64,000 nt of DNA, from positions 868,001-932,000 of the forward strand of contig NZ_CP087585.1 in assembly GCF_022200785.1 (NCBI RefSeq), given 5' to 3'. Positions 1 to 64,000 of the stretch are shown piece by piece. Each line of letters starts with the position of its first letter. Within the stretch, counting starts at the first letter, position 1. The notes beneath the pieces are model-generated. The model had not been told where the DNA came from, made no database searches, and saw only the letters and a list, made by a program, of their open reading frames with translations. A program made the position numbers and the translations under genes. Origin of the DNA: Pedobacter mucosus (GTDB lineage: Bacteria; Bacteroidota; Bacteroidia; Sphingobacteriales; Sphingobacteriaceae).

Positions 1-3000
1 CAGTTTATACTATTCCGGGTATTGGAAACATTACAATCAACGCTGATGGTAGCTATAATTTTGTACCAGTAAATACGTATAATGGTGTTGTACCGCCTAT
101 CGTTTATACGGTTAGCGATGGACAAGGAGGAACAGCAACCGCCACATTTACCATTACTGTTATATCAAATAATAGTGCGCCAATTGCAGTTGATGATGCT
201 GCAACAATGGTTGAAGATGGTGGAACCTTAAGCGATACGCTATTTGGTGGAGCTGGCGATGATAGTGATCCAGATCCTGATCCATTTTTTGTAACGAAAT
301 TTACCATTGATGGCATCACTGGAGATCAATTAATAGCAACGCCAATAACGATTCCTAACGTTGGTACCATTACCATCAACGCAAACGGTTCTTATACCTT
401 TACACCCGTATTAAATTTCAATGGCAATGTTCCGCAAATAACATATACCATAAAAGATGTACCTAATAGAAATGGTGCAACAGCTGGTGAAGCAAGTGCG
501 AAACTTAGAATTACAGTAACTGCCGTAAATGATGCGCCAATTGTAGTTTCCGAAACAGAAACTATTTTGGAAGATTCACCAGGCCTAAATAAAAATTTAT
601 TATCAAATGATACCGATGTAGAAGGTAGTCCGCTAAGCATAACTGGCTACACTATTTCTGGTAACCCTGGCGGAACACCTGCTTTAGGGGCTCCATTTAC
701 TATTCCTGGTGTTGGTGTCATCACCATTAATGCTAATGGAAATTACACTTTTGTTCCGGCTGCAAATTATAATGGCATCGTACCGGTAATTACTTATACG
801 GTAAGTGATGGCGCTTTAACAACCAACGGATCTTTAGCAATTACGGTTACTGCAGTAAATGATAATCCAACGGTAGCAGATGTAGCTAAATCTGGTTTAG
901 AGGATACGGCAATTCCGTTCACAGCCTTAGATTTTACAAGCAAGTTTAATGACATTGATGGCAATACACTATCGAAAATCAAAATAGTTACTTTACCGGC
1001 AAACGGGATTTTAACTTTAGGAACAACACCAATAACAGTAGGACAAGAAATTAATGTCGCCGATTTAGCGAACATTACTTTTACACCAAATCCTGATTTT
1101 AATGGAACAACGAGTTTTAAATGGAACGCAAATGATGGTTTAATTTATGCAGATATTGATGCAAATGTAAACCTAACCATCACCCCAACTAACGATGCGC
1201 CGTTGGTTAACAACGAGGTTGAAACCATAGCAGAAGGTGCGGTATCTTTAACAAAAACTTCCGCAAACGGATTATTAGCAAATGATAACGACGTTGATGG
1301 CAATCCATTAACAATAACTAGTTTCAATGTTGCCGGCAATGCTGGCGCAGCACCAACTTTAGGCAGTCCATATACCATACCAGCAGTTGGAGATATAACC
1401 ATTAATGCAGATGGAAGCTATGTTTTCGTTCCACTTACAAATTACAATGGTACGGTACCCGTAATTACGTATGCAGTTAATGATGGCCAAAATCTTCCAA
1501 ACTCAATTGTATTTGGAACCTTAACCATAAATGTTACCCCTGTAAATGATGCTCCAGTAGCTGTAAATGATGTTGCGAGCGTAACAGAAGATGGCGTATT
1601 AGCAGTAACTCCATCTGCAACTACGGGCCTATTGGCAAATGATACGGATATAGACGGTCCTGCTTTAAGCATTATTAGCTATACAATTGCCGGAATTACC
1701 GCTACGCCAACAATCGGTGCACCGTTTACCATTCCAAATGTTGGTATCATTCAAATTGATGCCAATGGAGGTTATCAGTTTACGCCAAATGCCAATTATA
1801 GCGGTGCAGTACCTGCAATTGTTTATACAGTTAGTGATGGTTCTTTATCAGCAACTGCTGGATTAACGATAACCATCAACCCAGTAAACGATAATCCAGT
1901 TGCAAATAACGACGTGGTAACCATTTTAGAAGATGCTACTTTAACAGCCACTGCTTCTAACGGATTATTGGCTAATGATACAGATGCAGAAAATGATAAC
2001 TTATTGGTTACAGGTTTCACCATTAATGGAATTACAGGCAATCAAACGCCTGGTACTCCGGTTGCGATTCCTAACATTGGCATTTTAACGATTAATGCCG
2101 ACGGAAGCTACAGCTTTACGCCAGAACCAAACTTTAACGGAACGGTTCCATTAGTTACTTATGAAATTACTGATGGAAATGGTGGTACTGCTTCAGCTAC
2201 ATTTGCGATAACTATTACCGCAGTAGATGATGCGCCAATTGCTACAAACGACGCTGCATCTATAAACGAAGATGAAATCCTGACAAGAAATGCAGCAACA
2301 GGTCTACTTGCAAATGATAGTGATATCGACAACGATCCATTGTCAATTAATGGATTTACGATTGCGGGTATGCCAGGAATACAAACCATTGGTAATGAAG
2401 TTACCATAATTGGTGTTGGTGGAATAACCATTGGAACCATCAAAATTAATAGTGATGGAAGTTATGAGTTTAAACCAGCTGCCAATTACAATGGTGCCGT
2501 TCCTTTAATTGCATATACCGTAACCGATGCAACTGGATTAACAGCAACAGCAACTTTATCAATTACCATATTTTCTGTAAATGATGCACCAATAGCATCA
2601 GCTATACCTTTATCAATAACAACACCAGAAGATACTGCGCAAAATGGTTTAATCAGCGCAAGTGATGCGGATGGAGATCCGCTAACTTTTACCTTAACAA
2701 CGGCTCCGTTGCATGGTACAGTTACGCTTAATCCAGACGGAACCTACACTTATGCGCCTGCATTAAATTACAATGGAGCTGATAGCTTCACGGTAACCGT
2801 TAGTGATGGAAAAGGCGGGGCAGCTGTAATTACTATTCCGGTAACCGTTACGCCAGTTAATGATGTTCCCGTTGCGAGTTCTCCTCCAATTACAACCGCA
2901 GAAGATACCCCTAAAACAGGTGTGGTAACTGCAAGTGATGCTGATGCAGATCCACTAACATTTACACTTTCTACACCTCCAGCTAACGGGGTAGTAGTTT

Positions 3001-6000
3001 TAGATGCAAACGGAAATTATACCTATACGCCAAATGCAAACTTCAATGGATCTGATAGTTTCACCATTACGGTAAGCGATGGAAAAGGTGGTAACACATT
3101 GGTAAATATTCCAGTTACCATTACAGCGGTCAATGATATTCCAGTGGCAACTTCGCCTGCAGTTAGCACGGCTGAAGACACCCCGGTTAGTGGAACAATA
3201 ACCTCAACAGATGTTGATGGCGATCCTTTAACATACACTACAACAACTGCTCCGACAAACGGAGTTGTGGTTATAAATGCTGATGGAACGTATACCTATA
3301 CTCCAAATTTAAATTATAACGGAAGTGATAGTTTCACCGTAACCGTAAGCGATGGAAAAGGTGGAACAACTACGGTAACCATATCAATTACAGTAACTTC
3401 TGTAAATGATATTCCAACTGCAACTTCTCCTGCAATTTCTACCACAGAAGATACACCAAAAGCAGGTGTAATTACGATTGGAGATGCAGATGGCGATGCA
3501 TTAACCATAACTGTTATTACCCAACCAACCCATGGTACTGTGGTTGTAAATCAGAATGGAAATTATGTTTATACACCTGCATTAAATTATAATGGGGCAG
3601 ATAGTTTTACCGTAACAGTAAGTGATGGCAATGGCGGAACGAAAACGTTAACCATTCCAATTACCGTTACGCCAGTAAATGATCCACCGGTTGCAAGTTC
3701 TCCAGCCATTTCTACTGCTGAAGATACGCCAAAAACAGGTGCCATAACCGCAACAGATGTTGATGGTGATGTGTTGACTTATACAGTTACCACTCCACCA
3801 CTTCATGGTACAGTTGTAGTAAGTGCAAATGGAACTTACACTTACCGTCCGGCATTGGATTATAACGGACCTGATAGTTTTACGGTTACTGTAAGCGACG
3901 GTAATGGTGGTACCACCACGGTTACAATCCTGGTTACGGTTACCGCTGTAAACGATAATCCTATTGCTAATAATGATTTATTAACGGTTTTAGAGGATGC
4001 AAATGCAACTATTATCGATGTTTTAGCAAATGATAATAGTGGTCCTGATACAGGAGAAACACTTACCGTTACCTCAACAACACAGCCTGCAAACGGAACA
4101 GTTACGCTAACGGCAGGAGTTGTTAGCTTTAAACCAAATGCAAACTTTAACGGAACCACCAGTTTTAGCTATACGATATCTGATGGTAATGGTGGTACGG
4201 CTACGGCAAATGTAAATATTACAGTAACTCCGGTAAATGATGCTCCATCGTTTGCAAAAGGAGCAGACCAACTTGTAAATGCAAGTGCTGGTGCTCAAAC
4301 TTCAACAGGCTGGGCAACTGCGATAAGTGCTGGTCCGGCAGATGAAGTTGCTAATCAAACGGTTAATTTTATCGTAACCAATAATAACAACACGTTATTT
4401 ACAGTTCAACCATCAATTGATGCAAACGGTAATTTAACTTATACACCGGCAGGAAACTTTGCTGGTAGAGCTACCGTTACGGTTGCCATCCACGATAACG
4501 GCGGTATATTAAATGGCGGCGTAGATCAAAGTGCAAATCAAACTTTCATCATTTCTGTTAAACCAGTTGGTACACCAGATATTATCACCACATTAGTTGG
4601 CACACCTGTAATTACAGATGTTAAGGCAAATGATGGCGCTACCTCAACAACGGCCACAGTTTTAGCTGGCAATGGTGCTAACGGAACTACAACTGTAGAT
4701 GGAAATGGAAAAGTTACCTACACACCAAACCCAGGTTACACAGGTAGCGATAGTTATACTTATACGCTTACCACAACTGATGGTGTAGTGAGTGATCCAA
4801 TCACGGTGACCATTAATGTATTTCCAACGGTAGTTTTATCTGGACCAGCATCGGTTAACGAAAACGCAGGTAATGTACTTTATACCGTAACCTTAACCGG
4901 AACTCCGGGTACAACATTAGCATCACCGGTTACGGTGGTAACTGGAATAACCAATGTAGGTACAACTGCTGCTGATTACATTTTTAATTCTACAACAATT
5001 ACTTTCCCAGTGGGATCTGTTGTTGGTCAGCCAAGTGGAACCATTACATTCCCTGTTAGAATTAACGATGATGCCATCGACGAAAATGATGAGAACTTTA
5101 CGGTTAACATTGGCACAATCAATGGTCCTGCTTCTTTAGGAAATTCGACCATCACTACCACAATTGTTGATAATGATAATTCTAGCATTGCAATTGGCGA
5201 TGTAACGGTGAACGAAGCTGCGGGTACTGCAACTTTTGTGGTAACCTTAACCGGAAATATTCAAAATAGTTTTTCTGTTAATTATACAACGGTTGATGGA
5301 ACGGCGGTAAGTACAACAAACCCAGATTTTACCGCAGGTACAGGCACCATTACTTTCCCAGCAAATGCAGTAACTGGAGATACCCAAAGCATTACGGTTT
5401 CGATTATTGATGATCTGGTTGCCGAAACAAGTGAGGCTTTCTCGGTTTCATTAAGCGGAATTACTGGTTCAACCACCATTTCGAAAGCGGTGGGTACGGG
5501 TACAATTACTGATAATGATATTGCAAGAGTAAGTATTAGTGCTACACCAAATTCTTATGATGAAAGTGCAGGATTAGCAACTTTTACCATAATGCTAAAT
5601 AGAGGTGTTCAAGATGCATTTACCGTAACATACGGTACAACCGATGGAACTGCAAAAGCGGGCTCAGATTATACAGCTACGTCTTCAACTTATACTTTCC
5701 CTGCGGGATCATTGGCTGGAGCACTTTATACCTTTAATGTTCCAGTTCTTAACGATAATGTTGTTGAGCAGGCGGAAGCTTTTACGGCTTCCATAACAAA
5801 TGTTAGCGGTACTTTGGTAACCGTTGGCACGGGTACGGCAACGGCTACGATTACTGATAATGATGTAGCAACAGTTAAAATTACGGCCGGAACTGCAGGT
5901 AATGAAAACGGTCCGGTTAATGGAACATTTACCGTGACGTTGAGTAATCCATCATCAACACCAACGGTGGTTACTTATTCATTAGCTGGTTCGGCAACTG

Positions 6001-9000
6001 AGGGCGATGACTTTACGGCCATCACCACCAAAACCATTACCATTCCAGCAGGAGACGTTACCGGAACCATTACCATTCCAGTAAAAACTGATTTATTGGT
6101 GGAAGGAACAGAAACCGTTATAGCTACTCTAGCATCGACTGATAATGCTAAAATAAGTGTGACTTCAGTTGTTGCCGATCAAACGGCATCCATTGATATT
6201 CTTGATAATAATTCAGCGTCGGTTAGTATATCTACTGATCCAATAATTAATGAGAATGCTGGAACAGCAACCTTCACAGTAACGTTGAATGCAGCAGTTC
6301 AAAATTTATTTACTGTAAATTATGCAACTGCAGATGGCACTGCCAAAGCAGGAATGAATTTAGATTATACTGCAACTTCCGGAACGTTTACGTTTGCCGC
6401 AGGATCTCCTGCCGGTACGACTAAAACTTTCACGGTGCCAATTAATAATGATAATACAGTTGAGGGCGATGAAACTTTCAGTGCTACATTAAGTGGTTTA
6501 TCAACCAACTTAGTAACTATTGCAACAGGAACTGCAAACGTAATTATCACTGATAATGATACCTCAATAGCAAGTATTTCGGCTGGTTTAAATGGCGATG
6601 AAACTGGTCCTGCAAATGGAACATTCATTGTAACTTTAAGCAATCCATCATCAACCAATACTGAAATTACTTATACCATTGCTGGTTCTGCTACAGAAGG
6701 AGATGATTATACTGCGATTCCAAGAACAATAACAATTTTAGCAGGAGCAACAACTGGAACCATTACCATCCCGGTAAAAACTGATTTACTAACAGAAAGT
6801 AATGAGACTGTTATTGCAAATCTGGTTTCTACAACAAGTACGTTCGTAACCATTACACCAACTGTTGCAAATCAAACGGCAACAATTAATATCATTGATG
6901 AAAATACTTCAAGTGTAAGTATTTCGACTGCACCAACCGTAAATGAAGCGGATGGAACGGCAACATTCACCGTTACTTTAAACAATGCAGTTCAAAACGC
7001 ATTTAGCGTAAATTATGCAACAGCCAATGGAACTGCAACTGCAGGATCAGATTATACGGCAACAAGCGGAACGTTAAACTTCACGGCAAATTCAGCTGCC
7101 GGTACAACCAGAACCTTTACGGTTCCAATTAACAACGATAATATCGCCGAAATTGCGGAAACTTTTAGTGCAACAATAAGTGGTATTACCGGTAATATCG
7201 TAACCATCAATAATGCAACAGCAACTACATCAATTGTAGATAATGATGCGGTAACTGCTAAAATTACAGCAGGAACACCTGGTAATGAAAACGGTTCAAT
7301 ACCAGGAACATTCACGGTAACGCTGAGTAATCCATCATCAACAGATACAGAAATTACCTATACTTTAGGTGGAACTGCAACGGAGGGCGATGATTATACT
7401 GCAATCACAACTAAAACAATCACAATTCTTGCAGGTGATGTTACGGCAACAATTGCCATTCCGGTAAAACCTGATGCGATAGTGGAAGGGACAGAAACGG
7501 TTATCGCAACGCTTGTCTCTACAAACAGTGCGTTGGTAACAATAACACCAATAGCTGCTGATAAAACAGCAAGCATTAACATTTTTGATAATACAACTGC
7601 AACAGTTAGTATCTCTGCAACCACAAATGGAGCAGAACCAGCTACTTCAGGTTCGTTCACCTTTACCTTAAGTAATGTTTCTACAACGGACACACAGGTT
7701 ACTTATTCAGTAGGAGGAACGGCAACTAGCGGGGCAGATTACACTTCAATTGGTACAACCGTTACCATTCCTGCGGGATCATTAACCAAAACCGTTGATG
7801 TTTCCGTGTTGGATGATGCTTTTGCAGAATCAACAGAAACCGTTGTTTTAACTATGGTGGCTGCGACAAACAATCCGGCAATTACGGCAAGCACTATACC
7901 ATATAGTTTAAATATTACTGATAACGATGCTGCAACCGTTGCAATAAATAGCGTAACTGTAGCAGAAAATGCAGGTAATGCAACTTTCACGGTAACCTTA
8001 ACAGGAAACGTACAGGATGCATTTACGGTAAATTATGCTACGGCAAATGGATCTGCAATTGCAGGATCGGATTATACCGCGACTACCAGTTCGGTTACTT
8101 TCCCAGCTGGTTCGGTAAGTGGTTCAACACAAACATTCACGGTTCCGATAACAGATGATAATTTAACTGAACTTACCGAAACATTTACGGCAACGTTAAA
8201 TAGTTTAAGCGCAGGTTCAGTGGTTGCAATTTCTGCAACTAATGCCACAGGAACGGCAACGATAACTGATAATGATGCTGCAAGTGTAGCCATCAATAGT
8301 GTTTCCGCATTGGAAAGTGATGGAAATATGGTGTTTACCGTAACCTTAACCGGAAACGTTCAGAATGCTATTTCTGTTAATTACGCAACTTCAGATAATA
8401 CGGCAATAGCCGGAAATGATTACACAGCAACAGCTGGTTTAATTACTTTCCCTGCCGGATCAGTAACAGGAGCAACGCAGACCATTACCATTCCGATTAC
8501 AAATGATAATATTACCGAACTTGCAGAAAGCTTCAAAATAACTTTAAGCGGCGCAACTACTCCGGTAACCATTACCCAAGCCGAAGGATTTGGAACAATC
8601 AACGACAACGATCCTGCAACAGTTAGCATTTCGGCTACGCCAACAAGTGTAGATGAAGCTATTGGAAACGCAACGTTCACTGTAACTTTAAACAATGCTG
8701 TTCAAAGTGCATTTACGGTTGATTATTCAACATCAAACGGAACTGCAACCGCTGGTTCTGATTATACGAGCGCTACAGGAACCTTAACTTTCCCAGCGGG
8801 ATCTGCGGCTGGAGCAACCTTAACATTTACTGTTCCAATAACGAACGATAATATTGTTGAAACCAGCGAAACCCTAAATGCAACGATAAGTAATGTTACC
8901 GGTAACTTGGTAACCATAGCAACCAATACTGCTGCATTAACCATCGCGGATAACGATAGTTCAATTGCTACCATAACACCAGCAATTCAAGGAAATGAAA

Positions 9001-12000
9001 ACGGTCCGATTGCTGGGACATACACCGTAACTTTAAGTAATCCATCAGCTACTGATACCGAAATTACTTATACTTTGGGTGGCACGGCAACGGAGGGAAG
9101 TGATTACAGTTCGATGCTAACAAAAACCATTATCATTCCTGCAGGTGCAGTAACCGGAACAATTACCATCCCGGTATTAACGGATGCAATTGTTGAGGGA
9201 AGCGAAACGATAATCGCCACATTAACATCAACAAATAATCCAGCGGTAACGGTAAATAATACACCTGCAACCATTAACATCACCGATAATTCTACGGCAA
9301 CTATAACCGTCGCGGCAACTAAAGATGGTGCTGAACCAACCGTAGCAGGCGAGTTTACTTTTACCTTAAGTAATTTGTCTACAACAAATACTCAAATTAC
9401 TTATGTGGTAAATGGAACGGCAATAAGCGGTTCTGATTATACTTCAATAGGCACAACGGTAGTTATCCCGGCAGGACAAACAACAATTAAAGTTGCCGTG
9501 CCTGTATTGGATGATAACATTGCTGAGGGAACTGAAACAGTTACATTAACAATGGCTGCAGCGACAAACAACGCGGCTATAACTGCCAGTACAACGCCTG
9601 CAACGGTTAATATTACCGATAACGATACCTCGGTTGCAACGATTTTGGCAGGAAATCCTGGTAACGAAAATGGTCCAATTGATGGAACATTCACTGTAAC
9701 CTTGAGTAATCCATCATCACAACCAACCCTAATTACTTATACCGTTAATGGAACGGCAACAGAAGGCGATGATTATACAGCAATAACCAGAACCATTACT
9801 ATCCCAGCGGGTTCAATTACCGGAACAATCACCATTCCTGTTAAAACAGATGCGGTTGTAGAAGGCGCTGAAACCGTAGCATTAACACTGGTTTCGTCAA
9901 ATAATCCATTGGTAACTGTAACCACAACTGCTGCTGATAAAACGGCAACGATCAACATTCTTGATAACAATGTGGCAACAGTTAGCATTTTTGCAATACC
10001 TCAAAACATTGATGAATTTGCAGGAAAAGCAACCTTTGCGGTAACTTTAAATGCGGCTGTTCAAAATGCTTTTACAGTTGATTACACCACAACTAACGGA
10101 ACAGCTTTAAGTGGATTAGATTATTCTGTAACAAGTGGAACCCTAACATTCCCAGCAGGATCTATAGCTGGTGCAACCATCACTTTTGAAGTGCCGGTAG
10201 CGGATGATAACCTTGTTGAGCCGAACGAAGCTTTCAACGGAACAATCAGCAATGTAACCGGTGGTTTAGTTACCATCGCCGCAAATACTGCATCTGTTAA
10301 TATTATTGATAATGACACCTCAGTGGCTACAATAACTGCGGGTATTAACGGTAATGAAACTGGTCCGATTGGTGGATCGTTTACGGTAACCTTAAGCAAT
10401 CCATCATCAACCGATACAGAATTTACCTATACCTTGGGTGGAACAGCTACAGAAGGAAGTGACTATACGGCGATTACGACAAAAACTGTTGTTATTCCAG
10501 CTGGTTTAACTACAGTGATCATTAGCATTCCAGTAGTTTCTGATGCGATTACCGAAGCCACAGAAACGGTAATTGCCACTTTAACTGCATCAAATAATCC
10601 GAAAATTACCGTTGCGGCAACGCCTGCAAGCATCAACATTATTGATGCCAACACGGCAAGTATCAGCATTTCAACCACGCCAACAATTAACGAGGCAAAT
10701 GGAACGGCAACCTTTACGGTGACCTTGAATAATGCAGTTCAAGACGCATTCAGTGTAGATTATGCTACATCTGATGGAACTGCTTTGGCCGGTGCAGATT
10801 ACACGGCTAAGACAGGAAAATTAGATTTCCCAGCAAATTCACCTGCCGGAACAACTTTAACTTTTACGGTCAACATTAATAACGATAACCTAGCTGAGGT
10901 AGATGAAACTTTCACAGCAACTTTAAGTGGTATTACCGGTGGAGTTGTTGTAATCAGCAATGCGACTGTAACTGCGACAATTGTTGATAATGATGCAGCG
11001 ATTGCAACCATAACAGCAGGTACGCCAGGCAATGAAAATGGACCGATCGATGGAACTTTCACAGTAACCTTGAGTAATCCATCATCTACGCCAACGGTTA
11101 TTACTTATACTTTAGGCGGAACAGCAGTTGAAGATGATGATTATTTCACAATTTCAACGCAAACCATAACCATTCCAGCAGGTGCGCTTACTGGAACAAT
11201 TACCATTCCGGTAAAAATTGATGCGATTGTTGAAGGTAATGAAACGGTTATTGCAACATTAGTTTCAACCAATAGCAGTTTGGTTTCCATAACACCAGCA
11301 GCGGCTGATAAAGCGGCAACGATCAATATTATTGATGGTACTGTTGCTACAGTATCGGTTGTTGCAACTACAAATGGAGCCGAACCAACAACGCCAGGTT
11401 TGTTCACCTTCACATTAAGTAACGTATCTACAACAGATACTCAAATTACTTATTCGGTAGGTGGAACAGCAACCAGTGGAATTGATTTTACATCAATAGG
11501 TACAACGGTAACGATCCCGGCTGGATCAACAACTGCAACTGTACAGGTTCCAGTATTGGAAGATAATATTGCAGAAGGCACAGAAACGGTGGTCTTAACC
11601 ATGAATGCTGCAACGAGCAACAACGCGATTACCGCAGTTAATACTCCAGCATCGGTTGATATTGTTGATAATGACACGTCAATCGCAACCATTACGTCAG
11701 GAAGTGCTGGTAACGAAAATGGACCGATAAATGGAAGCTTTACAGTTACTTTAAGTAATCCATCAACAGTGCCAACTGTGATCACTTATACTTTAACTGG
11801 CACTGCAACTGAAGGAAGTGATTATACAACCATTGTTACCAAAACAGTAACCATTGCAGCTGGTCAAACTTCAGCGATAATTACCATTCCGGTAATAGCT
11901 GATAACACAGTTGAGGCAACTGAAACAATCATTGCAACCTTAGTATCTTCTGGAAATCCATTGGTAACAGTAAGTAACACAACTGCATCAATCGATATTT

Positions 12001-15000
12001 TAGACAATACAACCGCTACGGTAACAGTTGCAGCCACTACAAATGGGGCAGAGCCAACGGTACCAGGTTTGTTTACTTTCACTTTAAGTAATGTATCTAC
12101 TTCGGATACTCAAATTACTTATTCGGTAAGTGGAACAGCAACCAGCGGAACAGATTATACTTCGATTGGTTCTACGGTAACTATCCCGGCAGGACAAACG
12201 ACTGCAACCGTAAGGGTTCCAGTTTTAGATGACAACACGGTTGAAGGTGCTGAAACGGTGGTATTAACCATGAATTCGGTTACGAACAACACAGCAATTA
12301 CTGCAAATACAACAGCTGCAACGGTCACTATTAACGATAATGATACAGCAGTTGCTACCATAACACCAGGAATATTGGGTAATGAAAATGGACCAATAAA
12401 TGGAACATTCACCGTAACCTTAAGTAATCCATCGGCTACGCCTACAGTAATTACATATACTACTGGTGGTACGGCAACAGAAGGGGTTGATTATACTACG
12501 ATTGTAAAAACAATCACAATCCCGGCAGGTGCAACGATCGGAACCATTACCATTCCAGTATTAGCAGATGCAATTGTTGAAGGAAACGAAGCTGTAAATG
12601 TTATTTTAAGCAGTACCAATAATCCGTTGGTAACTGTAAACAATACACCTGCTTCCATAAACATCGTTGATAATACGCCAGCAACCATAACAGTTTTAGC
12701 TACTACAAATGGTGCTGAACCATCAACTGCTGGTCAGTTTACATTTACCCTAAGCAATGTATCTACAACCGATACGCAAATTACTTATTCGGTAAATGGA
12801 ACGGCAACAAGTGGAAGCGATTATACTGCAATTGGCACAACAGTAACTATTCCGGCAGGAAAAACAACGGCGACAATGGCTGTTCCTGTATTGGATGATA
12901 ATATTGTTGAGCAAACTGAAACTGTTATTTTAACCATGACAGCTGCTACAAGTAATACAGCGATTAGCGCAAGTACAACTCCAGCTACGGTAAATATTAC
13001 TGATAATGATACGGCAATTGCAACCATTACGGCGGGAAATACCGGAAATGAAAACGGGCCGATAAATGGAACTTTCACGGTAACGTTGAGTAATCCATCA
13101 TCAACGGATTCGCAAATTACCTATACGCTTGGTGGGACTGCTAACGAAGGAACGGATTATAGTCCGATATCGAAAACGATAACCATTCCAGCGGGATCAA
13201 CCATTGGAACAATTATAATTCCAGTATTGCAAGATGCTGTTTTAGAAGGCACAGAAACGGTTACTGCAACATTAGTTTCGAGCAGCAGCACAGCGATTAC
13301 GATTAGTAGCGCACCTGCATCTATTAATATTTTAGACAACAGTACGGCAACAGTTAGTATTTCCTCAACCCCAACAATTAATGAAAATGCTGGAATGGCA
13401 ACATTTACAGTAACATTAAATGCGGCAGTTCAAAATCCATTCTCGGTAGATTACGCTACATCGAACGGAACTGCAACTGCAGGTTTAGATTATACCGCAA
13501 CAACTGGAACTTTGGTTTTCCCAGCAAATTCTTTAGCAGGAGCAACGCTAAGCTTTTCTGTTCCAATCAACAATGATAATATTGTTGAAGCCGCTGAAAC
13601 TTTTAACGCTACTTTAAGTAATGTTCAAGGTGGCTTGATAACGATTGCGATTCCAACCGCAACGGTAACCATTACCGATAATGATACCGCTGTGGCAACC
13701 ATAAGTCGTGGAACCAACGGTAATGAAAGCGGTCCGGTTAATGGAACTTTTATCGTAACCTTAAGTAATCCATCATCAACCGATACACAATTAACATATA
13801 CTTTAAGTGGAACCGCGACTGAAGGAAGTGATTACACAATTATCACCTCTAAAACAATAACAATTCCTGCTGGTGAAACTACAGGAACGATTACGATACC
13901 TGTTATTGTTGATGCGGTTGCAGAAAGTATCGAAACAGTTGTTGCAACTTTAGGTACATCAAACAACCCAGCTATTAGCATTTCAAATACACCAGTAAGC
14001 ATTAATATTCTTGATGCAAATACGGCGAACGTGAGCATCGCCATTAATGCGGCAAACGTAATCGAATCAGCTGGATCGGTAACCCTTTCTGTAACGCTGA
14101 ATATTGCAGTTCAGAATAGCTTTACCGTAGATTATGCAACTGCAAACGGAACTGCGTTAGCTGGTTTAGATTATACAGCAACCAGCGGAACATTAACTTT
14201 CCCAGCAAATTCTCTAGCAGGTACCATATTAAATGTTAGTATTCCAATATTAGATGATAACCTGATCGAAAATTCAGAAACATTTGCGGTTGGATTAAGC
14301 AATGTTTTAGGTGCAGATGTAGCAATTGGTTTAAGTCCTGCAACGGTTACTATTGCAGATAACGATACGGCAATAGCCACCATTACTGCTGCTACTAATG
14401 CTAATGAAAATGGTATGGTAAGTGGCGTGTTTAACATCACTTTAACCAATCCATCATCAACACCAACTACATTAACATTTACGTTGGGTGGATCAGCAAG
14501 TGAAAGCGCAGATTATAGTGCGGTGACCAAAACGATTGTTATTCCTGCTAATCAAACGACGGCAACAATCACGATTCCGATATTGGAAGATCAGGTTGCT
14601 GAAGGCACTGAAACGCTTATTGCTACCTTAACAAACTCAAGCAATCCGGCCATTACAGTTAATAATACGCCAGCATCAATCGATATTATTGATGAAGATG
14701 TAGCTACTGTCAGCATTTCGACTACGCCAATAATTATTGAAAACGCGAGTACGGCAACGTTCACCGTTACTTTAAATAAAGCGGTACAAAATGCGTTTAC
14801 CGTTAATTACGCAACTGCGGATGGAACTGCTAATTCAGGTTCTGATTTTATAGCAACCAATGGAACGTTAACCTTCCCTGCAAATTCTGCAGCCGGAACA
14901 ATTTTAACATTTACGGTTCCAGTCAACGATGACAATTTAGTTGAGCCATCAGAAACATTTGGTGCTACTTTAACCAGTGTAACTGGCGGAGTAGTAAACA

Positions 15001-18000
15001 TTGCTACAAATTCGGCAACCGTAACCATTACCGATAATGATAGTTCGGTAGCTACCATTACAGCCGGAACAAACGGTAACGAAAATGGCCCGGTTAATGG
15101 AACTTATACTGTTACGTTAAGCAATCCATCATCAACGGATACGCAAATTACCTTTACAATTGGCGGTACGGCAACTGATGGAAGTGATTACAGTACCATC
15201 ACTAAAACCATAACCATTTCAGCAGGACAAACCACAGGAACAATAAGTATTCCAGTGGTTAGTGATGCCATTGTGGAAGGAACGGAATCGGTGATTGTAA
15301 CTTTAGCAGGAACAAATAATCCAGCGGTAACCGTAAATGGAACACCAGCAACCATTAACATTTTAGATAATAACAGCGTAACAGCAAGTGTTTCGGTAGT
15401 TCAAACTAACGTTGATGAAGCTGCGGGCATTGCAACATTTACCGTAACCTTAAGTGGAGCAGTTCAGGATGCGTTTAGTGTTGGCTATAAAACGGCTGAT
15501 GGAACTGCAATTGCAGGTTTAGATTATACTGCAACTAGCGGAACCTTAACTTTCCCTGCAGGATCTGCTGCTGGATCTAGCTTAACTTTCACGGTTCCAG
15601 TTATTGATGATAACCTTGCAGAGCCAAGCGAAACTTTTGATGGATTGCTAACCAATGTAACCGGAGGATTAGTTACCATCGCCGACGGATCTGCAACAGT
15701 CACCATCACTGATAATGATGCATCAGTTGCAAGTATTGTTGCTGGTACACAAGGTAATGAGAACGGACCAACTAACGGAACATTTACCGTAACATTGAGT
15801 AATCCGGCATCAACAGCAACAGTTATTACTTATACCTTAACAGGTACGGCAACTGAAGGAAGTGATTACAGCACAATTGTAACCAAAACAATAACCATTC
15901 CTGCTGGTCAAACGATAGGAACAATTACCATCCCAGTATTAAACGATGCGATTATTGAGGGTACTGAAACTGTAGTTGCAACACTTACGGCTTCTGCTAA
16001 TCCATTAGTAACGTTAAATAATGCAGCAGCAAGCATCAATATTATCAATAATACAATTGGAACAGTTACGGTAACGGCATCAATAGATGGAGCGGAGCCT
16101 GCAACGCCTGGAGAATTTACTTTCACTTTAAGTAATGCATCTACAACGGATACACAAATTACTTATGTGGTAAGTGGATCGGCAACCAGCGGAGCTGATT
16201 ATACTTCAATCGGAAATACGGTAACTATCCCAGCGGGATCAACTTCGGTAAAAGTCGCCGTGCCAGTATTGAATGATAACATTGTTGAAGGCACTGAAAC
16301 AGTGATCTTAACCATGAATTCTGCAACGAATAATCCATTGGTAACAGCAAGTGCAACACCTTCAATAGTTAATATTACGGATGCAGGGTCATCGATTGTT
16401 AGCATTACAGCAGGAGCGAATGGTGCTGAAACCGGTTTAGTATATGGAACATTTATTGTTAGTTTAACTAACCCATCGTCAACGCCAACCGTTATTACTT
16501 ATACCTTATCAGGAAGTGCAGTTGAGGGAAGTGACTACAATACGATTATTACTAAAACGATAACCATTCCTGCTGGTCAAACCACCGGAACTATTGTTAT
16601 TCCAGTATTGACTGATGCTCTTGTTGAAGGAAGTGAAACCGTTGTTGCTTCGCTTGCAACATCAAGTAATCCATTGATGACGATCAGTAATGTGCCTGCA
16701 ACAATTAGTATTGTTGATGGAACAACGGAGACGGTAGCCGTCACTGCTACTTCAGATGGTGCTGAACCTAGTACACCAGGTTTGTTCACATTTACCATGA
16801 GTAATGTGTCTACCACTGATACACAAATTACTTTTGGAGTAACAGGAACTGCAACAAGCGGATTGGATTATACTTCAATTGGTACAACCGTAACCATTCC
16901 GGCTGGATCAACAAGTGCAACAATAGCGGTTCCGGTATTAGATGATGTGCTTAATGAAGGAAATGAAACCGTTATTTTAACAATGATTGCGGCAACAAAC
17001 AATCCTTTAATTACCGCTGCAACTACGCCTGCAACCGTAAATATTCGTGATAACCGTTCTCCAGTTGCAACTGCAGCAGCAATTACGACACAGGAAGATA
17101 ATGCGGTTAACGGTTCAATTACTGCAACTGATGCAGACGGCGATCCGATTACCTTTACAGTAGCCACCCAACCTGCCCACGGAACGGTTGTGCTTAATGC
17201 AAACGGAACCTATACCTACACGCCGGCACCGAACTACAACGGAGCGGATGTATTCACGGTAACGGTTAGCGATGGCAAGGGCGGAACAACAACGGTAACA
17301 ATCAACGTAACGGTAACCCCGGTTAACGATGTACCAGTTGCAACTGCACCAGCAATCACAACAACAGAAGATCAACCAGCTACAGGTAAAATCACTGCAA
17401 GCGATATCGACGGTGATCCGTTAACATTAACGGTAACTACGCCTCCAACAAATGGAATAGTTGTGGTTAACCCAGATGGAACTTATACCTACACACCAGC
17501 ACCGAACTTCAACGGAACGGACAGTTTCACGGTAACGGTAAGCGATGGAAAAGGCGGAACAACCACGGTAACCATCAACGTAACGGTAACCCCGGTTAAT
17601 GACATACCAGTTGCGACTGCACCTGCAATCACAACAACGGAAGATCAACCAGCTACAGGTAAAATCACTGCAAGCGATATTGACGGTGATCCGTTAACAT
17701 TCACGGTAACTACGCCTCCAACAAATGGAACGGTTGTGGTTAACACAGATGGAACTTATACCTACACACCGACACCAAACTTCAACGGAACGGATGTGTT
17801 TACGGTAACGGTTAGCGATGGCAAAGGCGGAACAACAACGGTAACAATCAACATAACGGTAACCCCGGTTAATGATGTACCAGTTGCAACTGCACCTGCA
17901 ATCACAACAACGGAAGATCAACCAGCTACAGGTAAAATCACTGCAAGCGATATCGACGGTGATCCGTTAACATTCACGGTAACTACGCCTCCAACAAATG

Positions 18001-21000
18001 GAACGGTTGTGGTTAACACAGATGGAACTTATACCTACACACCAGCACCGAACTTCAACGGAACGGATGTTTTCACGGTAACGGTAAGTGATGGCAAAGG
18101 TGGAACGACAACAGTAACCATTAACGTAACGGTAACGGCGGTTAATGATGTGCCAGTTGCAATTGCACCAGCAATCACAACAACAGAAGATCAACCAGCT
18201 ACAGGTAAAATCACTGCAAGCGATATCGACGGCGATCCATTGACATTTACGGTAACTACGCCTCCAACAAATGGAATGGTTGTGGTCAACACAGATGGAA
18301 CCTATACCTACACACCGACACCAAACTTCAACGGAACGGATGTGTTTACGGTAACGGTGAGCGATGGCAAGGGCGGAACAACTACGGTAACAATCAACGT
18401 AACGGTAACGGCGGTTAATGATGTACCAGTTGCAACTGCACCAGCAACGCTTAACACAAATAAAAACATCCCGGTTAGCGGTTCGATTACGGCAACGGAT
18501 GTGGATGGTGATGCCTTAACCTTTACAATTGCTACGCCGCCAACAAACGGTACAGTGGTTATAAATCCTGATGGAACTTTCACCTACACGCCAAATACCA
18601 ATTACAGCGGAACGGACAGTTTCACGGTAACGGTAAGCGATGGCAAAGGTGGAACAACAACGGTAACGGTTAACGTGGTGATCAGCCCAACCAACGTAGC
18701 TCCGGTAGCAACTGCAGCAGCAATTACTACACTAGAGGATAATGCGGTTAACGGTTCGATTACTGCAAGTGATGCAGATGGCGATCCATTAACATTCACA
18801 ATGGCCACCCAACCTGCCCACGGAACGGTTATGCTTAACGCAAACGGAACCTATACTTATACGCCAGCGCTAAACTACAACGGAACGGATGTATTTACGG
18901 TAACGGTAAGCGATGGAAAAGGCGGAACAACCACGGTAACCATCAACGTAACGGTAACGGCGGTTAATGACATACCAGTTGCGACTGCACCAGCAACGCT
19001 CAACACAAATAAAAACATCCCGGTTAGCGGTTCGATTACCGCGACTGATGTGGATGGTGATGCCTTAACCTTTACAATTGCTACACCGCCAACAAACGGT
19101 ACAGTAATTATAAATCCTGATGGAACGTTCACTTATACACCAAATACAAATTACAGCGGAACGGACAGTTTCACGGTAACGGTAAGCGATGGAAAAGGTG
19201 GAACAACAACGGTAACGGTTAATGTGGTGATCAATCCAACCAACGTTTCTCCGGTAGCAACTGCAACTGCAATTACGACACAGGAAGATAATGCGGTTAA
19301 CGGTTCAATCACTGCGACCGATGCAGATGGCGATCCATTAACATTTACAATTGCCACCCAACCTGCCCACGGAACGGTTGTGCTTAATGCAAACGGAACC
19401 TATACCTATACGCCGGCACCGAACTATAATGGAACGGATGTATTTACGGTAATGGTTAGCGATGGCAAGGGCGGAACAACAACGGTAACCATTAACGTAA
19501 CGGTAACGGCGGTTAATGATGTGCCATTTGCAACTACACCTGCAACGCTCAACACAAATAAAAACATCCCGGTTAGCGGTTCGATTACCGCAACGGATGT
19601 AGATGGTGATGCCTTAATTTTTACAATTGATACGCCGCCAACAAATGGTACGGTAGTTATAAATCCTGATGGAACTTTCACTTACACGCCAAATACAAAT
19701 TACAGCGGAACGGACAGTTTCACGGTAACGGTAAGCGATGGAAAAGGTGGAACAACAACGGTAACGGTTAATGTGGTGATCAATCCAACCAACGTTTCTC
19801 CGGTAGCAACTGCAACTGCAATTACGACACAGGAAGATAATGCGGTTAACGGTTCAATCACTGCGACCGATGCAGATGGCGATCCATTAACATTTACAAT
19901 TGCCACCCAACCTGCCCACGGAACGGTTGTGCTTAATGCAAACGGAACCTATACCTATACGCCGGCACCGAACTATAATGGAACGGATGTATTTACGGTA
20001 ACGGTTAGCGATGGCAAGGGCGGAACAACAACGGTAACCATTAACGTAACGGTAACGGCGGTTAATGATGTGCCATTTGCAACTACACCTGCAACGCTCA
20101 ACACAAATAAAAACATCCCGGTTAGCGGTTCGATTACCGCAACGGATGTGGATGGTGATGCCTTAACCTTTACAATTGCTACGCCGCCAACAAACGGTAC
20201 AGTGGTTATAAATCCTGATGGAACTTTCACCTACACGCCAAATACCAATTACAGCGGAACGGACAGTTTCACGGTAACGGTAAGCGATGGAAAAGGTGGA
20301 ACAACAACGGTAACGGTTAATGTGGTGATCAATCCGACCAACGTTTCTCCGGTAGCAGTTGCAGCAGCAATTACGACACAGGAAGATAATGCGGTTAACG
20401 GTTCGATTACTGCAAGTGATGCAGATGGCGATCCATTAACCTTTACAATGGCCACCCAACCTGCCCACGGAACGGTTGTGCTTAATGCAAACGGAACCTA
20501 TACCTACACACCAGCACTGAACTACAACGGAACGGATGTATTTACGGTAACAGTTAGCGACGGCAAAGGGGGAACAACAACAGTAACCATTAACGTAACG
20601 GTAACGGCGGTTAATGATATGCCAGTTGCAACATCTCCAGCAATAGCGACTTTACAAAATATTGCAGTGAATGGAAAAGTTACGGCGACTGATGTTGATG
20701 GTGATACCCCAATTTTTACAGTATCAACTCCACCAACAAATGGTACGGTAGTTATAAATCCTGATGGAACCTTCACTTACACGCCAAACACCAATTATAG
20801 TGGAACGGACAGTTTCACAGTAACGGTAAGCGATGGAAAAGGCGGAACAACAACAGTAACTATACCAGTAACCATCACCTTAGTGGCAGCACCTTCAATG
20901 AGTTTAACTAAGGTTGCAACTAACGCAGTAAGTAAAGCTGGCGATGTAATAAATTACAACATCATCGTAACCAATACTGGTAATATTGTATTAGCAAACA

Positions 21001-22490
21001 TCGCCATTGCAGATGCTGGTGCGGACATCGGCTCAATTACTCCAGCTGGAATTGCAACATTACTTCCAGGTGCAAGTGTAACGGTAACAGCAAAACATAC
21101 CGTTACTTTAACTGAAGTAAATGCTGGTTCATTTAGTAATCAGGCAAGTGCAACGGCTCAAACGCCAAACGGTGGAACGCTGATTAAGCCTAAATCTGAT
21201 AATCCTGCAACTCCAGCAATAGATGATGCAACGGTTACGGCTATTGCGCCAGCTTCTACGATTACTTTGGTTAAAACAGGTATAATTAGTGCTGATGGTA
21301 ACAGCATAACTTACAATTTCAGCGTTAAAAATACTGGAAACGTAACACTGCATATCATCACGTTAGTAGATACTAAACTTGGATTAAATAGGGTAATTCC
21401 AGGAACACTTGCTCCAGGCGCAACGGTAACTGAGAGTTATGTTTATCAATTATCTCAAGCGGATAAAGATGCAGGTAGCGTTACCAATACAGCAACAATA
21501 ACAGGTAGAACGCCTAATAATGATGCGGTAATTGATATCTCCGGAACAGCTGAAAATAATGATACACCAACGGTTACTTTATTCAATGCTAATCCTTCGA
21601 TAACGTTGGTAAAAGCAGCGGCATTTAATGGAAATAAAGTAACCTATACGTTTACCATTAAAAACACTGGTCCGGTAACGTTAAACACCATTACTTTAAC
21701 TGATGTAAAAATTGGGTTAACCAACAAGGTGATTACGGTAGCTGGCGGTTTGGCACCAGGAGCAACCGTTACTGATGTGGAGGTTTATACTTTAACTCAA
21801 GCTGATAAAGATTTGGGTACTGTAACGAACACTGCAACTGTAAACGCAAAAGCAACTGGCGGAATTAACGTTAGTGATATTTCCGGAACAACTGACGGCA
21901 ATAATACGCCAACAGTAATTTCGTTCCCTAAATCGCCAATTGCTATCGATGATAAGGCGCAAACAGATGCGAATGCTCCGGTAATAATTAAGGTATTGGA
22001 TAACGATAATCCTGGTAATTCAACATTTGATAAGTTAACTGTCGAAATTATTACCCAACCAACACATGGTAAAGTAGTGGTGAATGCAGATGGTACGGTA
22101 ACCTACACGCCAGATCAAGGTTATATTGGCGAAGATGCTTTCACTTATCGCGTAAAAGATGCTTACGGTTATTATACCAATGTTGCAACGGCAAATCTTT
22201 CGGCTAACTTCTTAAATATTGTAGTTCCAAATTTATTTACACCAAATGGTGATGGAATAAACGATGTATTCGAAATTCGCGGATTAAATCAATTCCAGGC
22301 GAATGAGTTGCAGATTATTAACCGTTGGGGTAATGAAGTTTTCCACGCAAAAGGTTATCAAAATAACTGGACAGGCGAGGGATTAAACGAAGGAACTTAT
22401 TATTATTTACTGCGTGTTAAAAAAGCGGGTAGTAATGAATTCGAAGTGTTGAAAGGCTACGTTACGTTAATTAGAGCGTTTAAAAATTAG
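1..22490 (+). CDS. Giant T9SS-secreted multidomain surface adhesin (SprB-like), 5' partial
   Basis: The reading frame is open from base 3 with no start codon that fits an N-terminus, so the gene begins upstream; the first internal Met (207) is not a start. At least 7495 residues are visible. In order they are cadherin/Ig-like repeats of about 100 residues (3-4830), 36 Calx-beta-like repeats (4832-17055), 14 Ig-like repeats of about 91 residues (17056-20880), three DUF11-type repeats (20887-21930), one more Ig-like domain, and a C-terminal sorting domain with the signature [14 protein letters not shown] and later [10 protein letters not shown]. That tail is the gliding-motility-associated/T9SS type B CTD, so the product should be exported by T9SS and held on the cell surface, probably as an adhesin. 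Calx-beta and cadherin-like folds commonly bind calcium. The adjacent PorP/SprF gene supports a SprB/SprF-like pair. Whether it serves gliding, attachment or another role cannot be told. Confidence 0.93.
3..4830 (+). repeat. N-terminal array of cadherin/Ig-like repeats (coding)
   Basis: Roughly fifteen or more units of 90-105 residues, each with an acidic turn such as DGDPLTFT or NDTDIDG, a central [19 protein letters not shown] strand and the closing SDGKGG...VTPVNDVP signature typical of VCBS/cadherin-like bacterial surface repeats. The units diverge more at DNA level than those at 17-20.9 kb, so this array looks older. Confidence 0.85.
4832..17055 (+). repeat. Array of 36 Calx-beta-like repeats (coding)
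   Basis: I counted 36 units by the recurring boundary I(T/V/L/I)D(N/E/A)(D/N/T). Unit cores carry features such as [28 protein letters not shown] and ETFSATLSG, typical of Calx-beta domains. At least three subtypes alternate: an NENGP...TLSNPSST type, an ATVSIS...NYATADGTA type, and a GAEP...[15 protein letters not shown] type. This suggests growth by duplication of multi-domain blocks. Such domains often bind calcium and stiffen long adhesins. Confidence 0.85.
17056..20880 (+). repeat. Array of 14 near-identical Ig-like repeats (coding)
   Basis: Fourteen units of about 91-92 residues share [14 protein letters not shown]. Units 2-5 are one subtype ([17 protein letters not shown]). Units 6-13 alternate subtype B ([18 protein letters not shown]) with subtype A ([17 protein letters not shown]). 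Unit 14 is a divergent cap. Identity between units is very high at nucleotide level, unlike the rest of the gene. Confidence 0.9.
18424..20620 (+). repeat. 549-bp higher-order tandem DNA repeat (B+A pairs, four copies)
   Basis: Subtype B and A units are amplified together as a 549-bp block repeated four times in register; for example, the same motif recurs at 18425 and 18974. The copies starting at about 19251 and 19800 differ at only one base over roughly the first 365 bases, by eye. This indicates recent duplication or gene conversion, and the region is prone to length change and assembly collapse. Confidence 0.88.
22210..22490 (+). other. T9SS type B C-terminal sorting domain
   Basis: The last about 90 residues carry [33 protein letters not shown], the W of NNWTGEG, and [10 protein letters not shown] before a terminal Y-V-T-L-I-R strand. 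These are the hallmarks of the gliding-motility-associated C-terminal domain (TIGR04131-like) recognised by the type IX secretion system. Type B CTDs commonly depend on a PorP/SprF-like protein, which is the next gene. Confidence 0.93.
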
Positions 22491-22501
22491 ATAAGAGGCT
22501 T

Positions 22502-22533
22502 AGGGGAAACGAGATTAAAAAATCGTTTTCCCT
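22502..22533 (+). promoter_or_regulatory. Intercistronic hairpin between adhesin and PorP/SprF genes
   Basis: The arms AGGGGAAACGA (22502-22512) and TCGTTTTCCCT (22523-22533) pair with one G-T wobble and are followed by TTTAAG. The U tract is too short for a confident terminator. It could act as a partial terminator or an mRNA-stabilising element that sets different levels of the giant protein and its partner. Confidence 0.5.
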
Positions 22534-22540
22534 TTAAGAT

Positions 22541-23521
22541 ATGATGATGATGAAGAAATTAATATTATTAATAACAGGTTCATTTTTACTAATGGTTAGG
22601 CCAGCATCTGCACAGCAGGATGCGCAATATAGCCAGTACATGTTTAACGGAATCTACATCAACCCAGCTTATGCAGGTTATAAAGAGGTGCTAAATGCGC
22701 ACAGTTTTTACCGCAGTCAATGGACGGGAATAACGGGAGCACCCAAAAGCATGTCGCTTGCGGTAGATGCAATTGCCAATAACGGCAATGTTGGTTTAGC
22801 GCTTCAAGTGGCCAGCGATAAACTTGGCGCACAAAATAACCTGAGTATTTATGGCAATTACGCCTATCGAATAAGGATGAACAGTGATGGAAGTTCTCGC
22901 TTGGCGCTTGGTCTTGGCGTGGGTATGGTCCAGTTGGGAATTGATGGTTCGTTATTACACCCTAACGATCCTGAACCCAACCAGCCACTTGGCGTTCAGA
23001 GTACCATTGTGCCTGATGCAAGGGCAGGAATTTACTTCTCAAATGATCGTTTTTATGCAGGTTTATCAGCCGATAATTTAATTTCTACTTATATCAATAT
23101 TGATAGATATGCTTTTATTCCACAGCCAAAGCCTCATTATTACTTAACGGCTGGTATATTAATTCCAATAAATGAAGATTTTCAGGTGAAACCGTCATTC
23201 CTGCTTAAGGATGATAGAGGAGGACCAACGAGTTTAGATCTTAACGCTTTTTTGCTCATTAAAGAATTTTTGTGGGTTGGCGGATCATACCGAACAGGGG
23301 TGAAATTGTACGATAAAAGTTATTTGCAAAGCGATCTTACACCAAGAAACTCCGCTGTTGCGGCAGTACAAATTTTTCCATCCGAAAAATTACGCATTGG
23401 TTATGGTTACGATTTTTCTATAGGTCCGTTGCTAGGCTACAGTGGTGGAACCCATGAAATCTCGATCGCCTATTTATTTATAAAACCAAATTTCAGAATG
23501 GCAACACCTAGGGTTTTTTAA
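22541..23521 (+). CDS. PorP/SprF family type IX secretion outer-membrane protein
   Basis: A 326-residue protein with a signal peptide ending near ASAQQ, then the family hallmark QYSQYMFNGIYINPAYAGYK. It continues as alternating beta segments expected of a 14-strand-type outer-membrane barrel, ending IGYGYDFSIGPL...GGTHEISIAYLF. Members of this family (PorP, SprF) accompany T9SS type B substrates and help export or surface-anchor them. The gene lies 50 bases after the giant adhesin and 42 bases before an OmpA-type gene, the usual order in Bacteroidota. The start is ambiguous because four ATG codons occur in a row at 22541-22552, before KKL; the signal peptide works from any of them. It most likely services the upstream adhesin specifically. 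Confidence 0.93.
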   Translation: MMMMKKLILLITGSFLLMVRPASAQQDAQYSQYMFNGIYINPAYAGYKEVLNAHSFYRSQWTGITGAPKSMSLAVDAIANNGNVGLALQVASDKLGAQNNLSIYGNYAYRIRMNSDGSSRLALGLGVGMVQLGIDGSLLHPNDPEPNQPLGVQSTIVPDARAGIYFSNDRFYAGLSADNLISTYINIDRYAFIPQPKPHYYLTAGILIPINEDFQVKPSFLLKDDRGGPTSLDLNAFLLIKEFLWVGGSYRTGVKLYDKSYLQSDLTPRNSAVAAVQIFPSEKLRIGYGYDFSIGPLLGYSGGTHEISIAYLFIKPNFRMATPRVF

Positions 23522-23563
23522 ATATTGACTACAGTTTTTTAGAAAGAAATAGCAAACAAAATA

Positions 23564-25525
23564 ATGAAGAAATTTTTAATAGGTACCTGCTTTTTAGTAT
23601 ACTGTTTATTTGCGTTGAGTTTAGCTGCAAATGCACAATATATTTTAAAAGATGCTGATAAGCAGTACGATCTGTTTAATTACAGTAGGGCTATAGATTT
23701 ATATGAGCAAGCCTATAAAAAGAAACAAACTTTGCATGTTGCAGGGCGTTTAGCTAACGCTTATATGTTTACAAATAATTATAAACAGGCAGAAAGTTGG
23801 TTCGCCGTAGCGATAAAAATGGCGAACAATAAGCCAGAAAATATTCTTGGTTATGCAAAAGCCTTGCAGAGCAATTCGAAATATAATGAGGCGAAAGTGC
23901 AATACCTAAATTATATTGATAAGAATAAAGGACTATCTGAAAAGCAACAGGCAATTTGGATTGCATCCTGCGATTCTGCTATAAAATGGATGAGAAATCC
24001 TAAAAAAGTAGAGCTGATTAATCAAAAAGCCATAAACAGTTTACAGTCTGATTGGGGTGCTGTTGATTATTTAGATGGAATCGTTTTTACCTCCGACAGG
24101 ATAGATTCAAAATTTGAATCAAAGGAGCGAACACCTTTTTTGCAATTTGACGGTGGACAAAAACCAGATAAAAAAGTTTACGGTTGGACAGGAAATGGTT
24201 ATTTAAAACTTTATTTTAAAGCATCAGCAAATGATAGTTTAATTTTATTTCCGATTAAAACGGGTACGGAATATCATGTGGGCTCGGCAACGTTTACTGC
24301 AGATGGTAATACCATTTACTTTACCTTAACGCAGATAACTGATGAATTAAAGCAATTAAAAAAGCAACCGACAACTGTTAATGTAGAAATTTTTAGCAGT
24401 ACAAAAGCTGCTGATGGCGCTTGGGGTGAACCCGTTTCTTTCACCTATAATAATGTAAATAAATATTCAGTTGGCGATCCATTCATTTCTACCGATGGAC
24501 AGAGTTTATACTTCTCTTCTAATATGCCCGGTGGAAAAGGCGGAACCGATATTTATGTCTGCTTAAAAACTGATGCAGGAGAATGGGGGAAACCAGTTAA
24601 TTTGCAAGAAGTAAATACCGAAGGCAATGAACGCAGTCCGGTTTTTGATGGAAAAAATAATTTTTATTTCTCTAGTGATGGCAGAGTAGGAATGGGTGGA
24701 TTAGATGTTTATGAAGCATTAAGAAATGGTAGTGGCATAGGCAGGATTGATAACATGGGCTATCCTTTTAATTCACCTCAAGATGATTTCGGATTCAGCT
24801 TAAATGAAAAAGGAAGTGTAGATTATCTTTCCTCTAACCGTGACGGCGGAATGGGTAGCGATGACATTTATTTCCTCGACAAAAAAACGATTCTGGCTTT
24901 TCGATTAGAAGGTAGGGTTTATAATAAGGTTACCAATGAACCAATTGTAGCTGCATTGGTAACTTTGGCAAAAATAAATGGCAACAGTGTAAAAACAGAA
25001 ACTGATGATAATGGGAATTATAAATTTGACTTAGCTAAAGAATCGGAATACAACGTATCGGCAGAAAAAACAAGTTATAGATCTGATATTGAAAATTTAG
25101 CAACCATCGGTTTAACCACATCAGAAGTTTTGACACAGGATTTGTTTTTAGAAACCATTGTACTTAACCAAGCGATCAAATTAGAAAATATTTATTACGA
25201 CTTTAATAAATCTAACATCAGACCCGATGCGGCGTTAGAATTAGACAAACTCGTTAAAATTTTGAAAGACAATCCCACCATTTGGATCGAGTTGGGTTCG
25301 CATACCGATAGCCGTGGCAAGGATAAGTTTAACCTTTCATTGTCTCAAAGTAGGGCAAATGCTGCTGTACAATACATTATTGATCGAGGTATTGAAAAAA
25401 ATCGCATCACCGCAAAAGGATATGGCGAAAGTCAGTTGTTGAATGGTTGCGTAAATGGTGTAAATTGTACGGATGCGGATCATCAATTAAATAGAAGAAC
25501 AGAATTCAAAATTGTAAAGCTCTAG
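23564..25525 (+). CDS. OmpA-family envelope protein with TPR, PD40 and carboxypeptidase-regulatory-like domains
   Basis: A 653-residue protein with signal peptide MKKFLIGTCFLVYCLFALSL..ANAQ. Residues about 25-135 form TPR-like helices. About 220-440 carry WD40-like PD40 blades (DGQSLYFSSNMPGGKGGTDI, KNNFYFSSDGRVGMGGLDVY). About 445-530 form a carboxypeptidase-regulatory/Cna-B-like beta-sandwich. About 540-653 form an OmpA C-terminal domain (YYDFNKSNIRPDA, LGSHTDSRGKD, LSLSQSRANAAVQYI), which in this family binds peptidoglycan. This architecture recurs next to PorP/SprF genes and resembles the T9SS-associated PorE type, so it probably couples the exported adhesin or its partner to the cell wall. 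A probable terminator follows directly, closing the three-gene unit. Confidence 0.9.
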   Translation: MKKFLIGTCFLVYCLFALSLAANAQYILKDADKQYDLFNYSRAIDLYEQAYKKKQTLHVAGRLANAYMFTNNYKQAESWFAVAIKMANNKPENILGYAKALQSNSKYNEAKVQYLNYIDKNKGLSEKQQAIWIASCDSAIKWMRNPKKVELINQKAINSLQSDWGAVDYLDGIVFTSDRIDSKFESKERTPFLQFDGGQKPDKKVYGWTGNGYLKLYFKASANDSLILFPIKTGTEYHVGSATFTADGNTIYFTLTQITDELKQLKKQPTTVNVEIFSSTKAADGAWGEPVSFTYNNVNKYSVGDPFISTDGQSLYFSSNMPGGKGGTDIYVCLKTDAGEWGKPVNLQEVNTEGNERSPVFDGKNNFYFSSDGRVGMGGLDVYEALRNGSGIGRIDNMGYPFNSPQDDFGFSLNEKGSVDYLSSNRDGGMGSDDIYFLDKKTILAFRLEGRVYNKVTNEPIVAALVTLAKINGNSVKTETDDNGNYKFDLAKESEYNVSAEKTSYRSDIENLATIGLTTSEVLTQDLFLETIVLNQAIKLENIYYDFNKSNIRPDAALELDKLVKILKDNPTIWIELGSHTDSRGKDKFNLSLSQSRANAAVQYIIDRGIEKNRITAKGYGESQLLNGCVNGVNCTDADHQLNRRTEFKIVKL

Positions 25526-25550
25526 TTTAATAAACTGTAATAAATTTTAA

Positions 25551-25580
25551 GCCTGAACAGAAATGTTTCAGGCTTTTTTA
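25551..25580 (+). terminator. Rho-independent terminator after the OmpA-type gene
   Basis: GCCTGAACA and TGTTTCAGGC flank a short loop and are followed by TTTTTT. It lies 25 bases past the stop codon and ends the adhesin/PorP/OmpA transcription unit. Confidence 0.8.
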
Positions 25581-25640
25581 TGGCAGGTGAGGTAATAAAT
25601 GATAATATGCATCATTAAAACTAAATTCCATCTATCAAAA

Positions 25641-25663
25641 AAAGCCTTTCATTGCTGAAAGGC
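25641..25663 (-). terminator. Rho-independent terminator, minus strand (distal)
   Basis: A perfect stem GCCTTTCA / TGAAAGGC with a TTGC loop. On the minus strand it is followed by a run of T (the plus strand has AAAAAAA before it). It lies about 290 bases beyond the last gene of the phytochrome operon and may end a separate short minus-strand transcript. Confidence 0.65.
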
Positions 25664-25723
25664 TTCCATTTTAACCTAAACGTCCCGTTGTTTAAGATAT
25701 ATCAAATATATTATTTTTTTAAA

Positions 25724-25750
25724 TAAAAAAGGGTAATCAAAAGATTACCC
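25724..25750 (-). terminator. Rho-independent terminator of the phytochrome/response-regulator operon
   Basis: A perfect stem GGGTAATC / GATTACCC with an AAAA loop, followed on the minus strand by TTTTTT. It is the first strong terminator after the receiver-domain gene that ends at 25951. Confidence 0.72.
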
Positions 25751-25950
25751 TAATCGCTGGGACGATTTAGTAAATATTATAATAGTAGTCTTATACTTCT
25801 TATTCAACGTTCGCAATTACGGATCATTAGTAATTATATTTTAAATAATTAATATGACTTTATATTTACATATATACAAACGATAAAATCAGTTCTGTAG
25901 ATTGCGTATTTATATAAGTTTTTAATTTAAAATATAATTAATTTGATTTG

Positions 25951-26313
25951 CTATATAGACTTTTCCAATACAGTTTCAATTGTGTTATACAAATCTTTTA
26001 GCGCAAAAGGTTTCTCAAGATAAGCGCTTGCAGAAATATTAATGGCAATTGTTTTAATATCTGCATGACCAGAACACAATACAAAAGGAATATGTGCCAG
26101 AGATTTGGCGGTTTTAATTTCAGCTATAACTTCTGAAGCCTGCGTTACACCAATATAATTATCAATAAGTATAAGATCAGGCATAAAGCTGAGTATTTTT
26201 TCAACAATATTTTTTGCATCGTAAAGTATCAATAAATCATAATTTTCGCTAAGCGCCATTTCTATAACATTGGCAAGATCCGGATCATCTTCGATGTATA
26301 CTATTTTATTCAT
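25951..26313 (-). CDS. Single-domain response regulator (receiver only)
   Basis: A 120-residue CheY-like receiver. The acidic pocket is E8-D9-D10, the phosphoacceptor is D51 in LILIDNY, the switch Ser is S81 in VLCSGHAD, and the invariant Lys is K101 in LEKPF. No output domain follows. It sits 4 bases after the second response regulator and is the last gene of the operon led by the bacteriophytochrome, so it probably takes part in a light-responsive phosphorelay as a phosphate carrier or sink. Its output target is not in the window. Confidence 0.88.
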   Translation of the reverse strand: MNKIVYIEDDPDLANVIEMALSENYDLLILYDAKNIVEKILSFMPDLILIDNYIGVTQASEVIAEIKTAKSLAHIPFVLCSGHADIKTIAINISASAYLEKPFALKDLYNTIETVLEKSI

Positions 26314-26317
26314 GAAC

Positions 26318-26749
26318 TTAGTTTAAACATGCATTTTGATGAAGCCAAAAATCTGAAAAAGATTGAAGACAGATAATTAAATCCAAGTAACTTGATGGTT
26401 TGGTAACATAAGCATTGGCACCAAATTGTAAGGACAACTTAATATCTTTAGGTTCTGCAGAAGTCGAAAAAAGCACCACTGGTACATACCTTAAATAAAT
26501 ATTATCTCTAATTTCCTTTAAAATTTCAATACCTGAAATTCCGGGTAAGTTAAGATCAAGCAGAATCAATTTAGGTTTCTGCTTAATCTCTGCGAGTTGG
26601 TGCAAAATACTAATTGCCTCTTTGCCATTATCTATTATTTGAAGGGATGTTGGTTCTGTTAATTCCTGAACAGCGGTTTCCATAATGTAAGCGAAATCCG
26701 TATCATCTTCAACAAAAAATATATCTGTATTTAGCATTAATGCGGACAT
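26318..26749 (-). CDS. Rcp1-like response regulator of the bacteriophytochrome
   Basis: A 143-residue receiver protein of the Rcp1 type. It has acidic residues E14-D15-D16, phosphoacceptor D65 in LILLDLNLPG, T96/S97 in FSTSAEP, and K117 in YVTKPSS. Rcp1-type regulators are the usual partners of phytochrome histidine kinases. Its start overlaps the 3' end of the phytochrome gene by 13 bases, so translation is probably coupled. A second in-frame ATG four codons later, just past the phytochrome stop, is a possible alternative start. No DNA-binding domain is present. Confidence 0.9.
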   Translation of the reverse strand: MSALMLNTDIFFVEDDTDFAYIMETAVQELTEPTSLQIIDNGKEAISILHQLAEIKQKPKLILLDLNLPGISGIEILKEIRDNIYLRYVPVVLFSTSAEPKDIKLSLQFGANAYVTKPSSYLDLIICLQSFSDFWLHQNACLN

Positions 26750-28968
26750 TTAAAGGATAAATAAAATTTAGTTCCTAATTCTAATTTGCTTTCAAACCAA
26801 ACCTTACCATTATGTTTTTCCATAATTCTTTTTACAATTGCAAGCCCAACGCCAGTGCCTTCAAAATCTTTAACATTATCCATACGTTTAAACAAGTCGA
26901 AAACTAAATTATGGTACTTATCATCGATACCAATTCCGTTATCCGTTATCGTATAAATTACATCTTCTCCTTTTTTTACTCCGTTTATTGAAACCTTTGA
27001 TGGATTACTTTTTGATGAGTATTTTACAGCATTGCTGATCAGGTTTGTAAATACCTGGTTAATTAAATTCGAATCACCAACAATTGATGGCGTTTCACCT
27101 ATTTCAAACTCAATATTCTGAGGTTGTAATCCTTCTAAAACGTCGGTTTTAATCATATTAATCATCACGTTCATTTCCAAATTGTGTACCTCAATATCTG
27201 CTTTACCAAGGTTTGAGTAGTTTAAAATTTCCTTAATTAATAAGGCCATTTTATCGGCGCAGGCAGTAATTCTGGTCAGCACTTTTTTAGCCTGTTCATC
27301 TATGCTTTTATTATTAATAAGCAAAAGTTCAGAGTAAGATTTTATTGCCGATAAAGGTGTGCGTAAATCATGTGTAACCGTATAACTGAAAATATTTAGT
27401 TCTTCTGCCGATTGTTTTAATAACTCATTTAGCCTCCTAATTTCATTGGCTTTACGGATGATGATGTAAGTAATGTGTTCGCGAAGATTTATAACTGCAG
27501 AAACTTCAGCACGGTTCCATCTTCCTGAAGTGTTTTTTACGATATCCGTCCAACTTTCAAAAGATTTTCTGGGATTAAGTTGCATAATTCCGTCTTTACC
27601 TTTTTCTAAAGCTTTTTCTGGATTACCAGCCCAGCTAATCTGATTTATTTGTTCTGGTTTAAACCAAAGTATAAATTCACCGAGTTCTTTAGATAGCGAA
27701 CAGGCGAGCAAGCCGCTTGCAGAATGGCAATAGTTAACGGCGGGTAAATAAATTTGCGGAAACCTATGGGTATGATAAATGGTTTCAGACATATTAATTT
27801 TTAGCCAATCTGCTATTTCTTCAATCTGTTTTTCACTCGGAGTGATGCCAACGGTGGTAATTTTTCCTTCAAAAATTAAGGCGACACCAGTTGCTGCGGT
27901 AACATCTTTTAAAGAAATTTTGCTTGCAGTTAAGGCAACGGTTACATCATCGTCTTTCTCCAAATAGTCGATTAAATCATTTACATTTTCGTTATATGAT
28001 AAGAATATTTCACTATCCTCTTCACCTTGTCGGTGTTCCAATGCTGAGGAAAGTACTTGTCCTAATAATTTAGATGCTTCCCTTGCTTTGTAATTAATAA
28101 ATCGGGGTTTATAATTATGACATACAATTAATCCCCAAAGTTCGCCGCCCGAAATTAAAGAAATACTAAAGCTAGAAACGACGCCCATATTTCGTAAATA
28201 CTGAATATGAATAGGAGATACCGCTCTTAAATTAGAGTGTGTAAGGTTAAGTGGTTGATGATCTGGAAGTGCAAGAATAGAAGAATCGACACTGTTTACA
28301 TCGGCAATAATCCTGGTAAGATTACGTTTGTATAATTCTCTTGCCTGTTTTGGGATATCAGAAGCCGGATAATGTAAACCTAAAAACGGATCTAAGATGT
28401 CGATTTTTGCCTCTGCTAAAATTTTACCATGGCCTTCTTCGCTAAATTTGTAAACCATAACCCTATCATAATTGATGATTTTTTTAATTTCATCAGCAGT
28501 AATCTGCAGCATAGAATCCAAATTTTTGGCAGATAAAATGCCAGACATAGAACGGCCAATGGTATGATTTAGGTCTGTTTTTAGGTCTGAATCGATTGGC
28601 TCAAATTCTAATAATTTATCCTCACCAGATAGCGTGACAATTAAATAGTAGGGAATTTTATTGATTTCTAAATAAAGCGGATTATTAATTTCTGGCTCTC
28701 TACCATTGCTTCCAATGGTAACCAATTGATTTATAGTTAAATGTGCGCCAGAAATATTAAAATCGATCTGTTGTTCTAACGTTTCGAAAGTTTTTCCAAT
28801 ATAATTTTGAGCTTTATCCTTTATCAAAAGATTTACATTTTCGCTGATATAGGATATTACTTGTGTTTTATTATTTATGGCAACCAAGAAACCGTGTGAT
28901 TGAATTTTTCCCAAAATATGGATAGGCTCAATGTCACAGTTGGAAAGATCCACTTTAAATTCATTCAT
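26737..28968 (-). CDS. Bacteriophytochrome sensor histidine kinase
   Basis: A 743-residue protein with the order PAS (about 1-110), GAF (about 130-300), PHY (about 310-500), HisKA (about 520-590) and HATPase (about 630-743). C11 near the N-terminus (SNCDIEPIHI) is the position where bacteriophytochromes attach biliverdin. The GAF domain carries PASDIP and LRAVSPIHIQYLRNMGV. The PHY tongue has PRKSF and WNRAEV. The kinase has H533 in FSYTVTHDLRTPL, the N box NLISNAVKYS, and G boxes DNGIGID and GTGVGLAIV. It should therefore be a red/far-red light sensor kinase signalling to the two overlapping or adjacent receiver proteins. No heme oxygenase (biliverdin source) gene is next to it, so the chromophore must come from elsewhere in the genome. 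Confidence 0.96.
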   Translation of the reverse strand: MNEFKVDLSNCDIEPIHILGKIQSHGFLVAINNKTQVISYISENVNLLIKDKAQNYIGKTFETLEQQIDFNISGAHLTINQLVTIGSNGREPEINNPLYLEINKIPYYLIVTLSGEDKLLEFEPIDSDLKTDLNHTIGRSMSGILSAKNLDSMLQITADEIKKIINYDRVMVYKFSEEGHGKILAEAKIDILDPFLGLHYPASDIPKQARELYKRNLTRIIADVNSVDSSILALPDHQPLNLTHSNLRAVSPIHIQYLRNMGVVSSFSISLISGGELWGLIVCHNYKPRFINYKAREASKLLGQVLSSALEHRQGEEDSEIFLSYNENVNDLIDYLEKDDDVTVALTASKISLKDVTAATGVALIFEGKITTVGITPSEKQIEEIADWLKINMSETIYHTHRFPQIYLPAVNYCHSASGLLACSLSKELGEFILWFKPEQINQISWAGNPEKALEKGKDGIMQLNPRKSFESWTDIVKNTSGRWNRAEVSAVINLREHITYIIIRKANEIRRLNELLKQSAEELNIFSYTVTHDLRTPLSAIKSYSELLLINNKSIDEQAKKVLTRITACADKMALLIKEILNYSNLGKADIEVHNLEMNVMINMIKTDVLEGLQPQNIEFEIGETPSIVGDSNLINQVFTNLISNAVKYSSKSNPSKVSINGVKKGEDVIYTITDNGIGIDDKYHNLVFDLFKRMDNVKDFEGTGVGLAIVKRIMEKHNGKVWFESKLELGTKFYLSFKCPH

Positions 28969-29148
28969 AAATTAATGGGGCAAAAATTGTCAGTTATATT
29001 TTATAATACACGCTGATCAAGAAATGATATGAGGATTTGGATCTCAGAGTAGATTTCAAAGCTAATCAAAATAAACAAGTAATTATTAAAAGACTTACAT
29101 GTAGTAGTGAAGCATTTATGTTAAGCTACTTTTTATTAAATTTATATT

Positions 29149-29709
29149 ATGATTGAAATTGTACTTGCCGAAATTGCTAAAAACGCAAACAGTTATCTTA
29201 AAGAAAAACTGGGTTTAAGTGAAGATGTTGTCATCTTATCGCCGTTGGTTAACCCTGATGGAAGCGCAATTACAATTCAAAATAAAGTTATAATTACCCT
29301 TGTAAATTTTAATTTAGATTCTGGGGATGATAAAAATGCTAATATAGGTCGCATGCCTAATCAAAAAAGCTCCTATCTAATTAACTGTGACTTTTTAGCA
29401 TCTGCTTATTTTAACGATTTAAATTATGCATTGTCTTTAAAATACCTTGAAGCACTCATGCTTTTTTTTGCAGAGAAACCTGTATTTCGAAATGATGAAA
29501 TTGCTAATACTGGGGATAAAGTGCGTGATATCCGGGTAAAAATGGAAACATTGACTGATGCAATTTTGACTTCACTTTGGGCAAGGTTGGGTGTTAATTA
29601 CATGCCATGTAACTTTTATACTTTAACATTTCTCATTGATATTCCTGATGATCAACCTGTTTTGCCTATCACTGAATTACTTAAAAAACTTATCAAAAAA
29701 CACATCTAG
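29149..29709 (+). CDS. Pvc16-like / DUF4255 family protein (contractile injection system cap type), orphan
   Basis: A 186-residue cytoplasmic protein without signal peptide. The pattern matches the DUF4255/Pvc16 N-terminal family of Bacteroidota contractile injection systems as I remember it: an N-terminal helix, VVILSPLVNPDG, then NKVIITLVNFN, LINCDFLASAYFNDLNYALSLKYLEALMLFF, and late WARLGVNYMPCNFYTLTFL. Pvc16/Afp16 proteins terminate the tail tube and sheath. No baseplate, sheath, tube or AAA ATPase genes lie nearby, so the gene is isolated, divergent from the phytochrome gene and convergent with the AraC gene. It may be a relic, or it may serve a system encoded elsewhere. Family assignment rests on motif recall, not a search. 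Confidence 0.65.
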   Translation: MIEIVLAEIAKNANSYLKEKLGLSEDVVILSPLVNPDGSAITIQNKVIITLVNFNLDSGDDKNANIGRMPNQKSSYLINCDFLASAYFNDLNYALSLKYLEALMLFFAEKPVFRNDEIANTGDKVRDIRVKMETLTDAILTSLWARLGVNYMPCNFYTLTFLIDIPDDQPVLPITELLKKLIKKHI

Positions 29710-29775
29710 TAAAAAATAAAACATTTGCTAAACAAGCTTATTAGAGCTGAGTCTTATTTGCAATCTTTATTTTAA

Positions 29776-30693
29776 TTAGTTAAATAATGCTCTAAATGCT
29801 AAGGGAGAAACGTTGGTTTTTACTTTAAAAAGTTTGCTGAAAGATTGTGAATGTTCAAATCCTAATTGGTAGGCAATTTCACTAACAGAAAAGTTGGTTA
29901 CAGATAGTTTCTCTTTGGCTATTTCTATCAATTTATTGTGGATATGCTGTTGCGTACTTTGCCCAGTTAATACTTTAAGCAAGCCACTTAAATAATTCGG
30001 AGACATATTTAGCGATTGTGCAATATATTGAACTGTTGGCAGACCGCTCTTTGTTAAGGTGTCATTCTTGAAATAATCGTTTAAAAGGTTCTCCAATTTG
30101 TTTAGCACCGTGTGATTGGATATTTTTCTAGTCAGGAACTGGCGATGATAAAACCTATCTGAATAAGAAAGTAGCAACTCCAGCTGTGCAAGCATTACCG
30201 TTTGGCTAAACTTATCGATGTTTGAATGATATTCGTGCTGAATATTTTGCATGATCGCTGTAATTGTATTTTCCTCTTTTTCTGATAGGAAGAGTGCTTC
30301 ATGCACCGAATAATCAAAAAATTCGCTTTGCTTAATCGTTTTAAAAAGGCTGGTGTTTAATAAAAAGTCAGGGTGGACGAGCAACATCCATCCTGACTGA
30401 TTTAAGGTTGTATTTTTTTCTACTTCTATACGAAAAATTTGACCAGGTGAAATAAAGAACATAATGCCTTCATCAAAATCGTATTGCTGTTGGCCATACC
30501 TTACTTTAGCGTTAAAATTTCTTTTCAAAGCAATGGAATAAAAATCGAGCAAAATACTATTTTCACCTTCAGGCATATTTTTAACGTCCGCCAAATTTAT
30601 AACGCTAATAAGCGGATGTTCGGGTTTTGGTAATCCCCGAAACTTATGAAATTCGCTTATTGTTTTAAATTGATGGAATTGAATATTTGCCAT
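29776..30693 (-). CDS. AraC-family transcriptional regulator
   Basis: A 305-residue regulator. The N-terminal two-thirds is a cupin-like sensing region (DEGIMFFISPGQIFRIEVEK). The C-terminal about 100 residues hold the double helix-turn-helix: first HTH around VQYIAQSLNMSPNYLSGLLK, second around FSVSEIAYQLGFEHSQSFSK, ending LFKVKTNVSPLAFRALFN. The gene follows the NmrA-like oxidoreductase gene by only 14 bases on the same strand. It therefore probably controls that operon, perhaps in response to a redox or small-molecule signal. Ligand unknown. Confidence 0.92.
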   Translation of the reverse strand: MANIQFHQFKTISEFHKFRGLPKPEHPLISVINLADVKNMPEGENSILLDFYSIALKRNFNAKVRYGQQQYDFDEGIMFFISPGQIFRIEVEKNTTLNQSGWMLLVHPDFLLNTSLFKTIKQSEFFDYSVHEALFLSEKEENTITAIMQNIQHEYHSNIDKFSQTVMLAQLELLLSYSDRFYHRQFLTRKISNHTVLNKLENLLNDYFKNDTLTKSGLPTVQYIAQSLNMSPNYLSGLLKVLTGQSTQQHIHNKLIEIAKEKLSVTNFSVSEIAYQLGFEHSQSFSKLFKVKTNVSPLAFRALFN

Positions 30694-30707
30694 AGTCTAA
30701 TATAATC

Positions 30708-31604
30708 TTATTGTTTGTAGGCAGCTGCAAAATCTTTTGCAAAATCTGTCATTTTTACTTTACCCATAACTTCAGGTTTGTGCTGATAATAATCCTGCGC
30801 TAATAATCCGCTATGAAGCGCAGCATACATTTCCACTAAACCGGCTGCTATTTTTGGATTCATGCCGATAGCAACCAAACTATTTAAAGTTTCTTCATCA
30901 GATACAACCATCCATTTCAAATCTGGTTTGCCAATGGCTTCACCTAAAATTCTTGCGGTTTCATTTCCAGATAAATCTTCGCTTGCTACTGAACGAGCTT
31001 TTCGTCCATTAAAAGTTGATGTAATTTCTTCTGCGATTGCCGCCGCAATATCTTTTGGAGAAACCCATGGAATAATATCTTCACCTCCGTAATTAGCAGC
31101 AATAATGCCTTGAGATTTAATCATTGGTATATAGCCTAACAAATTATAGTAAAACGAATTTGGTCGCATATGCGTTACGGAAACATCAATAGGCAAACTA
31201 TTTAATAGCTGTTCACAATGGTATGCACCGGTTAAAATTCCGTTTCCTTCCTTTAAATTACCTCCGATAGTACTCAGATTTACAACTTTTTTAACGCCCG
31301 AATTTTGGATTGCTTGGACATAATTTTTTCCGAAATCGATATAATAAGTCAATAAATCTAGCTGTTGATCGAAGTAATTTCCAGGCGGCACCATTGTATA
31401 AACCGCATCTGCTCCCGTTAATGTAGCCGTTAAAAAATCTACATCTGTTAACGATCCAATGGCCGCCGTTGCACCAGCATTTTCAATATCTTTTTGTTTT
31501 TGTGGATTACTGCTAATCACCGTTACTACATGTCCTTTTTCTACCAATTCATGCGTAAGCGGTTTACTAATGTTTCCTAATGATCCTGTTATAATAATGT
31601 TCAT
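30708..31604 (-). CDS. NmrA-like NAD(P)H-binding oxidoreductase
   Basis: A 298-residue Rossmann-fold protein. MNIIITGSLGNISKPL is an atypical SDR glycine-rich nucleotide-binding loop, followed by VVTVISSNPQK, AVYTMVPPGNYF and VNLSTIGGN. The family (NmrA/QOR2-like, SDR subgroup a) includes NADPH sensors and quinone oxidoreductases; the classical YxxxK active site is not obvious. It is the first gene of a two-gene unit with the AraC regulator. It is divergent from the histone H1-like gene, leaving about 210 bases of shared upstream region. The precise substrate is unknown. Confidence 0.85.
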   Translation of the reverse strand: MNIIITGSLGNISKPLTHELVEKGHVVTVISSNPQKQKDIENAGATAAIGSLTDVDFLTATLTGADAVYTMVPPGNYFDQQLDLLTYYIDFGKNYVQAIQNSGVKKVVNLSTIGGNLKEGNGILTGAYHCEQLLNSLPIDVSVTHMRPNSFYYNLLGYIPMIKSQGIIAANYGGEDIIPWVSPKDIAAAIAEEITSTFNGRKARSVASEDLSGNETARILGEAIGKPDLKWMVVSDEETLNSLVAIGMNPKIAAGLVEMYAALHSGLLAQDYYQHKPEVMGKVKMTDFAKDFAAAYKQ

Positions 31605-31818
31605 GTTGTTTTATTTTGTTAGTCAAATTTCTTAAGAATCAAATCAACAAATGAAGTAGAATCTACTTTTATTGTAGCCAAAAAAAAGAAAATTCTGACT
31701 ATAGATTAAGCAAAGCGTAGTTATTTAAGGTGTTTTGTATTTTAGCGGCTCGTTTTTTGTAAACGATATCATCAATACTAACCAATGGTTCCTCAAGCGG
31801 CCATTAACAAAATTTATT

Positions 31819-31998
31819 ATGGAAAAATTTGAAAAATTAAAAGAAGTAATCGCAGGCGTAGAAGCAGATGCAACAAAGTTTTATGATGGTGGTAATGCCG
31901 CTGCGGGTACACGTGTACGTAAAGCAATGCAGGATATTAAAGTTTTGGCTTCTGATATCAGAAAAGAAGTAACAGAAAAGAAAAACGGAGCGAAATAA
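31819..31998 (+). CDS. Histone H1-like small basic protein
   Basis: A 59-residue, Lys-rich protein beginning MEKFEKLKEVIAGVEADATK and ending RKEVTEKKNGAK. It matches the short histone H1-like (Hc1-type) proteins common in Bacteroidota, with the recognisable central segment GTRVRKAMQDIKVLASDI. The frame stays open back to an ATG at 31735, but the first 28 residues of that version are unlike the family, so the internal ATG at 31819 is chosen. It probably binds DNA and contributes to nucleoid compaction. It is monocistronic, with a strong terminator right behind it. Confidence 0.85.
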   Translation: MEKFEKLKEVIAGVEADATKFYDGGNAAAGTRVRKAMQDIKVLASDIRKEVTEKKNGAK

Positions 31999-32020
31999 TA
32001 AACGTGCTGTTTTTAAATTA

Positions 32021-32058
32021 AAAAGCTTCTTTCCTTTTTGGGAAGAAGCTTTTTACAT
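32021..32058 (+). terminator. Rho-independent terminator after the histone-like gene
   Basis: AAAAGCTTCTTTCC pairs with GGGAAGAAGCTTTT (one G-T wobble) around a TTTTT loop, with T residues behind. It lies 23 bases after the stop codon. It is symmetrical, so it might also stop minus-strand transcripts. Confidence 0.85.
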
Positions 32059-32205
32059 TTTAGGCACTTTTAAATTATTTGGACGCTTTCATCAAGCGGA
32101 GCTTTAATTTTTTTCATGTCAAACGTTTATTAATCATTTTCAACTTCGGTTCGTAATAAGCTTAAATTTAATAATTGCGTAACACGCTTCCGCATGATGC
32201 AGCGT

Positions 32206-32213
32206 TAATTTTG
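32206..32213 (+). promoter_or_regulatory. Candidate -7 promoter element of the glycerophosphodiesterase gene
   Basis: TAATTTTG matches the Bacteroidetes -7 consensus TAnnTTTG and lies 22 bases before the ATG at 32236. I find no clear TTTG -33 element at 17-23 bases, so the call is tentative. Confidence 0.4.
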
Positions 32214-32235
32214 CGCATCATTATTATAAAATAAC

Positions 32236-33216
32236 ATGAAAAGAAACTTAGTAATTATTGGCCTTTTATTATCAGGCACTGCATTTTCTCAACAAAAACT
32301 TGATGTTCAGGCGCACCGCGGAGGTATGGCGTTGTTACCAGAAAATACTATTCCAGCGATGCTGAACGCTGTTAAATTAGGCGCTAAAACATTGGAACTT
32401 GATGTAGTTATTTCTGCAGACGGAAAGGTGGTTGTATCTCATGACCCATATATGTCTGCTGCTTTTATGAGCAAACCAGATGGTACCGAAATTATCAAAG
32501 ATCAAGAGAAAGAATTAAGTCTTTTCAAAATGACTTATGACAGCATTAGTCGCTACAGTTTAGGCATTAAACAGCATCCGATGTTCCCGGCTCAGCAGAA
32601 ACTAAAAACACACAAACCACTGTTGAGTGATTTAATTGATAGCGTAGAAAATTATGTGAGAAAGAATAAACTGAAGCCAATATTTTACAATATTGAAACT
32701 AAATCTTCTTCCATTGGTGATGGAAAATATAATCCAACACCAGATGTTTTTGTAAGCACTATGATGGGTGTAATCAATCAGAAAGGTATCAAGAAACGTG
32801 TTATAATCCAGTCTTTCGATGTTAGAACCCTAAAAGTTCTCCACCAGACGGAGCCAACCGTTAAGCTATCATTATTGGTTCAAGGTAAAATGAATATCAG
32901 CGAAGAACAGCTAAAAAAATATGGACTTTCAACCAAAGAAGTTGAAGAATATCTTAAACAAATGAATGCCAAGAAAGGTGGTTTAGAAGAAGACCTTGCA
33001 AACTTAGGTTTCAAACCAAATATTTATAGCCCGTATTATAGTGGAGTTGATTTACAAATGGTGAATAAAGTACATGAGAAAAAGATGCTGATTTTACCTT
33101 GGACAGTTGATAAAGAAGAAGATATGGTTGCTTTAGCAAAGCTTGGGGTTGATGGGATCATCACAAATAGTCCAGATATTTTGATTCGATTATTCGGGAG
33201 TTATCAAAAGAAATAA
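32236..33216 (+). CDS. Secreted glycerophosphodiester phosphodiesterase
   Basis: A 326-residue protein with a short signal peptide (cleavage near AFSQQ). The GDPD TIM-barrel signature is H27-R28-G29, E36-N37-T38, E54 and D56 in LELDV, and H69-D70 in SHDP. Near the C-terminus, ILPWTVDKEEDMVALAKLGVDGIITNSPD is typical of the family. The enzyme hydrolyses glycerophosphodiesters from phospholipid headgroups to glycerol-3-phosphate plus alcohol, using a divalent metal. The signal peptide puts it in the periplasm. It stands alone between two terminators. Confidence 0.93.
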   Translation: MKRNLVIIGLLLSGTAFSQQKLDVQAHRGGMALLPENTIPAMLNAVKLGAKTLELDVVISADGKVVVSHDPYMSAAFMSKPDGTEIIKDQEKELSLFKMTYDSISRYSLGIKQHPMFPAQQKLKTHKPLLSDLIDSVENYVRKNKLKPIFYNIETKSSSIGDGKYNPTPDVFVSTMMGVINQKGIKKRVIIQSFDVRTLKVLHQTEPTVKLSLLVQGKMNISEEQLKKYGLSTKEVEEYLKQMNAKKGGLEEDLANLGFKPNIYSPYYSGVDLQMVNKVHEKKMLILPWTVDKEEDMVALAKLGVDGIITNSPDILIRLFGSYQKK

Positions 33217-33265
33217 AGATTTATTTATAGGTTGATAATCGCTGATAAATTCAAAGCAATAAAAT

Positions 33266-33294
33266 GCAGGCATAATATCATGCCTGCTTTTTTA
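33266..33294 (+). terminator. Rho-independent terminator after the GDPD gene
   Basis: A perfect 8-bp stem GCAGGCAT / ATGCCTGC followed by TTTTTTTA. It lies about 50 bases past the GDPD stop and between two convergent genes. Confidence 0.85.
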
Positions 33295-33320
33295 TTGTTG
33301 TAATATGTATATTACCGCTA

Positions 33321-34457
33321 CTAATCTTTGAATATCAGTTGACTAAAATCTGTAAGATACCGCCTCCAAACATTGTATGAATGTACTCCTTCGGTTTCAT
33401 TATAATAAAATTTTATATTTTTTGATTCCAGCCAAGCTTTGTATTTTCGGTTAGATTCAATCAAAAAATCGTCTTTACCGATGGAAATCCAGATTAATTT
33501 CAACTCTTTATTTATTGAAGCGTTCAGTTTCGGAAAAGCCTTTTCGTAGTCTGGATCTAGAAGAATAACCGCAGAACTGAAACCTGCCACATAAGTGAAT
33601 AACTCTGGATGATTTAATCCAACATCCAGTGATTGTCCTCCACCCATAGAAAGACCCGCAACAGCACGATATTTTTTCGTTTTACCCACATGGTAAAGCT
33701 TCTCTATCGCTGGTATAACTTCTTTGATGAAAGAAGAAACAAAAAGTTCTTCGTTCTTTTTCAATGCAGCCTTTGAGTAGGGGCCTGCACCGGGTTCAAG
33801 CATTTCAGGAGCACCGTAACCAAGCGTATTTACGATGATCATTTCTTTTGCTTTTCCTTGAGCAATCAAATTATCTAGAATTACATTTTCCCTGCCAGCT
33901 GTTGACCAGGCGCTGGTTTCATCCGTAATGCCATGGAAAAGATATAGAACTGGATAAGGTTCCTTCCGATTTGGATTATATCCTGGCGGAGTATAAACTC
34001 TGAAATCACGATCATCACCCACAATTTCTGATTTATAAAAATGTTGAGACAAAATGCCATGAGGAACATTATTTAGTTCCCAACTTAAAGTCTTTGGTCC
34101 AGGTACATGCGCAAGACTTTGGCCAAGTGCTCGTTTAAACAATGGCTTAATCAACGGATTATTTGGGTCGGGAAGCACATTTCCATCCACGGCAAAAGTA
34201 TAACGGTATAGATCAGGACTTAACTGCTCACTAAAAGTCCATATCCCTGCAGTATCTTTAAGCATGGGTCTTATTTTAGCGTCATCCATAATCAGCATAA
34301 CTTTTTTAGCATTTGGTGCTAAAAACCTGAAAGTAACCTTGCCTTCCGCACCAACTTCTGGCGATTTTAAAAGTATGGGTGCAGGGTTTTTAATACTTTG
34401 AGCACCGGCAAAGCCGACACCCAAAGAGAATAATATTGTTGCGATAATTTTTTTCAT
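33321..34457 (-). CDS. Secreted esterase with N-terminal E-set/CBM48-like domain (feruloyl/xylan esterase type)
   Basis: 378 residues from the ATG at 34457, giving the signal peptide MKKIIATILFSLGVGFAGAQ; the upstream ATG at 34535 lies inside the preceding gene and is rejected. Residues about 28-105 form an isoamylase-like E-set (FRFLAPNAKKVMLIM, YRYTFAVDG). Residues about 140-378 are an alpha/beta-hydrolase of the esterase D / CE1-like type. The triad is S270 (AGLSMGGG), D330 (IGKDDF) and H359 (EGVHSYNVWRRYL). In carbohydrate loci such two-domain enzymes remove feruloyl or acetyl groups from plant polysaccharides. The gene is 10 bases behind an Oar-like TonB-dependent receptor, so the two are co-transcribed and may handle the same ligand. 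Confidence 0.88.
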   Translation of the reverse strand: MKKIIATILFSLGVGFAGAQSIKNPAPILLKSPEVGAEGKVTFRFLAPNAKKVMLIMDDAKIRPMLKDTAGIWTFSEQLSPDLYRYTFAVDGNVLPDPNNPLIKPLFKRALGQSLAHVPGPKTLSWELNNVPHGILSQHFYKSEIVGDDRDFRVYTPPGYNPNRKEPYPVLYLFHGITDETSAWSTAGRENVILDNLIAQGKAKEMIIVNTLGYGAPEMLEPGAGPYSKAALKKNEELFVSSFIKEVIPAIEKLYHVGKTKKYRAVAGLSMGGGQSLDVGLNHPELFTYVAGFSSAVILLDPDYEKAFPKLNASINKELKLIWISIGKDDFLIESNRKYKAWLESKNIKFYYNETEGVHSYNVWRRYLTDFSQLIFKD

Positions 34458-34467
34458 CTTATTTCGA

Positions 34468-37400
34468 TTAAAAGCCGTAACGAAGACCAATTTGAACCTG
34501 ATATGGATTGCCTGATGGAACAACAATACCCGCATTTGGATTCACAACATAGTTATAAGTACTGGTAGCTGCATTAAATCCTGTAATTGAATAAATTGCC
34601 TGTGTACCCAGCACTTCATTAACACCCCATTTTTTATTTAATAGGTTTCCAAGGTTAAATACATCTCCAGAAAGCTCAAGATATTGTTTTCCTGATATTT
34701 TAAATCTTTTTGCTATTCGGATATCCCATTGTCCGTTGAAACTGTTTATCCCGCCATTTCTTTCCGCAACCTGATCCATACTTTTGTTCAGGTAATCTTT
34801 AAAACTTTGACTTACCAAAGGATTATCTAAAATAGTCTGAATACTTGTTCTAACTGCTGCCGGAACGCTTGCCTGATTAGGATTGAAGACATAAGCAAGG
34901 TCATTTGATGCTACAAAATCGCCATTTACGTTGCCAGAAACAATCATCGAGTATCTTGATCCACCGAATCCGGAATAACGTATACCAATGCTCACGCCGT
35001 AAAAAGTAGGCAAAGTACCATAAACCACAACCTTATTTTTAAACTGATTATCTGATGCTGATAAGCGGCTTAAATCTCTTGGATCATCTTTAACCGGAAG
35101 GGCTAATGTAGCGCTGTTTGCAACGTTTCCATTATAAGATGTGTTGTCTTTAGTTTCATTTCTGGTATAACTGAAAGAGATTTCACCATCTTTAAAATAT
35201 TTGTATGTTCCATCGAATACAAAAGCAAATTGGTTTACTTTTCCATCGCTATTTAGTGCAAGCACTCGACCAACATTTGTCGTTTTTCTACCTAGCGTCC
35301 AGTTGGAAACACCTTGTGCAGTAATTGAACTTGCTGGCACATAAACGCCGCGGTTTCCTTCATTTGCTAATCTGAAAAACGGCTGGTCTACCATGTTTGC
35401 ATCGGTATACATGTAATTATTTCGTGCAAAACTTGCATAAGCACTTAAGCCTAATCTTAAGCGATTATTGATAATTCTATTGTAAGAAAAGTTAGCCTTG
35501 TATAAAACAGGAATCCTTGTTTCTTCTCTGTTGAGGTTAATTGTAGTTAGTTTTTGTATCGCTGGGTTGTTAAATAATTCCTTTCCAGGTGCTGTAGAAG
35601 GATCTGCCCTGTAGCCTGGGAAATTTGCAACTGGTACATTTGCTCCACGAAGATCGACAGCAGCCATTCTTGTTCCATCAAATACCATATTATTAATCAT
35701 GGTATAATTTAGAATATCAGAACCAAATATTCCGCCACCTAATCTGATGATATCTTTTTGTCTTTTGCCAATATCCCAGGTAAATTGAACCCTTGGTTGC
35801 AATTGAAAAGTGTTTAAAGAATGATCGGTTTTTAACCCCAAATCATTAAACACAACCTGATTAAAATTTGGTTTGTTTAAGTAATTGGTGTAATCTGCCC
35901 TGATGCCAGCCATCATATCCAAGCCTGGGGCAAGGGTTGTCTGCATTTGTGCATAAAGGGCGGTGTTGATGTAATTTTGCCTAACATTTTCATCATCTAC
36001 CAAAGGGATTTCCCTTGCGTAGTTGTAAGGCGTATTATTTCTAAAAGCATCCATTCCCAGGTAATAGAATCTTCCGTTAAGTTCACTTCCGTATCTGGAG
36101 TAAAGGTGTGTGTACATTAAATCGGCACCGAAAGTGAAATTGATTTTATCGGTATTAAAATAAAGATTGTCTGTAGCCTGTACCACATTACTAAAGAAAT
36201 ACTCAGGTGCATAACGTTGTCCGCCAAGCTGAATAGTTGTTAATACTGGTTTTCCATCAACTACTGAAGGTACTTGTTGTATAATAGCACGTGGAATATT
36301 GGTACTTGGAAGTTGTTCGCCTGCCAAACTTTCGAAAGATGAAGTAAGGTATTGAACCTTCGCCTCATTCGTTAATCTCGGATTAATTACCGTTCTTAAA
36401 GTTGCCAAGGTGCTATTGCTTCTTGTTCTATTTGTGCCATAAACTTCGTATAAGTTGATGGCAGAATTATCTCCAATATTTTGGTTATTGCGATCGAAAA
36501 CAAAGTTGTTGGTTACCGTTAACAGGTTTTTAGTATTCAGTTGCCAATCTACCCTGGCAAAAATTGCTTCCGTTCTTTCCTTTTTATCAAATGAACCAAA
36601 CTGAGGCGTGTTGGCTACTCCATATTTCGTTCTGGCGATATTTAAAAAGTCATTTAAAGTTGCTTGTGTAACGCTCAGTCTTTTTTCATCATCCGCTGAT
36701 TGAATATCAGCAATTTGTAATGGTCGTGCATCTTTTTGGTGATCGAAAGCGATAAAAAAATGTGCTTTATCTTTAACAATAGCGCCTCCAAGACTAAAAC
36801 CATATTGGTAAGTTGAAAAATCATTGTTTCGTTTGTTTCCTCTTATATCATATGGAGAAGACAACCAATCGGCTCTGGCGAACGTAAAAGCACTTCCAGA
36901 GAGTTCGTTTGTGCCAGATTTTGTAGCTGTAGTTATTGCGCCACCACCGCTTCTGCCGTAGGTAACATCATATTGATTTGTAACCACTTTAAATTCTCTA
37001 ACGGCTTCAATCGAAATTGAATATGGGGCGCCAGGGGTTGCTGTGCCACCAAATGTTGGATTTTTAGCAGTCATACCATCAATTGAATAATTGGTAGAGG
37101 TTGCAAGTTGACCCGAAATACTTCCGCCTCTGCTTAATGGAGAAAGGTCTATTAGCGAAGTAAAATTCCGTCCATTTACAGGAAGTTTAGCAATATTTCT
37201 GGCACTTATCGAAGTAGATGCGCCAAGGGTTGGAATGGAAGCTTTAACTCCAGAAGAAGATATTTCCACTGTTTGCAAGGCCAGTGAGCTAGATTCAATT
37301 TTTACATTTATTTTTTGCTCATCACCAAGGTTTAGCATAAAACCCGTTTTTTTCTGCGTACCATAACCAGTATAGCTAATGTTTAAAGAATATGGTCCGC

Positions 37401-37626
37401 CTAATGGCAACTGGTTAAAAATATACTCACCTTTTGAATTTGATGCTGTTGAAGTAGTAAAACCGGTAGCTTCATTTCGTATGGAAATGGAAGCGCCTGC
37501 TACGGGCTTTCCAGTATCATCGCTAATGATACCACTAATTGAAGCTTGAGAGCCCTGGGCAATTGCAAGGTTTGGGATGACGCAGCACATTGAGAAAAGG
37601 TGCAACGCGTAATAGAAAATTTTCAT
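34468..37626 (-). CDS. Oar-like TonB-dependent outer-membrane receptor
   Basis: A 1052-residue protein with a signal peptide (about 1-24), then a carboxypeptidase-regulatory-like domain (ISGIISDDTGKPVAGASISI ... GEYIFNQLPLGGPY). A plug follows (LPVNGRNFTSLIDLSPL, FKVVTNQYDVTYGRSGGGAI), then a large beta-barrel ending IQIGLRYGF-like with a terminal aromatic (VQIGLRYGF). The plug wording is that of the Oar subgroup rather than SusC/RagA: there is no long SusC-specific plug motif and no SusD gene next to it. It should import, or bind for export or signalling, a bulky ligand with TonB energy. Coupling to the downstream esterase hints at an esterified glycan or peptide-like ligand, but this is inference. 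Confidence 0.9.
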   Translation of the reverse strand: MKIFYYALHLFSMCCVIPNLAIAQGSQASISGIISDDTGKPVAGASISIRNEATGFTTSTASNSKGEYIFNQLPLGGPYSLNISYTGYGTQKKTGFMLNLGDEQKINVKIESSSLALQTVEISSSGVKASIPTLGASTSISARNIAKLPVNGRNFTSLIDLSPLSRGGSISGQLATSTNYSIDGMTAKNPTFGGTATPGAPYSISIEAVREFKVVTNQYDVTYGRSGGGAITTATKSGTNELSGSAFTFARADWLSSPYDIRGNKRNNDFSTYQYGFSLGGAIVKDKAHFFIAFDHQKDARPLQIADIQSADDEKRLSVTQATLNDFLNIARTKYGVANTPQFGSFDKKERTEAIFARVDWQLNTKNLLTVTNNFVFDRNNQNIGDNSAINLYEVYGTNRTRSNSTLATLRTVINPRLTNEAKVQYLTSSFESLAGEQLPSTNIPRAIIQQVPSVVDGKPVLTTIQLGGQRYAPEYFFSNVVQATDNLYFNTDKINFTFGADLMYTHLYSRYGSELNGRFYYLGMDAFRNNTPYNYAREIPLVDDENVRQNYINTALYAQMQTTLAPGLDMMAGIRADYTNYLNKPNFNQVVFNDLGLKTDHSLNTFQLQPRVQFTWDIGKRQKDIIRLGGGIFGSDILNYTMINNMVFDGTRMAAVDLRGANVPVANFPGYRADPSTAPGKELFNNPAIQKLTTINLNREETRIPVLYKANFSYNRIINNRLRLGLSAYASFARNNYMYTDANMVDQPFFRLANEGNRGVYVPASSITAQGVSNWTLGRKTTNVGRVLALNSDGKVNQFAFVFDGTYKYFKDGEISFSYTRNETKDNTSYNGNVANSATLALPVKDDPRDLSRLSASDNQFKNKVVVYGTLPTFYGVSIGIRYSGFGGSRYSMIVSGNVNGDFVASNDLAYVFNPNQASVPAAVRTSIQTILDNPLVSQSFKDYLNKSMDQVAERNGGINSFNGQWDIRIAKRFKISGKQYLELSGDVFNLGNLLNKKWGVNEVLGTQAIYSITGFNAATSTYNYVVNPNAGIVVPSGNPYQVQIGLRYGF

Positions 37627-37996
37627 ATGAATGATTAGTTATTTTCGGCGAAATTACAAGCGTCATGTTAACGATATATTTAAAGCATATTATTAAAAAG
37701 CTTTAAATTAGGCCTGTAAGTGCACATTTGATAACTAAATCTTAAAATGGAAATGCTAATAAATTAACATTTCAAGCAAACGGTTTTATTTAGTTTATAA
37801 TTGTAAAATTTATTTTGAGAGCAAAAGCAAGATCGCTTTGGAGAAATTTTTTAAGCCGAGCGTCTGCTTATTTAATATTTGATAACACCAAATTAACTAA
37901 AAGATGAGCGTAGCTTTCAACGCTCTGAAACGGTATTTAACTCACCAATTAGTTAGCTAGGACTGTAATTAAAAATACGTGGTTTTCATAAATCTA
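37627..37996. other. Gene-free stretch upstream of the Oar-like receptor
   Basis: No coding ORF is evident. A minus-strand TAATTTCG (37649-37656, one mismatch to TAnnTTTG) lies 22 bases before the receptor start codon and may be its -7 element. A weak 6-bp hairpin (GAGCGT / ACGCTC, about 37905-37925) is the only other structure I see. Confidence 0.35.
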
Positions 37997-38269
37997 CTAA
38001 CCAATTTGCCTTGATTTAATTTCTGCATTAATTTGTCCAAGTCTGATTAGAATAGGTAGAAATGCGATCATACTGGCTGGTAAAACAGCGATTAAGCCGT
38101 ATGTTTTCTTTTTGATTGCAACAAACAGAATGATAATGAATGCTAAGATTAGTACAATTATAAGCCCAATTGCTGCACCCTTCAACAAATTTCTTTGCTT
38201 AATTAGGTATTCGAGACTTTGTTCTGATAAGTTGTTTTTCGCATTGTTTTTGTCGGCTGGTAAACTCAT
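37997..38269 (-). CDS. Small two-TM membrane protein, uncharacterised
   Basis: A 90-residue protein. It has a polar N-terminus with LSEQSLEYLIKQRNLLKGA, then two hydrophobic helices (about 30-52 and 58-78), and a short charged tail ending EIKSRQIG. An A/G-rich ribosome-binding stretch precedes the ATG. It resembles short Bacteroidota inner-membrane proteins often labelled redox-active disulfide protein 2, but it contains no cysteine, so a redox function is not supported. It stands alone with no clear functional partner. Confidence 0.7.
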   Translation of the reverse strand: MSLPADKNNAKNNLSEQSLEYLIKQRNLLKGAAIGLIIVLILAFIIILFVAIKKKTYGLIAVLPASMIAFLPILIRLGQINAEIKSRQIG

Positions 38270-38445
38270 ATATTCTCTTGATTTAATTTTTTCAACATTT
38301 TATATACTCCAAATTATCAGTTTGAGGGTTAATAGGTTTGCACTAAAATATTAAAATGTTTATCAATTATTTAATCTTTTATCCATTTTCGAAACTTAAA
38401 CATTTATAAATTAATCGGATTATTATTGGTTAATTAGCACTAAAT

Positions 38446-38480
38446 AAAAATAAGCTCCTTTCCATTCAGAAAGGAGCTTA
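38446..38480 (-). terminator. Rho-independent terminator after the SDR gene (minus strand)
   Basis: A perfect 11-bp stem TAAGCTCCTTT / AAAGGAGCTTA. The plus-strand AAAAA before it is a T tract on the minus strand. It lies about 70 bases beyond the SDR stop codon. Confidence 0.85.
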
Positions 38481-38547
38481 TTAAGATGAAACTCAAGGTT
38501 GGCTTGCAACCATATCAATAAATTAAGAGAGATTAAAAAATCTTTCG

Positions 38548-39555
38548 CTAGGGTTGTCCGTTTCCGCCTGCTGCTCCATAAATTTGACCAGTTGAATAAC
38601 TAGCGTCGTTCGCTGCTAATTGAACATAAATAGACCCAAGTTCAGCGGGTTGCCCTGGTCGGCCAAGCGGCGTATCTTTTCCAAATTCTTTAAGTTTTTC
38701 AGGAGTTGAGCCACCGCCCATTTGCAAAGGTGTCCAAATCGGACCTGGTGCCACTCCATTTACACGTATACCTTTTGGACCCAATTGTTTTGCAAGTGAT
38801 TTTATGAAATTTGTTGTTGCTGCCTTTGTTTGGGCATAGTCGAACAAATCTGGTGAAGGATCTGTTGCTTGAACAGATGTAGTAGCAATTATTGAAGATC
38901 CTGGTTTTAAATACGGCATTGCAGCTCTAATTATCCAGAATGGTGCATAAATATTGGTTTTAATTGTCCAGTCAAATTGTTCTGTTGTAATATTAGTGAT
39001 TGATGGATTACTTTGCTGACGAGCTGCGTTACTAACTAAAATATCCAATCCGCCTAAATCATTAGCAGCTTTATCAACCAGTTTTTTACAAAATGCTTCG
39101 TCCCGAATGTCGCCAGGAATTCCAATTGCTTTTCTACCTTCTTTCTTTATGAGCTCAATCACTTCTTTAGCATCTGGTTCTTCCTGCGGAAGATAGTTTA
39201 TAGCAACATCAGCTCCTTCACGAGCATATGCAATTGCAGCCGCTCTGCCCATTCCAGAATCACCGCCAGTAATTAATGCCTTCCTTCCAGCGAGCCTTCC
39301 CGAACCTTTATAACTGGTTTCTCCATGATCAGGTCGAGGATTCATCTTGCTAGCAAGCGCTGGCCAAGGTTGATTTTGATGAATAAACGGTGGTTTTGGA
39401 TATTTTGTTGTAGGATCTTCCAATGCTTTAAGAAAAAATCTATCTTCATTTTTAGTTTTTGATGCAGCTAGTGCAGGACCAAAAGATAGTGTAGCAAGTC
39501 CTAAACCAAGCCCTTGCACAGCCTTGCGTCTGCTAATGTTGTTTTCGCTTTTCAT
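38548..39555 (-). CDS. Tat-exported SDR-family oxidoreductase
   Basis: A 335-residue protein. The N-terminus NISRRKAVQGLGLGLATLS is a twin-arginine signal, so the folded cofactor-bound enzyme is probably exported to the periplasm. The classical SDR features follow: TGGDSGMGRAAA (NAD(P)-binding loop), LVSNAARQ (NNAG equivalent), the catalytic Ser in IIATTSVQ, the Tyr-Lys pair in DYAQTKAA, and PGPIWTPLQ. It is close to the YhdF/YghA-type long SDRs that carry an N-terminal extension (LEDPTTKYPKPPF). Substrate unknown; it is a single gene with its own terminator. Confidence 0.92.
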   Translation of the reverse strand: MKSENNISRRKAVQGLGLGLATLSFGPALAASKTKNEDRFFLKALEDPTTKYPKPPFIHQNQPWPALASKMNPRPDHGETSYKGSGRLAGRKALITGGDSGMGRAAAIAYAREGADVAINYLPQEEPDAKEVIELIKKEGRKAIGIPGDIRDEAFCKKLVDKAANDLGGLDILVSNAARQQSNPSITNITTEQFDWTIKTNIYAPFWIIRAAMPYLKPGSSIIATTSVQATDPSPDLFDYAQTKAATTNFIKSLAKQLGPKGIRVNGVAPGPIWTPLQMGGGSTPEKLKEFGKDTPLGRPGQPAELGSIYVQLAANDASYSTGQIYGAAGGNGQP

Positions 39556-39625
39556 GATTCTGTATTATTAGGTGTTTTTATAACCCTACGATTTTATACT
39601 TGGTTTTGAATATTTTAAATTAATC

Positions 39626-39753
39626 CGATCAGCATTTGCGAAAAATATTCAGCTGTATCCAAGGAAATTATAGAACGCCACGAAGGAACGATCGCTGTAA
39701 AAAGCGAAATAAATAAAGGCTCCACTTTTTATTTTACGCTTCAAGTAGAATAA
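39626..39753 (+). pseudogene. C-terminal remnant of a histidine kinase (HATPase tail)
   Basis: In the frame ending at the TAA of 39751-39753 the translation contains SKEIIERHEGTIAVKSEI followed by NKGSTFYFTLQVE and the stop. This is the usual end of a HATPase_c domain. The upstream part of the frame degenerates (the G2 box is not recognisable) and hits a stop codon at about 39617. No start codon or ribosome-binding site precedes it. It is the decayed tail of a sensor kinase gene whose body has been deleted, which marks a past rearrangement at the edge of the carbohydrate locus. Confidence 0.78.
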
Positions 39754-39864
39754 TAATTCGGTTGGTATGAAACGTTGTTGTGGTAAAAATTGGTTTTTCT
39801 ATTTACTTTGTTTATATCCTAAGTAATCGAATAAAAGCAATTTTAAAAATTCATCTAAGTAAAA

Positions 39865-39889
39865 CAATATTTTATATTATAAAATATTG
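39865..39889. promoter_or_regulatory. Palindromic operator upstream of the IclR-type gene
   Basis: A perfect inverted repeat with arms CAATATTTTA and TAAAATATTG around TATTA. The 16-base core TTTTATATTATAAAAT (39870-39885) occurs again, identical, upstream of susC (40890-40905). It is centred 24 bases before the -7 element, a position suited to autorepression by the IclR-type product. Confidence 0.72.
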
Positions 39890-39900
39890 ACGAGTTTGCG

Positions 39901-39908
39901 TAACTTTG
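39901..39908 (+). promoter_or_regulatory. Candidate -7 promoter element of the IclR-type gene
   Basis: TAACTTTG fits TAnnTTTG exactly and lies 23 bases before the ATG at 39932. The place where a -33 element would be is occupied by the palindrome, so the regulator probably overlaps RNA polymerase there. Confidence 0.5.
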
Positions 39909-39931
39909 AATTACCATTTACTTATCTTTTT

Positions 39932-40663
39932 ATGATTCAAGTCATCCATCGTGCATTCGACATTTTAGAGTTTATTGGCAAAGAGCCTGATAAACCAAAA
40001 GTGCTTGGCGAAATCGCTCAAGCTTTAAACCTAAATCCGGGAACTTGCGCTAATATCATTAAAACGATGACATCAAGGAAGTATGTAGAGAAAGTCGATC
40101 ATCAAAAAGGATATGTTCTCGGGTCGGCTGCTTATAACTTAACTGGTAATGAGGGCTATAGAAAAGGTTTAATTGATGTTTCCAAGCCTTATATGGAGCA
40201 ATTAACAAAAGAATTAAACGAAAATTCCGAGTTATCTGTATTACAGAATGATCTTCGTTTAGTTTTACTCAGGGTAAAAAGTGATCATGATATCCAAGCA
40301 AGAACCGCATCAGAAAAGAGAGCTTATGACACCGCAGCTGGAAGAATCATGCTAGCATGTTTAAGTGAATCAGAAATTGAAGCATTTGTACATAAATATG
40401 GTTTACCGAAAGAAGAGGAATGGAAAGAAGCCAAATCTCTGTCAACTTTTTTTGTAGAAATATCAAAAATAAAAACAGCTCAATACGCTATTCAAATCAG
40501 CGTAAATCAGATTGTTGGTGTTGCAGTTCCTTTAATTAAAAATGAAAAAATTATTGGATGTTTAGGTATGTATATGCCTACGTATCGTTATGACGACCTT
40601 GGTCATGACAAAATTTTGAAAACCATTATCGCAACTGGCAATGCGATAAACGAAAAACTTTAA
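39932..40663 (+). CDS. IclR-family transcriptional regulator of the carbohydrate locus
   Basis: 243 residues from the ATG at 39932. The frame can be extended to a TTG at 39887, but that codon lies in the palindromic operator and the extension is not family-like. Residues about 1-65 form the winged HTH (VIHRAFDILEFIG ... LGEIAQALNLNPGTCANIIK ... KVDHQKGYVLG). About 75-240 form the IclR effector-binding domain (YDTAAGRIMLACLS, AVPLIKNEKIIGCLGMYMPTYR). IclR proteins often sense breakdown products of sugar acids; KdgR, the pectin regulator, is one. The gene precedes susC, and the same palindrome lies upstream of both, so it most likely controls itself and the downstream utilisation genes. Whether it activates or represses is unknown. 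Confidence 0.9.
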   Translation: MIQVIHRAFDILEFIGKEPDKPKVLGEIAQALNLNPGTCANIIKTMTSRKYVEKVDHQKGYVLGSAAYNLTGNEGYRKGLIDVSKPYMEQLTKELNENSELSVLQNDLRLVLLRVKSDHDIQARTASEKRAYDTAAGRIMLACLSESEIEAFVHKYGLPKEEEWKEAKSLSTFFVEISKIKTAQYAIQISVNQIVGVAVPLIKNEKIIGCLGMYMPTYRYDDLGHDKILKTIIATGNAINEKL

Positions 40664-40734
40664 GTGATAATTGCAATTTGTCTCAATTATCCTTCCTTCT
40701 AAACTTCTATGATGATCTAATCAATTGATGTAAT

Positions 40735-40751
40735 TCCATATACCGTATGGA
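40735..40751. promoter_or_regulatory. Inverted repeat TCCATA-N5-TATGGA, possible second operator
   Basis: A perfect 6-bp inverted repeat about 180 bases upstream of the susC promoter. It could be a site for a second regulator such as a global catabolite regulator. It is short, so chance is possible. Confidence 0.3.
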
Positions 40752-40887
40752 TTATGTTAATTGGGTATGAGGTGCTAATCTAGTTCACCTTATCTACCAT
40801 CTGTAAAAAAGACGTAACGACATTTTTTCAAAAAAATATTTGTAATTGTAAATTATATCTATAGCTTTATGTTATAATGTAAAATAC

Positions 40888-40906
40888 AATTTTATATTAT
40901 AAAATT
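40888..40906. promoter_or_regulatory. Palindromic operator upstream of susC
   Basis: Perfect arms AATTTTA / TAAAATT around TATTA. The core TTTTATATTATAAAAT is identical to that upstream of the IclR-type gene. It lies immediately upstream of the -33 element of the susC promoter, where a bound regulator could contact RNA polymerase. Confidence 0.72.
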
Positions 40907-40910
40907 TATA

Positions 40911-40942
40911 TTTTGACTTTATCGTTCGCAAATGTACTTTCC
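40911..40942 (+). promoter_or_regulatory. Promoter of the first Sus-type operon
   Basis: TTTTG (40911-40915), 19 bases, then TACTTTCC (40935-40942), a partial match to the Bacteroidetes TTTG-N17-23-TAnnTTTG form. The predicted leader to the ATG at 41051 is about 100 bases. Confidence 0.5.
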
Positions 40943-40956
40943 ATGGTTTCATGGAA
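40939..40956 (+). promoter_or_regulatory. Inverted repeat at the susC transcription start region
   Basis: A perfect repeat TTCCATG-GTTT-CATGGAA that overlaps the end of the -7 element. It could be an operator or a 5' hairpin of the susC leader. Confidence 0.4.
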
Positions 40957-41050
40957 ATTCTCAAAGGCCTACTTTAACTTATTTAAACTTTAGATAGGGT
41001 AGCAATTCTACCTACGCTAATTATAAAACATTAACCAAATATTAAACCAA

Positions 41051-44000
41051 ATGAGTATGAAAAAATTTCTATTACTCTTAATTTTTCCGTTCCTGATTGT
41101 TCAGTTTACCAAGGCTCAAACCCGAGTGCTTAAGGGAAAAATTACAGATGTACGATCAGGTGAGACCTTACCTGGAGTAAACATTTCTATAAATAATGGA
41201 CCGCGAGTAATAAGTGATACTAATGGAAATTACTCCATCAATTTGCCGGCAAATAATAGTGGTACTATTTCCGCATCATTTATCGGTTACCAGACAAAAA
41301 CTACCACTATTGGCACTCAAACTCAAATTAATTTCGCTTTAACCAGTTCCATCGAAGATCTTAATGATGTTGTTGTTGTAGGTTACGGTGTAATTAAAAA
41401 ACCAGATGTTACTGGTTCTATTGCTCAGGTTAATATTGCAGATATGTTAAAAGCACCGGTTAAGTCATTTGATGATGCACTTGCCGGACGCGTTGCCGGA
41501 GTAACAGTTTCTTCGAATGATGGTCAGCCTGGTTCTACAAACAATATTGTTATTCGTGGAAACAACTCTGTAACACAGGATAATACACCTTTATATGTAA
41601 TAGATGGTTTCCCGATAGATAATCCAGATAATAATATTATCAACCCGGAAGAAATAGAATCGATAACAATTTTAAAAGATGCCTCATCTACTGCAATTTA
41701 TGGTTCTAGGGGAGCAAATGGTGTAATTCTCATTACCACTAAACGTGGAAAGATTGGAGATCCTGTGGTTAAGCTAAATAGTTATGTAGCCGTTCAAGAT
41801 GTTACTCACAGGGAAAATATGATGGATCCCTATGAATTTGTGCGTTTGCAAAATGATATTGATCCGGTATCTACAGCCTTGGTTTACTTTGCCGATGGTA
41901 AAACCTTAGAATCTTATCGAGGTGTACCCGGTGTTGATTTTCAGGATGCTTTATACCGCCAGGCGTTTATGCACAGTAATAATCTTTCTATCAGTGGAGG
42001 AACCGAGAAAACGAGATATAGTATTTCAGCTTCTGTTGTCGGACAAGGTGGTGTGATTATCAATTCAGATTTTGGCAGATATCAAGGTCGGGTAACCTTG
42101 GATCAAGACGTAAATGCTAAATTAAAAGTAGGTATAAATGCAAATTATAGCAGCATTAACATTACTGGTACAACGCCTTCATCAAGCACCGCCCAAATCA
42201 ATGCAAGTACCAATTTAATGTATAGCGTTTGGGGCTACAGACCAATTAGTAGTGGAAACATCGACTTGTTGAATGAACTATTTGATCCAGAAATAGATGA
42301 AACTGTTAATTATAGATTCAATCCGATCGCCTCAGCAAATAACGAATACCGTAGAAACGTAACCAATAACATTATTGCAAATGTTTATGCCGACTATGCA
42401 ATTACTCCAAAATTAAAATTGCGTGTAACTGGTGGCTTAAATAATAATCAAAACCGGAGTGAAAGTTTTAATAATACACAAACTCGTTCTGGAAGTCCGT
42501 TTGGACCACTAGGAGTTAATGGGGTAAACGGTGGAATTGCTTATCGCCAGGTAAACAATTGGGTGAATGAAAATACTTTAACTTATAATAACAATTTCAA
42601 CAAAAATAACAGCTTAAATGTGTTGGTTGGTGGTACTCTGCAAGGTATTAATGCTACATCTTATGGTTATACTGCAACTGCTGTTCCAAATGAAAATTTA
42701 GGCATTTCTGGTCTTGATGAAGGTTTGCCAAGAAGTATAACATCCTCTCAAACAGGATCAAAATTGGCATCTGGCTTAGCACGTGTTAACTATAATTTCA
42801 TGTCGAAGTATTTATTTACGGCTACTGTTCGGGCAGATGGGTCTTCTAAATTTAGAGAAAATAACAAATGGAGCTATTTCACCTCTGGTGCATTTGCATG
42901 GAGAATGAGTGATGAGCCTTTTATGAAAAAATTAAAGTTTATAAATGATGCAAAGCTGAGGATTAGCTATGGTGAAACAGGGAACAACCGAATCGGAGAT
43001 TTTTCTACTTATTCAACCTTTATTATAGAGCCAATGGCCGCTTATGCATTTAATAACAGCATTATAAAAGGCATTATTCCATCCGCCATTGGCAATCCGG
43101 GTTTGAAATGGGAAACTACAGCCACCACAAATATTGGGTACGACTTATCTATGTTTAACGACAGGATCGGAATTACCATCGACGCTTATCGTAAAACAAC
43201 TTTTGATTTATTGTTAAATGCATTATTGCCTACTACAACCGGTTATGCAAATGCCTTTAAAAATATCGGTAGGGTACGGAATCAAGGATTAGAAATCACT
43301 ATTAATACCGTTAATATTAAGAACAAAAACTTCAGTTGGTCAACAAATTTTAACATCAGTTTTAACCAGAATAAGTTAATGGGCTTGGCTGAAAACCAAG
43401 AATCGATACAAACTCCTATTGTTTGGGATAGAAGATATACAGGTTTGCCGGTGTATGTTGCGAAATTAGATAATCCAATTTCGCAGATGTATGGTTTCGT
43501 TTGGGATGGTATTTATCAGTTTGAAGATTTTGATAAATTACCAGATGGAAGATACACGCTTAAAGCAAACGTTGTAAATAATGGCAGCGCAAGAACTGCC
43601 GTACAACCGGGTGATATAAAATATAAAGATATTAATGGAGATGGCGTGGTAAATACATTGGATCAAACGCAAATTGGAAGAGCTTATCCAATTCATGTTG
43701 GCGGTTTATCTAATAACATCAGCTACAAAAATTTTGATCTAAATTTTTTCTTGCAATGGTCTTATGGTAATGATATCATCAATGCAAACCGATTAATATT
43801 TGAAGGAAACTCATCAGCTTCAATTAATTTAAATCAATATGCAGAATACGCAGATCGCTGGACACCAACTAATCCGAGTAATACTTTACATCGGGTAGGC
43901 GGACAAGGGCCAGCTTATTACTCGAGTAGAATTATTGAAGATGGATCTTACATTCGTTTAAAAACGGTGGCCTTAGGTTATAATTTCGGAAAACAAGTTT

Positions 44001-44185
44001 TGCAAAGCATTAAGATTAAAGCTTTAAGAGCATATGTATCTGGTCAGAACTTATATACCATAACAGGTTATAGTGGTCCGGATCCAGAAGTTTCTGTAAA
44101 AAATTCTACGTTAACACCGGGCTTCGATTATTCTGCCTATCCAAGAGCAAGAACAATAACTTTTGGAATTAATGCCACATTTTAA
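41051..44185 (+). CDS. SusC/RagA-family TonB-dependent outer-membrane receptor (first pair)
   Basis: A 1044-residue protein with a signal peptide (to about residue 22, FTKAQ), then a carboxypeptidase-regulatory-like domain (GKITDVRSGETLPGVNISI). The TonB box region DLNDVVVVGYG follows, then the plug (IRGNNSV, PLYVIDGFPIDNPDNNI, ILKDASSTAIYGSRGANGVI) and a beta-barrel ending TITFGINATF. With the SusD that follows it forms the lidded transporter importing oligosaccharides across the outer membrane. A second start, ATG two codons later, is equally plausible. It is the first gene of a long plus-strand unit, with a promoter and the shared palindrome upstream. The 387-base gap to the regulator gene is regulatory DNA. 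Confidence 0.95.
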   Translation: MSMKKFLLLLIFPFLIVQFTKAQTRVLKGKITDVRSGETLPGVNISINNGPRVISDTNGNYSINLPANNSGTISASFIGYQTKTTTIGTQTQINFALTSSIEDLNDVVVVGYGVIKKPDVTGSIAQVNIADMLKAPVKSFDDALAGRVAGVTVSSNDGQPGSTNNIVIRGNNSVTQDNTPLYVIDGFPIDNPDNNIINPEEIESITILKDASSTAIYGSRGANGVILITTKRGKIGDPVVKLNSYVAVQDVTHRENMMDPYEFVRLQNDIDPVSTALVYFADGKTLESYRGVPGVDFQDALYRQAFMHSNNLSISGGTEKTRYSISASVVGQGGVIINSDFGRYQGRVTLDQDVNAKLKVGINANYSSINITGTTPSSSTAQINASTNLMYSVWGYRPISSGNIDLLNELFDPEIDETVNYRFNPIASANNEYRRNVTNNIIANVYADYAITPKLKLRVTGGLNNNQNRSESFNNTQTRSGSPFGPLGVNGVNGGIAYRQVNNWVNENTLTYNNNFNKNNSLNVLVGGTLQGINATSYGYTATAVPNENLGISGLDEGLPRSITSSQTGSKLASGLARVNYNFMSKYLFTATVRADGSSKFRENNKWSYFTSGAFAWRMSDEPFMKKLKFINDAKLRISYGETGNNRIGDFSTYSTFIIEPMAAYAFNNSIIKGIIPSAIGNPGLKWETTATTNIGYDLSMFNDRIGITIDAYRKTTFDLLLNALLPTTTGYANAFKNIGRVRNQGLEITINTVNIKNKNFSWSTNFNISFNQNKLMGLAENQESIQTPIVWDRRYTGLPVYVAKLDNPISQMYGFVWDGIYQFEDFDKLPDGRYTLKANVVNNGSARTAVQPGDIKYKDINGDGVVNTLDQTQIGRAYPIHVGGLSNNISYKNFDLNFFLQWSYGNDIINANRLIFEGNSSASINLNQYAEYADRWTPTNPSNTLHRVGGQGPAYYSSRIIEDGSYIRLKTVALGYNFGKQVLQSIKIKALRAYVSGQNLYTITGYSGPDPEVSVKNSTLTPGFDYSAYPRARTITFGINATF

Positions 44186-44232
44186 CTTAATATTAATCTG
44201 ATGATTCAAAAGAATCTTATAAAATAGAATAT

Positions 44233-46038
44233 ATGAAAACGAAAATATTTATTCTCATCATGCTCTTAACAGGAAGTTTGAGTTCTTGTAAAAAATTTCT
44301 TGAAGTGCTGCCGAAAGATTTTGTTTCCCCAGAAAATTATTTCAATAACGAGACTGAATTAAATACCGCCTTAGTTGGGGTTTATGATGTAATGGGAAGT
44401 GCAGCACTGTATGGAGAAATATACTGGGCTCAGTTTGAAGTGGCCACAGATGAAAGTTTTTTCAGACAATCTACCACCACAATCGGTGTGCAGGTATATA
44501 ATTACGATTCAAATAATAGTTCCATTGCAGGTATTTGGCGAGCACTTTACACAGGGATAGAGCGGGCAAACATCTTGTTGGCCAATATCGATAAACCAGT
44601 AATGAGTGATGCGAATAGAAATGTAGTTAGAGGTGAAGCACTATTTTTGAGAAGTTACTACTACTTTTTATTGGCTTCTAATTTTGGCGATGTGCCATTA
44701 ATCTTGACACCTACAAAATCAGTTAATAATCCAGAGATTGCCCGCACACCTATTAAAGATGTGTATGCACAAATATTAGCCGATATGACAACGGCAGAAG
44801 GTTTAGTAAAGCCAATTACAGCTTATAATTATTCTGGAAGGGTTAGCAAAAGTGCTGTGCAAGGGATTTTGGCGAGGGTTTGTTTAAAAATGGCCGGCGA
44901 ACCTTTGAAGGATGTAAGTAAATATGCAGATGCTGCTAAATGGGCGAAGATGGTTATCACATCAGGCATTCATAGTTTAAATCCATCTTATGAGCAAATT
45001 TTCATCAACGAATCTCAGGATTTATACGACGTTAAAGAAGCCATTTGGGAAGTTGAATTTCAAGGAAATCTTTTACAAGCCGGAGTAAATGAAACTGGAA
45101 GATTAGGCGTTTTAGGCGGCTTGGCTGGAACAAATGCTGAAATTGGAAACAGTTACGGCCAATGGAACGGAACCCGTGTTTTCTATGATATTTTTACCCC
45201 TCAGGATTTAAGAAGGGATTGGAACATTGGCTCCTATTATTATAGCGGAGCTACCAAAACTAAAGTATTTCAAACCGTTGCAGAAGCAAAAAGTGTAGGC
45301 AAATGGCGAAGAGAATACGAACTTTTAACTCCCAAAAATCCAAATTATAATGGCACCAATTTCCCGCTTTTAAGGTATGCAGATGTGTTACTTATGTATG
45401 CTGAAGCCACAAATGAAATTGCTGGTCCCAATGCAGAAATTATTAATTATATAAATTTGGTTAGACAAAGAGGAGCTGGAAAAGTAATTAATGGAACCAC
45501 TGTTTATGCTATAAATGTTACTAATGGTGGTTCTGGTTATACCACTGTACCAACAGTAACGTTGAACGGAGGCGGTTTTACCAACGCGGCCACTGCAACG
45601 GCGACTATACTTAATGGCCGCGTAAACGGAGTAGTGGTAACCTTGCCAGGATCATTTTATAGAACCCCGCCAACTGTAACGATTTCGGGTACAACCGGAA
45701 CTGGTGCTGTGGCTGTTGCCACCTTATCTACCCCAACAGATGCTGATTTAACTGCGGCACAAACGGCGTCAAAAGATGCATTGAAACTTGAAATTATTAA
45801 CGAAAGATCTCGCGAACTTTGCTATGAAGGGTTAAGAAGAGGCGACTTAATCAGATGGGGGATTTTTATAGAAAGAATGAAAAATGCGGCATCATCTGCA
45901 ACATTAAGGTATATAGCCGCTTTCAAATATGCATCGAGGCCAGGTGATAACATCAGTGAAAAACACAATTTATTCCCGATTCCGCTTTCAGAAATATCGT
46001 TGAATAAACTTCTTACCCAAAATCCAGGATGGCAATAA
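44233..46038 (+). CDS. SusD/RagB-family glycan-binding lipoprotein with inserted beta-repeat module
   Basis: A 601-residue protein, longer than the second SusD in this window (485). The lipobox is LTGSLSSC (C18-19 region). The SusD fold is seen from KFLEVLPKDFVSPENYFN, the TPR-like helices (RGEALFLRSYYYFLLASNFGDVP), LLRYADVLLMYAEATNEI, and late INERSRELCYEGLRRGDLIRW with the C-terminal LFPIPLSEISLNKLLTQNPGW. Between the YAEA helix and the INERSREL motif, about residues 418-501 are an extra glycine/threonine-rich stretch with two GY/FYRTPPTV-like turns (GGSGYTTVPTVTL, FYRTPPTVTISG), unusual for SusD. It binds the polysaccharide at the cell surface and closes over SusC. Confidence 0.94.
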   Translation: MKTKIFILIMLLTGSLSSCKKFLEVLPKDFVSPENYFNNETELNTALVGVYDVMGSAALYGEIYWAQFEVATDESFFRQSTTTIGVQVYNYDSNNSSIAGIWRALYTGIERANILLANIDKPVMSDANRNVVRGEALFLRSYYYFLLASNFGDVPLILTPTKSVNNPEIARTPIKDVYAQILADMTTAEGLVKPITAYNYSGRVSKSAVQGILARVCLKMAGEPLKDVSKYADAAKWAKMVITSGIHSLNPSYEQIFINESQDLYDVKEAIWEVEFQGNLLQAGVNETGRLGVLGGLAGTNAEIGNSYGQWNGTRVFYDIFTPQDLRRDWNIGSYYYSGATKTKVFQTVAEAKSVGKWRREYELLTPKNPNYNGTNFPLLRYADVLLMYAEATNEIAGPNAEIINYINLVRQRGAGKVINGTTVYAINVTNGGSGYTTVPTVTLNGGGFTNAATATATILNGRVNGVVVTLPGSFYRTPPTVTISGTTGTGAVAVATLSTPTDADLTAAQTASKDALKLEIINERSRELCYEGLRRGDLIRWGIFIERMKNAASSATLRYIAAFKYASRPGDNISEKHNLFPIPLSEISLNKLLTQNPGWQ

Positions 46039-46064
46039 GATCTATAAATTTTAATTCAAATCGC

Positions 46065-46964
46065 ATGAAAAAAATAATATTATATACAAGCTTGGCTGCA
46101 ATTATCTGCATAACAGGCTGTAAAAAATTAAATGTTGATGAGCCTGAGTTTGATGTAAGCTTGAGTAAAACAACGTATAAGGTTGGTGAAGCTGTAAATT
46201 TTACTTTTGCGGGCAATCCGGATTTAATCACCGTATACAGAGGTATTCCTGGAGAAAACTATGATTTTAGAAATAGAATTGATGCAAATGGAATTCCTCA
46301 ACTTAATTTTACGACACTAATTCAGAATCCTGGCGAATTAAATACATTAAGGCTGAAAGCATCAACAGATTTTGCAGGGAAGTATGATGCAACAGGCATT
46401 GCTTCGGCAACCTGGACAGATATCACTTCGAGAGCGATTCTTTCTACCGGTACAGATAATACAGCATCGGGAACCATCGATCTTTCTGATTTAAAAGTTG
46501 CTGGCAAACCATTATATCTCGCTTATACCTATAGTGGATATGCGCATGCAACTTTAAAGCAGCCCTCTTGGTTTATTAGAACATTTAATGTAAACAACGT
46601 TTTGCCAGATGGAAGAACTTCTTTAATTTCTGCCATTGGGCAAGTTGGGTGGATTGGCGTAGATGTGAAAAATCCGACGGTAGTTTGGGCCGTTCCAACA
46701 ACGGGGCAGGCCGCAATTAATGGTACAGATCCGGCTGCAATTAACCAAGATAACGAGGACTGGCTAATTAGCAAACCGTTTAACTTAAATGCAGTTTCTG
46801 CTGATATTGGCTTAGGATTAAAAACCTCAACTACAACATTAAATTCTTATAATTATGTTTACACAACTGCTGGTAGTTATACAATTACTTTTATTGCGGC
46901 AAATGCAAGTCGCGATGATAAAAAAGAAATCGTAAAACAGTTAACCATTACTATTGAGCCATAA
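46065..46964 (+). CDS. DUF5017 surface lipoprotein (SusE/F-like position)
   Basis: 299 residues from the ATG at 46065. The frame is open to 46029, but that start overlaps the SusD gene and lacks the signal. The lipobox AIICITGC precedes KKLNVDEPEFDVSLSKTTYK. An Ig-like beginning (GEAVNFTFAGNPDLITVYRG) is typical of DUF5017. A probable second beta-sandwich domain follows, and the C-terminus is a PKD-like strand (YTTAGSYTITFIAANAS ... QLTITIEP). Lipoproteins in this position after susD usually sit on the cell surface and bind the target glycan. The sequence itself gives no specificity. Confidence 0.88.
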   Translation: MKKIILYTSLAAIICITGCKKLNVDEPEFDVSLSKTTYKVGEAVNFTFAGNPDLITVYRGIPGENYDFRNRIDANGIPQLNFTTLIQNPGELNTLRLKASTDFAGKYDATGIASATWTDITSRAILSTGTDNTASGTIDLSDLKVAGKPLYLAYTYSGYAHATLKQPSWFIRTFNVNNVLPDGRTSLISAIGQVGWIGVDVKNPTVVWAVPTTGQAAINGTDPAAINQDNEDWLISKPFNLNAVSADIGLGLKTSTTTLNSYNYVYTTAGSYTITFIAANASRDDKKEIVKQLTITIEP

Positions 46965-46987
46965 TTATAACCAAATTTAAAATTTAT

Positions 46988-48073
46988 ATGAATTTAAATC
47001 GAACATTCATCTCTTTATTTTGCCTCTCACTTACGTTGTTTTCTTGTAGTGTTAAAGTAAGAAACCCGCAATCATCCATTAATAAAAATCAGGTAAAACT
47101 GGCAATGAAGAAAACCTTCGATTGGCAAATCGCCAATCCGGTAGTGGGCAATACTAAAAATGCAGATGATTGGGCAAGAAGCGTTTTTTATTCGGGAATT
47201 ATGCGTGCTTACGAAACCACAAAAGATAAGGTTTATTTAAATGAAGCATTGCGATGGAGCGAAAGCCTCAACTATAAACTAGGACTGCGATATAGACATG
47301 CCGACGACCACACACGAGGACAAACATTTTTAGGAATTTATGCAATCAATAAAGACAAAAAAGCGATTTCGGCTATAAAATCCACTTTTGATTCAATTTT
47401 ATTAGCTCCAAAACCTGGAAGAGAAGAGTGGTGGTGGTGCGATGCTTTGTTTATGTCGCCACCAGTTTTAGTACGCTTAGCAGAAGCGACGGGCGATCAG
47501 AAATACAACGATTTCATGAATAAAATGTGGTGGGATACAACAGACTTTTTGTTTGATAAGGAAGAAGATTTGTTTTACCGCGATAAAAGTTTTTTCGATC
47601 GCAGATCGCCCAATGGGAAAAAAGTTTTTTGGTCTAGAGGAAATGGTTGGGTAATGGGTGGCCTGGTGCAGGTATTAGAGCATTTGCCAAAAACCAACCC
47701 AGCGTACAAACGCTTTGAAGAATTGTATTTAAAAATGGCAGTTAAAGTCGCTTCACTACAGCAAGCAGATGGTTTATGGCGACCAAATCTGGCTGATCCG
47801 GCAGAGTATACAAATAAAGAAACCAGTGGTTCAGGGTTTTTCGTATTCGCTTTAACATGGGGAATCAACAATGGCTATTTAGATAAAGCGACTTATTTGC
47901 CAATTGTTTTAAAAGGTTGGAAAGGGTTAAATGAACAGGTAACGCCTGATGGGAAATTAACCTGGGTACAAAAAATTGGTTCGAAACCAGAAACGGTGAA
48001 ACCAGATGACAACCAAGAGTATGGAACAGGTGCTTTTTTAATGGCTGGTACCGAGCTTTTAAAACTTAAATAA
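46988..48073 (+). CDS. GH105 (GH88-clan) unsaturated uronyl hydrolase
   Basis: A 361-residue lipoprotein-like protein (lipobox LTLFSC) with an (alpha/alpha)6-barrel pattern. Family marks are WARSVFYSGIMRAYE, RHADDHTRGQTFLGIY, WWWCDALFMSPPVL (with the Asp expected to protonate the double bond), FWSRGNGWVMGGL and ETSGSGFFVFALTWGIN. GH105/GH88 enzymes hydrate and release the 4,5-unsaturated uronic acid that polysaccharide lyases leave at the non-reducing end. It directly precedes the PL8 lyase gene with 3 bases between stop and start, so lyase and hydrolase form a consecutive pair. Unsaturated glucuronyl versus galacturonyl preference cannot be read from motifs. Confidence 0.9.
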   Translation: MNLNRTFISLFCLSLTLFSCSVKVRNPQSSINKNQVKLAMKKTFDWQIANPVVGNTKNADDWARSVFYSGIMRAYETTKDKVYLNEALRWSESLNYKLGLRYRHADDHTRGQTFLGIYAINKDKKAISAIKSTFDSILLAPKPGREEWWWCDALFMSPPVLVRLAEATGDQKYNDFMNKMWWDTTDFLFDKEEDLFYRDKSFFDRRSPNGKKVFWSRGNGWVMGGLVQVLEHLPKTNPAYKRFEELYLKMAVKVASLQQADGLWRPNLADPAEYTNKETSGSGFFVFALTWGINNGYLDKATYLPIVLKGWKGLNEQVTPDGKLTWVQKIGSKPETVKPDDNQEYGTGAFLMAGTELLKLK

Positions 48074-48076
48074 TAG

Positions 48077-50086
48077 ATGAAGTTAATAAAATATGGTTTG
48101 TTGGTTTTGTTGTTCCTGGGTCTTTCGCAGACCTGGGCGCAACAACCTTTTCAAAAGGTGATTATTAATTATAAAAAATTCCTGATTGAACAAGGTCAAA
48201 CCCCTACAGACAGCTTAAAAAAGTGGATTAATACTTTACAACAAAATGGACAATGGGCAGATATTGATTACAAAGACAAAGGCCCATCAAGGTGGAAAAC
48301 AATTGTTCATTTATATAGGCTTAACAAAATTTCTTTAGCCTACCAAAAACCGGGGAATGCATTCTATAAAAATGAAAATGTTTGGAATAAAATTATATCA
48401 GCTTCTAATAATTGGATCGAAAACAAATACAAGAATCCAAATTGGTGGCAAAACGAAATTGGAGTACCTCAGCAATGGAGGGATATCATAACTTTAAATG
48501 AGAAATCATATACTAAAGAGCAATTAGCGAATGCATTAAGTATTTTATTTCAATACAAGCTTAAAGAAACTTTTACAGGAGCCAATTTAGTATGGAGTGC
48601 CGATTTAGCGATGCATTATGGTTTGTTTACCTCGAATGAAGAATTGGTTTCAAAGGCTAGAAATTTAATTATTAAAGAAGTTAAAATCAGCGATGGTGAA
48701 GGAATCAGGCCAGATTTTAGTTACCACCAACATGGTGCCCGGTTGCAGGCACACCATTATGGAAGTTCATTTTTAACAGAAAATATTCGTTTAGCCTATG
48801 AACTGCAGCAAACACCTTGGCAATTTCCTGCATCAAAAATAACTATTTTAAATAATTATCTCATTAACGGATGGCAATGGATGGCGAGAGGAATTTACAT
48901 TACACCGGCCACAATCGATCGTGCAATCAGTAGATCTGAAGTACTTAAAATAGACTTATCAGGATTACTGGAATATCTAATTCAACTCTCTTTACCTTCA
49001 GAAACAGCCGAATTAAAAGCAATGTTGGCTGTTCAAAAAGGCGGAACACAAACACTAAATGGATACCGTTATTTTCCATATTCTGACTTTGGAGCTTACC
49101 AACAAGCAAGTTTCAGTTTCTTTGTGAAAACCATTTCTACCCGTACAGAGATTACTGAAATTATTAATGGAGAGAATCAAAAAGGTGCGTTTCTGAATCT
49201 GGGAAACACTTATCTGTTAAGAAATGGAAATGAATATTATAATTTGATGCCTTTTTGGGATTGGAAACATTTGCCCGGAACCACTAATTTTACAAGTGCG
49301 AAAACTATAAACAAACAGCGGTTTGTTGGCGGCATCACTACAGCAGCTGATGGATTGAGTGTTATGGATTTTGAAACGACTAACGGTGTTGCCACTCTTA
49401 ATGGAAGTAAATTTTGGGCAGTGCATCAAGGTAAAATATTCTGTTTAATTGCAGGCTTAAACTTATCAGGAAGCACCGATTCTATTTATACAACTTTAGA
49501 ACAATCGAGGTTGCAGGGAACGGTTTTGATTAATTCTTCCAAAAATATTTTGACCGAACAAACATCAATAACTAAAGGCGTTAAATGGGTTCGGCATAAT
49601 AATTTTACTTACATCCCATTAAGTGGTTCATCGCTTAGCGTAAGTAACTTGAAGAAAACCGGTAATTGGCTAAGTATTGCCAAATCAGGAACTCCAGATC
49701 AAATCTCAGAAAATGTTTTTCAAGTGGTAGCAACACATCAAAATAATTCTTCAGCCGCTTATTTAATCGATGGAAATACGGAAGCAACGGCGCTGGATAA
49801 AATGATTTCCAAACCTGACTGGAAGATTTTAAGGAACAATAGAAACTGCCAGGCAATTGCATTTAACGATGGTTCAATTTTTATGTCCTTCCATCAAAAT
49901 GATGTGCTGAAGTATTTAAAAAACTCAATTACGGTTAATCAACCTTGTTTGCTTATTGTAACTAAAAACTCAATTTATGCTAGTGATCCACTTTATAAAG
50001 GTGGAGAATTAGTTGTGATCTTGAATGGACGAACCATAAATTTAGCGTTGCCTGCAGACGGGACAACAGTAAAATACGACTTATGA
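48077..50086 (+). CDS. PL8-family polysaccharide lyase (chondroitinase AC / hyaluronate / xanthan lyase type)
   Basis: A 669-residue protein with a signal peptide ending near TWAQQ. The N-terminal alpha-toroid holds TGANLVWSADLAMHYGL (N170), GIRPDFSYHQHGARLQ (H219) and HYG (Y228), then IDRAISRS (R282, R286). From memory of Pedobacter heparinus chondroitinase AC (H225, Y234, R288, R292), the spacings 9, 63 and 4 are the same here, so the catalytic set is intact. The C-terminal beta-sheet domains include STRTE, INGENQKGAF and MPFWDWKHLPGTT. PL8 enzymes cleave beside a uronic acid in chondroitin, hyaluronan or xanthan. The neighbours (rhamnosidase, no sulfatase, two de-acylating enzymes) argue for another polymer. 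Its 3' end overlaps the esterase gene by 4 bases. Confidence 0.93.
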   Translation: MKLIKYGLLVLLFLGLSQTWAQQPFQKVIINYKKFLIEQGQTPTDSLKKWINTLQQNGQWADIDYKDKGPSRWKTIVHLYRLNKISLAYQKPGNAFYKNENVWNKIISASNNWIENKYKNPNWWQNEIGVPQQWRDIITLNEKSYTKEQLANALSILFQYKLKETFTGANLVWSADLAMHYGLFTSNEELVSKARNLIIKEVKISDGEGIRPDFSYHQHGARLQAHHYGSSFLTENIRLAYELQQTPWQFPASKITILNNYLINGWQWMARGIYITPATIDRAISRSEVLKIDLSGLLEYLIQLSLPSETAELKAMLAVQKGGTQTLNGYRYFPYSDFGAYQQASFSFFVKTISTRTEITEIINGENQKGAFLNLGNTYLLRNGNEYYNLMPFWDWKHLPGTTNFTSAKTINKQRFVGGITTAADGLSVMDFETTNGVATLNGSKFWAVHQGKIFCLIAGLNLSGSTDSIYTTLEQSRLQGTVLINSSKNILTEQTSITKGVKWVRHNNFTYIPLSGSSLSVSNLKKTGNWLSIAKSGTPDQISENVFQVVATHQNNSSAAYLIDGNTEATALDKMISKPDWKILRNNRNCQAIAFNDGSIFMSFHQNDVLKYLKNSITVNQPCLLIVTKNSIYASDPLYKGGELVVILNGRTINLALPADGTTVKYDL

Positions 50087-51003
50087 AATTGAAATTTAAA
50101 CTGATCTTAATTTTCTTGTTACTTTTTGCATTTGCCAAAGCACAAACTGTTATTCCGTTATATAATGGACCAATTCCCGGCGCCATAAAAGACGAAAGTT
50201 ACGTAGAAAAACAACACATTGGTGAAGATGGTAAGCGTTATCTTTCTTTCGTAAGCAAGCCAACCATTGCAGTATTTCAACCTCCAAAAGGGAAAGCAAA
50301 CGGTACATCTGTAATTATTTGTCCTGGTGGCGGTTATCAGGTTTTAGCAGTTGAACATGAAGGGGAAGAACTGGCGAAAAGATTTAACGATGCTGGCATA
50401 ACGGCTTTTGTTTTAAAATATCGTTTGCCAAGCGCCGCAATAATGACTGATAAAAGCATGGCTCCATTACAAGATTTACAACAGGCAATCTTGATCGTGA
50501 GACGAGATGCTGCAAAATGGAATCTAAATCCCGCGAAAATTGGTGTATTGGGCGCATCTGCTGGTGGACATTTAGCTGCAACTGCCGGAGTTCATTTTGA
50601 GAAATCTTATATCGAAAATCCACAAAAAATAAGTTTGAAACCAGATTTTATGATTCTACTTTATCCGCGTATTTCTATGGAATTAGGATCAGAATCGAGC
50701 TCGGCAAAAAATTTACTTGGCCCAGATTTTAAGCCAGCATTAATGAATTTTTTCTCATTAGATAAACAAGTGACAACCAATACGCCTCCAACATTTCTAT
50801 TGCATGCTAGTGATGATCCAGTTGTGAAAGTAGAACATAGCATTTTGTTTTATCAGGCTTTAGTAGAAAAGAAGGTGCCAGCAGAAATGCATATTTATAA
50901 AAGTGGCGGACATGGTTTTGGCTTAAATAATAAAACAAGTACCGACGATTGGTTTCTAATCCTTCTCCATTGGTTAAAAGATAGTGAGCTAATAAAAGGT
51001 TAA
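50083..51003 (+). CDS. Secreted alpha/beta-hydrolase esterase (acetylxylan-esterase-like)
   Basis: A 306-residue protein with a signal peptide (FAKAQ, about 1-21). The oxyanion-hole loop is CPGGGYQ at 80-86. The nucleophile is S159 in GVLGASAGGHLAA. The acid is in HASDDPVVKVEHS and the His in KSGGHGFGL. This is the BD-FAE/acetylxylan-esterase-like branch common in Bacteroidota polysaccharide loci. It probably removes acetyl or other ester groups from the target glycan in the periplasm. Its ATG overlaps the PL8 stop (ATGA), so the two are translationally coupled. Exact acyl group unknown. Confidence 0.87.
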   Translation: MKLKFKLILIFLLLFAFAKAQTVIPLYNGPIPGAIKDESYVEKQHIGEDGKRYLSFVSKPTIAVFQPPKGKANGTSVIICPGGGYQVLAVEHEGEELAKRFNDAGITAFVLKYRLPSAAIMTDKSMAPLQDLQQAILIVRRDAAKWNLNPAKIGVLGASAGGHLAATAGVHFEKSYIENPQKISLKPDFMILLYPRISMELGSESSSAKNLLGPDFKPALMNFFSLDKQVTTNTPPTFLLHASDDPVVKVEHSILFYQALVEKKVPAEMHIYKSGGHGFGLNNKTSTDDWFLILLHWLKDSELIKG

Positions 51004-51048
51004 GATTTATAACAAATTTTCAAATTCTATAAAACAGTCAAAACATTA

Positions 51049-51687
51049 ATGGGCAATATAATTTTAACATCTGACGATTTTGGACTTAGTAAAATATACA
51101 ATCGTGAGATTTTATTGGCTATTGAATCGAATTTATTAAGCTCCGTTTCGGTAATGGTAAATAATCAGATTGCCACCCAACAACAACAAGTTGACGCTTT
51201 ACTTGCATTGGCTTTAGAAAAAAATATTAGTTTGGGTTTGCATTTGGAAATTGGGTTTGATGATGGTGATATAAAAGAACTTTGCTCAAACCAATGGAAT
51301 ATTTTTGTGGCGGTTTTGGGAATTAAGCCAGATTATATCGACATTCATAAAGATCATTTGTTTGCCAAATACTTCAACGAAGTTGCTCATTTCTGCATTA
51401 ATAAAAAGGTTCCTTTTAGAAAATATAAGCTTACTACAGTTAAACTTAGCGCACCAGATGATTTATATATCGCCTCAACAAATAGTCTTTCAAACTTAGA
51501 GGTAAAATTAAATAAACTCCAGGCGAACCATACTTTAGAAGTCGTTTTTCATATTGGTATGTATGATGAAAATGTTGTTTCTTCGCTAAATAGTGAAAGG
51601 GCAGAAGATAGAGGCAAGCTAGAATGGACGCATAAAATCATCAACAAGCTTGGAATTAAAGTGGTTAATTACAATTTTTTAAAGTGA
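51049..51687 (+). CDS. YdjC/ChbG-type carbohydrate deacetylase, short form
   Basis: A 212-residue protein without signal peptide, hence cytoplasmic, unlike its neighbours. It opens with ILTSDDFGLSK (D9/D10 metal-binding pair) and continues with LGLHLEIGF and a DIHKDHLF metal-site His cluster, typical of the YdjC family. ChbG/YdjC proteins remove acetyl groups from N-acetylated oligosaccharides such as chitobiose. At 212 residues it is shorter than the usual roughly 250-300. The segment between the HLE and the DIHKDH motifs is compressed, though the metal ligands remain. In this locus it would act late on imported acetylated oligosaccharides. Whether it targets N-acetyl or O-acetyl groups is open. 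Confidence 0.82.
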   Translation: MGNIILTSDDFGLSKIYNREILLAIESNLLSSVSVMVNNQIATQQQQVDALLALALEKNISLGLHLEIGFDDGDIKELCSNQWNIFVAVLGIKPDYIDIHKDHLFAKYFNEVAHFCINKKVPFRKYKLTTVKLSAPDDLYIASTNSLSNLEVKLNKLQANHTLEVVFHIGMYDENVVSSLNSERAEDRGKLEWTHKIINKLGIKVVNYNFLK

Positions 51688-51691
51688 TAAG

Positions 51692-52975
51692 ATGAAAATC
51701 AATACCATGTTAAAAAAAGTTTCTCTTTTAATTTGTTGTTGTATAAGCATCTCTCAAGCTTATGCAACAAATTATTATTGCGATCCAATTAAAGGAAATA
51801 TGCGCAATAAAGGAAATCAGTCTGCTCCTTGGAGTAGTTTAGATTCTGTTTTCATTACTAAAAAAGCGGTGTTGCCCGGTGATACTATCTTTTTAAGAAA
51901 TGGTTATCATGGATTTCCAAAAGTTCAGGGAAACATCAATGCTCAAGAATATATTGTAATTGTTCCAGAAAAAAATCAACATCCAACGGTTAAAAAAATA
52001 GAAATTGCTAATGCTGAACGTTGGAAAATTATAGGTTTAAAAGTGAGTCCAGAGCTCATTAAATCTTATGAAAAAGGAGATTTTGTTGGTATAAAATCAA
52101 GTGCAAAATTTATTGAAATTGATCGATTCATCATTTCCTCTACCGATAGCGCTGTTAATAATTGGAGTGTGAATGAAATCCAGAATAAACTTGGAATCGG
52201 GATTAGGATTGAGGGTTCAGATTGCACCATCTCCAATACGCAAATTACTCAGGTTCAATTCGGAATTGTAGTAAGTAAACCTGCAGTTCGGTCAAATATA
52301 AATCATAACATCATTTATGGTTTTGCGAACGATGGTATCCGCGGCTTATCTAATAATTCTCGGTTTGAATACAATACTATTTCAGGTTCATACAGTGTTG
52401 ATGATAATCATGATGATGCTTTCCAGAGTTGGAGTACTGATGATGCAGGGAAAGTTGGTGCAGGGAAAATTGAAAATGTAGTATTTAGCCACAATTTTGT
52501 TATCAGTCAGCTCGACCCAGCACAGCCATTTAAGCAAATTACAGGCATGCAGGGCGTAGGAAACTTTGATGGCTTTTTTGAAAATTGGCTTGTTGATGGA
52601 AATGTGATTATTACCGATATGTGGCATGGAATTGCTTTTTACGGCGCTATTAATTGTAAAATCATCAATAATGTCATAGTAAAGAATCCATTAAATATTT
52701 TGCCACAAACGCCTTGGATTGCCATTTATAATCATAAGAAATTAGGCCCAAGTAGCGAAAATGAAATCAGTAATAATTTTACTTCGACTATAGGTGAGAA
52801 AAAAGGCGTGGCAATTTTAAAAAACAATTCGGAGATTCCTGTTGCGGAATATGCAAAATATCTAAAAAATTGGAAAGCATTTGATGCCACATTAATCTCA
52901 AATAAATCTGATTCTCTTTTTAAGAAAGTGGAAACTTTAAAAGCAATTATCAAAAGCCAGAAGAGAAGGATTTAA
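51692..52975 (+). CDS. Secreted right-handed parallel beta-helix protein, probable lyase or glycan-binding enzyme
   Basis: A 427-residue protein with signal peptide MLKKVSLLICCCISISQAYA (alternative starts 51692 or 51707). It is a chain of short beta-helix coils: NYYCDPIKGN, GDTIFLRNGYH, IIGLKVSP, GIRIEGSDCTISN, GIRGLSNNSRFEYNTI, ISGSYSVDDNHDDAFQSWS, NVVFSHNFVI, WLVDGNVIITD, CKIINNVIV. The Asp-rich DDNHDDAFQSW turn is a possible metal or active site. Parallel beta-helices in such loci are mostly polysaccharide lyases (PL1, 3, 6, 9, 31) or GH28-type hydrolases, but none can be assigned from the motifs I see. It starts 4 bases after the deacetylase gene stop, so it belongs to the operon. Confidence 0.75.
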   Translation: MKINTMLKKVSLLICCCISISQAYATNYYCDPIKGNMRNKGNQSAPWSSLDSVFITKKAVLPGDTIFLRNGYHGFPKVQGNINAQEYIVIVPEKNQHPTVKKIEIANAERWKIIGLKVSPELIKSYEKGDFVGIKSSAKFIEIDRFIISSTDSAVNNWSVNEIQNKLGIGIRIEGSDCTISNTQITQVQFGIVVSKPAVRSNINHNIIYGFANDGIRGLSNNSRFEYNTISGSYSVDDNHDDAFQSWSTDDAGKVGAGKIENVVFSHNFVISQLDPAQPFKQITGMQGVGNFDGFFENWLVDGNVIITDMWHGIAFYGAINCKIINNVIVKNPLNILPQTPWIAIYNHKKLGPSSENEISNNFTSTIGEKKGVAILKNNSEIPVAEYAKYLKNWKAFDATLISNKSDSLFKKVETLKAIIKSQKRRI

Positions 52976-53062
52976 GATTAATAGCTTAAATATTAGCTTA
53001 TGCAAGCATTAAACTAACAATAAGAAACGATAATTTTCATCACAGCTGAAAAAAATATACGA

Positions 53063-55429
53063 ATGAAAAAACTAAATTTCTTTTTTTTCTTATTGGTTAT
53101 TGCGATAAGTTTAAAGGCACAAAATATTGCGGTTAATCCTTCACTTTTAAAGCAAACTTGGTCTGCTTTTTGGATTACTTGCCCAAACGTAGCACAACGA
53201 GATTATGGTGTGTTTCATTTTCGAAAGGACGTTAAACTTACCGCAATTCCCAAAAAATTTATTGTCCACGTATCAGCAGATAACCGATATAGGTTGTTTG
53301 TAAATGGAACAGCAATTTGTAATGGTCCGGCTAGGGGAGATTTATACAATTGGTATTTTGAAACGCTGGATCTTGCTCCTCATTTAAAACTAGGAACAAA
53401 TATAATAGCTGCTCAAGTATGGAATATGGGCATATTGGCACCAGTTGCGCAAATTTCTAATCAAACAGCATTTTTAATTCAAGGAGATACCGAAGCAGAA
53501 AAAATGGTAAATTCAGATGCTTCCTGGAGTGTAATGGAGAATAACGCTTATCGCCCAACTTCGTTAAATAATGGTGAACGTTTAAAAACTTACATGGTTA
53601 TTGGCCCAGGAGATAACGTAAATGGAAGTTTATTCCCTTGGAACTGGGAAACATCAACCGATAAAAAATTCAATTGGAAAAAGGCTGTTCAAATCGCAAA
53701 TCCGGTAACCGCTGGTTATGGTACCGATAACCTTTGGACATTAGTGCCACGTAACATTCCTTTAATTACCGAAAAACTACAGCGATTAAATAAGATTGCA
53801 AGGTTTAAAGGGTTAAAAAGCATAAGCTCTTTTTTAACAGGAAAATCGCCTTTAAATATTCCAGCAAATAAAAAAGTAACGATTTTAATAGATCAATCTT
53901 ATAATGCAGTTGCTTATCCAGAGATAATTTTTACTCAGGGAAAGGGCGCTTCCGTAAAAATGACATATGCAGAAGCGCTTTTTAAAGATGGTGTTAAGGG
54001 GAATAGAAACGATATTGTTGGAAAAGAAATCATTGGGAATTATGATATTTTTAATCCAGATGGAGGAAAAAAACGATTGTTTCGACCTTTATGGCTTCGA
54101 ACTTATCGCTATATTCAGCTAGAGATTGTTACAAAAAATGAACCTTTAATCATTGATGATTTCTATGGAATGCAAACAGGTTATCCTTTTAAACAAGTTG
54201 CAAGCTTTACAAGTAATGATACTTCTTTAAAAGAAATCTGGGATATTGGATGGCGCACTGCTCAACTTTGTGCTGGAGAAACGTATTATGATTGTCCATA
54301 TTATGAGCAATTGCAATATGAAGGGGATACCAGAATCCAATCCCTTATTTCATTATATGTAACTGGTGATGATAAATTAATGCGAAAGGCGCTGTTGGAT
54401 TTTTATCATTCAAGAGTGCCAGAAGGATTAACCCAAGGGCGATATCCGAGCAATCGGCTTCAGGTAATTCCTCCTTTTTCTTTATACTGGGTTTCTATGG
54501 TTAACGATTATATGTTCCACAGAAATGATGATGAATTTTTAAAACAATTTTTGCTTCCCATTCAGGAAATATTACTGTGGTACGAAAATAATCTGGATCA
54601 AAAGAAACAAATGTTAGGACCAATGAAATGGTGGAATTTTGCGGATTGGAATTTAGCCTTTGATTTCGGTGTTCCAGACGGTGCTACGGATGGAAATTCT
54701 TCCGTAATTTCTTTGCAATATGCTTACACTTTAAATCAAGCAGCATCAATTTTTAATCACTTTGGGAAACCCGAAATTGCTGCTCATTATAGTAAATTGG
54801 CTAATGAAATTAGTGATGCAACCTATAAGCTTTGTTTCGATGCAAATAAAGGTGTAATGGCAAACACACCGTTAAAAAATAGTTTTAGTCAACACGCAAG
54901 CATTATGGCCGTACTTGCAAATGCTATCCCTTTATCAAAAGAAAAAGCAGTAATGACAAAGGTTTTAACCGATTCCAGTTTAAGTCAGGCAACATTCTAT
55001 TACCGTTTTTACTTAACGCTAGCTTTAAAAAAAGCGGGTATGGGCGATCTTTATTATAGTCAATTAAAGCCCTGGCGGGAAATGATTGCTAATGGTTTAA
55101 CCACATTTGCAGAGAATCCTGATCCTACTAGATCAGATTGCCATGCTTGGAGTGCGAGCCCAAATTACGATTTTTTAGCGACCATTTGTGGCATTTTGCC
55201 AGGTTCCCCAGGCTTCAAAAGCGTATTAATTCAACCGGCAATGGGCGAGTTGACATCGGTTGCTGGAGAAATGCCACATCCAGCGGGATCAATTAAAGTT
55301 TCATTTAAAAGAATAGGAAAAGGAGTTGAAGGAACGGTTAACCTGCCTAAAAATATAAGCGGAAAAATGATTTGGAATGAAAAAGAAATTATGCTTCATG
55401 AAGGAGAACAAAAGATCCGTTTTAATTAA
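53063..55429 (+). CDS. GH78-family alpha-L-rhamnosidase
   Basis: A 788-residue protein with a signal peptide (SLKAQN, about 1-20). An N-terminal carbohydrate-binding sandwich (VHVSADNRYRLFVNGTAI) precedes an (alpha/alpha)6 catalytic barrel and a C-terminal sandwich. The active-site row YYDCPYYEQLQYEGDTR places D410, E415 and D422 with the spacing I recall from Bacillus RhaB (D567, E572, D579). E684 in TFAENPDPTRSDCHAWS matches the second acid (E841 there). The enzyme releases terminal alpha-L-rhamnose from glycans. It is the last gene of the plus-strand unit, 87 bases behind the beta-helix gene, and is followed by a terminator. Rhamnose in the substrate distinguishes this locus from glycosaminoglycan loci. 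Confidence 0.92.
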   Translation: MKKLNFFFFLLVIAISLKAQNIAVNPSLLKQTWSAFWITCPNVAQRDYGVFHFRKDVKLTAIPKKFIVHVSADNRYRLFVNGTAICNGPARGDLYNWYFETLDLAPHLKLGTNIIAAQVWNMGILAPVAQISNQTAFLIQGDTEAEKMVNSDASWSVMENNAYRPTSLNNGERLKTYMVIGPGDNVNGSLFPWNWETSTDKKFNWKKAVQIANPVTAGYGTDNLWTLVPRNIPLITEKLQRLNKIARFKGLKSISSFLTGKSPLNIPANKKVTILIDQSYNAVAYPEIIFTQGKGASVKMTYAEALFKDGVKGNRNDIVGKEIIGNYDIFNPDGGKKRLFRPLWLRTYRYIQLEIVTKNEPLIIDDFYGMQTGYPFKQVASFTSNDTSLKEIWDIGWRTAQLCAGETYYDCPYYEQLQYEGDTRIQSLISLYVTGDDKLMRKALLDFYHSRVPEGLTQGRYPSNRLQVIPPFSLYWVSMVNDYMFHRNDDEFLKQFLLPIQEILLWYENNLDQKKQMLGPMKWWNFADWNLAFDFGVPDGATDGNSSVISLQYAYTLNQAASIFNHFGKPEIAAHYSKLANEISDATYKLCFDANKGVMANTPLKNSFSQHASIMAVLANAIPLSKEKAVMTKVLTDSSLSQATFYYRFYLTLALKKAGMGDLYYSQLKPWREMIANGLTTFAENPDPTRSDCHAWSASPNYDFLATICGILPGSPGFKSVLIQPAMGELTSVAGEMPHPAGSIKVSFKRIGKGVEGTVNLPKNISGKMIWNEKEIMLHEGEQKIRFN

Positions 55430-55447
55430 ATCCTCAGGATTTTTTTG
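55428..55447 (+). terminator. Rho-independent terminator of the plus-strand unit
   Basis: AAATCC-TCA-GGATTT stem with T-tract TTTTTTT, overlapping the stop codon of the rhamnosidase gene. The stem is short (6 bp) but perfect. Confidence 0.65.
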
Positions 55448-55557
55448 TCGGCTTGTACGAATCTTTTTAGCTGTGGCCTTAATGGCATAAATTTCTTTTG
55501 ATATATCATTAAAATTAGCTTCCTATTCAATTAAATGCATTTATTTTAACTTGACTG

Positions 55558-57015
55558 TTAATATCCATTATTCTGCGTAACTGAAGGACTTGAATTCAAA
55601 ACCGTTTGCGGTATTGGCAACAGGTAATGAAATTCTTTTATTTCTGGTAATCTTCCAAAAGCGGTTTCTGACTGTACTGCAGCAATAAGTTTACGAGTTC
55701 GAACTAGATCAAATCTTCGCTGTATTTCAAATGGAAATTCTAACCGTCTCTCTAACAGCACAGCATCTTTGAATGCTAAATAATTAAATGTTGCCAACAG
55801 GGGAGTGGTAAGACCAGCACGTTCATGTACTTTTTTATATGCATCATAGGCGGCAGCATTTGGACCATTACTTACTTCGTTCAAAGCTTCGGCATAAATT
55901 AGCAGTATTTCAGCATAGCGCATGTATGGAAAGCTTTTTCCGCCAGCACCCGTAGTGGAAGTTTGATCCCACATTTTGGTAAAAGCGACCGCTTTTGTTG
56001 GGTCAGTATTGGTAACTGACAGCGGGAAAACCGTTGCTCCAATAGTATAACTGCTCAAAAAATTTACGTCTTTACGCTTATCAGCGGCAATATATGCATT
56101 ATATAAACTAGCGGAAACTCTTGCTGTTCCTGCTCCTGTACCGCCCTGATAAATGGCAGCTGATCGCACTCCGTATAATCGACCTAACGTGGTGCCAAGT
56201 ACATCCGTTTTGTATTGTATTTCGAATACAAATTCTTTTCCTCCTTTATTTGCCAAAGAAAATGCATCTGCATAATTTGCCCACAAGTCATAAACGCCTA
56301 AATCCATAACTTCTTTTGCTTTTGATGCAGCTTGCGCCCAATAAGCTGAACCAGGGGTAGCCCCAGCTCTTGTAAGATACACTTTAGCAAGTAAACCTTT
56401 TGCAGCGCCTCTTGTTGCTCTGCCTTTTTCTGTAGGATAAGAAATTGAAAGTGATTCAGCCTCTTTTAAATCTTGCTCAATTAATGCATAAACGTCGTCA
56501 ACAGTGGCCCGTCCTACATCCAAATCCGCTAAAGATTTTGTTTCTCTGGTAACCAGCGGAACACCGCCATAAGTTCGAACTAGATTAAAATAGTTAAGGG
56601 CTCGTATGAATTTCGCCTCTCCAACATATTGGTTTTTTAAGCTGGCGTCCATTTCAATTAGCGGTATCCGCTCAATTACAATGTTACATTTCTGTATCGC
56701 GGCGTAGGATATGGTATATTGATTTATATAAGTATTTGATGATGAGATTTTATATTGCCATAATGGAACCCGGTCGCCAACACCAGATAAAAATGGCGAA
56801 GCATCATCAGTGGTAGCGAGATCAATAAACATAAAACCGTCGTTTGCAGCGTAAATACTAGTAATTTGAGCATAAGCTGCACCAATTGCGGCTTTAGCAT
56901 CTTCCGCATTTTTATAGAAAGTACCTGAAGTTTGATTGTTAACAGGGTAAAGATCAAGCTTTTTACAGCCTGAAAAAACGATTACTGCTATATATAGTAT
57001 GATTCTAGTTTTCAT
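55558..57015 (-). CDS. SusD/RagB-family glycan-binding lipoprotein (second pair)
   Basis: A 485-residue protein with lipobox IAVIVFSGC followed by KKLDLYPVNNQTSGTFYKN. SusD marks include GEAKFIRALNYFNLVRTYGGVP, PYMRYAEILLIYAEALNEV, ERRLEFPFEIQRRFDLVRTR and a terminal LLPIPQTVLNSSPSVTQNNGY. It lacks the insert seen in the first SusD. It lies 8 bases behind its SusC partner and is the last gene of the minus-strand unit. Together they form the second outer-membrane glycan importer of the locus. Confidence 0.95.
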   Translation of the reverse strand: MKTRIILYIAVIVFSGCKKLDLYPVNNQTSGTFYKNAEDAKAAIGAAYAQITSIYAANDGFMFIDLATTDDASPFLSGVGDRVPLWQYKISSSNTYINQYTISYAAIQKCNIVIERIPLIEMDASLKNQYVGEAKFIRALNYFNLVRTYGGVPLVTRETKSLADLDVGRATVDDVYALIEQDLKEAESLSISYPTEKGRATRGAAKGLLAKVYLTRAGATPGSAYWAQAASKAKEVMDLGVYDLWANYADAFSLANKGGKEFVFEIQYKTDVLGTTLGRLYGVRSAAIYQGGTGAGTARVSASLYNAYIAADKRKDVNFLSSYTIGATVFPLSVTNTDPTKAVAFTKMWDQTSTTGAGGKSFPYMRYAEILLIYAEALNEVSNGPNAAAYDAYKKVHERAGLTTPLLATFNYLAFKDAVLLERRLEFPFEIQRRFDLVRTRKLIAAVQSETAFGRLPEIKEFHYLLPIPQTVLNSSPSVTQNNGY

Positions 57016-57023
57016 ATTTGAGA

Positions 57024-60000
57024 TTAAAAAGTAAAGTTGAGACCAAACAATAATGTTTTTGCTGATGGATAAACGCCATAATCAATTCCTTGACTGATTG
57101 TACTATTTCCGAAGCGATTTACTTCCGGATCAAAACCACTATAATTTGTAATGGTTGCTAGATTTTGTGCAGCTATGTAGATTCTGGCAGAATTTGCTCC
57201 GGCTTTTTTCAGTATTTTACCAGGAAATCTGTATCCCAAGGATAGATTTTTCAAACGCAAATAACTTCCGTCTTCCACTACAAAAGATGAAAGAATTCTA
57301 GATCCACCGGTTAAATTTGCACGAGGAATGGTATTGCTGTGATTCGTTGGCGTCCAGCGATTAAGTACTTCGGCACTATTATTATTTCCGCCGTTCAAAC
57401 TAAAAAGATCAAAGCGTGAAATATTTAAAATATCATTTCCGTAAGAACCTTGAAAAAAGATATTCAAATCAAAATTATTCCATGTAAAAGTGTTATTAAA
57501 TCCTCCAAAAAATTTAGGATTTGAATTACCAATAACCTGACGGTCGCCAGTATCATTAATTACATTATCGCCATTCAAATCTCGATACCTAATGTCGCCA
57601 GGCTTCGCTGTAGGTTGCGCCGATGCAGCAATATTGTCGCCTGTTTGAAATATGCCATCAAAAACCCGCCCATAAAACTGTCCGAGTGGAGATCCAACTT
57701 TAAGTAAAATAGGATTTAATGAAGCTCCAAAAAGCCGAGCATCAGCACCCGTTGTAAATTCATTCAGGTTATTTAAAGTAAGTACTTCGTTCCTGTTACG
57801 GGAATATGAAAGTTGTCCTTCCCATTTAAATTTACCAGCCTCAAGGCTACTAGTCAATTCCAGCTCAATACCTTGATTTTTTATACCACCAATGTTTTGC
57901 AGCATAGAAGCGTAGCCTGATGAAGGCGGAATACCCACATTAAACAAAAGATCTGACGTTTCTTTTCGATAGAAATCAGCTGTTAGCCGCACTTTATTAC
58001 TGAAAAAACCAAGGTCTACACCCATATCAAATTGTGCACTTTTTTCCCACCTCAAATCTTCATTACCAACACTTCCATTGGTGTTACTGCTGTATAAAGT
58101 ATTATTTAAAATGTATCGGCCGGCTGATAACGAAGCAACATATTGATAATCACCAATTTCCTGGTTTCCTCCAAGTCCGTAACTTAAACGAATTTTTGCG
58201 TCTGATAACACTTTTTGTGTCTTCATAAAGTTTTCCTCACCAAGTTTCCAAGCGAAAGCTGCAGAAGGGAAAAAGCCATATTTTCGATTTGGACCAAAGC
58301 GAGATGATCCATCTGAGCGACCAGAAACGGTCAGTAGGTATTTATTATTATAGGCATAATTTACGCGTCCTAAAAATGAAAGAAGTGATGTTTGAGAGGC
58401 TCCTGAAGTAGGGGCAACCAATGTTGCTCCGGTACCAAGATTATTATATAGTGCAAAGTCGTTATTAAATCCACTCGCATTTGCAGTAAAACTTTCCCGT
58501 TCCCAAGCCTGATTTGTAAAGCCGGCAACAGCATTTAAACTGTGTATTGATGCAAAAGTTTTAGAGTAGTTAAGTGTATTTTCGTTTAGCCAACTTACAA
58601 TTTGGTTATTTCCGATACTGGCAATGCCATTGCTAGATGCACCTACTTGTGCTAAACGTGTAGCATAATAGTTTGATTTTGATGATGAAATATCTCCTCC
58701 AAAAGTAGTTTTAAAAGTTAAACCTTTAGAAAAAGTAAACTCCAAAAATGAGTTACCGAGCACACGAGTGGTTCGGTCAATATCTGTAAGTTCGTTCACC
58801 AAAGCCATCGGATTATCTACTGAAAGTCCATTTATTGTTCCTAGGCTTACATAATATGTTCCATCAGGATTGTATACCGGAAATGTAGGTGAGTAACTTA
58901 ATGCTGCACTAATTACACCACCACCCGCACTACCATCAACTTCTGTGCGGGCACTATTACTGTTGCTGAATGAAGAATATAAGTTTAAACCTGCTTTTAA
59001 CCAACTCTTTATGTTTCCATCAACATTTGCACGAAAAGAGTATCTATTAAAATCCGATCTCTTAACTATTCCATCCTGACCATAGTAACCTGCGGATATG
59101 GCGTATTTAACTTGATCGCTACCGCCTGAAACTGACAGTTGATGATTTTGAATCGGAGCGTTTGATTTAAAAATTTCATCTTGCCAATTTGTGCCTTCAG
59201 TTAAACTGGTAGGTAAAGGTCTATCTGCAGTTGAACCATTAAAGTAGGCTGGATTACCAGCTGAAACCTGAACCTCATTTACCAAATCTGCATATTGCCT
59301 GGCGTTTAGTAATGGAACCTTGCGTATTACATCTTGGCCCCCATAATAACCATCGTAAGATATAATGCTTTTTCCCGCTTTTCCTTTCCTGGTGGTTACG
59401 ATTACAACACCATTATTACCACGCGAACCATAAATTGCTGTTGAGGAAGCATCTTTTAAAATATCAATGGTCTCAATATCCGAAGGATTGATTGAATTAA
59501 GATCTGTTACAGGAAATCCATCCACCACATATAACGGATTATTACCGGCATTTACGGAACCTGTTCCGCGTATCCTAATGGTTGTGGAACCACCCGGGCG
59601 ACCAGAATTTGTTGTAACATTTACCCCACTAACACGACCCTGGAGTGCCCGATCGAGAGAAACGATTGGCGTAGAATTAATTTCTTTTGATGATACACGT
59701 GAAATAGAGCCGGTTAAATCGGATTGCCTTTGTGTGCCGTAGCCAATTACAACAACATCATTCAGCGAATTTATAGATTCGACTAATGTAATATTTTGAA
59801 TAATTTCTCCGTCTGATAAACTGATCGTTCGAGTTTGAGTCGCATAACCTATAAGTGAAAGCGTTAAAGTATAATTTGAAGCAGGTAAATCTTTAAATAT
59901 ATACAAACCTTTATCGTCAGTAAGTTGGGTTTTTAATTCCGTTGATTGAAGCTTTACCGTTACACCAGGCAAAGGAAGTCCTTTGGCATCAGTTACTGTT

Positions 60001-60158
60001 CCTTTTAATTGTCCTAATCTCACTTTAGTAGGTTGATCTAAAGAAAGTACGGCGGCAGACAATGGCTGAAACATGGAGATTAATAGCCATGCAAGCATAA
60101 GGAATCTACCCTTTGATCGTTTGAAACTTATAACCTTAATTTTGTTGAAAAAGTCCAT
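57024..60158 (-). CDS. SusC/RagA-family TonB-dependent outer-membrane receptor (second pair)
   Basis: A 1044-residue protein. A rather long N-terminus (MDFFNKIKVISFKRSKGRF) precedes the hydrophobic core LMLAWLLISMFQPLSAA, then the carboxypeptidase-regulatory-like domain (LKGTVTDAKGLPLPGVTV). The TonB box region LNDVVVIGYG follows, then the plug (IRGTGSVNAGNNPLYVVDGF, ILKDASSTAIYGSRGNNGVV) and a barrel ending KTLLFGLNFTF. It resembles the first SusC only at family level, so this is not a recent duplicate. It lies behind the lyase-like gene with a 91-base spacer that holds a strong hairpin. Confidence 0.95.
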   Translation of the reverse strand: MDFFNKIKVISFKRSKGRFLMLAWLLISMFQPLSAAVLSLDQPTKVRLGQLKGTVTDAKGLPLPGVTVKLQSTELKTQLTDDKGLYIFKDLPASNYTLTLSLIGYATQTRTISLSDGEIIQNITLVESINSLNDVVVIGYGTQRQSDLTGSISRVSSKEINSTPIVSLDRALQGRVSGVNVTTNSGRPGGSTTIRIRGTGSVNAGNNPLYVVDGFPVTDLNSINPSDIETIDILKDASSTAIYGSRGNNGVVIVTTRKGKAGKSIISYDGYYGGQDVIRKVPLLNARQYADLVNEVQVSAGNPAYFNGSTADRPLPTSLTEGTNWQDEIFKSNAPIQNHQLSVSGGSDQVKYAISAGYYGQDGIVKRSDFNRYSFRANVDGNIKSWLKAGLNLYSSFSNSNSARTEVDGSAGGGVISAALSYSPTFPVYNPDGTYYVSLGTINGLSVDNPMALVNELTDIDRTTRVLGNSFLEFTFSKGLTFKTTFGGDISSSKSNYYATRLAQVGASSNGIASIGNNQIVSWLNENTLNYSKTFASIHSLNAVAGFTNQAWERESFTANASGFNNDFALYNNLGTGATLVAPTSGASQTSLLSFLGRVNYAYNNKYLLTVSGRSDGSSRFGPNRKYGFFPSAAFAWKLGEENFMKTQKVLSDAKIRLSYGLGGNQEIGDYQYVASLSAGRYILNNTLYSSNTNGSVGNEDLRWEKSAQFDMGVDLGFFSNKVRLTADFYRKETSDLLFNVGIPPSSGYASMLQNIGGIKNQGIELELTSSLEAGKFKWEGQLSYSRNRNEVLTLNNLNEFTTGADARLFGASLNPILLKVGSPLGQFYGRVFDGIFQTGDNIAASAQPTAKPGDIRYRDLNGDNVINDTGDRQVIGNSNPKFFGGFNNTFTWNNFDLNIFFQGSYGNDILNISRFDLFSLNGGNNNSAEVLNRWTPTNHSNTIPRANLTGGSRILSSFVVEDGSYLRLKNLSLGYRFPGKILKKAGANSARIYIAAQNLATITNYSGFDPEVNRFGNSTISQGIDYGVYPSAKTLLFGLNFTF

Positions 60159-60216
60159 ATAGATATTTGGTTTAAAAGGTTAGCCGAGAGGTCGGAATCC
60201 CAAGATAAAAATTGTA

Positions 60217-60243
60217 AAACCACTACTGCATAAGTAGTGGTTT
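60217..60243 (-). terminator. Strong hairpin between lyase-like gene and susC
   Basis: A perfect 11-bp stem AAACCACTACT / AGTAGTGGTTT around a 5-base loop, starting 7 bases after the lyase-like stop. On the minus strand it is followed by TTTTACAATTTTT. It works as a terminator or partial attenuator. I see no second promoter before susC, so partial read-through is the simpler reading. Confidence 0.7.
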
Positions 60244-60249
60244 AAAATT

Positions 60250-61023
60250 TTAAGGTTTATAATAATACCTAATATGCTTCAATTTAACTTTGCTTAACGC
60301 TGCAATTGAGGTATAAACTCCGCATTTAAAATAATGTTGAGCAGCTCCTTTATCTTCAAAATAGAATTTACCATTACCATTTGGAACTTCAACGCCATTG
60401 ATGAATACATGAAATTTTCGTTCTGCCGTTGCATGAACAACGTTCACATGAACCCAAGTATCATATATGCCGCTTACCAGCACGGTACCATCAAAAAACC
60501 GAAGTTCACCGCCATTATCAGGGAAAGCTTTAATATTAAAAGCAGGTTTATTATTATCTGCTGAACTACCAAAAACCTGCATAATAATAGGATGATTGCT
60601 AGCCGAATAAACTTTAATGTCGGCTTCAAATTGATGGTTGCCTGTAGTATAATTATCGGTGCCGGTAACCGATGTATGCTTGAAACGCATTTCACTGCGG
60701 GGAGAGGTATTGCTACCAGATTGAAACGGTTCGTCATTGTTCTGAATCCAAAAAGTATGTTCCTCCCAAGTTGAATTATAACTGTGACGAGCATTTGTAT
60801 CCAGGTTATAGGGCTTATGAAGCGTATAAGTATATGATTTTTGGATCCAACCTGTTCCATATTTTGGAACGTTGGCCATAAGCTCATCAGTCTTTTTCTT
60901 ACTAAAGAGCGCTTCTGTGTTTTCCGTTGGAACTAACGATTGATCTTTCACGCATCCTGTTGTTGCAAACATAAGCAGTAGACTACTAATGCTTACTAGG
61001 CTTGTTTTTTTAAAACAACTCAT
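60250..61023 (-). CDS. PL7-like jelly-roll lipoprotein, putative polysaccharide lyase
   Basis: A 257-residue lipoprotein (lipobox ATTGC, C24). The rest is a single beta-jelly-roll domain. Three segments match the alginate-lyase-2/PL7 pattern: SPRSEMRF (R109, E111, R113), IIMQVFG (Q149-F151) and YFKCGVY (Y231, K233, Y237). PL7 enzymes normally have Q-(I/V)-H in the second segment, with His taking part in catalysis. Here that position is Phe, so the enzyme may be inactive and only bind glycan, or may use another residue as some PL7-fold relatives do. It is the first gene of the unit, ahead of SusC and SusD, and is divergent from the HTCS gene. It would act at the cell surface or in the periplasm. 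Confidence 0.68.
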   Translation of the reverse strand: MSCFKKTSLVSISSLLLMFATTGCVKDQSLVPTENTEALFSKKKTDELMANVPKYGTGWIQKSYTYTLHKPYNLDTNARHSYNSTWEEHTFWIQNNDEPFQSGSNTSPRSEMRFKHTSVTGTDNYTTGNHQFEADIKVYSASNHPIIMQVFGSSADNNKPAFNIKAFPDNGGELRFFDGTVLVSGIYDTWVHVNVVHATAERKFHVFINGVEVPNGNGKFYFEDKGAAQHYFKCGVYTSIAALSKVKLKHIRYYYKP

Positions 61024-61064
61024 AATTTAAGATTTGAATATTTGGTTAATACTTTAATGTTGAT

Positions 61065-61092
61065 CAAATTTAGTAGCGGTAAAAAATTACAA
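61065..61092 (-). promoter_or_regulatory. Promoter of the lyase-like/SusC/SusD unit
   Basis: Read on the minus strand it is TTG, 17 bases, TAAATTTG, an exact fit to the Bacteroidetes -33/-7 form. The -7 box ends 41 bases before the lyase-like start codon. Confidence 0.75.
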
Positions 61093-61284
61093 GGCCCGCA
61101 TACCTAACTATTTAGGGTGCCTAATCATTCACAGGGTGAAAACTGCTGGAATACGGAGGAGAAAAAAATTTTATTTAATCAAGGATTATCAAAAAGTTTT
61201 CTCAATCGCCCTGCGATACAAATAATTTATATATATTTAGAAAGCTAGTAATTTCGCTCTCTAACCGAATAATCAGATAAAAGT

Positions 61285-64000
61285 ATGCTAGGTAAACTCA
61301 GCTCGACCTTACTAGTCATTTTTATTTTGCAGTGCAATTTTTTGCATGCACAAGATCCCAACATAAAATTTAAGCATTTATCGTTAAAAGAAGGGTTATC
61401 GCAAAGTCCAATATTTTCGATTACACAAGATAAACTGGGATTTATATGGATTGGCAGTCGAAGTGGTTTAACAAGATTTGACGGATATGAATTTAAGATT
61501 TACAATAAATATGATCTAGAAAAACCAACAAGTCAGAGAGACATTAACTCCATATTCGAAGATGATAATCATAACCTTTGGCTTGCCACATCTGGCGGTT
61601 TGTATCAGTTTATTAGAAACTCGGAAAAGTTAGTTAAAATTCCTATTGATAGCGTCAAATTCACCTCTGCCCTTTATCCCGCAGGGAAAAATACGTTATG
61701 GATTGCATCTGATAAGGGAATAAAGTTATTAGACTGTGCCACAAAAAAGGTCACAAATTTTATTTCTCATCAACAAAGTGGAATGTTCGTTCATGCAATT
61801 TGTAAAGACAGAGAAGGTAATTTATGGTCTGGTTCTGCTGCGGGATTAAGACGATTCAGTGCAAAAGACGGAAAGACCCTACCGGTTTCGTCTAAATTAG
61901 AAGCTCAACTAAATGTTCCAGTTAAAAGAATTGTAAGTATTAAAGAAGATTTAGAGGGTGATATTTGGTTTGGTACTGAAGACTCAGGTTTATTCTGGTA
62001 TCAAAAATCTACAGGAGAATGCATAAATTTTTCACATACTGATTACAATTCAAACTCCATTCTTTCGGATTTTGTGAGGGACATACTGGCTAATAAACCT
62101 AATGAGCTTTGGATCGGAACACGAAGCGGACTCAGCGTTTTTAATAAACAGACAAGAAAGTTTACCAATTATGAACACCATAGCGAAGATAAAGGCAGCT
62201 TAAGCTACAACACAATATGGAAGATAATGAAGGACAGAACGGGGAGCATTTGGCTAACCACTTATGCTGGCGGACTTAATTTATATCATCCAATTAACGC
62301 CAACTTTTCAAGTATAAATGAAAGAGTAGGGAATGGAGTTGGGCTAAATAAACCATTGGTGAATGCCATTTTAGGCGACCCGGATGGAGGGATTTGGGTG
62401 GGCACAGACGGAGGCGGGTTAAATTATATTCATACTGAAAAACAGATTTCAAAATACTATTCCGTGCAGGAAATTACCAAGAACAAAACAAGTAATATTG
62501 TTAAGGGCTTGGCACGAGACAAGTTTGGCAACTTGTGGTTGGCCACACTTGACGGACTTGCAAAATTTAATTCTACTACGGGTGGCGTAAATTATATAGA
62601 TCTAAAAGCAGGTAAAAAAATCAAAAATTTACGTACCAACGGTTTGCTATGTACCGAGAGTGGAATTTGGATAGCTGGTGATGTTGATGGTTTAAAGTTT
62701 TGGAACTATGATGGAACAATTACAGAATATCGTAATGTTTTCGGTCGCAACAGCGTTAGTAGTAATCACATCAACAGCCTGTTAGAGAGTATAGATAAAA
62801 AAGGAATTTGGATTGGCACAAATGATGGGTTAAGCTATTTAGAAATTGCCACTGGCAAGTTTACCATTTACAAACATGGCAGGCCAGGTGAACTAAATAA
62901 AAATGATATAGTGATCTCTTTATTTCGAGATGCTAAACAAAGAATGTGGCTGGGTACGCATTCAGGTTTAAGGTTATTTAATTATCATTTAAACAAGGGT
63001 ATATCCATTACCCAAACTGATGGTTTAGCAGATAATATTGTACAGGCGATAACCGAAGATAAGCAAGGTAATATATGGGTAAGTACAAACAACGGAATCT
63101 CTAGAATAACCTTTAAAAACAGCTTTCAGAAACAAGGTAAAAAGAACTTTGCAATTTCGAGTTATACTGCGGTTAATGGTTTATCAAGTAATTTGTGGAT
63201 GGCCAATTCGGTGTATAGAAGCGCCAGTGGACAAATCTTTTTTGGCGGTGTTAACGGTATTAATTCCTTTGATCCTACCAAAATTATTAAGAATATACAT
63301 AGGCCCACAGTTGTTTTAACTGATTTCATGATTAGAAATGAGCCCGTAGGTATAGCTTCCAATAATTCGCCGCTAAGCAAACCGATCGAATCAACACGTT
63401 CTATAGTTCTTAAGTACGACCAAAATTCGATCTCGTTTAAATTTTCTGCACTCAACTTCTTAAATGCACAGAAAAATAGCTACGCCTATAAAATGGAAGG
63501 ACTTAGCTATAATCAGGATTGGAATTTTAGTGGTTCACAAAGATCTGCAGTTTATACTGGTTTAGAACCCGGACATTATACTTTTATGGTGAAGGCAGCT
63601 AACAATGATGGCGTGTGGAGCAGTTCGCCCCAAGTTGTTAAGGTAATTGTTTTACCTCCTTTTTGGCTTACCTGGTGGGCATATTTGTTTTATACACTTG
63701 TCCTAATTACAGTTTTTTATTTTATCGTTAGATTTTTTAATCGCCAGGCGAAGCTTGAACGGGATCTATACTATGAGCATATACAGTTCGAAAGGCAGCA
63801 GGAATTACATTTAATGAAATTGAATTTTTTCACTAATATTTCTCACGAAATTAGGACTCCACTTACCTTAATTGCGGCCCCGATTGAAAAACTGGTGATG
63901 GAAACACATCAGATTCCATATTTGAATAAGCAGCTAAGCATGATTCAGAATAATACCAACAGGTTATTAAAACTTATTAATGAACTAATGGATTTCCGTA
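61285..64000 (+). CDS. Hybrid two-component system (HTCS) sensor histidine kinase, 3' partial
   Basis: The frame is open from the ATG at 61285 to the window end (905 codons). A signal peptide (MLGKLSSTLLVIFILQC...HAQ) is followed by about 14 two-component propeller repeats, each with an (I/L)W(I/L)G-T-x-x-GL pattern such as FIWIGSRSGLTRFDG and LWIGTRSGLSVFN. A Y_Y_Y domain follows (NSYAYKMEGLSYNQDWNF ... YTFMVKAANNDGVWS), then one transmembrane helix at about 63660-63735 and the HisKA domain with phosphoacceptor H854 in FTNISHEIRTPLTL. HATPase, receiver and AraC-type HTH should follow outside the window. HTCS proteins sense oligosaccharides in the periplasm and activate the neighbouring SusCD operon, here the divergent lyase-like/SusC/SusD unit. 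Confidence 0.95.
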   Translation, partial: MLGKLSSTLLVIFILQCNFLHAQDPNIKFKHLSLKEGLSQSPIFSITQDKLGFIWIGSRSGLTRFDGYEFKIYNKYDLEKPTSQRDINSIFEDDNHNLWLATSGGLYQFIRNSEKLVKIPIDSVKFTSALYPAGKNTLWIASDKGIKLLDCATKKVTNFISHQQSGMFVHAICKDREGNLWSGSAAGLRRFSAKDGKTLPVSSKLEAQLNVPVKRIVSIKEDLEGDIWFGTEDSGLFWYQKSTGECINFSHTDYNSNSILSDFVRDILANKPNELWIGTRSGLSVFNKQTRKFTNYEHHSEDKGSLSYNTIWKIMKDRTGSIWLTTYAGGLNLYHPINANFSSINERVGNGVGLNKPLVNAILGDPDGGIWVGTDGGGLNYIHTEKQISKYYSVQEITKNKTSNIVKGLARDKFGNLWLATLDGLAKFNSTTGGVNYIDLKAGKKIKNLRTNGLLCTESGIWIAGDVDGLKFWNYDGTITEYRNVFGRNSVSSNHINSLLESIDKKGIWIGTNDGLSYLEIATGKFTIYKHGRPGELNKNDIVISLFRDAKQRMWLGTHSGLRLFNYHLNKGISITQTDGLADNIVQAITEDKQGNIWVSTNNGISRITFKNSFQKQGKKNFAISSYTAVNGLSSNLWMANSVYRSASGQIFFGGVNGINSFDPTKIIKNIHRPTVVLTDFMIRNEPVGIASNNSPLSKPIESTRSIVLKYDQNSISFKFSALNFLNAQKNSYAYKMEGLSYNQDWNFSGSQRSAVYTGLEPGHYTFMVKAANNDGVWSSSPQVVKVIVLPPFWLTWWAYLFYTLVLITVFYFIVRFFNRQAKLERDLYYEHIQFERQQELHLMKLNFFTNISHEIRTPLTLIAAPIEKLVMETHQIPYLNKQLSMIQNNTNRLLKLINELMDFR

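Follow-up and report, generated by a model that had tools for sequence, protein, structure and literature searches.

We describe an IclR-linked polysaccharide utilization locus (PUL) from Pedobacter mucosus that, at a probability of roughly 60%, targets an O-acylated, unsulfated polymer in which alpha-L-rhamnose occurs with a 4-linked hexuronic acid that is probably glucuronate. The window, i.e. the whole stretch of 64,000 nucleotides analysed, holds nine plus-strand genes at positions 41051-55429 with intergenic gaps of -10 to 87 bases (from gene coordinates). The preliminary description had placed a SusC, a SusD, a DUF5017 protein, a GH105, a PL8, an esterase, a YdjC-type protein, a beta-helix protein and a GH78 in one unit exactly here, and the families found by profiles match those names. 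Together with a preceding IclR regulator gene they make up a single unit of ten genes, larger than first reported, which combines a SusC/SusD pair, co-directional CAZymes and a regulator as expected of a PUL (Table 1). The gene order IclR-SusC-SusD-DUF5017-GH105-PL8-esterase-YdjC-beta-helix-GH78 is syntenic in three further Pedobacter species (genomes G293, G191 and G416), and this conservation across four species rules out a lucky juxtaposition of genes, which had been considered as an explanation. A simple scan found no terminator 3' of the operon. As also stated earlier, the set lacks a sulfatase: a Pfam search recognised none in the operon or the window, the genome's four sulfatases above the Pfam cut-off (seven listed) all lying outside the latter.

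Table 1. Features of the IclR-linked locus, with positions given in the 64,000-nucleotide window.
Feature	Position	Strand	Basis or remark
Imperfect palindrome copy, 2 mismatches	39868..39886	.	directly before listed IclR start
IclR-family regulator	39887..40663	+	PF01614 and PF09339; TTG start as listed
Perfect palindrome AATTTTATATTATAAAATT	40888..40906	.	163 bases before SusC start; candidate IclR operator
SusC, TonB-dependent glycan importer	41051..44185	+	TIGR04056, 882 bits
SusD, surface glycan-binding lipoprotein	44233..46038	+	PF07980/PF14322
DUF5017 lipoprotein	46029..46964	+	PF16409, 191 bits
GH105 unsaturated glucuronyl hydrolase	46988..48073	+	PF07470, 265 bits; lipoprotein by eye (LFSC)
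PL8 polysaccharide lyase, clade B	48077..50086	+	three PL8 Pfam domains; signal peptide by eye
Alpha/beta-hydrolase carbohydrate esterase (BD-FAE, PaeX-like)	50083..51003	+	profile matches
YdjC-type deacetylase, short form (212 aa)	51049..51687	+	PF04794, 58 bits; 7vi8, 27 bits
Right-handed beta-helix protein	51692..52975	+	PF13229, 20 bits, below its cut-off; exported by eye
GH78 alpha-L-rhamnosidase	53063..55429	+	PF17389/PF17390, 87 and 40 bits

The lyase has the three-domain architecture of PL8, with PF08124, PF02278 and PF02884 all above cut-off (161, 110 and 29 bits, respectively), and retains equivalents of the Asn, His, Tyr, Arg and Glu residues which we take to be catalytic (N175, H225, Y234, R288, R292 and E371, kept in 14/14 clade-B rows). 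In a PL8 tree of the bacterial family it falls into clade B (14 members, support 100/100, stem 1.07), separate from clade A, which holds the chondroitinase AC of Pedobacter heparinus (the PL8 of locus L069, matching 1hm2 over all 700 residues); to that enzyme the operon PL8 is only 29% identical. The loop carrying Trp427, presumably substrate-binding in chondroitinase AC of the 1hm2 type, comprises 32–34 residues and includes a tryptophan in all 21 clade-A rows, whereas it is reduced to 23–24 residues without tryptophan throughout clade B; clade D and the long proteins of clade C show an altered loop as well, and our literature search found no paper on the loop's role. A further 30 alignment columns are conserved in clade B and different in clade A. 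Judged by its sequence, the operon enzyme falls outside chondroitinase AC as strictly defined. The preliminary description had proposed a new specificity for it; tight clustering with chondroitin or hyaluronan lyases, named there as contrary evidence, is not seen in the tree, since the enzyme belongs to a separate clade without the Trp427 loop. Its predicted structure was weak (pLDDT 52), and a class-wide sample of 395 genomes held one close relative (E<=1e-75) besides that of the own genome, in G546. The earlier restriction of PL8 substrates to chondroitin, hyaluronan and xanthan was incomplete: published work describes an exo-polymannuronate PL8 and clades that track specificity first (PMC7911691), a broad PL8 active on glycosaminoglycans (GAGs), xanthan and alginate (PMC11596371), and one PL8 reportedly acting on heparin/HS (PMC11848413). 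The operon enzyme may represent another, new specificity.

The Pfam GH88 family (PF07470) spans both GH88 and GH105, and its sole member in the operon was closest to GH105-type enzymes. The best PDB match, at 253 bits, was the ulvan enzyme 4ce7, which is named an unsaturated 3S-rhamnoglycuronyl hydrolase and shares 42.7% identity across 328 positions, followed by 5noa (183 bits), deposited as 'Family 88 glycosyl hydrolase' and which we assume to be a GH105 member, and by YteR/GH105-labelled entries. The protein contains RGNGW and no RGQAW, motifs chosen by this analysis itself to denote GH105 and GH88, respectively, and has kept the WWCDALFM motif, one Asp of which is presumably the GH105 catalytic residue; no GH88 was thus found in the operon by short motif or by profile and PDB assignment. 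The GH78 protein, with a 6-hairpin domain and a C-terminal domain, was most similar to RhaB (2okx, 167 bits), and the motifs DCPxYEQ...GD and, late in the sequence, AEN...CHAWSA are kept, with acidic residues aligned to those of 2okx that we take to be catalytic.

Among the remaining proteins, the YdjC-type deacetylase shows no signal peptide by eye and is predicted to be cytoplasmic; its motifs SDDFG, GLHLE and DIHKDH are kept in 4/4 operon copies. The DUF5017 lipoprotein is probably a surface glycan-binding protein. The beta-helix protein carries a conserved NHDD-x-FQSWS-x-D motif. It had no PDB match at E<=10 as a single sequence, and a three-sequence profile matched the lacto-N-biosidase 7v6i (E 0.003), mainly over a short N-terminal stretch, which is too weak to assign that identity; a single-sequence AlphaFold model was unusable (pLDDT 31). 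In 399 genomes of the family, matches at E<=1e-10 were confined to the own genome, G293, G191 and a remote one in G093, and the G416 copy was located by operon synteny, so that apart from the remote match the protein has so far been seen only in this operon.

The neighbours of other PL8 genes were tabulated within 10 kb, using the short motifs RGQAW, RGNGW and C/SxPSR for GH88, GH105 and sulfatase, respectively, and a profile for GH78; flanks were unequal, five clade-A loci (L095-L099) having about 5–6 kb on one side, and L002 was included in the tree and left out of the table. GH105 and GH78 lie near the PL8 in all four operon loci, and neither was detected within 10 kb at any of the 21 clade-A loci, in keeping with the enzyme set having been called unusual. 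The previous statement that GAG loci normally carry GH88 and sulfatases holds for the 17 of 21 clade-A loci that show at least one of them by motif and fails for the four that show neither, so their absence from the operon is not decisive. The remaining clade-B loci have GH88 (6/9 by motif, an undercount, as a GH88-like gene in G546 was seen by eye and missed by the motif) and, within the 10 kb limit, no GH105 or GH78 (0/9), so that clade B in itself has no fixed link to rhamnose. The set does recur with clade-C PL8s in P. heparinus (L112) and in a Mucilaginibacter-group genome (G162), represented in the table by four PL8 genes at two loci; the clade-C GH78 tally includes P. heparinus only, because the G162 gene lies just beyond 10 kb. 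In the GH78 family search no more than two candidates were scored for each genome, and the matches listed are a lower bound. A literature search reaching few subscription journals found no PL8-GH105-GH78 operon and no PL8 acting on a rhamnose polyuronide.

Several results point instead to a GAG or GAG-like target, where the PL8 would cut unsulfated chondroitin, hyaluronan or a bacterial capsule built on a GlcA-HexNAc backbone, GH105 would replace GH88, YdjC would deacetylate hexosamine and GH78 would remove a rhamnose side group of the capsule. The best PDB match of the PL8, the only one in the own genome, is a chondroitinase AC (241 bits), and the NCBIfam chondroitinase-AC equivalog scores 275 bits (cut-off 1000). 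SusD is >80% identical in 3 of 144 other genus genomes searched, and its next relatives (53–54%) are found at chondroitinase-AC-type loci with sulfatase-like genes, as are the nearest SusC proteins outside the operon in the tree; the proven P. heparinus locus is among the closest relatives of both. The wider SusC group includes loci with GH18-, GH20- and NagA/B-like genes (L103, L109, L110; by eye), which, together with the N-deacetylase-like YdjC gene, hints that the polymer could hold N-acetylhexosamine. Against this stand the separate PL8 clade with its lost loop, the absence from the operon of GH88 and sulfatase, at least one of which is expected beside the lyase in a GAG locus, the GH105 and GH78 genes, detected within 10 kb at none of the 21 clade-A loci, and the additional clade-A PL8 and GH88 locus that two of the four operon species, G191 and G293, each own (L070, L071). 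The tree, the loop and the neighbours led us to demote a plain chondroitin/hyaluronan locus from lead reading to rival, and we consider a GAG target unlikely. The non-GAG, acylated uronate-rhamnose substrate proposed earlier is favoured by the PL8 clade and by GH105/GH78, but not by SusC/SusD.

Gellan or another sphingan, also among the earlier candidates, would have the PL8 act as a gellan lyase, GH105 and GH78 process the Glc-GlcA-Glc-Rha unit, with the esterases clearing acetyl and glyceryl substituents. Gellan is acylated and holds both rhamnose and glucuronic acid, and Bacillus sp. GL1 is said to degrade it. That xanthan-degrading strain is, going by the title of a cited reference, the source of RhaB, the best PDB relative of the GH78. 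Beta-glucose would nonetheless have to leave between the GH105 and GH78 steps before rhamnose is exposed, and profile searches of the operon recognised no beta-glucosidase; in addition, the gellan-active lyase described in PMC11848413 belongs to PL33. Gellan was set aside as first choice for want of the beta-glucosidase step and appears improbable. Alternatively, the PL8 could trim side chains, freeing a terminal group from the 4-linked GlcA side chain of an acetylated, acetan-like exopolysaccharide or from a plant gum or arabinogalactan cap, with GH105 then removing the unsaturated GlcA and GH78 the terminal rhamnose. PL8 xanthan lyases act in this way (PMC10881899), a Maribacter PUL with GH105 and GH78 and without PL8 is described as induced by arabinogalactan and galactose (PMC11036162), and the P. 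heparinus clade-C locus adds GH130 and epimerase-family genes that would fit a Glc/Man backbone. That pair is missing from the operon, Pfam profiles recognised no backbone glucanase, mannosidase or galactosidase there, and the PL8 reaches just 57–65 bits against xanthan lyases (1j0m, 6f2p), with which it shares the family and lyase chemistry at 4-linked GlcA and whose partner enzymes for the xanthan backbone are absent from the operon. Side-chain trimming likewise appears improbable.

The preferred uronate-rhamnose reading was compared with known systems. The P. heparinus chondroitinase AC locus (L069) shares the PL8 catalytic residues, the SusC/SusD subgroup (SusD 54%) and the genus with the operon, but differs in PL8 clade and Trp427 loop, has a sulfatase-like gene, and shows no GH105, GH78, esterase or YdjC within 10 kb. 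Ulvan breakdown, as in Formosa agariphila, likewise unites a lyase, GH105/GH88 and GH78 in one pathway on a uronate-rhamnose chain; according to PMC8511951, however, the lyases belong to PL24/25/28/40, whereas PL8 is the only lyase family recognised in the operon, and the ulvan pathway uses sulfatase where the operon has esterases. The clade-C loci (L112/L150 in P. heparinus, L146/L147 in G162) share PL8, GH105 and GH78 and, in P. heparinus, a BD-FAE esterase, but have another PL8 clade, another SusC/D subgroup and extra GH28-, GH130- and epimerase-type genes, a second long PL8 and, in P. heparinus, GH106; no YdjC or beta-helix partner of the operon type was detected there. CE15-linked PULs from Alistipes shahii and Bacteroides intestinalis also encode a PL8 with an uncertain target, for which PMC10807430 names chondroitin or gellan, and carry GH88, GH2, GH3 and CE15 instead of GH105 and GH78.

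The pathway is best read as resembling ulvan breakdown, with de-acylation replacing desulfation. SusD and the DUF5017 protein would bind the polymer and SusC import fragments, while the exported PL8 would cleave on the C4 side of the uronate, giving a new non-reducing end that carries a 4,5-unsaturated uronate. The esterase would strip acyl groups, GH105 would hydrolyse the unsaturated uronate off, and GH78 would take either the rhamnose that this exposes or rhamnose in side chains. The beta-helix protein may be a further cutting enzyme, and YdjC may trim a product intracellularly. We infer the substrate, this order of reactions and, by eye, the cell locations. The simplest polymer that the set alone could fully digest would be alternating GlcA/Rha, an unsulfated, acetylated ulvan analogue. 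More tentatively, and with less than even odds, clade-B PL8 could be a lyase for such an O-acetylated, unsulfated GlcA-Rha polymer (a 'desulfo-ulvan' from bacterial capsules or from algae living on land or in fresh water), PL8 having been recruited alongside GH105 and GH78 at least twice in the family (clades B and C) and the beta-helix protein forming a new carbohydrate-active family. If so, PL8, tied mostly to animal GAGs, would also serve the breakdown of rhamnose-rich acidic polymers, and labelling every Pedobacter PL8 a chondroitinase AC would call for caution, as the family tree has three further PL8 clades with differing neighbours. Because the operon, syntenic in four species, encodes a single lyase, GH105 and GH78, the substrate question is testable with three purified proteins.

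The IclR regulator is 79–81% identical and in the same position in G293, G191 and G416. The palindrome upstream of SusC, a candidate operator for it, is exact in G191 and G416 and has one mismatch in G293, lying 148–153 bases before SusC in these genomes. At <=1 mismatch it occurs at one place in the own genome; a control pattern (the reversed, non-complemented palindrome) matches there once per strand, so rarity alone is no evidence. At <=3 mismatches the window has three matches against a shuffled mean of 0.83, a number reached in 4/100 shuffles, and at <=2 mismatches two matches were found in 1.95 Mb of other loci, a set that included the G293 and G191 loci, themselves holding copies. The imperfect copy ahead of IclR is poorly kept, with a 3-mismatch copy at -51 in G293 and none at <=3 mismatches in G191 and G416, and could possibly be an auto-regulatory operator. 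An in-frame ATG of the IclR gene lies at about 39932.

Nine genes that the preliminary description had placed in one PUL (SusC, SusD, DUF5017, GH105, PL8, esterase, YdjC, beta-helix protein and GH78) were present in the order claimed, as judged from their coordinates. Profiles supported the family names for all but one, the match of the beta-helix protein falling below its cut-off, and the unit was found to start one gene further upstream than described, with an IclR regulator. The genes are tightly packed: SusD and DUF5017 overlap by 10 bases, PL8 and the esterase by 4, and only 3 bases separate GH105 from PL8. No sulfatase is encoded in the operon, which instead carries esterase and deacetylase genes, as had been noted. 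All ten genes from IclR to GH78 are found in identical order and strand in three other Pedobacter genomes (G293, G191 and G416), with SusD and DUF5017 reading as a single 828-residue frame in G416. The genes 5' of the operon, compared by length, are similar in G191 and G416 and different in G293 and the window, and the operon block has thus been maintained in at least three settings. A close SusD form was found in 4 of the 145 genus genomes searched, own genome counted. In a sample of 399 family genomes, the beta-helix protein turned up in four: the own genome, G293, G191 and, as a remote match, G093. Conserved Asp residues of this protein lie around positions 241–250. PL8 and the beta-helix protein show much lower identity to the three sister loci (51–54%) than the other operon genes (67–84%), as if their sequences might be tracking variation in the polymer.

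Features of the window, with protein identities to the syntenic operons of G293, G191 and G416
Feature	Position	Strand	Identity (%)
Surface protein	207-22490
Phytochrome histidine kinase	26737-28968	minus
Palindrome copy, two mismatches	39868-39886
IclR	39887-40663	plus	79-81
Palindrome	40888-40906
SusC		plus	80-81
SusD		plus	82-84
DUF5017		plus	71-74
GH105		plus	74-75
PL8	48077-50086	plus	52-54
Esterase		plus	67-68
YdjC		plus	67
Beta-helix protein	51692-52975	plus	51-52
GH78		plus	70-72
Second SusC/SusD locus	55558-61023	minus
alginate_lyase2 protein	60250-61023	minus

The window PL8 gave a bit score of 241 with chondroitinase AC, followed by mannuronate lyase 7r2x (79), hyaluronate lyases (70–71) and xanthan lyases (57–65). 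The earlier suggestion of a specificity new to PL8 agrees with its position in a tree of 42 proteins, some rows of which (L002, G257b, G353c_9, G162_6) have long branches or odd composition. It groups with its three orthologues (support 100/99) within clade B (14 members, 100/100, stem of 1.07 changes per site), apart from clade A, which holds chondroitinase AC (21 rows, 100/100) and to which its identity is 27–31%. Clades C (4 rows) and D (3 rows) are likewise separate, the branching among clades being weakly supported (63/31). A published PL8 tree is reported to split by specificity first and taxonomy second (PMC7911691).

Genome G353, of the same genus as the window, encodes a protein that agrees with crystallised chondroitinase AC (1hm2) at all 700 residues; as 1hm2 comes from Pedobacter heparinus, the genus is taken to be Pedobacter. 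Equivalents of N175, H225, Y234, R288, R292, E371, N374, W126 and W127, which we take to be active-site positions of chondroitinase AC, are retained. The loop carrying W427, a residue present in 21/21 clade A rows, is 8–11 residues shorter and lacks the tryptophan in all 14 clade B rows; clades C and D retain the loop length, with the tryptophan in 2/4 and 0/3 rows, respectively. Thirty alignment columns are conserved in clade B (≥13/14) and different in clade A. These sequence features argue for an enzyme with the chemistry of chondroitinase AC and a different binding site.

Gene neighbourhoods were compared by motif or profile within 10 kb of PL8. GH88 and a sulfatase-like gene were each found at 12 of the 21 clade A loci, one or both at 17, and GH105, GH78, the operon-type esterase and YdjC each at none (0/21). 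All four of the latter occur at 4/4 operon loci. Within the same distance, the other clade B loci encode GH88 in six of nine cases and GH105 or GH78 in none. A GH89-like gene, presumably encoding an alpha-N-acetylglucosaminidase, was recognised by eye at three of these nine (G291, G146, G546). G146, whose genus label G162 shares, agrees in contig and PL8 with Mucilaginibacter aquatilis (L001). By eye, the clade B PL8 genes of L001, G291 (L052) and G546 (L162) adjoin GH89-like and endonuclease/exonuclease/phosphatase-like genes. Clade C was found at two loci, from P. heparinus (G353; L112/L150) and the Mucilaginibacter-group genome G162 (L146/L147), neither of them described in the literature covered. 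The former encodes PL8, GH105, GH28, GH78, a BD-FAE esterase, GH106, a second GH78, GH130, an epimerase and a long PL8 with a secretion tail; the latter has the order PL8-SusC-SusD-GH105-GH28 type-GH78, with a long PL8 and GH130-like and epimerase-like genes on its upstream side (GH28, GH130 and epimerase by eye). The long PL8 proteins have 929–958 residues, that of P. heparinus carrying an F5/8 domain besides its tail. The combination of PL8 with GH105 and GH78 therefore occurs in two different PL8 clades, alongside different SusC/SusD pairs.

PL8 activity is described on GAGs, xanthan and polymannuronate (PMC11848413, PMC10881899, PMC7911691, PMC11596371), with heparin/HS stated in one paper (PMC11848413), and PULs with PL8, GH88, GH2/GH3 and CE15 and an uncertain target have been described (PMC10807430). 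The literature, covered in part, yielded no report of a rhamnose polyuronide as a PL8 substrate, nor of an operon combining PL8, GH105 and GH78.

PL8 would cut at a 4-linked uronate, so that the non-reducing end carries an unsaturated uronate, exactly the residue that GH105 would take off. Among GH105 structures the closest is 4ce7, an ulvan enzyme (42.7% over 328 positions), and in ulvan breakdown GH78 is described as cleaving rhamnose after its exposure and desulfation (PMC8511951). Whereas that pathway desulfates rhamnose, the operon lacks a sulfatase and encodes an esterase and a deacetylase. The most parsimonious polymer would therefore be acylated and unsulfated, with rhamnose adjoining the uronate in the chain. 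Gellan, an earlier candidate, would need a beta-glucosidase between the GH105 and GH78 steps, but none was recognised among the operon genes.

The importer points in another direction. The next relatives of SusD (53–54%) lie at loci where a clade A PL8 accompanies a sulfatase-like gene (G296, G353, G344, G436, G401, G384). In the SusC tree, the operon falls within a group of 25 rows that also contains these clade A PL8/sulfatase-like loci and loci holding GH18-, GH20- and NagA/B-like genes. Either the operon took over a GAG-type importer, or the polymer shares a GAG feature such as N-acetylhexosamine, with which YdjC would be compatible. G191 and G293 carry an additional clade A PL8 and GH88 locus (L070, L071), and the operon is therefore unlikely to be the chondroitin locus there; the window's own genome (single contig, 4.93 Mb) encodes no PL8 besides that of the operon.

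The IclR-SusC gap shows scant DNA conservation apart from a stretch that surrounds a perfect palindrome of 19 bases, AATTTTATATTATAAAATT. G191 and G416 share this palindrome without change and G293 differs from it at one position; it lies 148–163 bases upstream of SusC in the four genomes. It is the single site in its own genome at ≤1 mismatch; a reversed control pattern also matches, and the case therefore rests on conservation and position, not rarity. A two-mismatch copy lies immediately 5' of the listed IclR start and a three-mismatch copy 5' of IclR in G293, with none at ≤3 mismatches upstream of IclR in G191 and G416. Palindrome and copy fit a candidate IclR operator.

Convergent with the operon is a second SusC/SusD pair, after which comes the gene for a small alginate_lyase2 protein, which we take to be PL7-type; this is likely a separate polyuronide locus directly adjoining the operon. 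Elsewhere, the window encodes a bacterial phytochrome histidine kinase (PHY, GAF, PAS_2, HisKA) and a surface protein of 7427 residues that combines Calx-beta, cadherin-like and Big_9 repeats with a type IX secretion signal (CHU_C), its gene being followed by PorP/SprF and OmpA genes.
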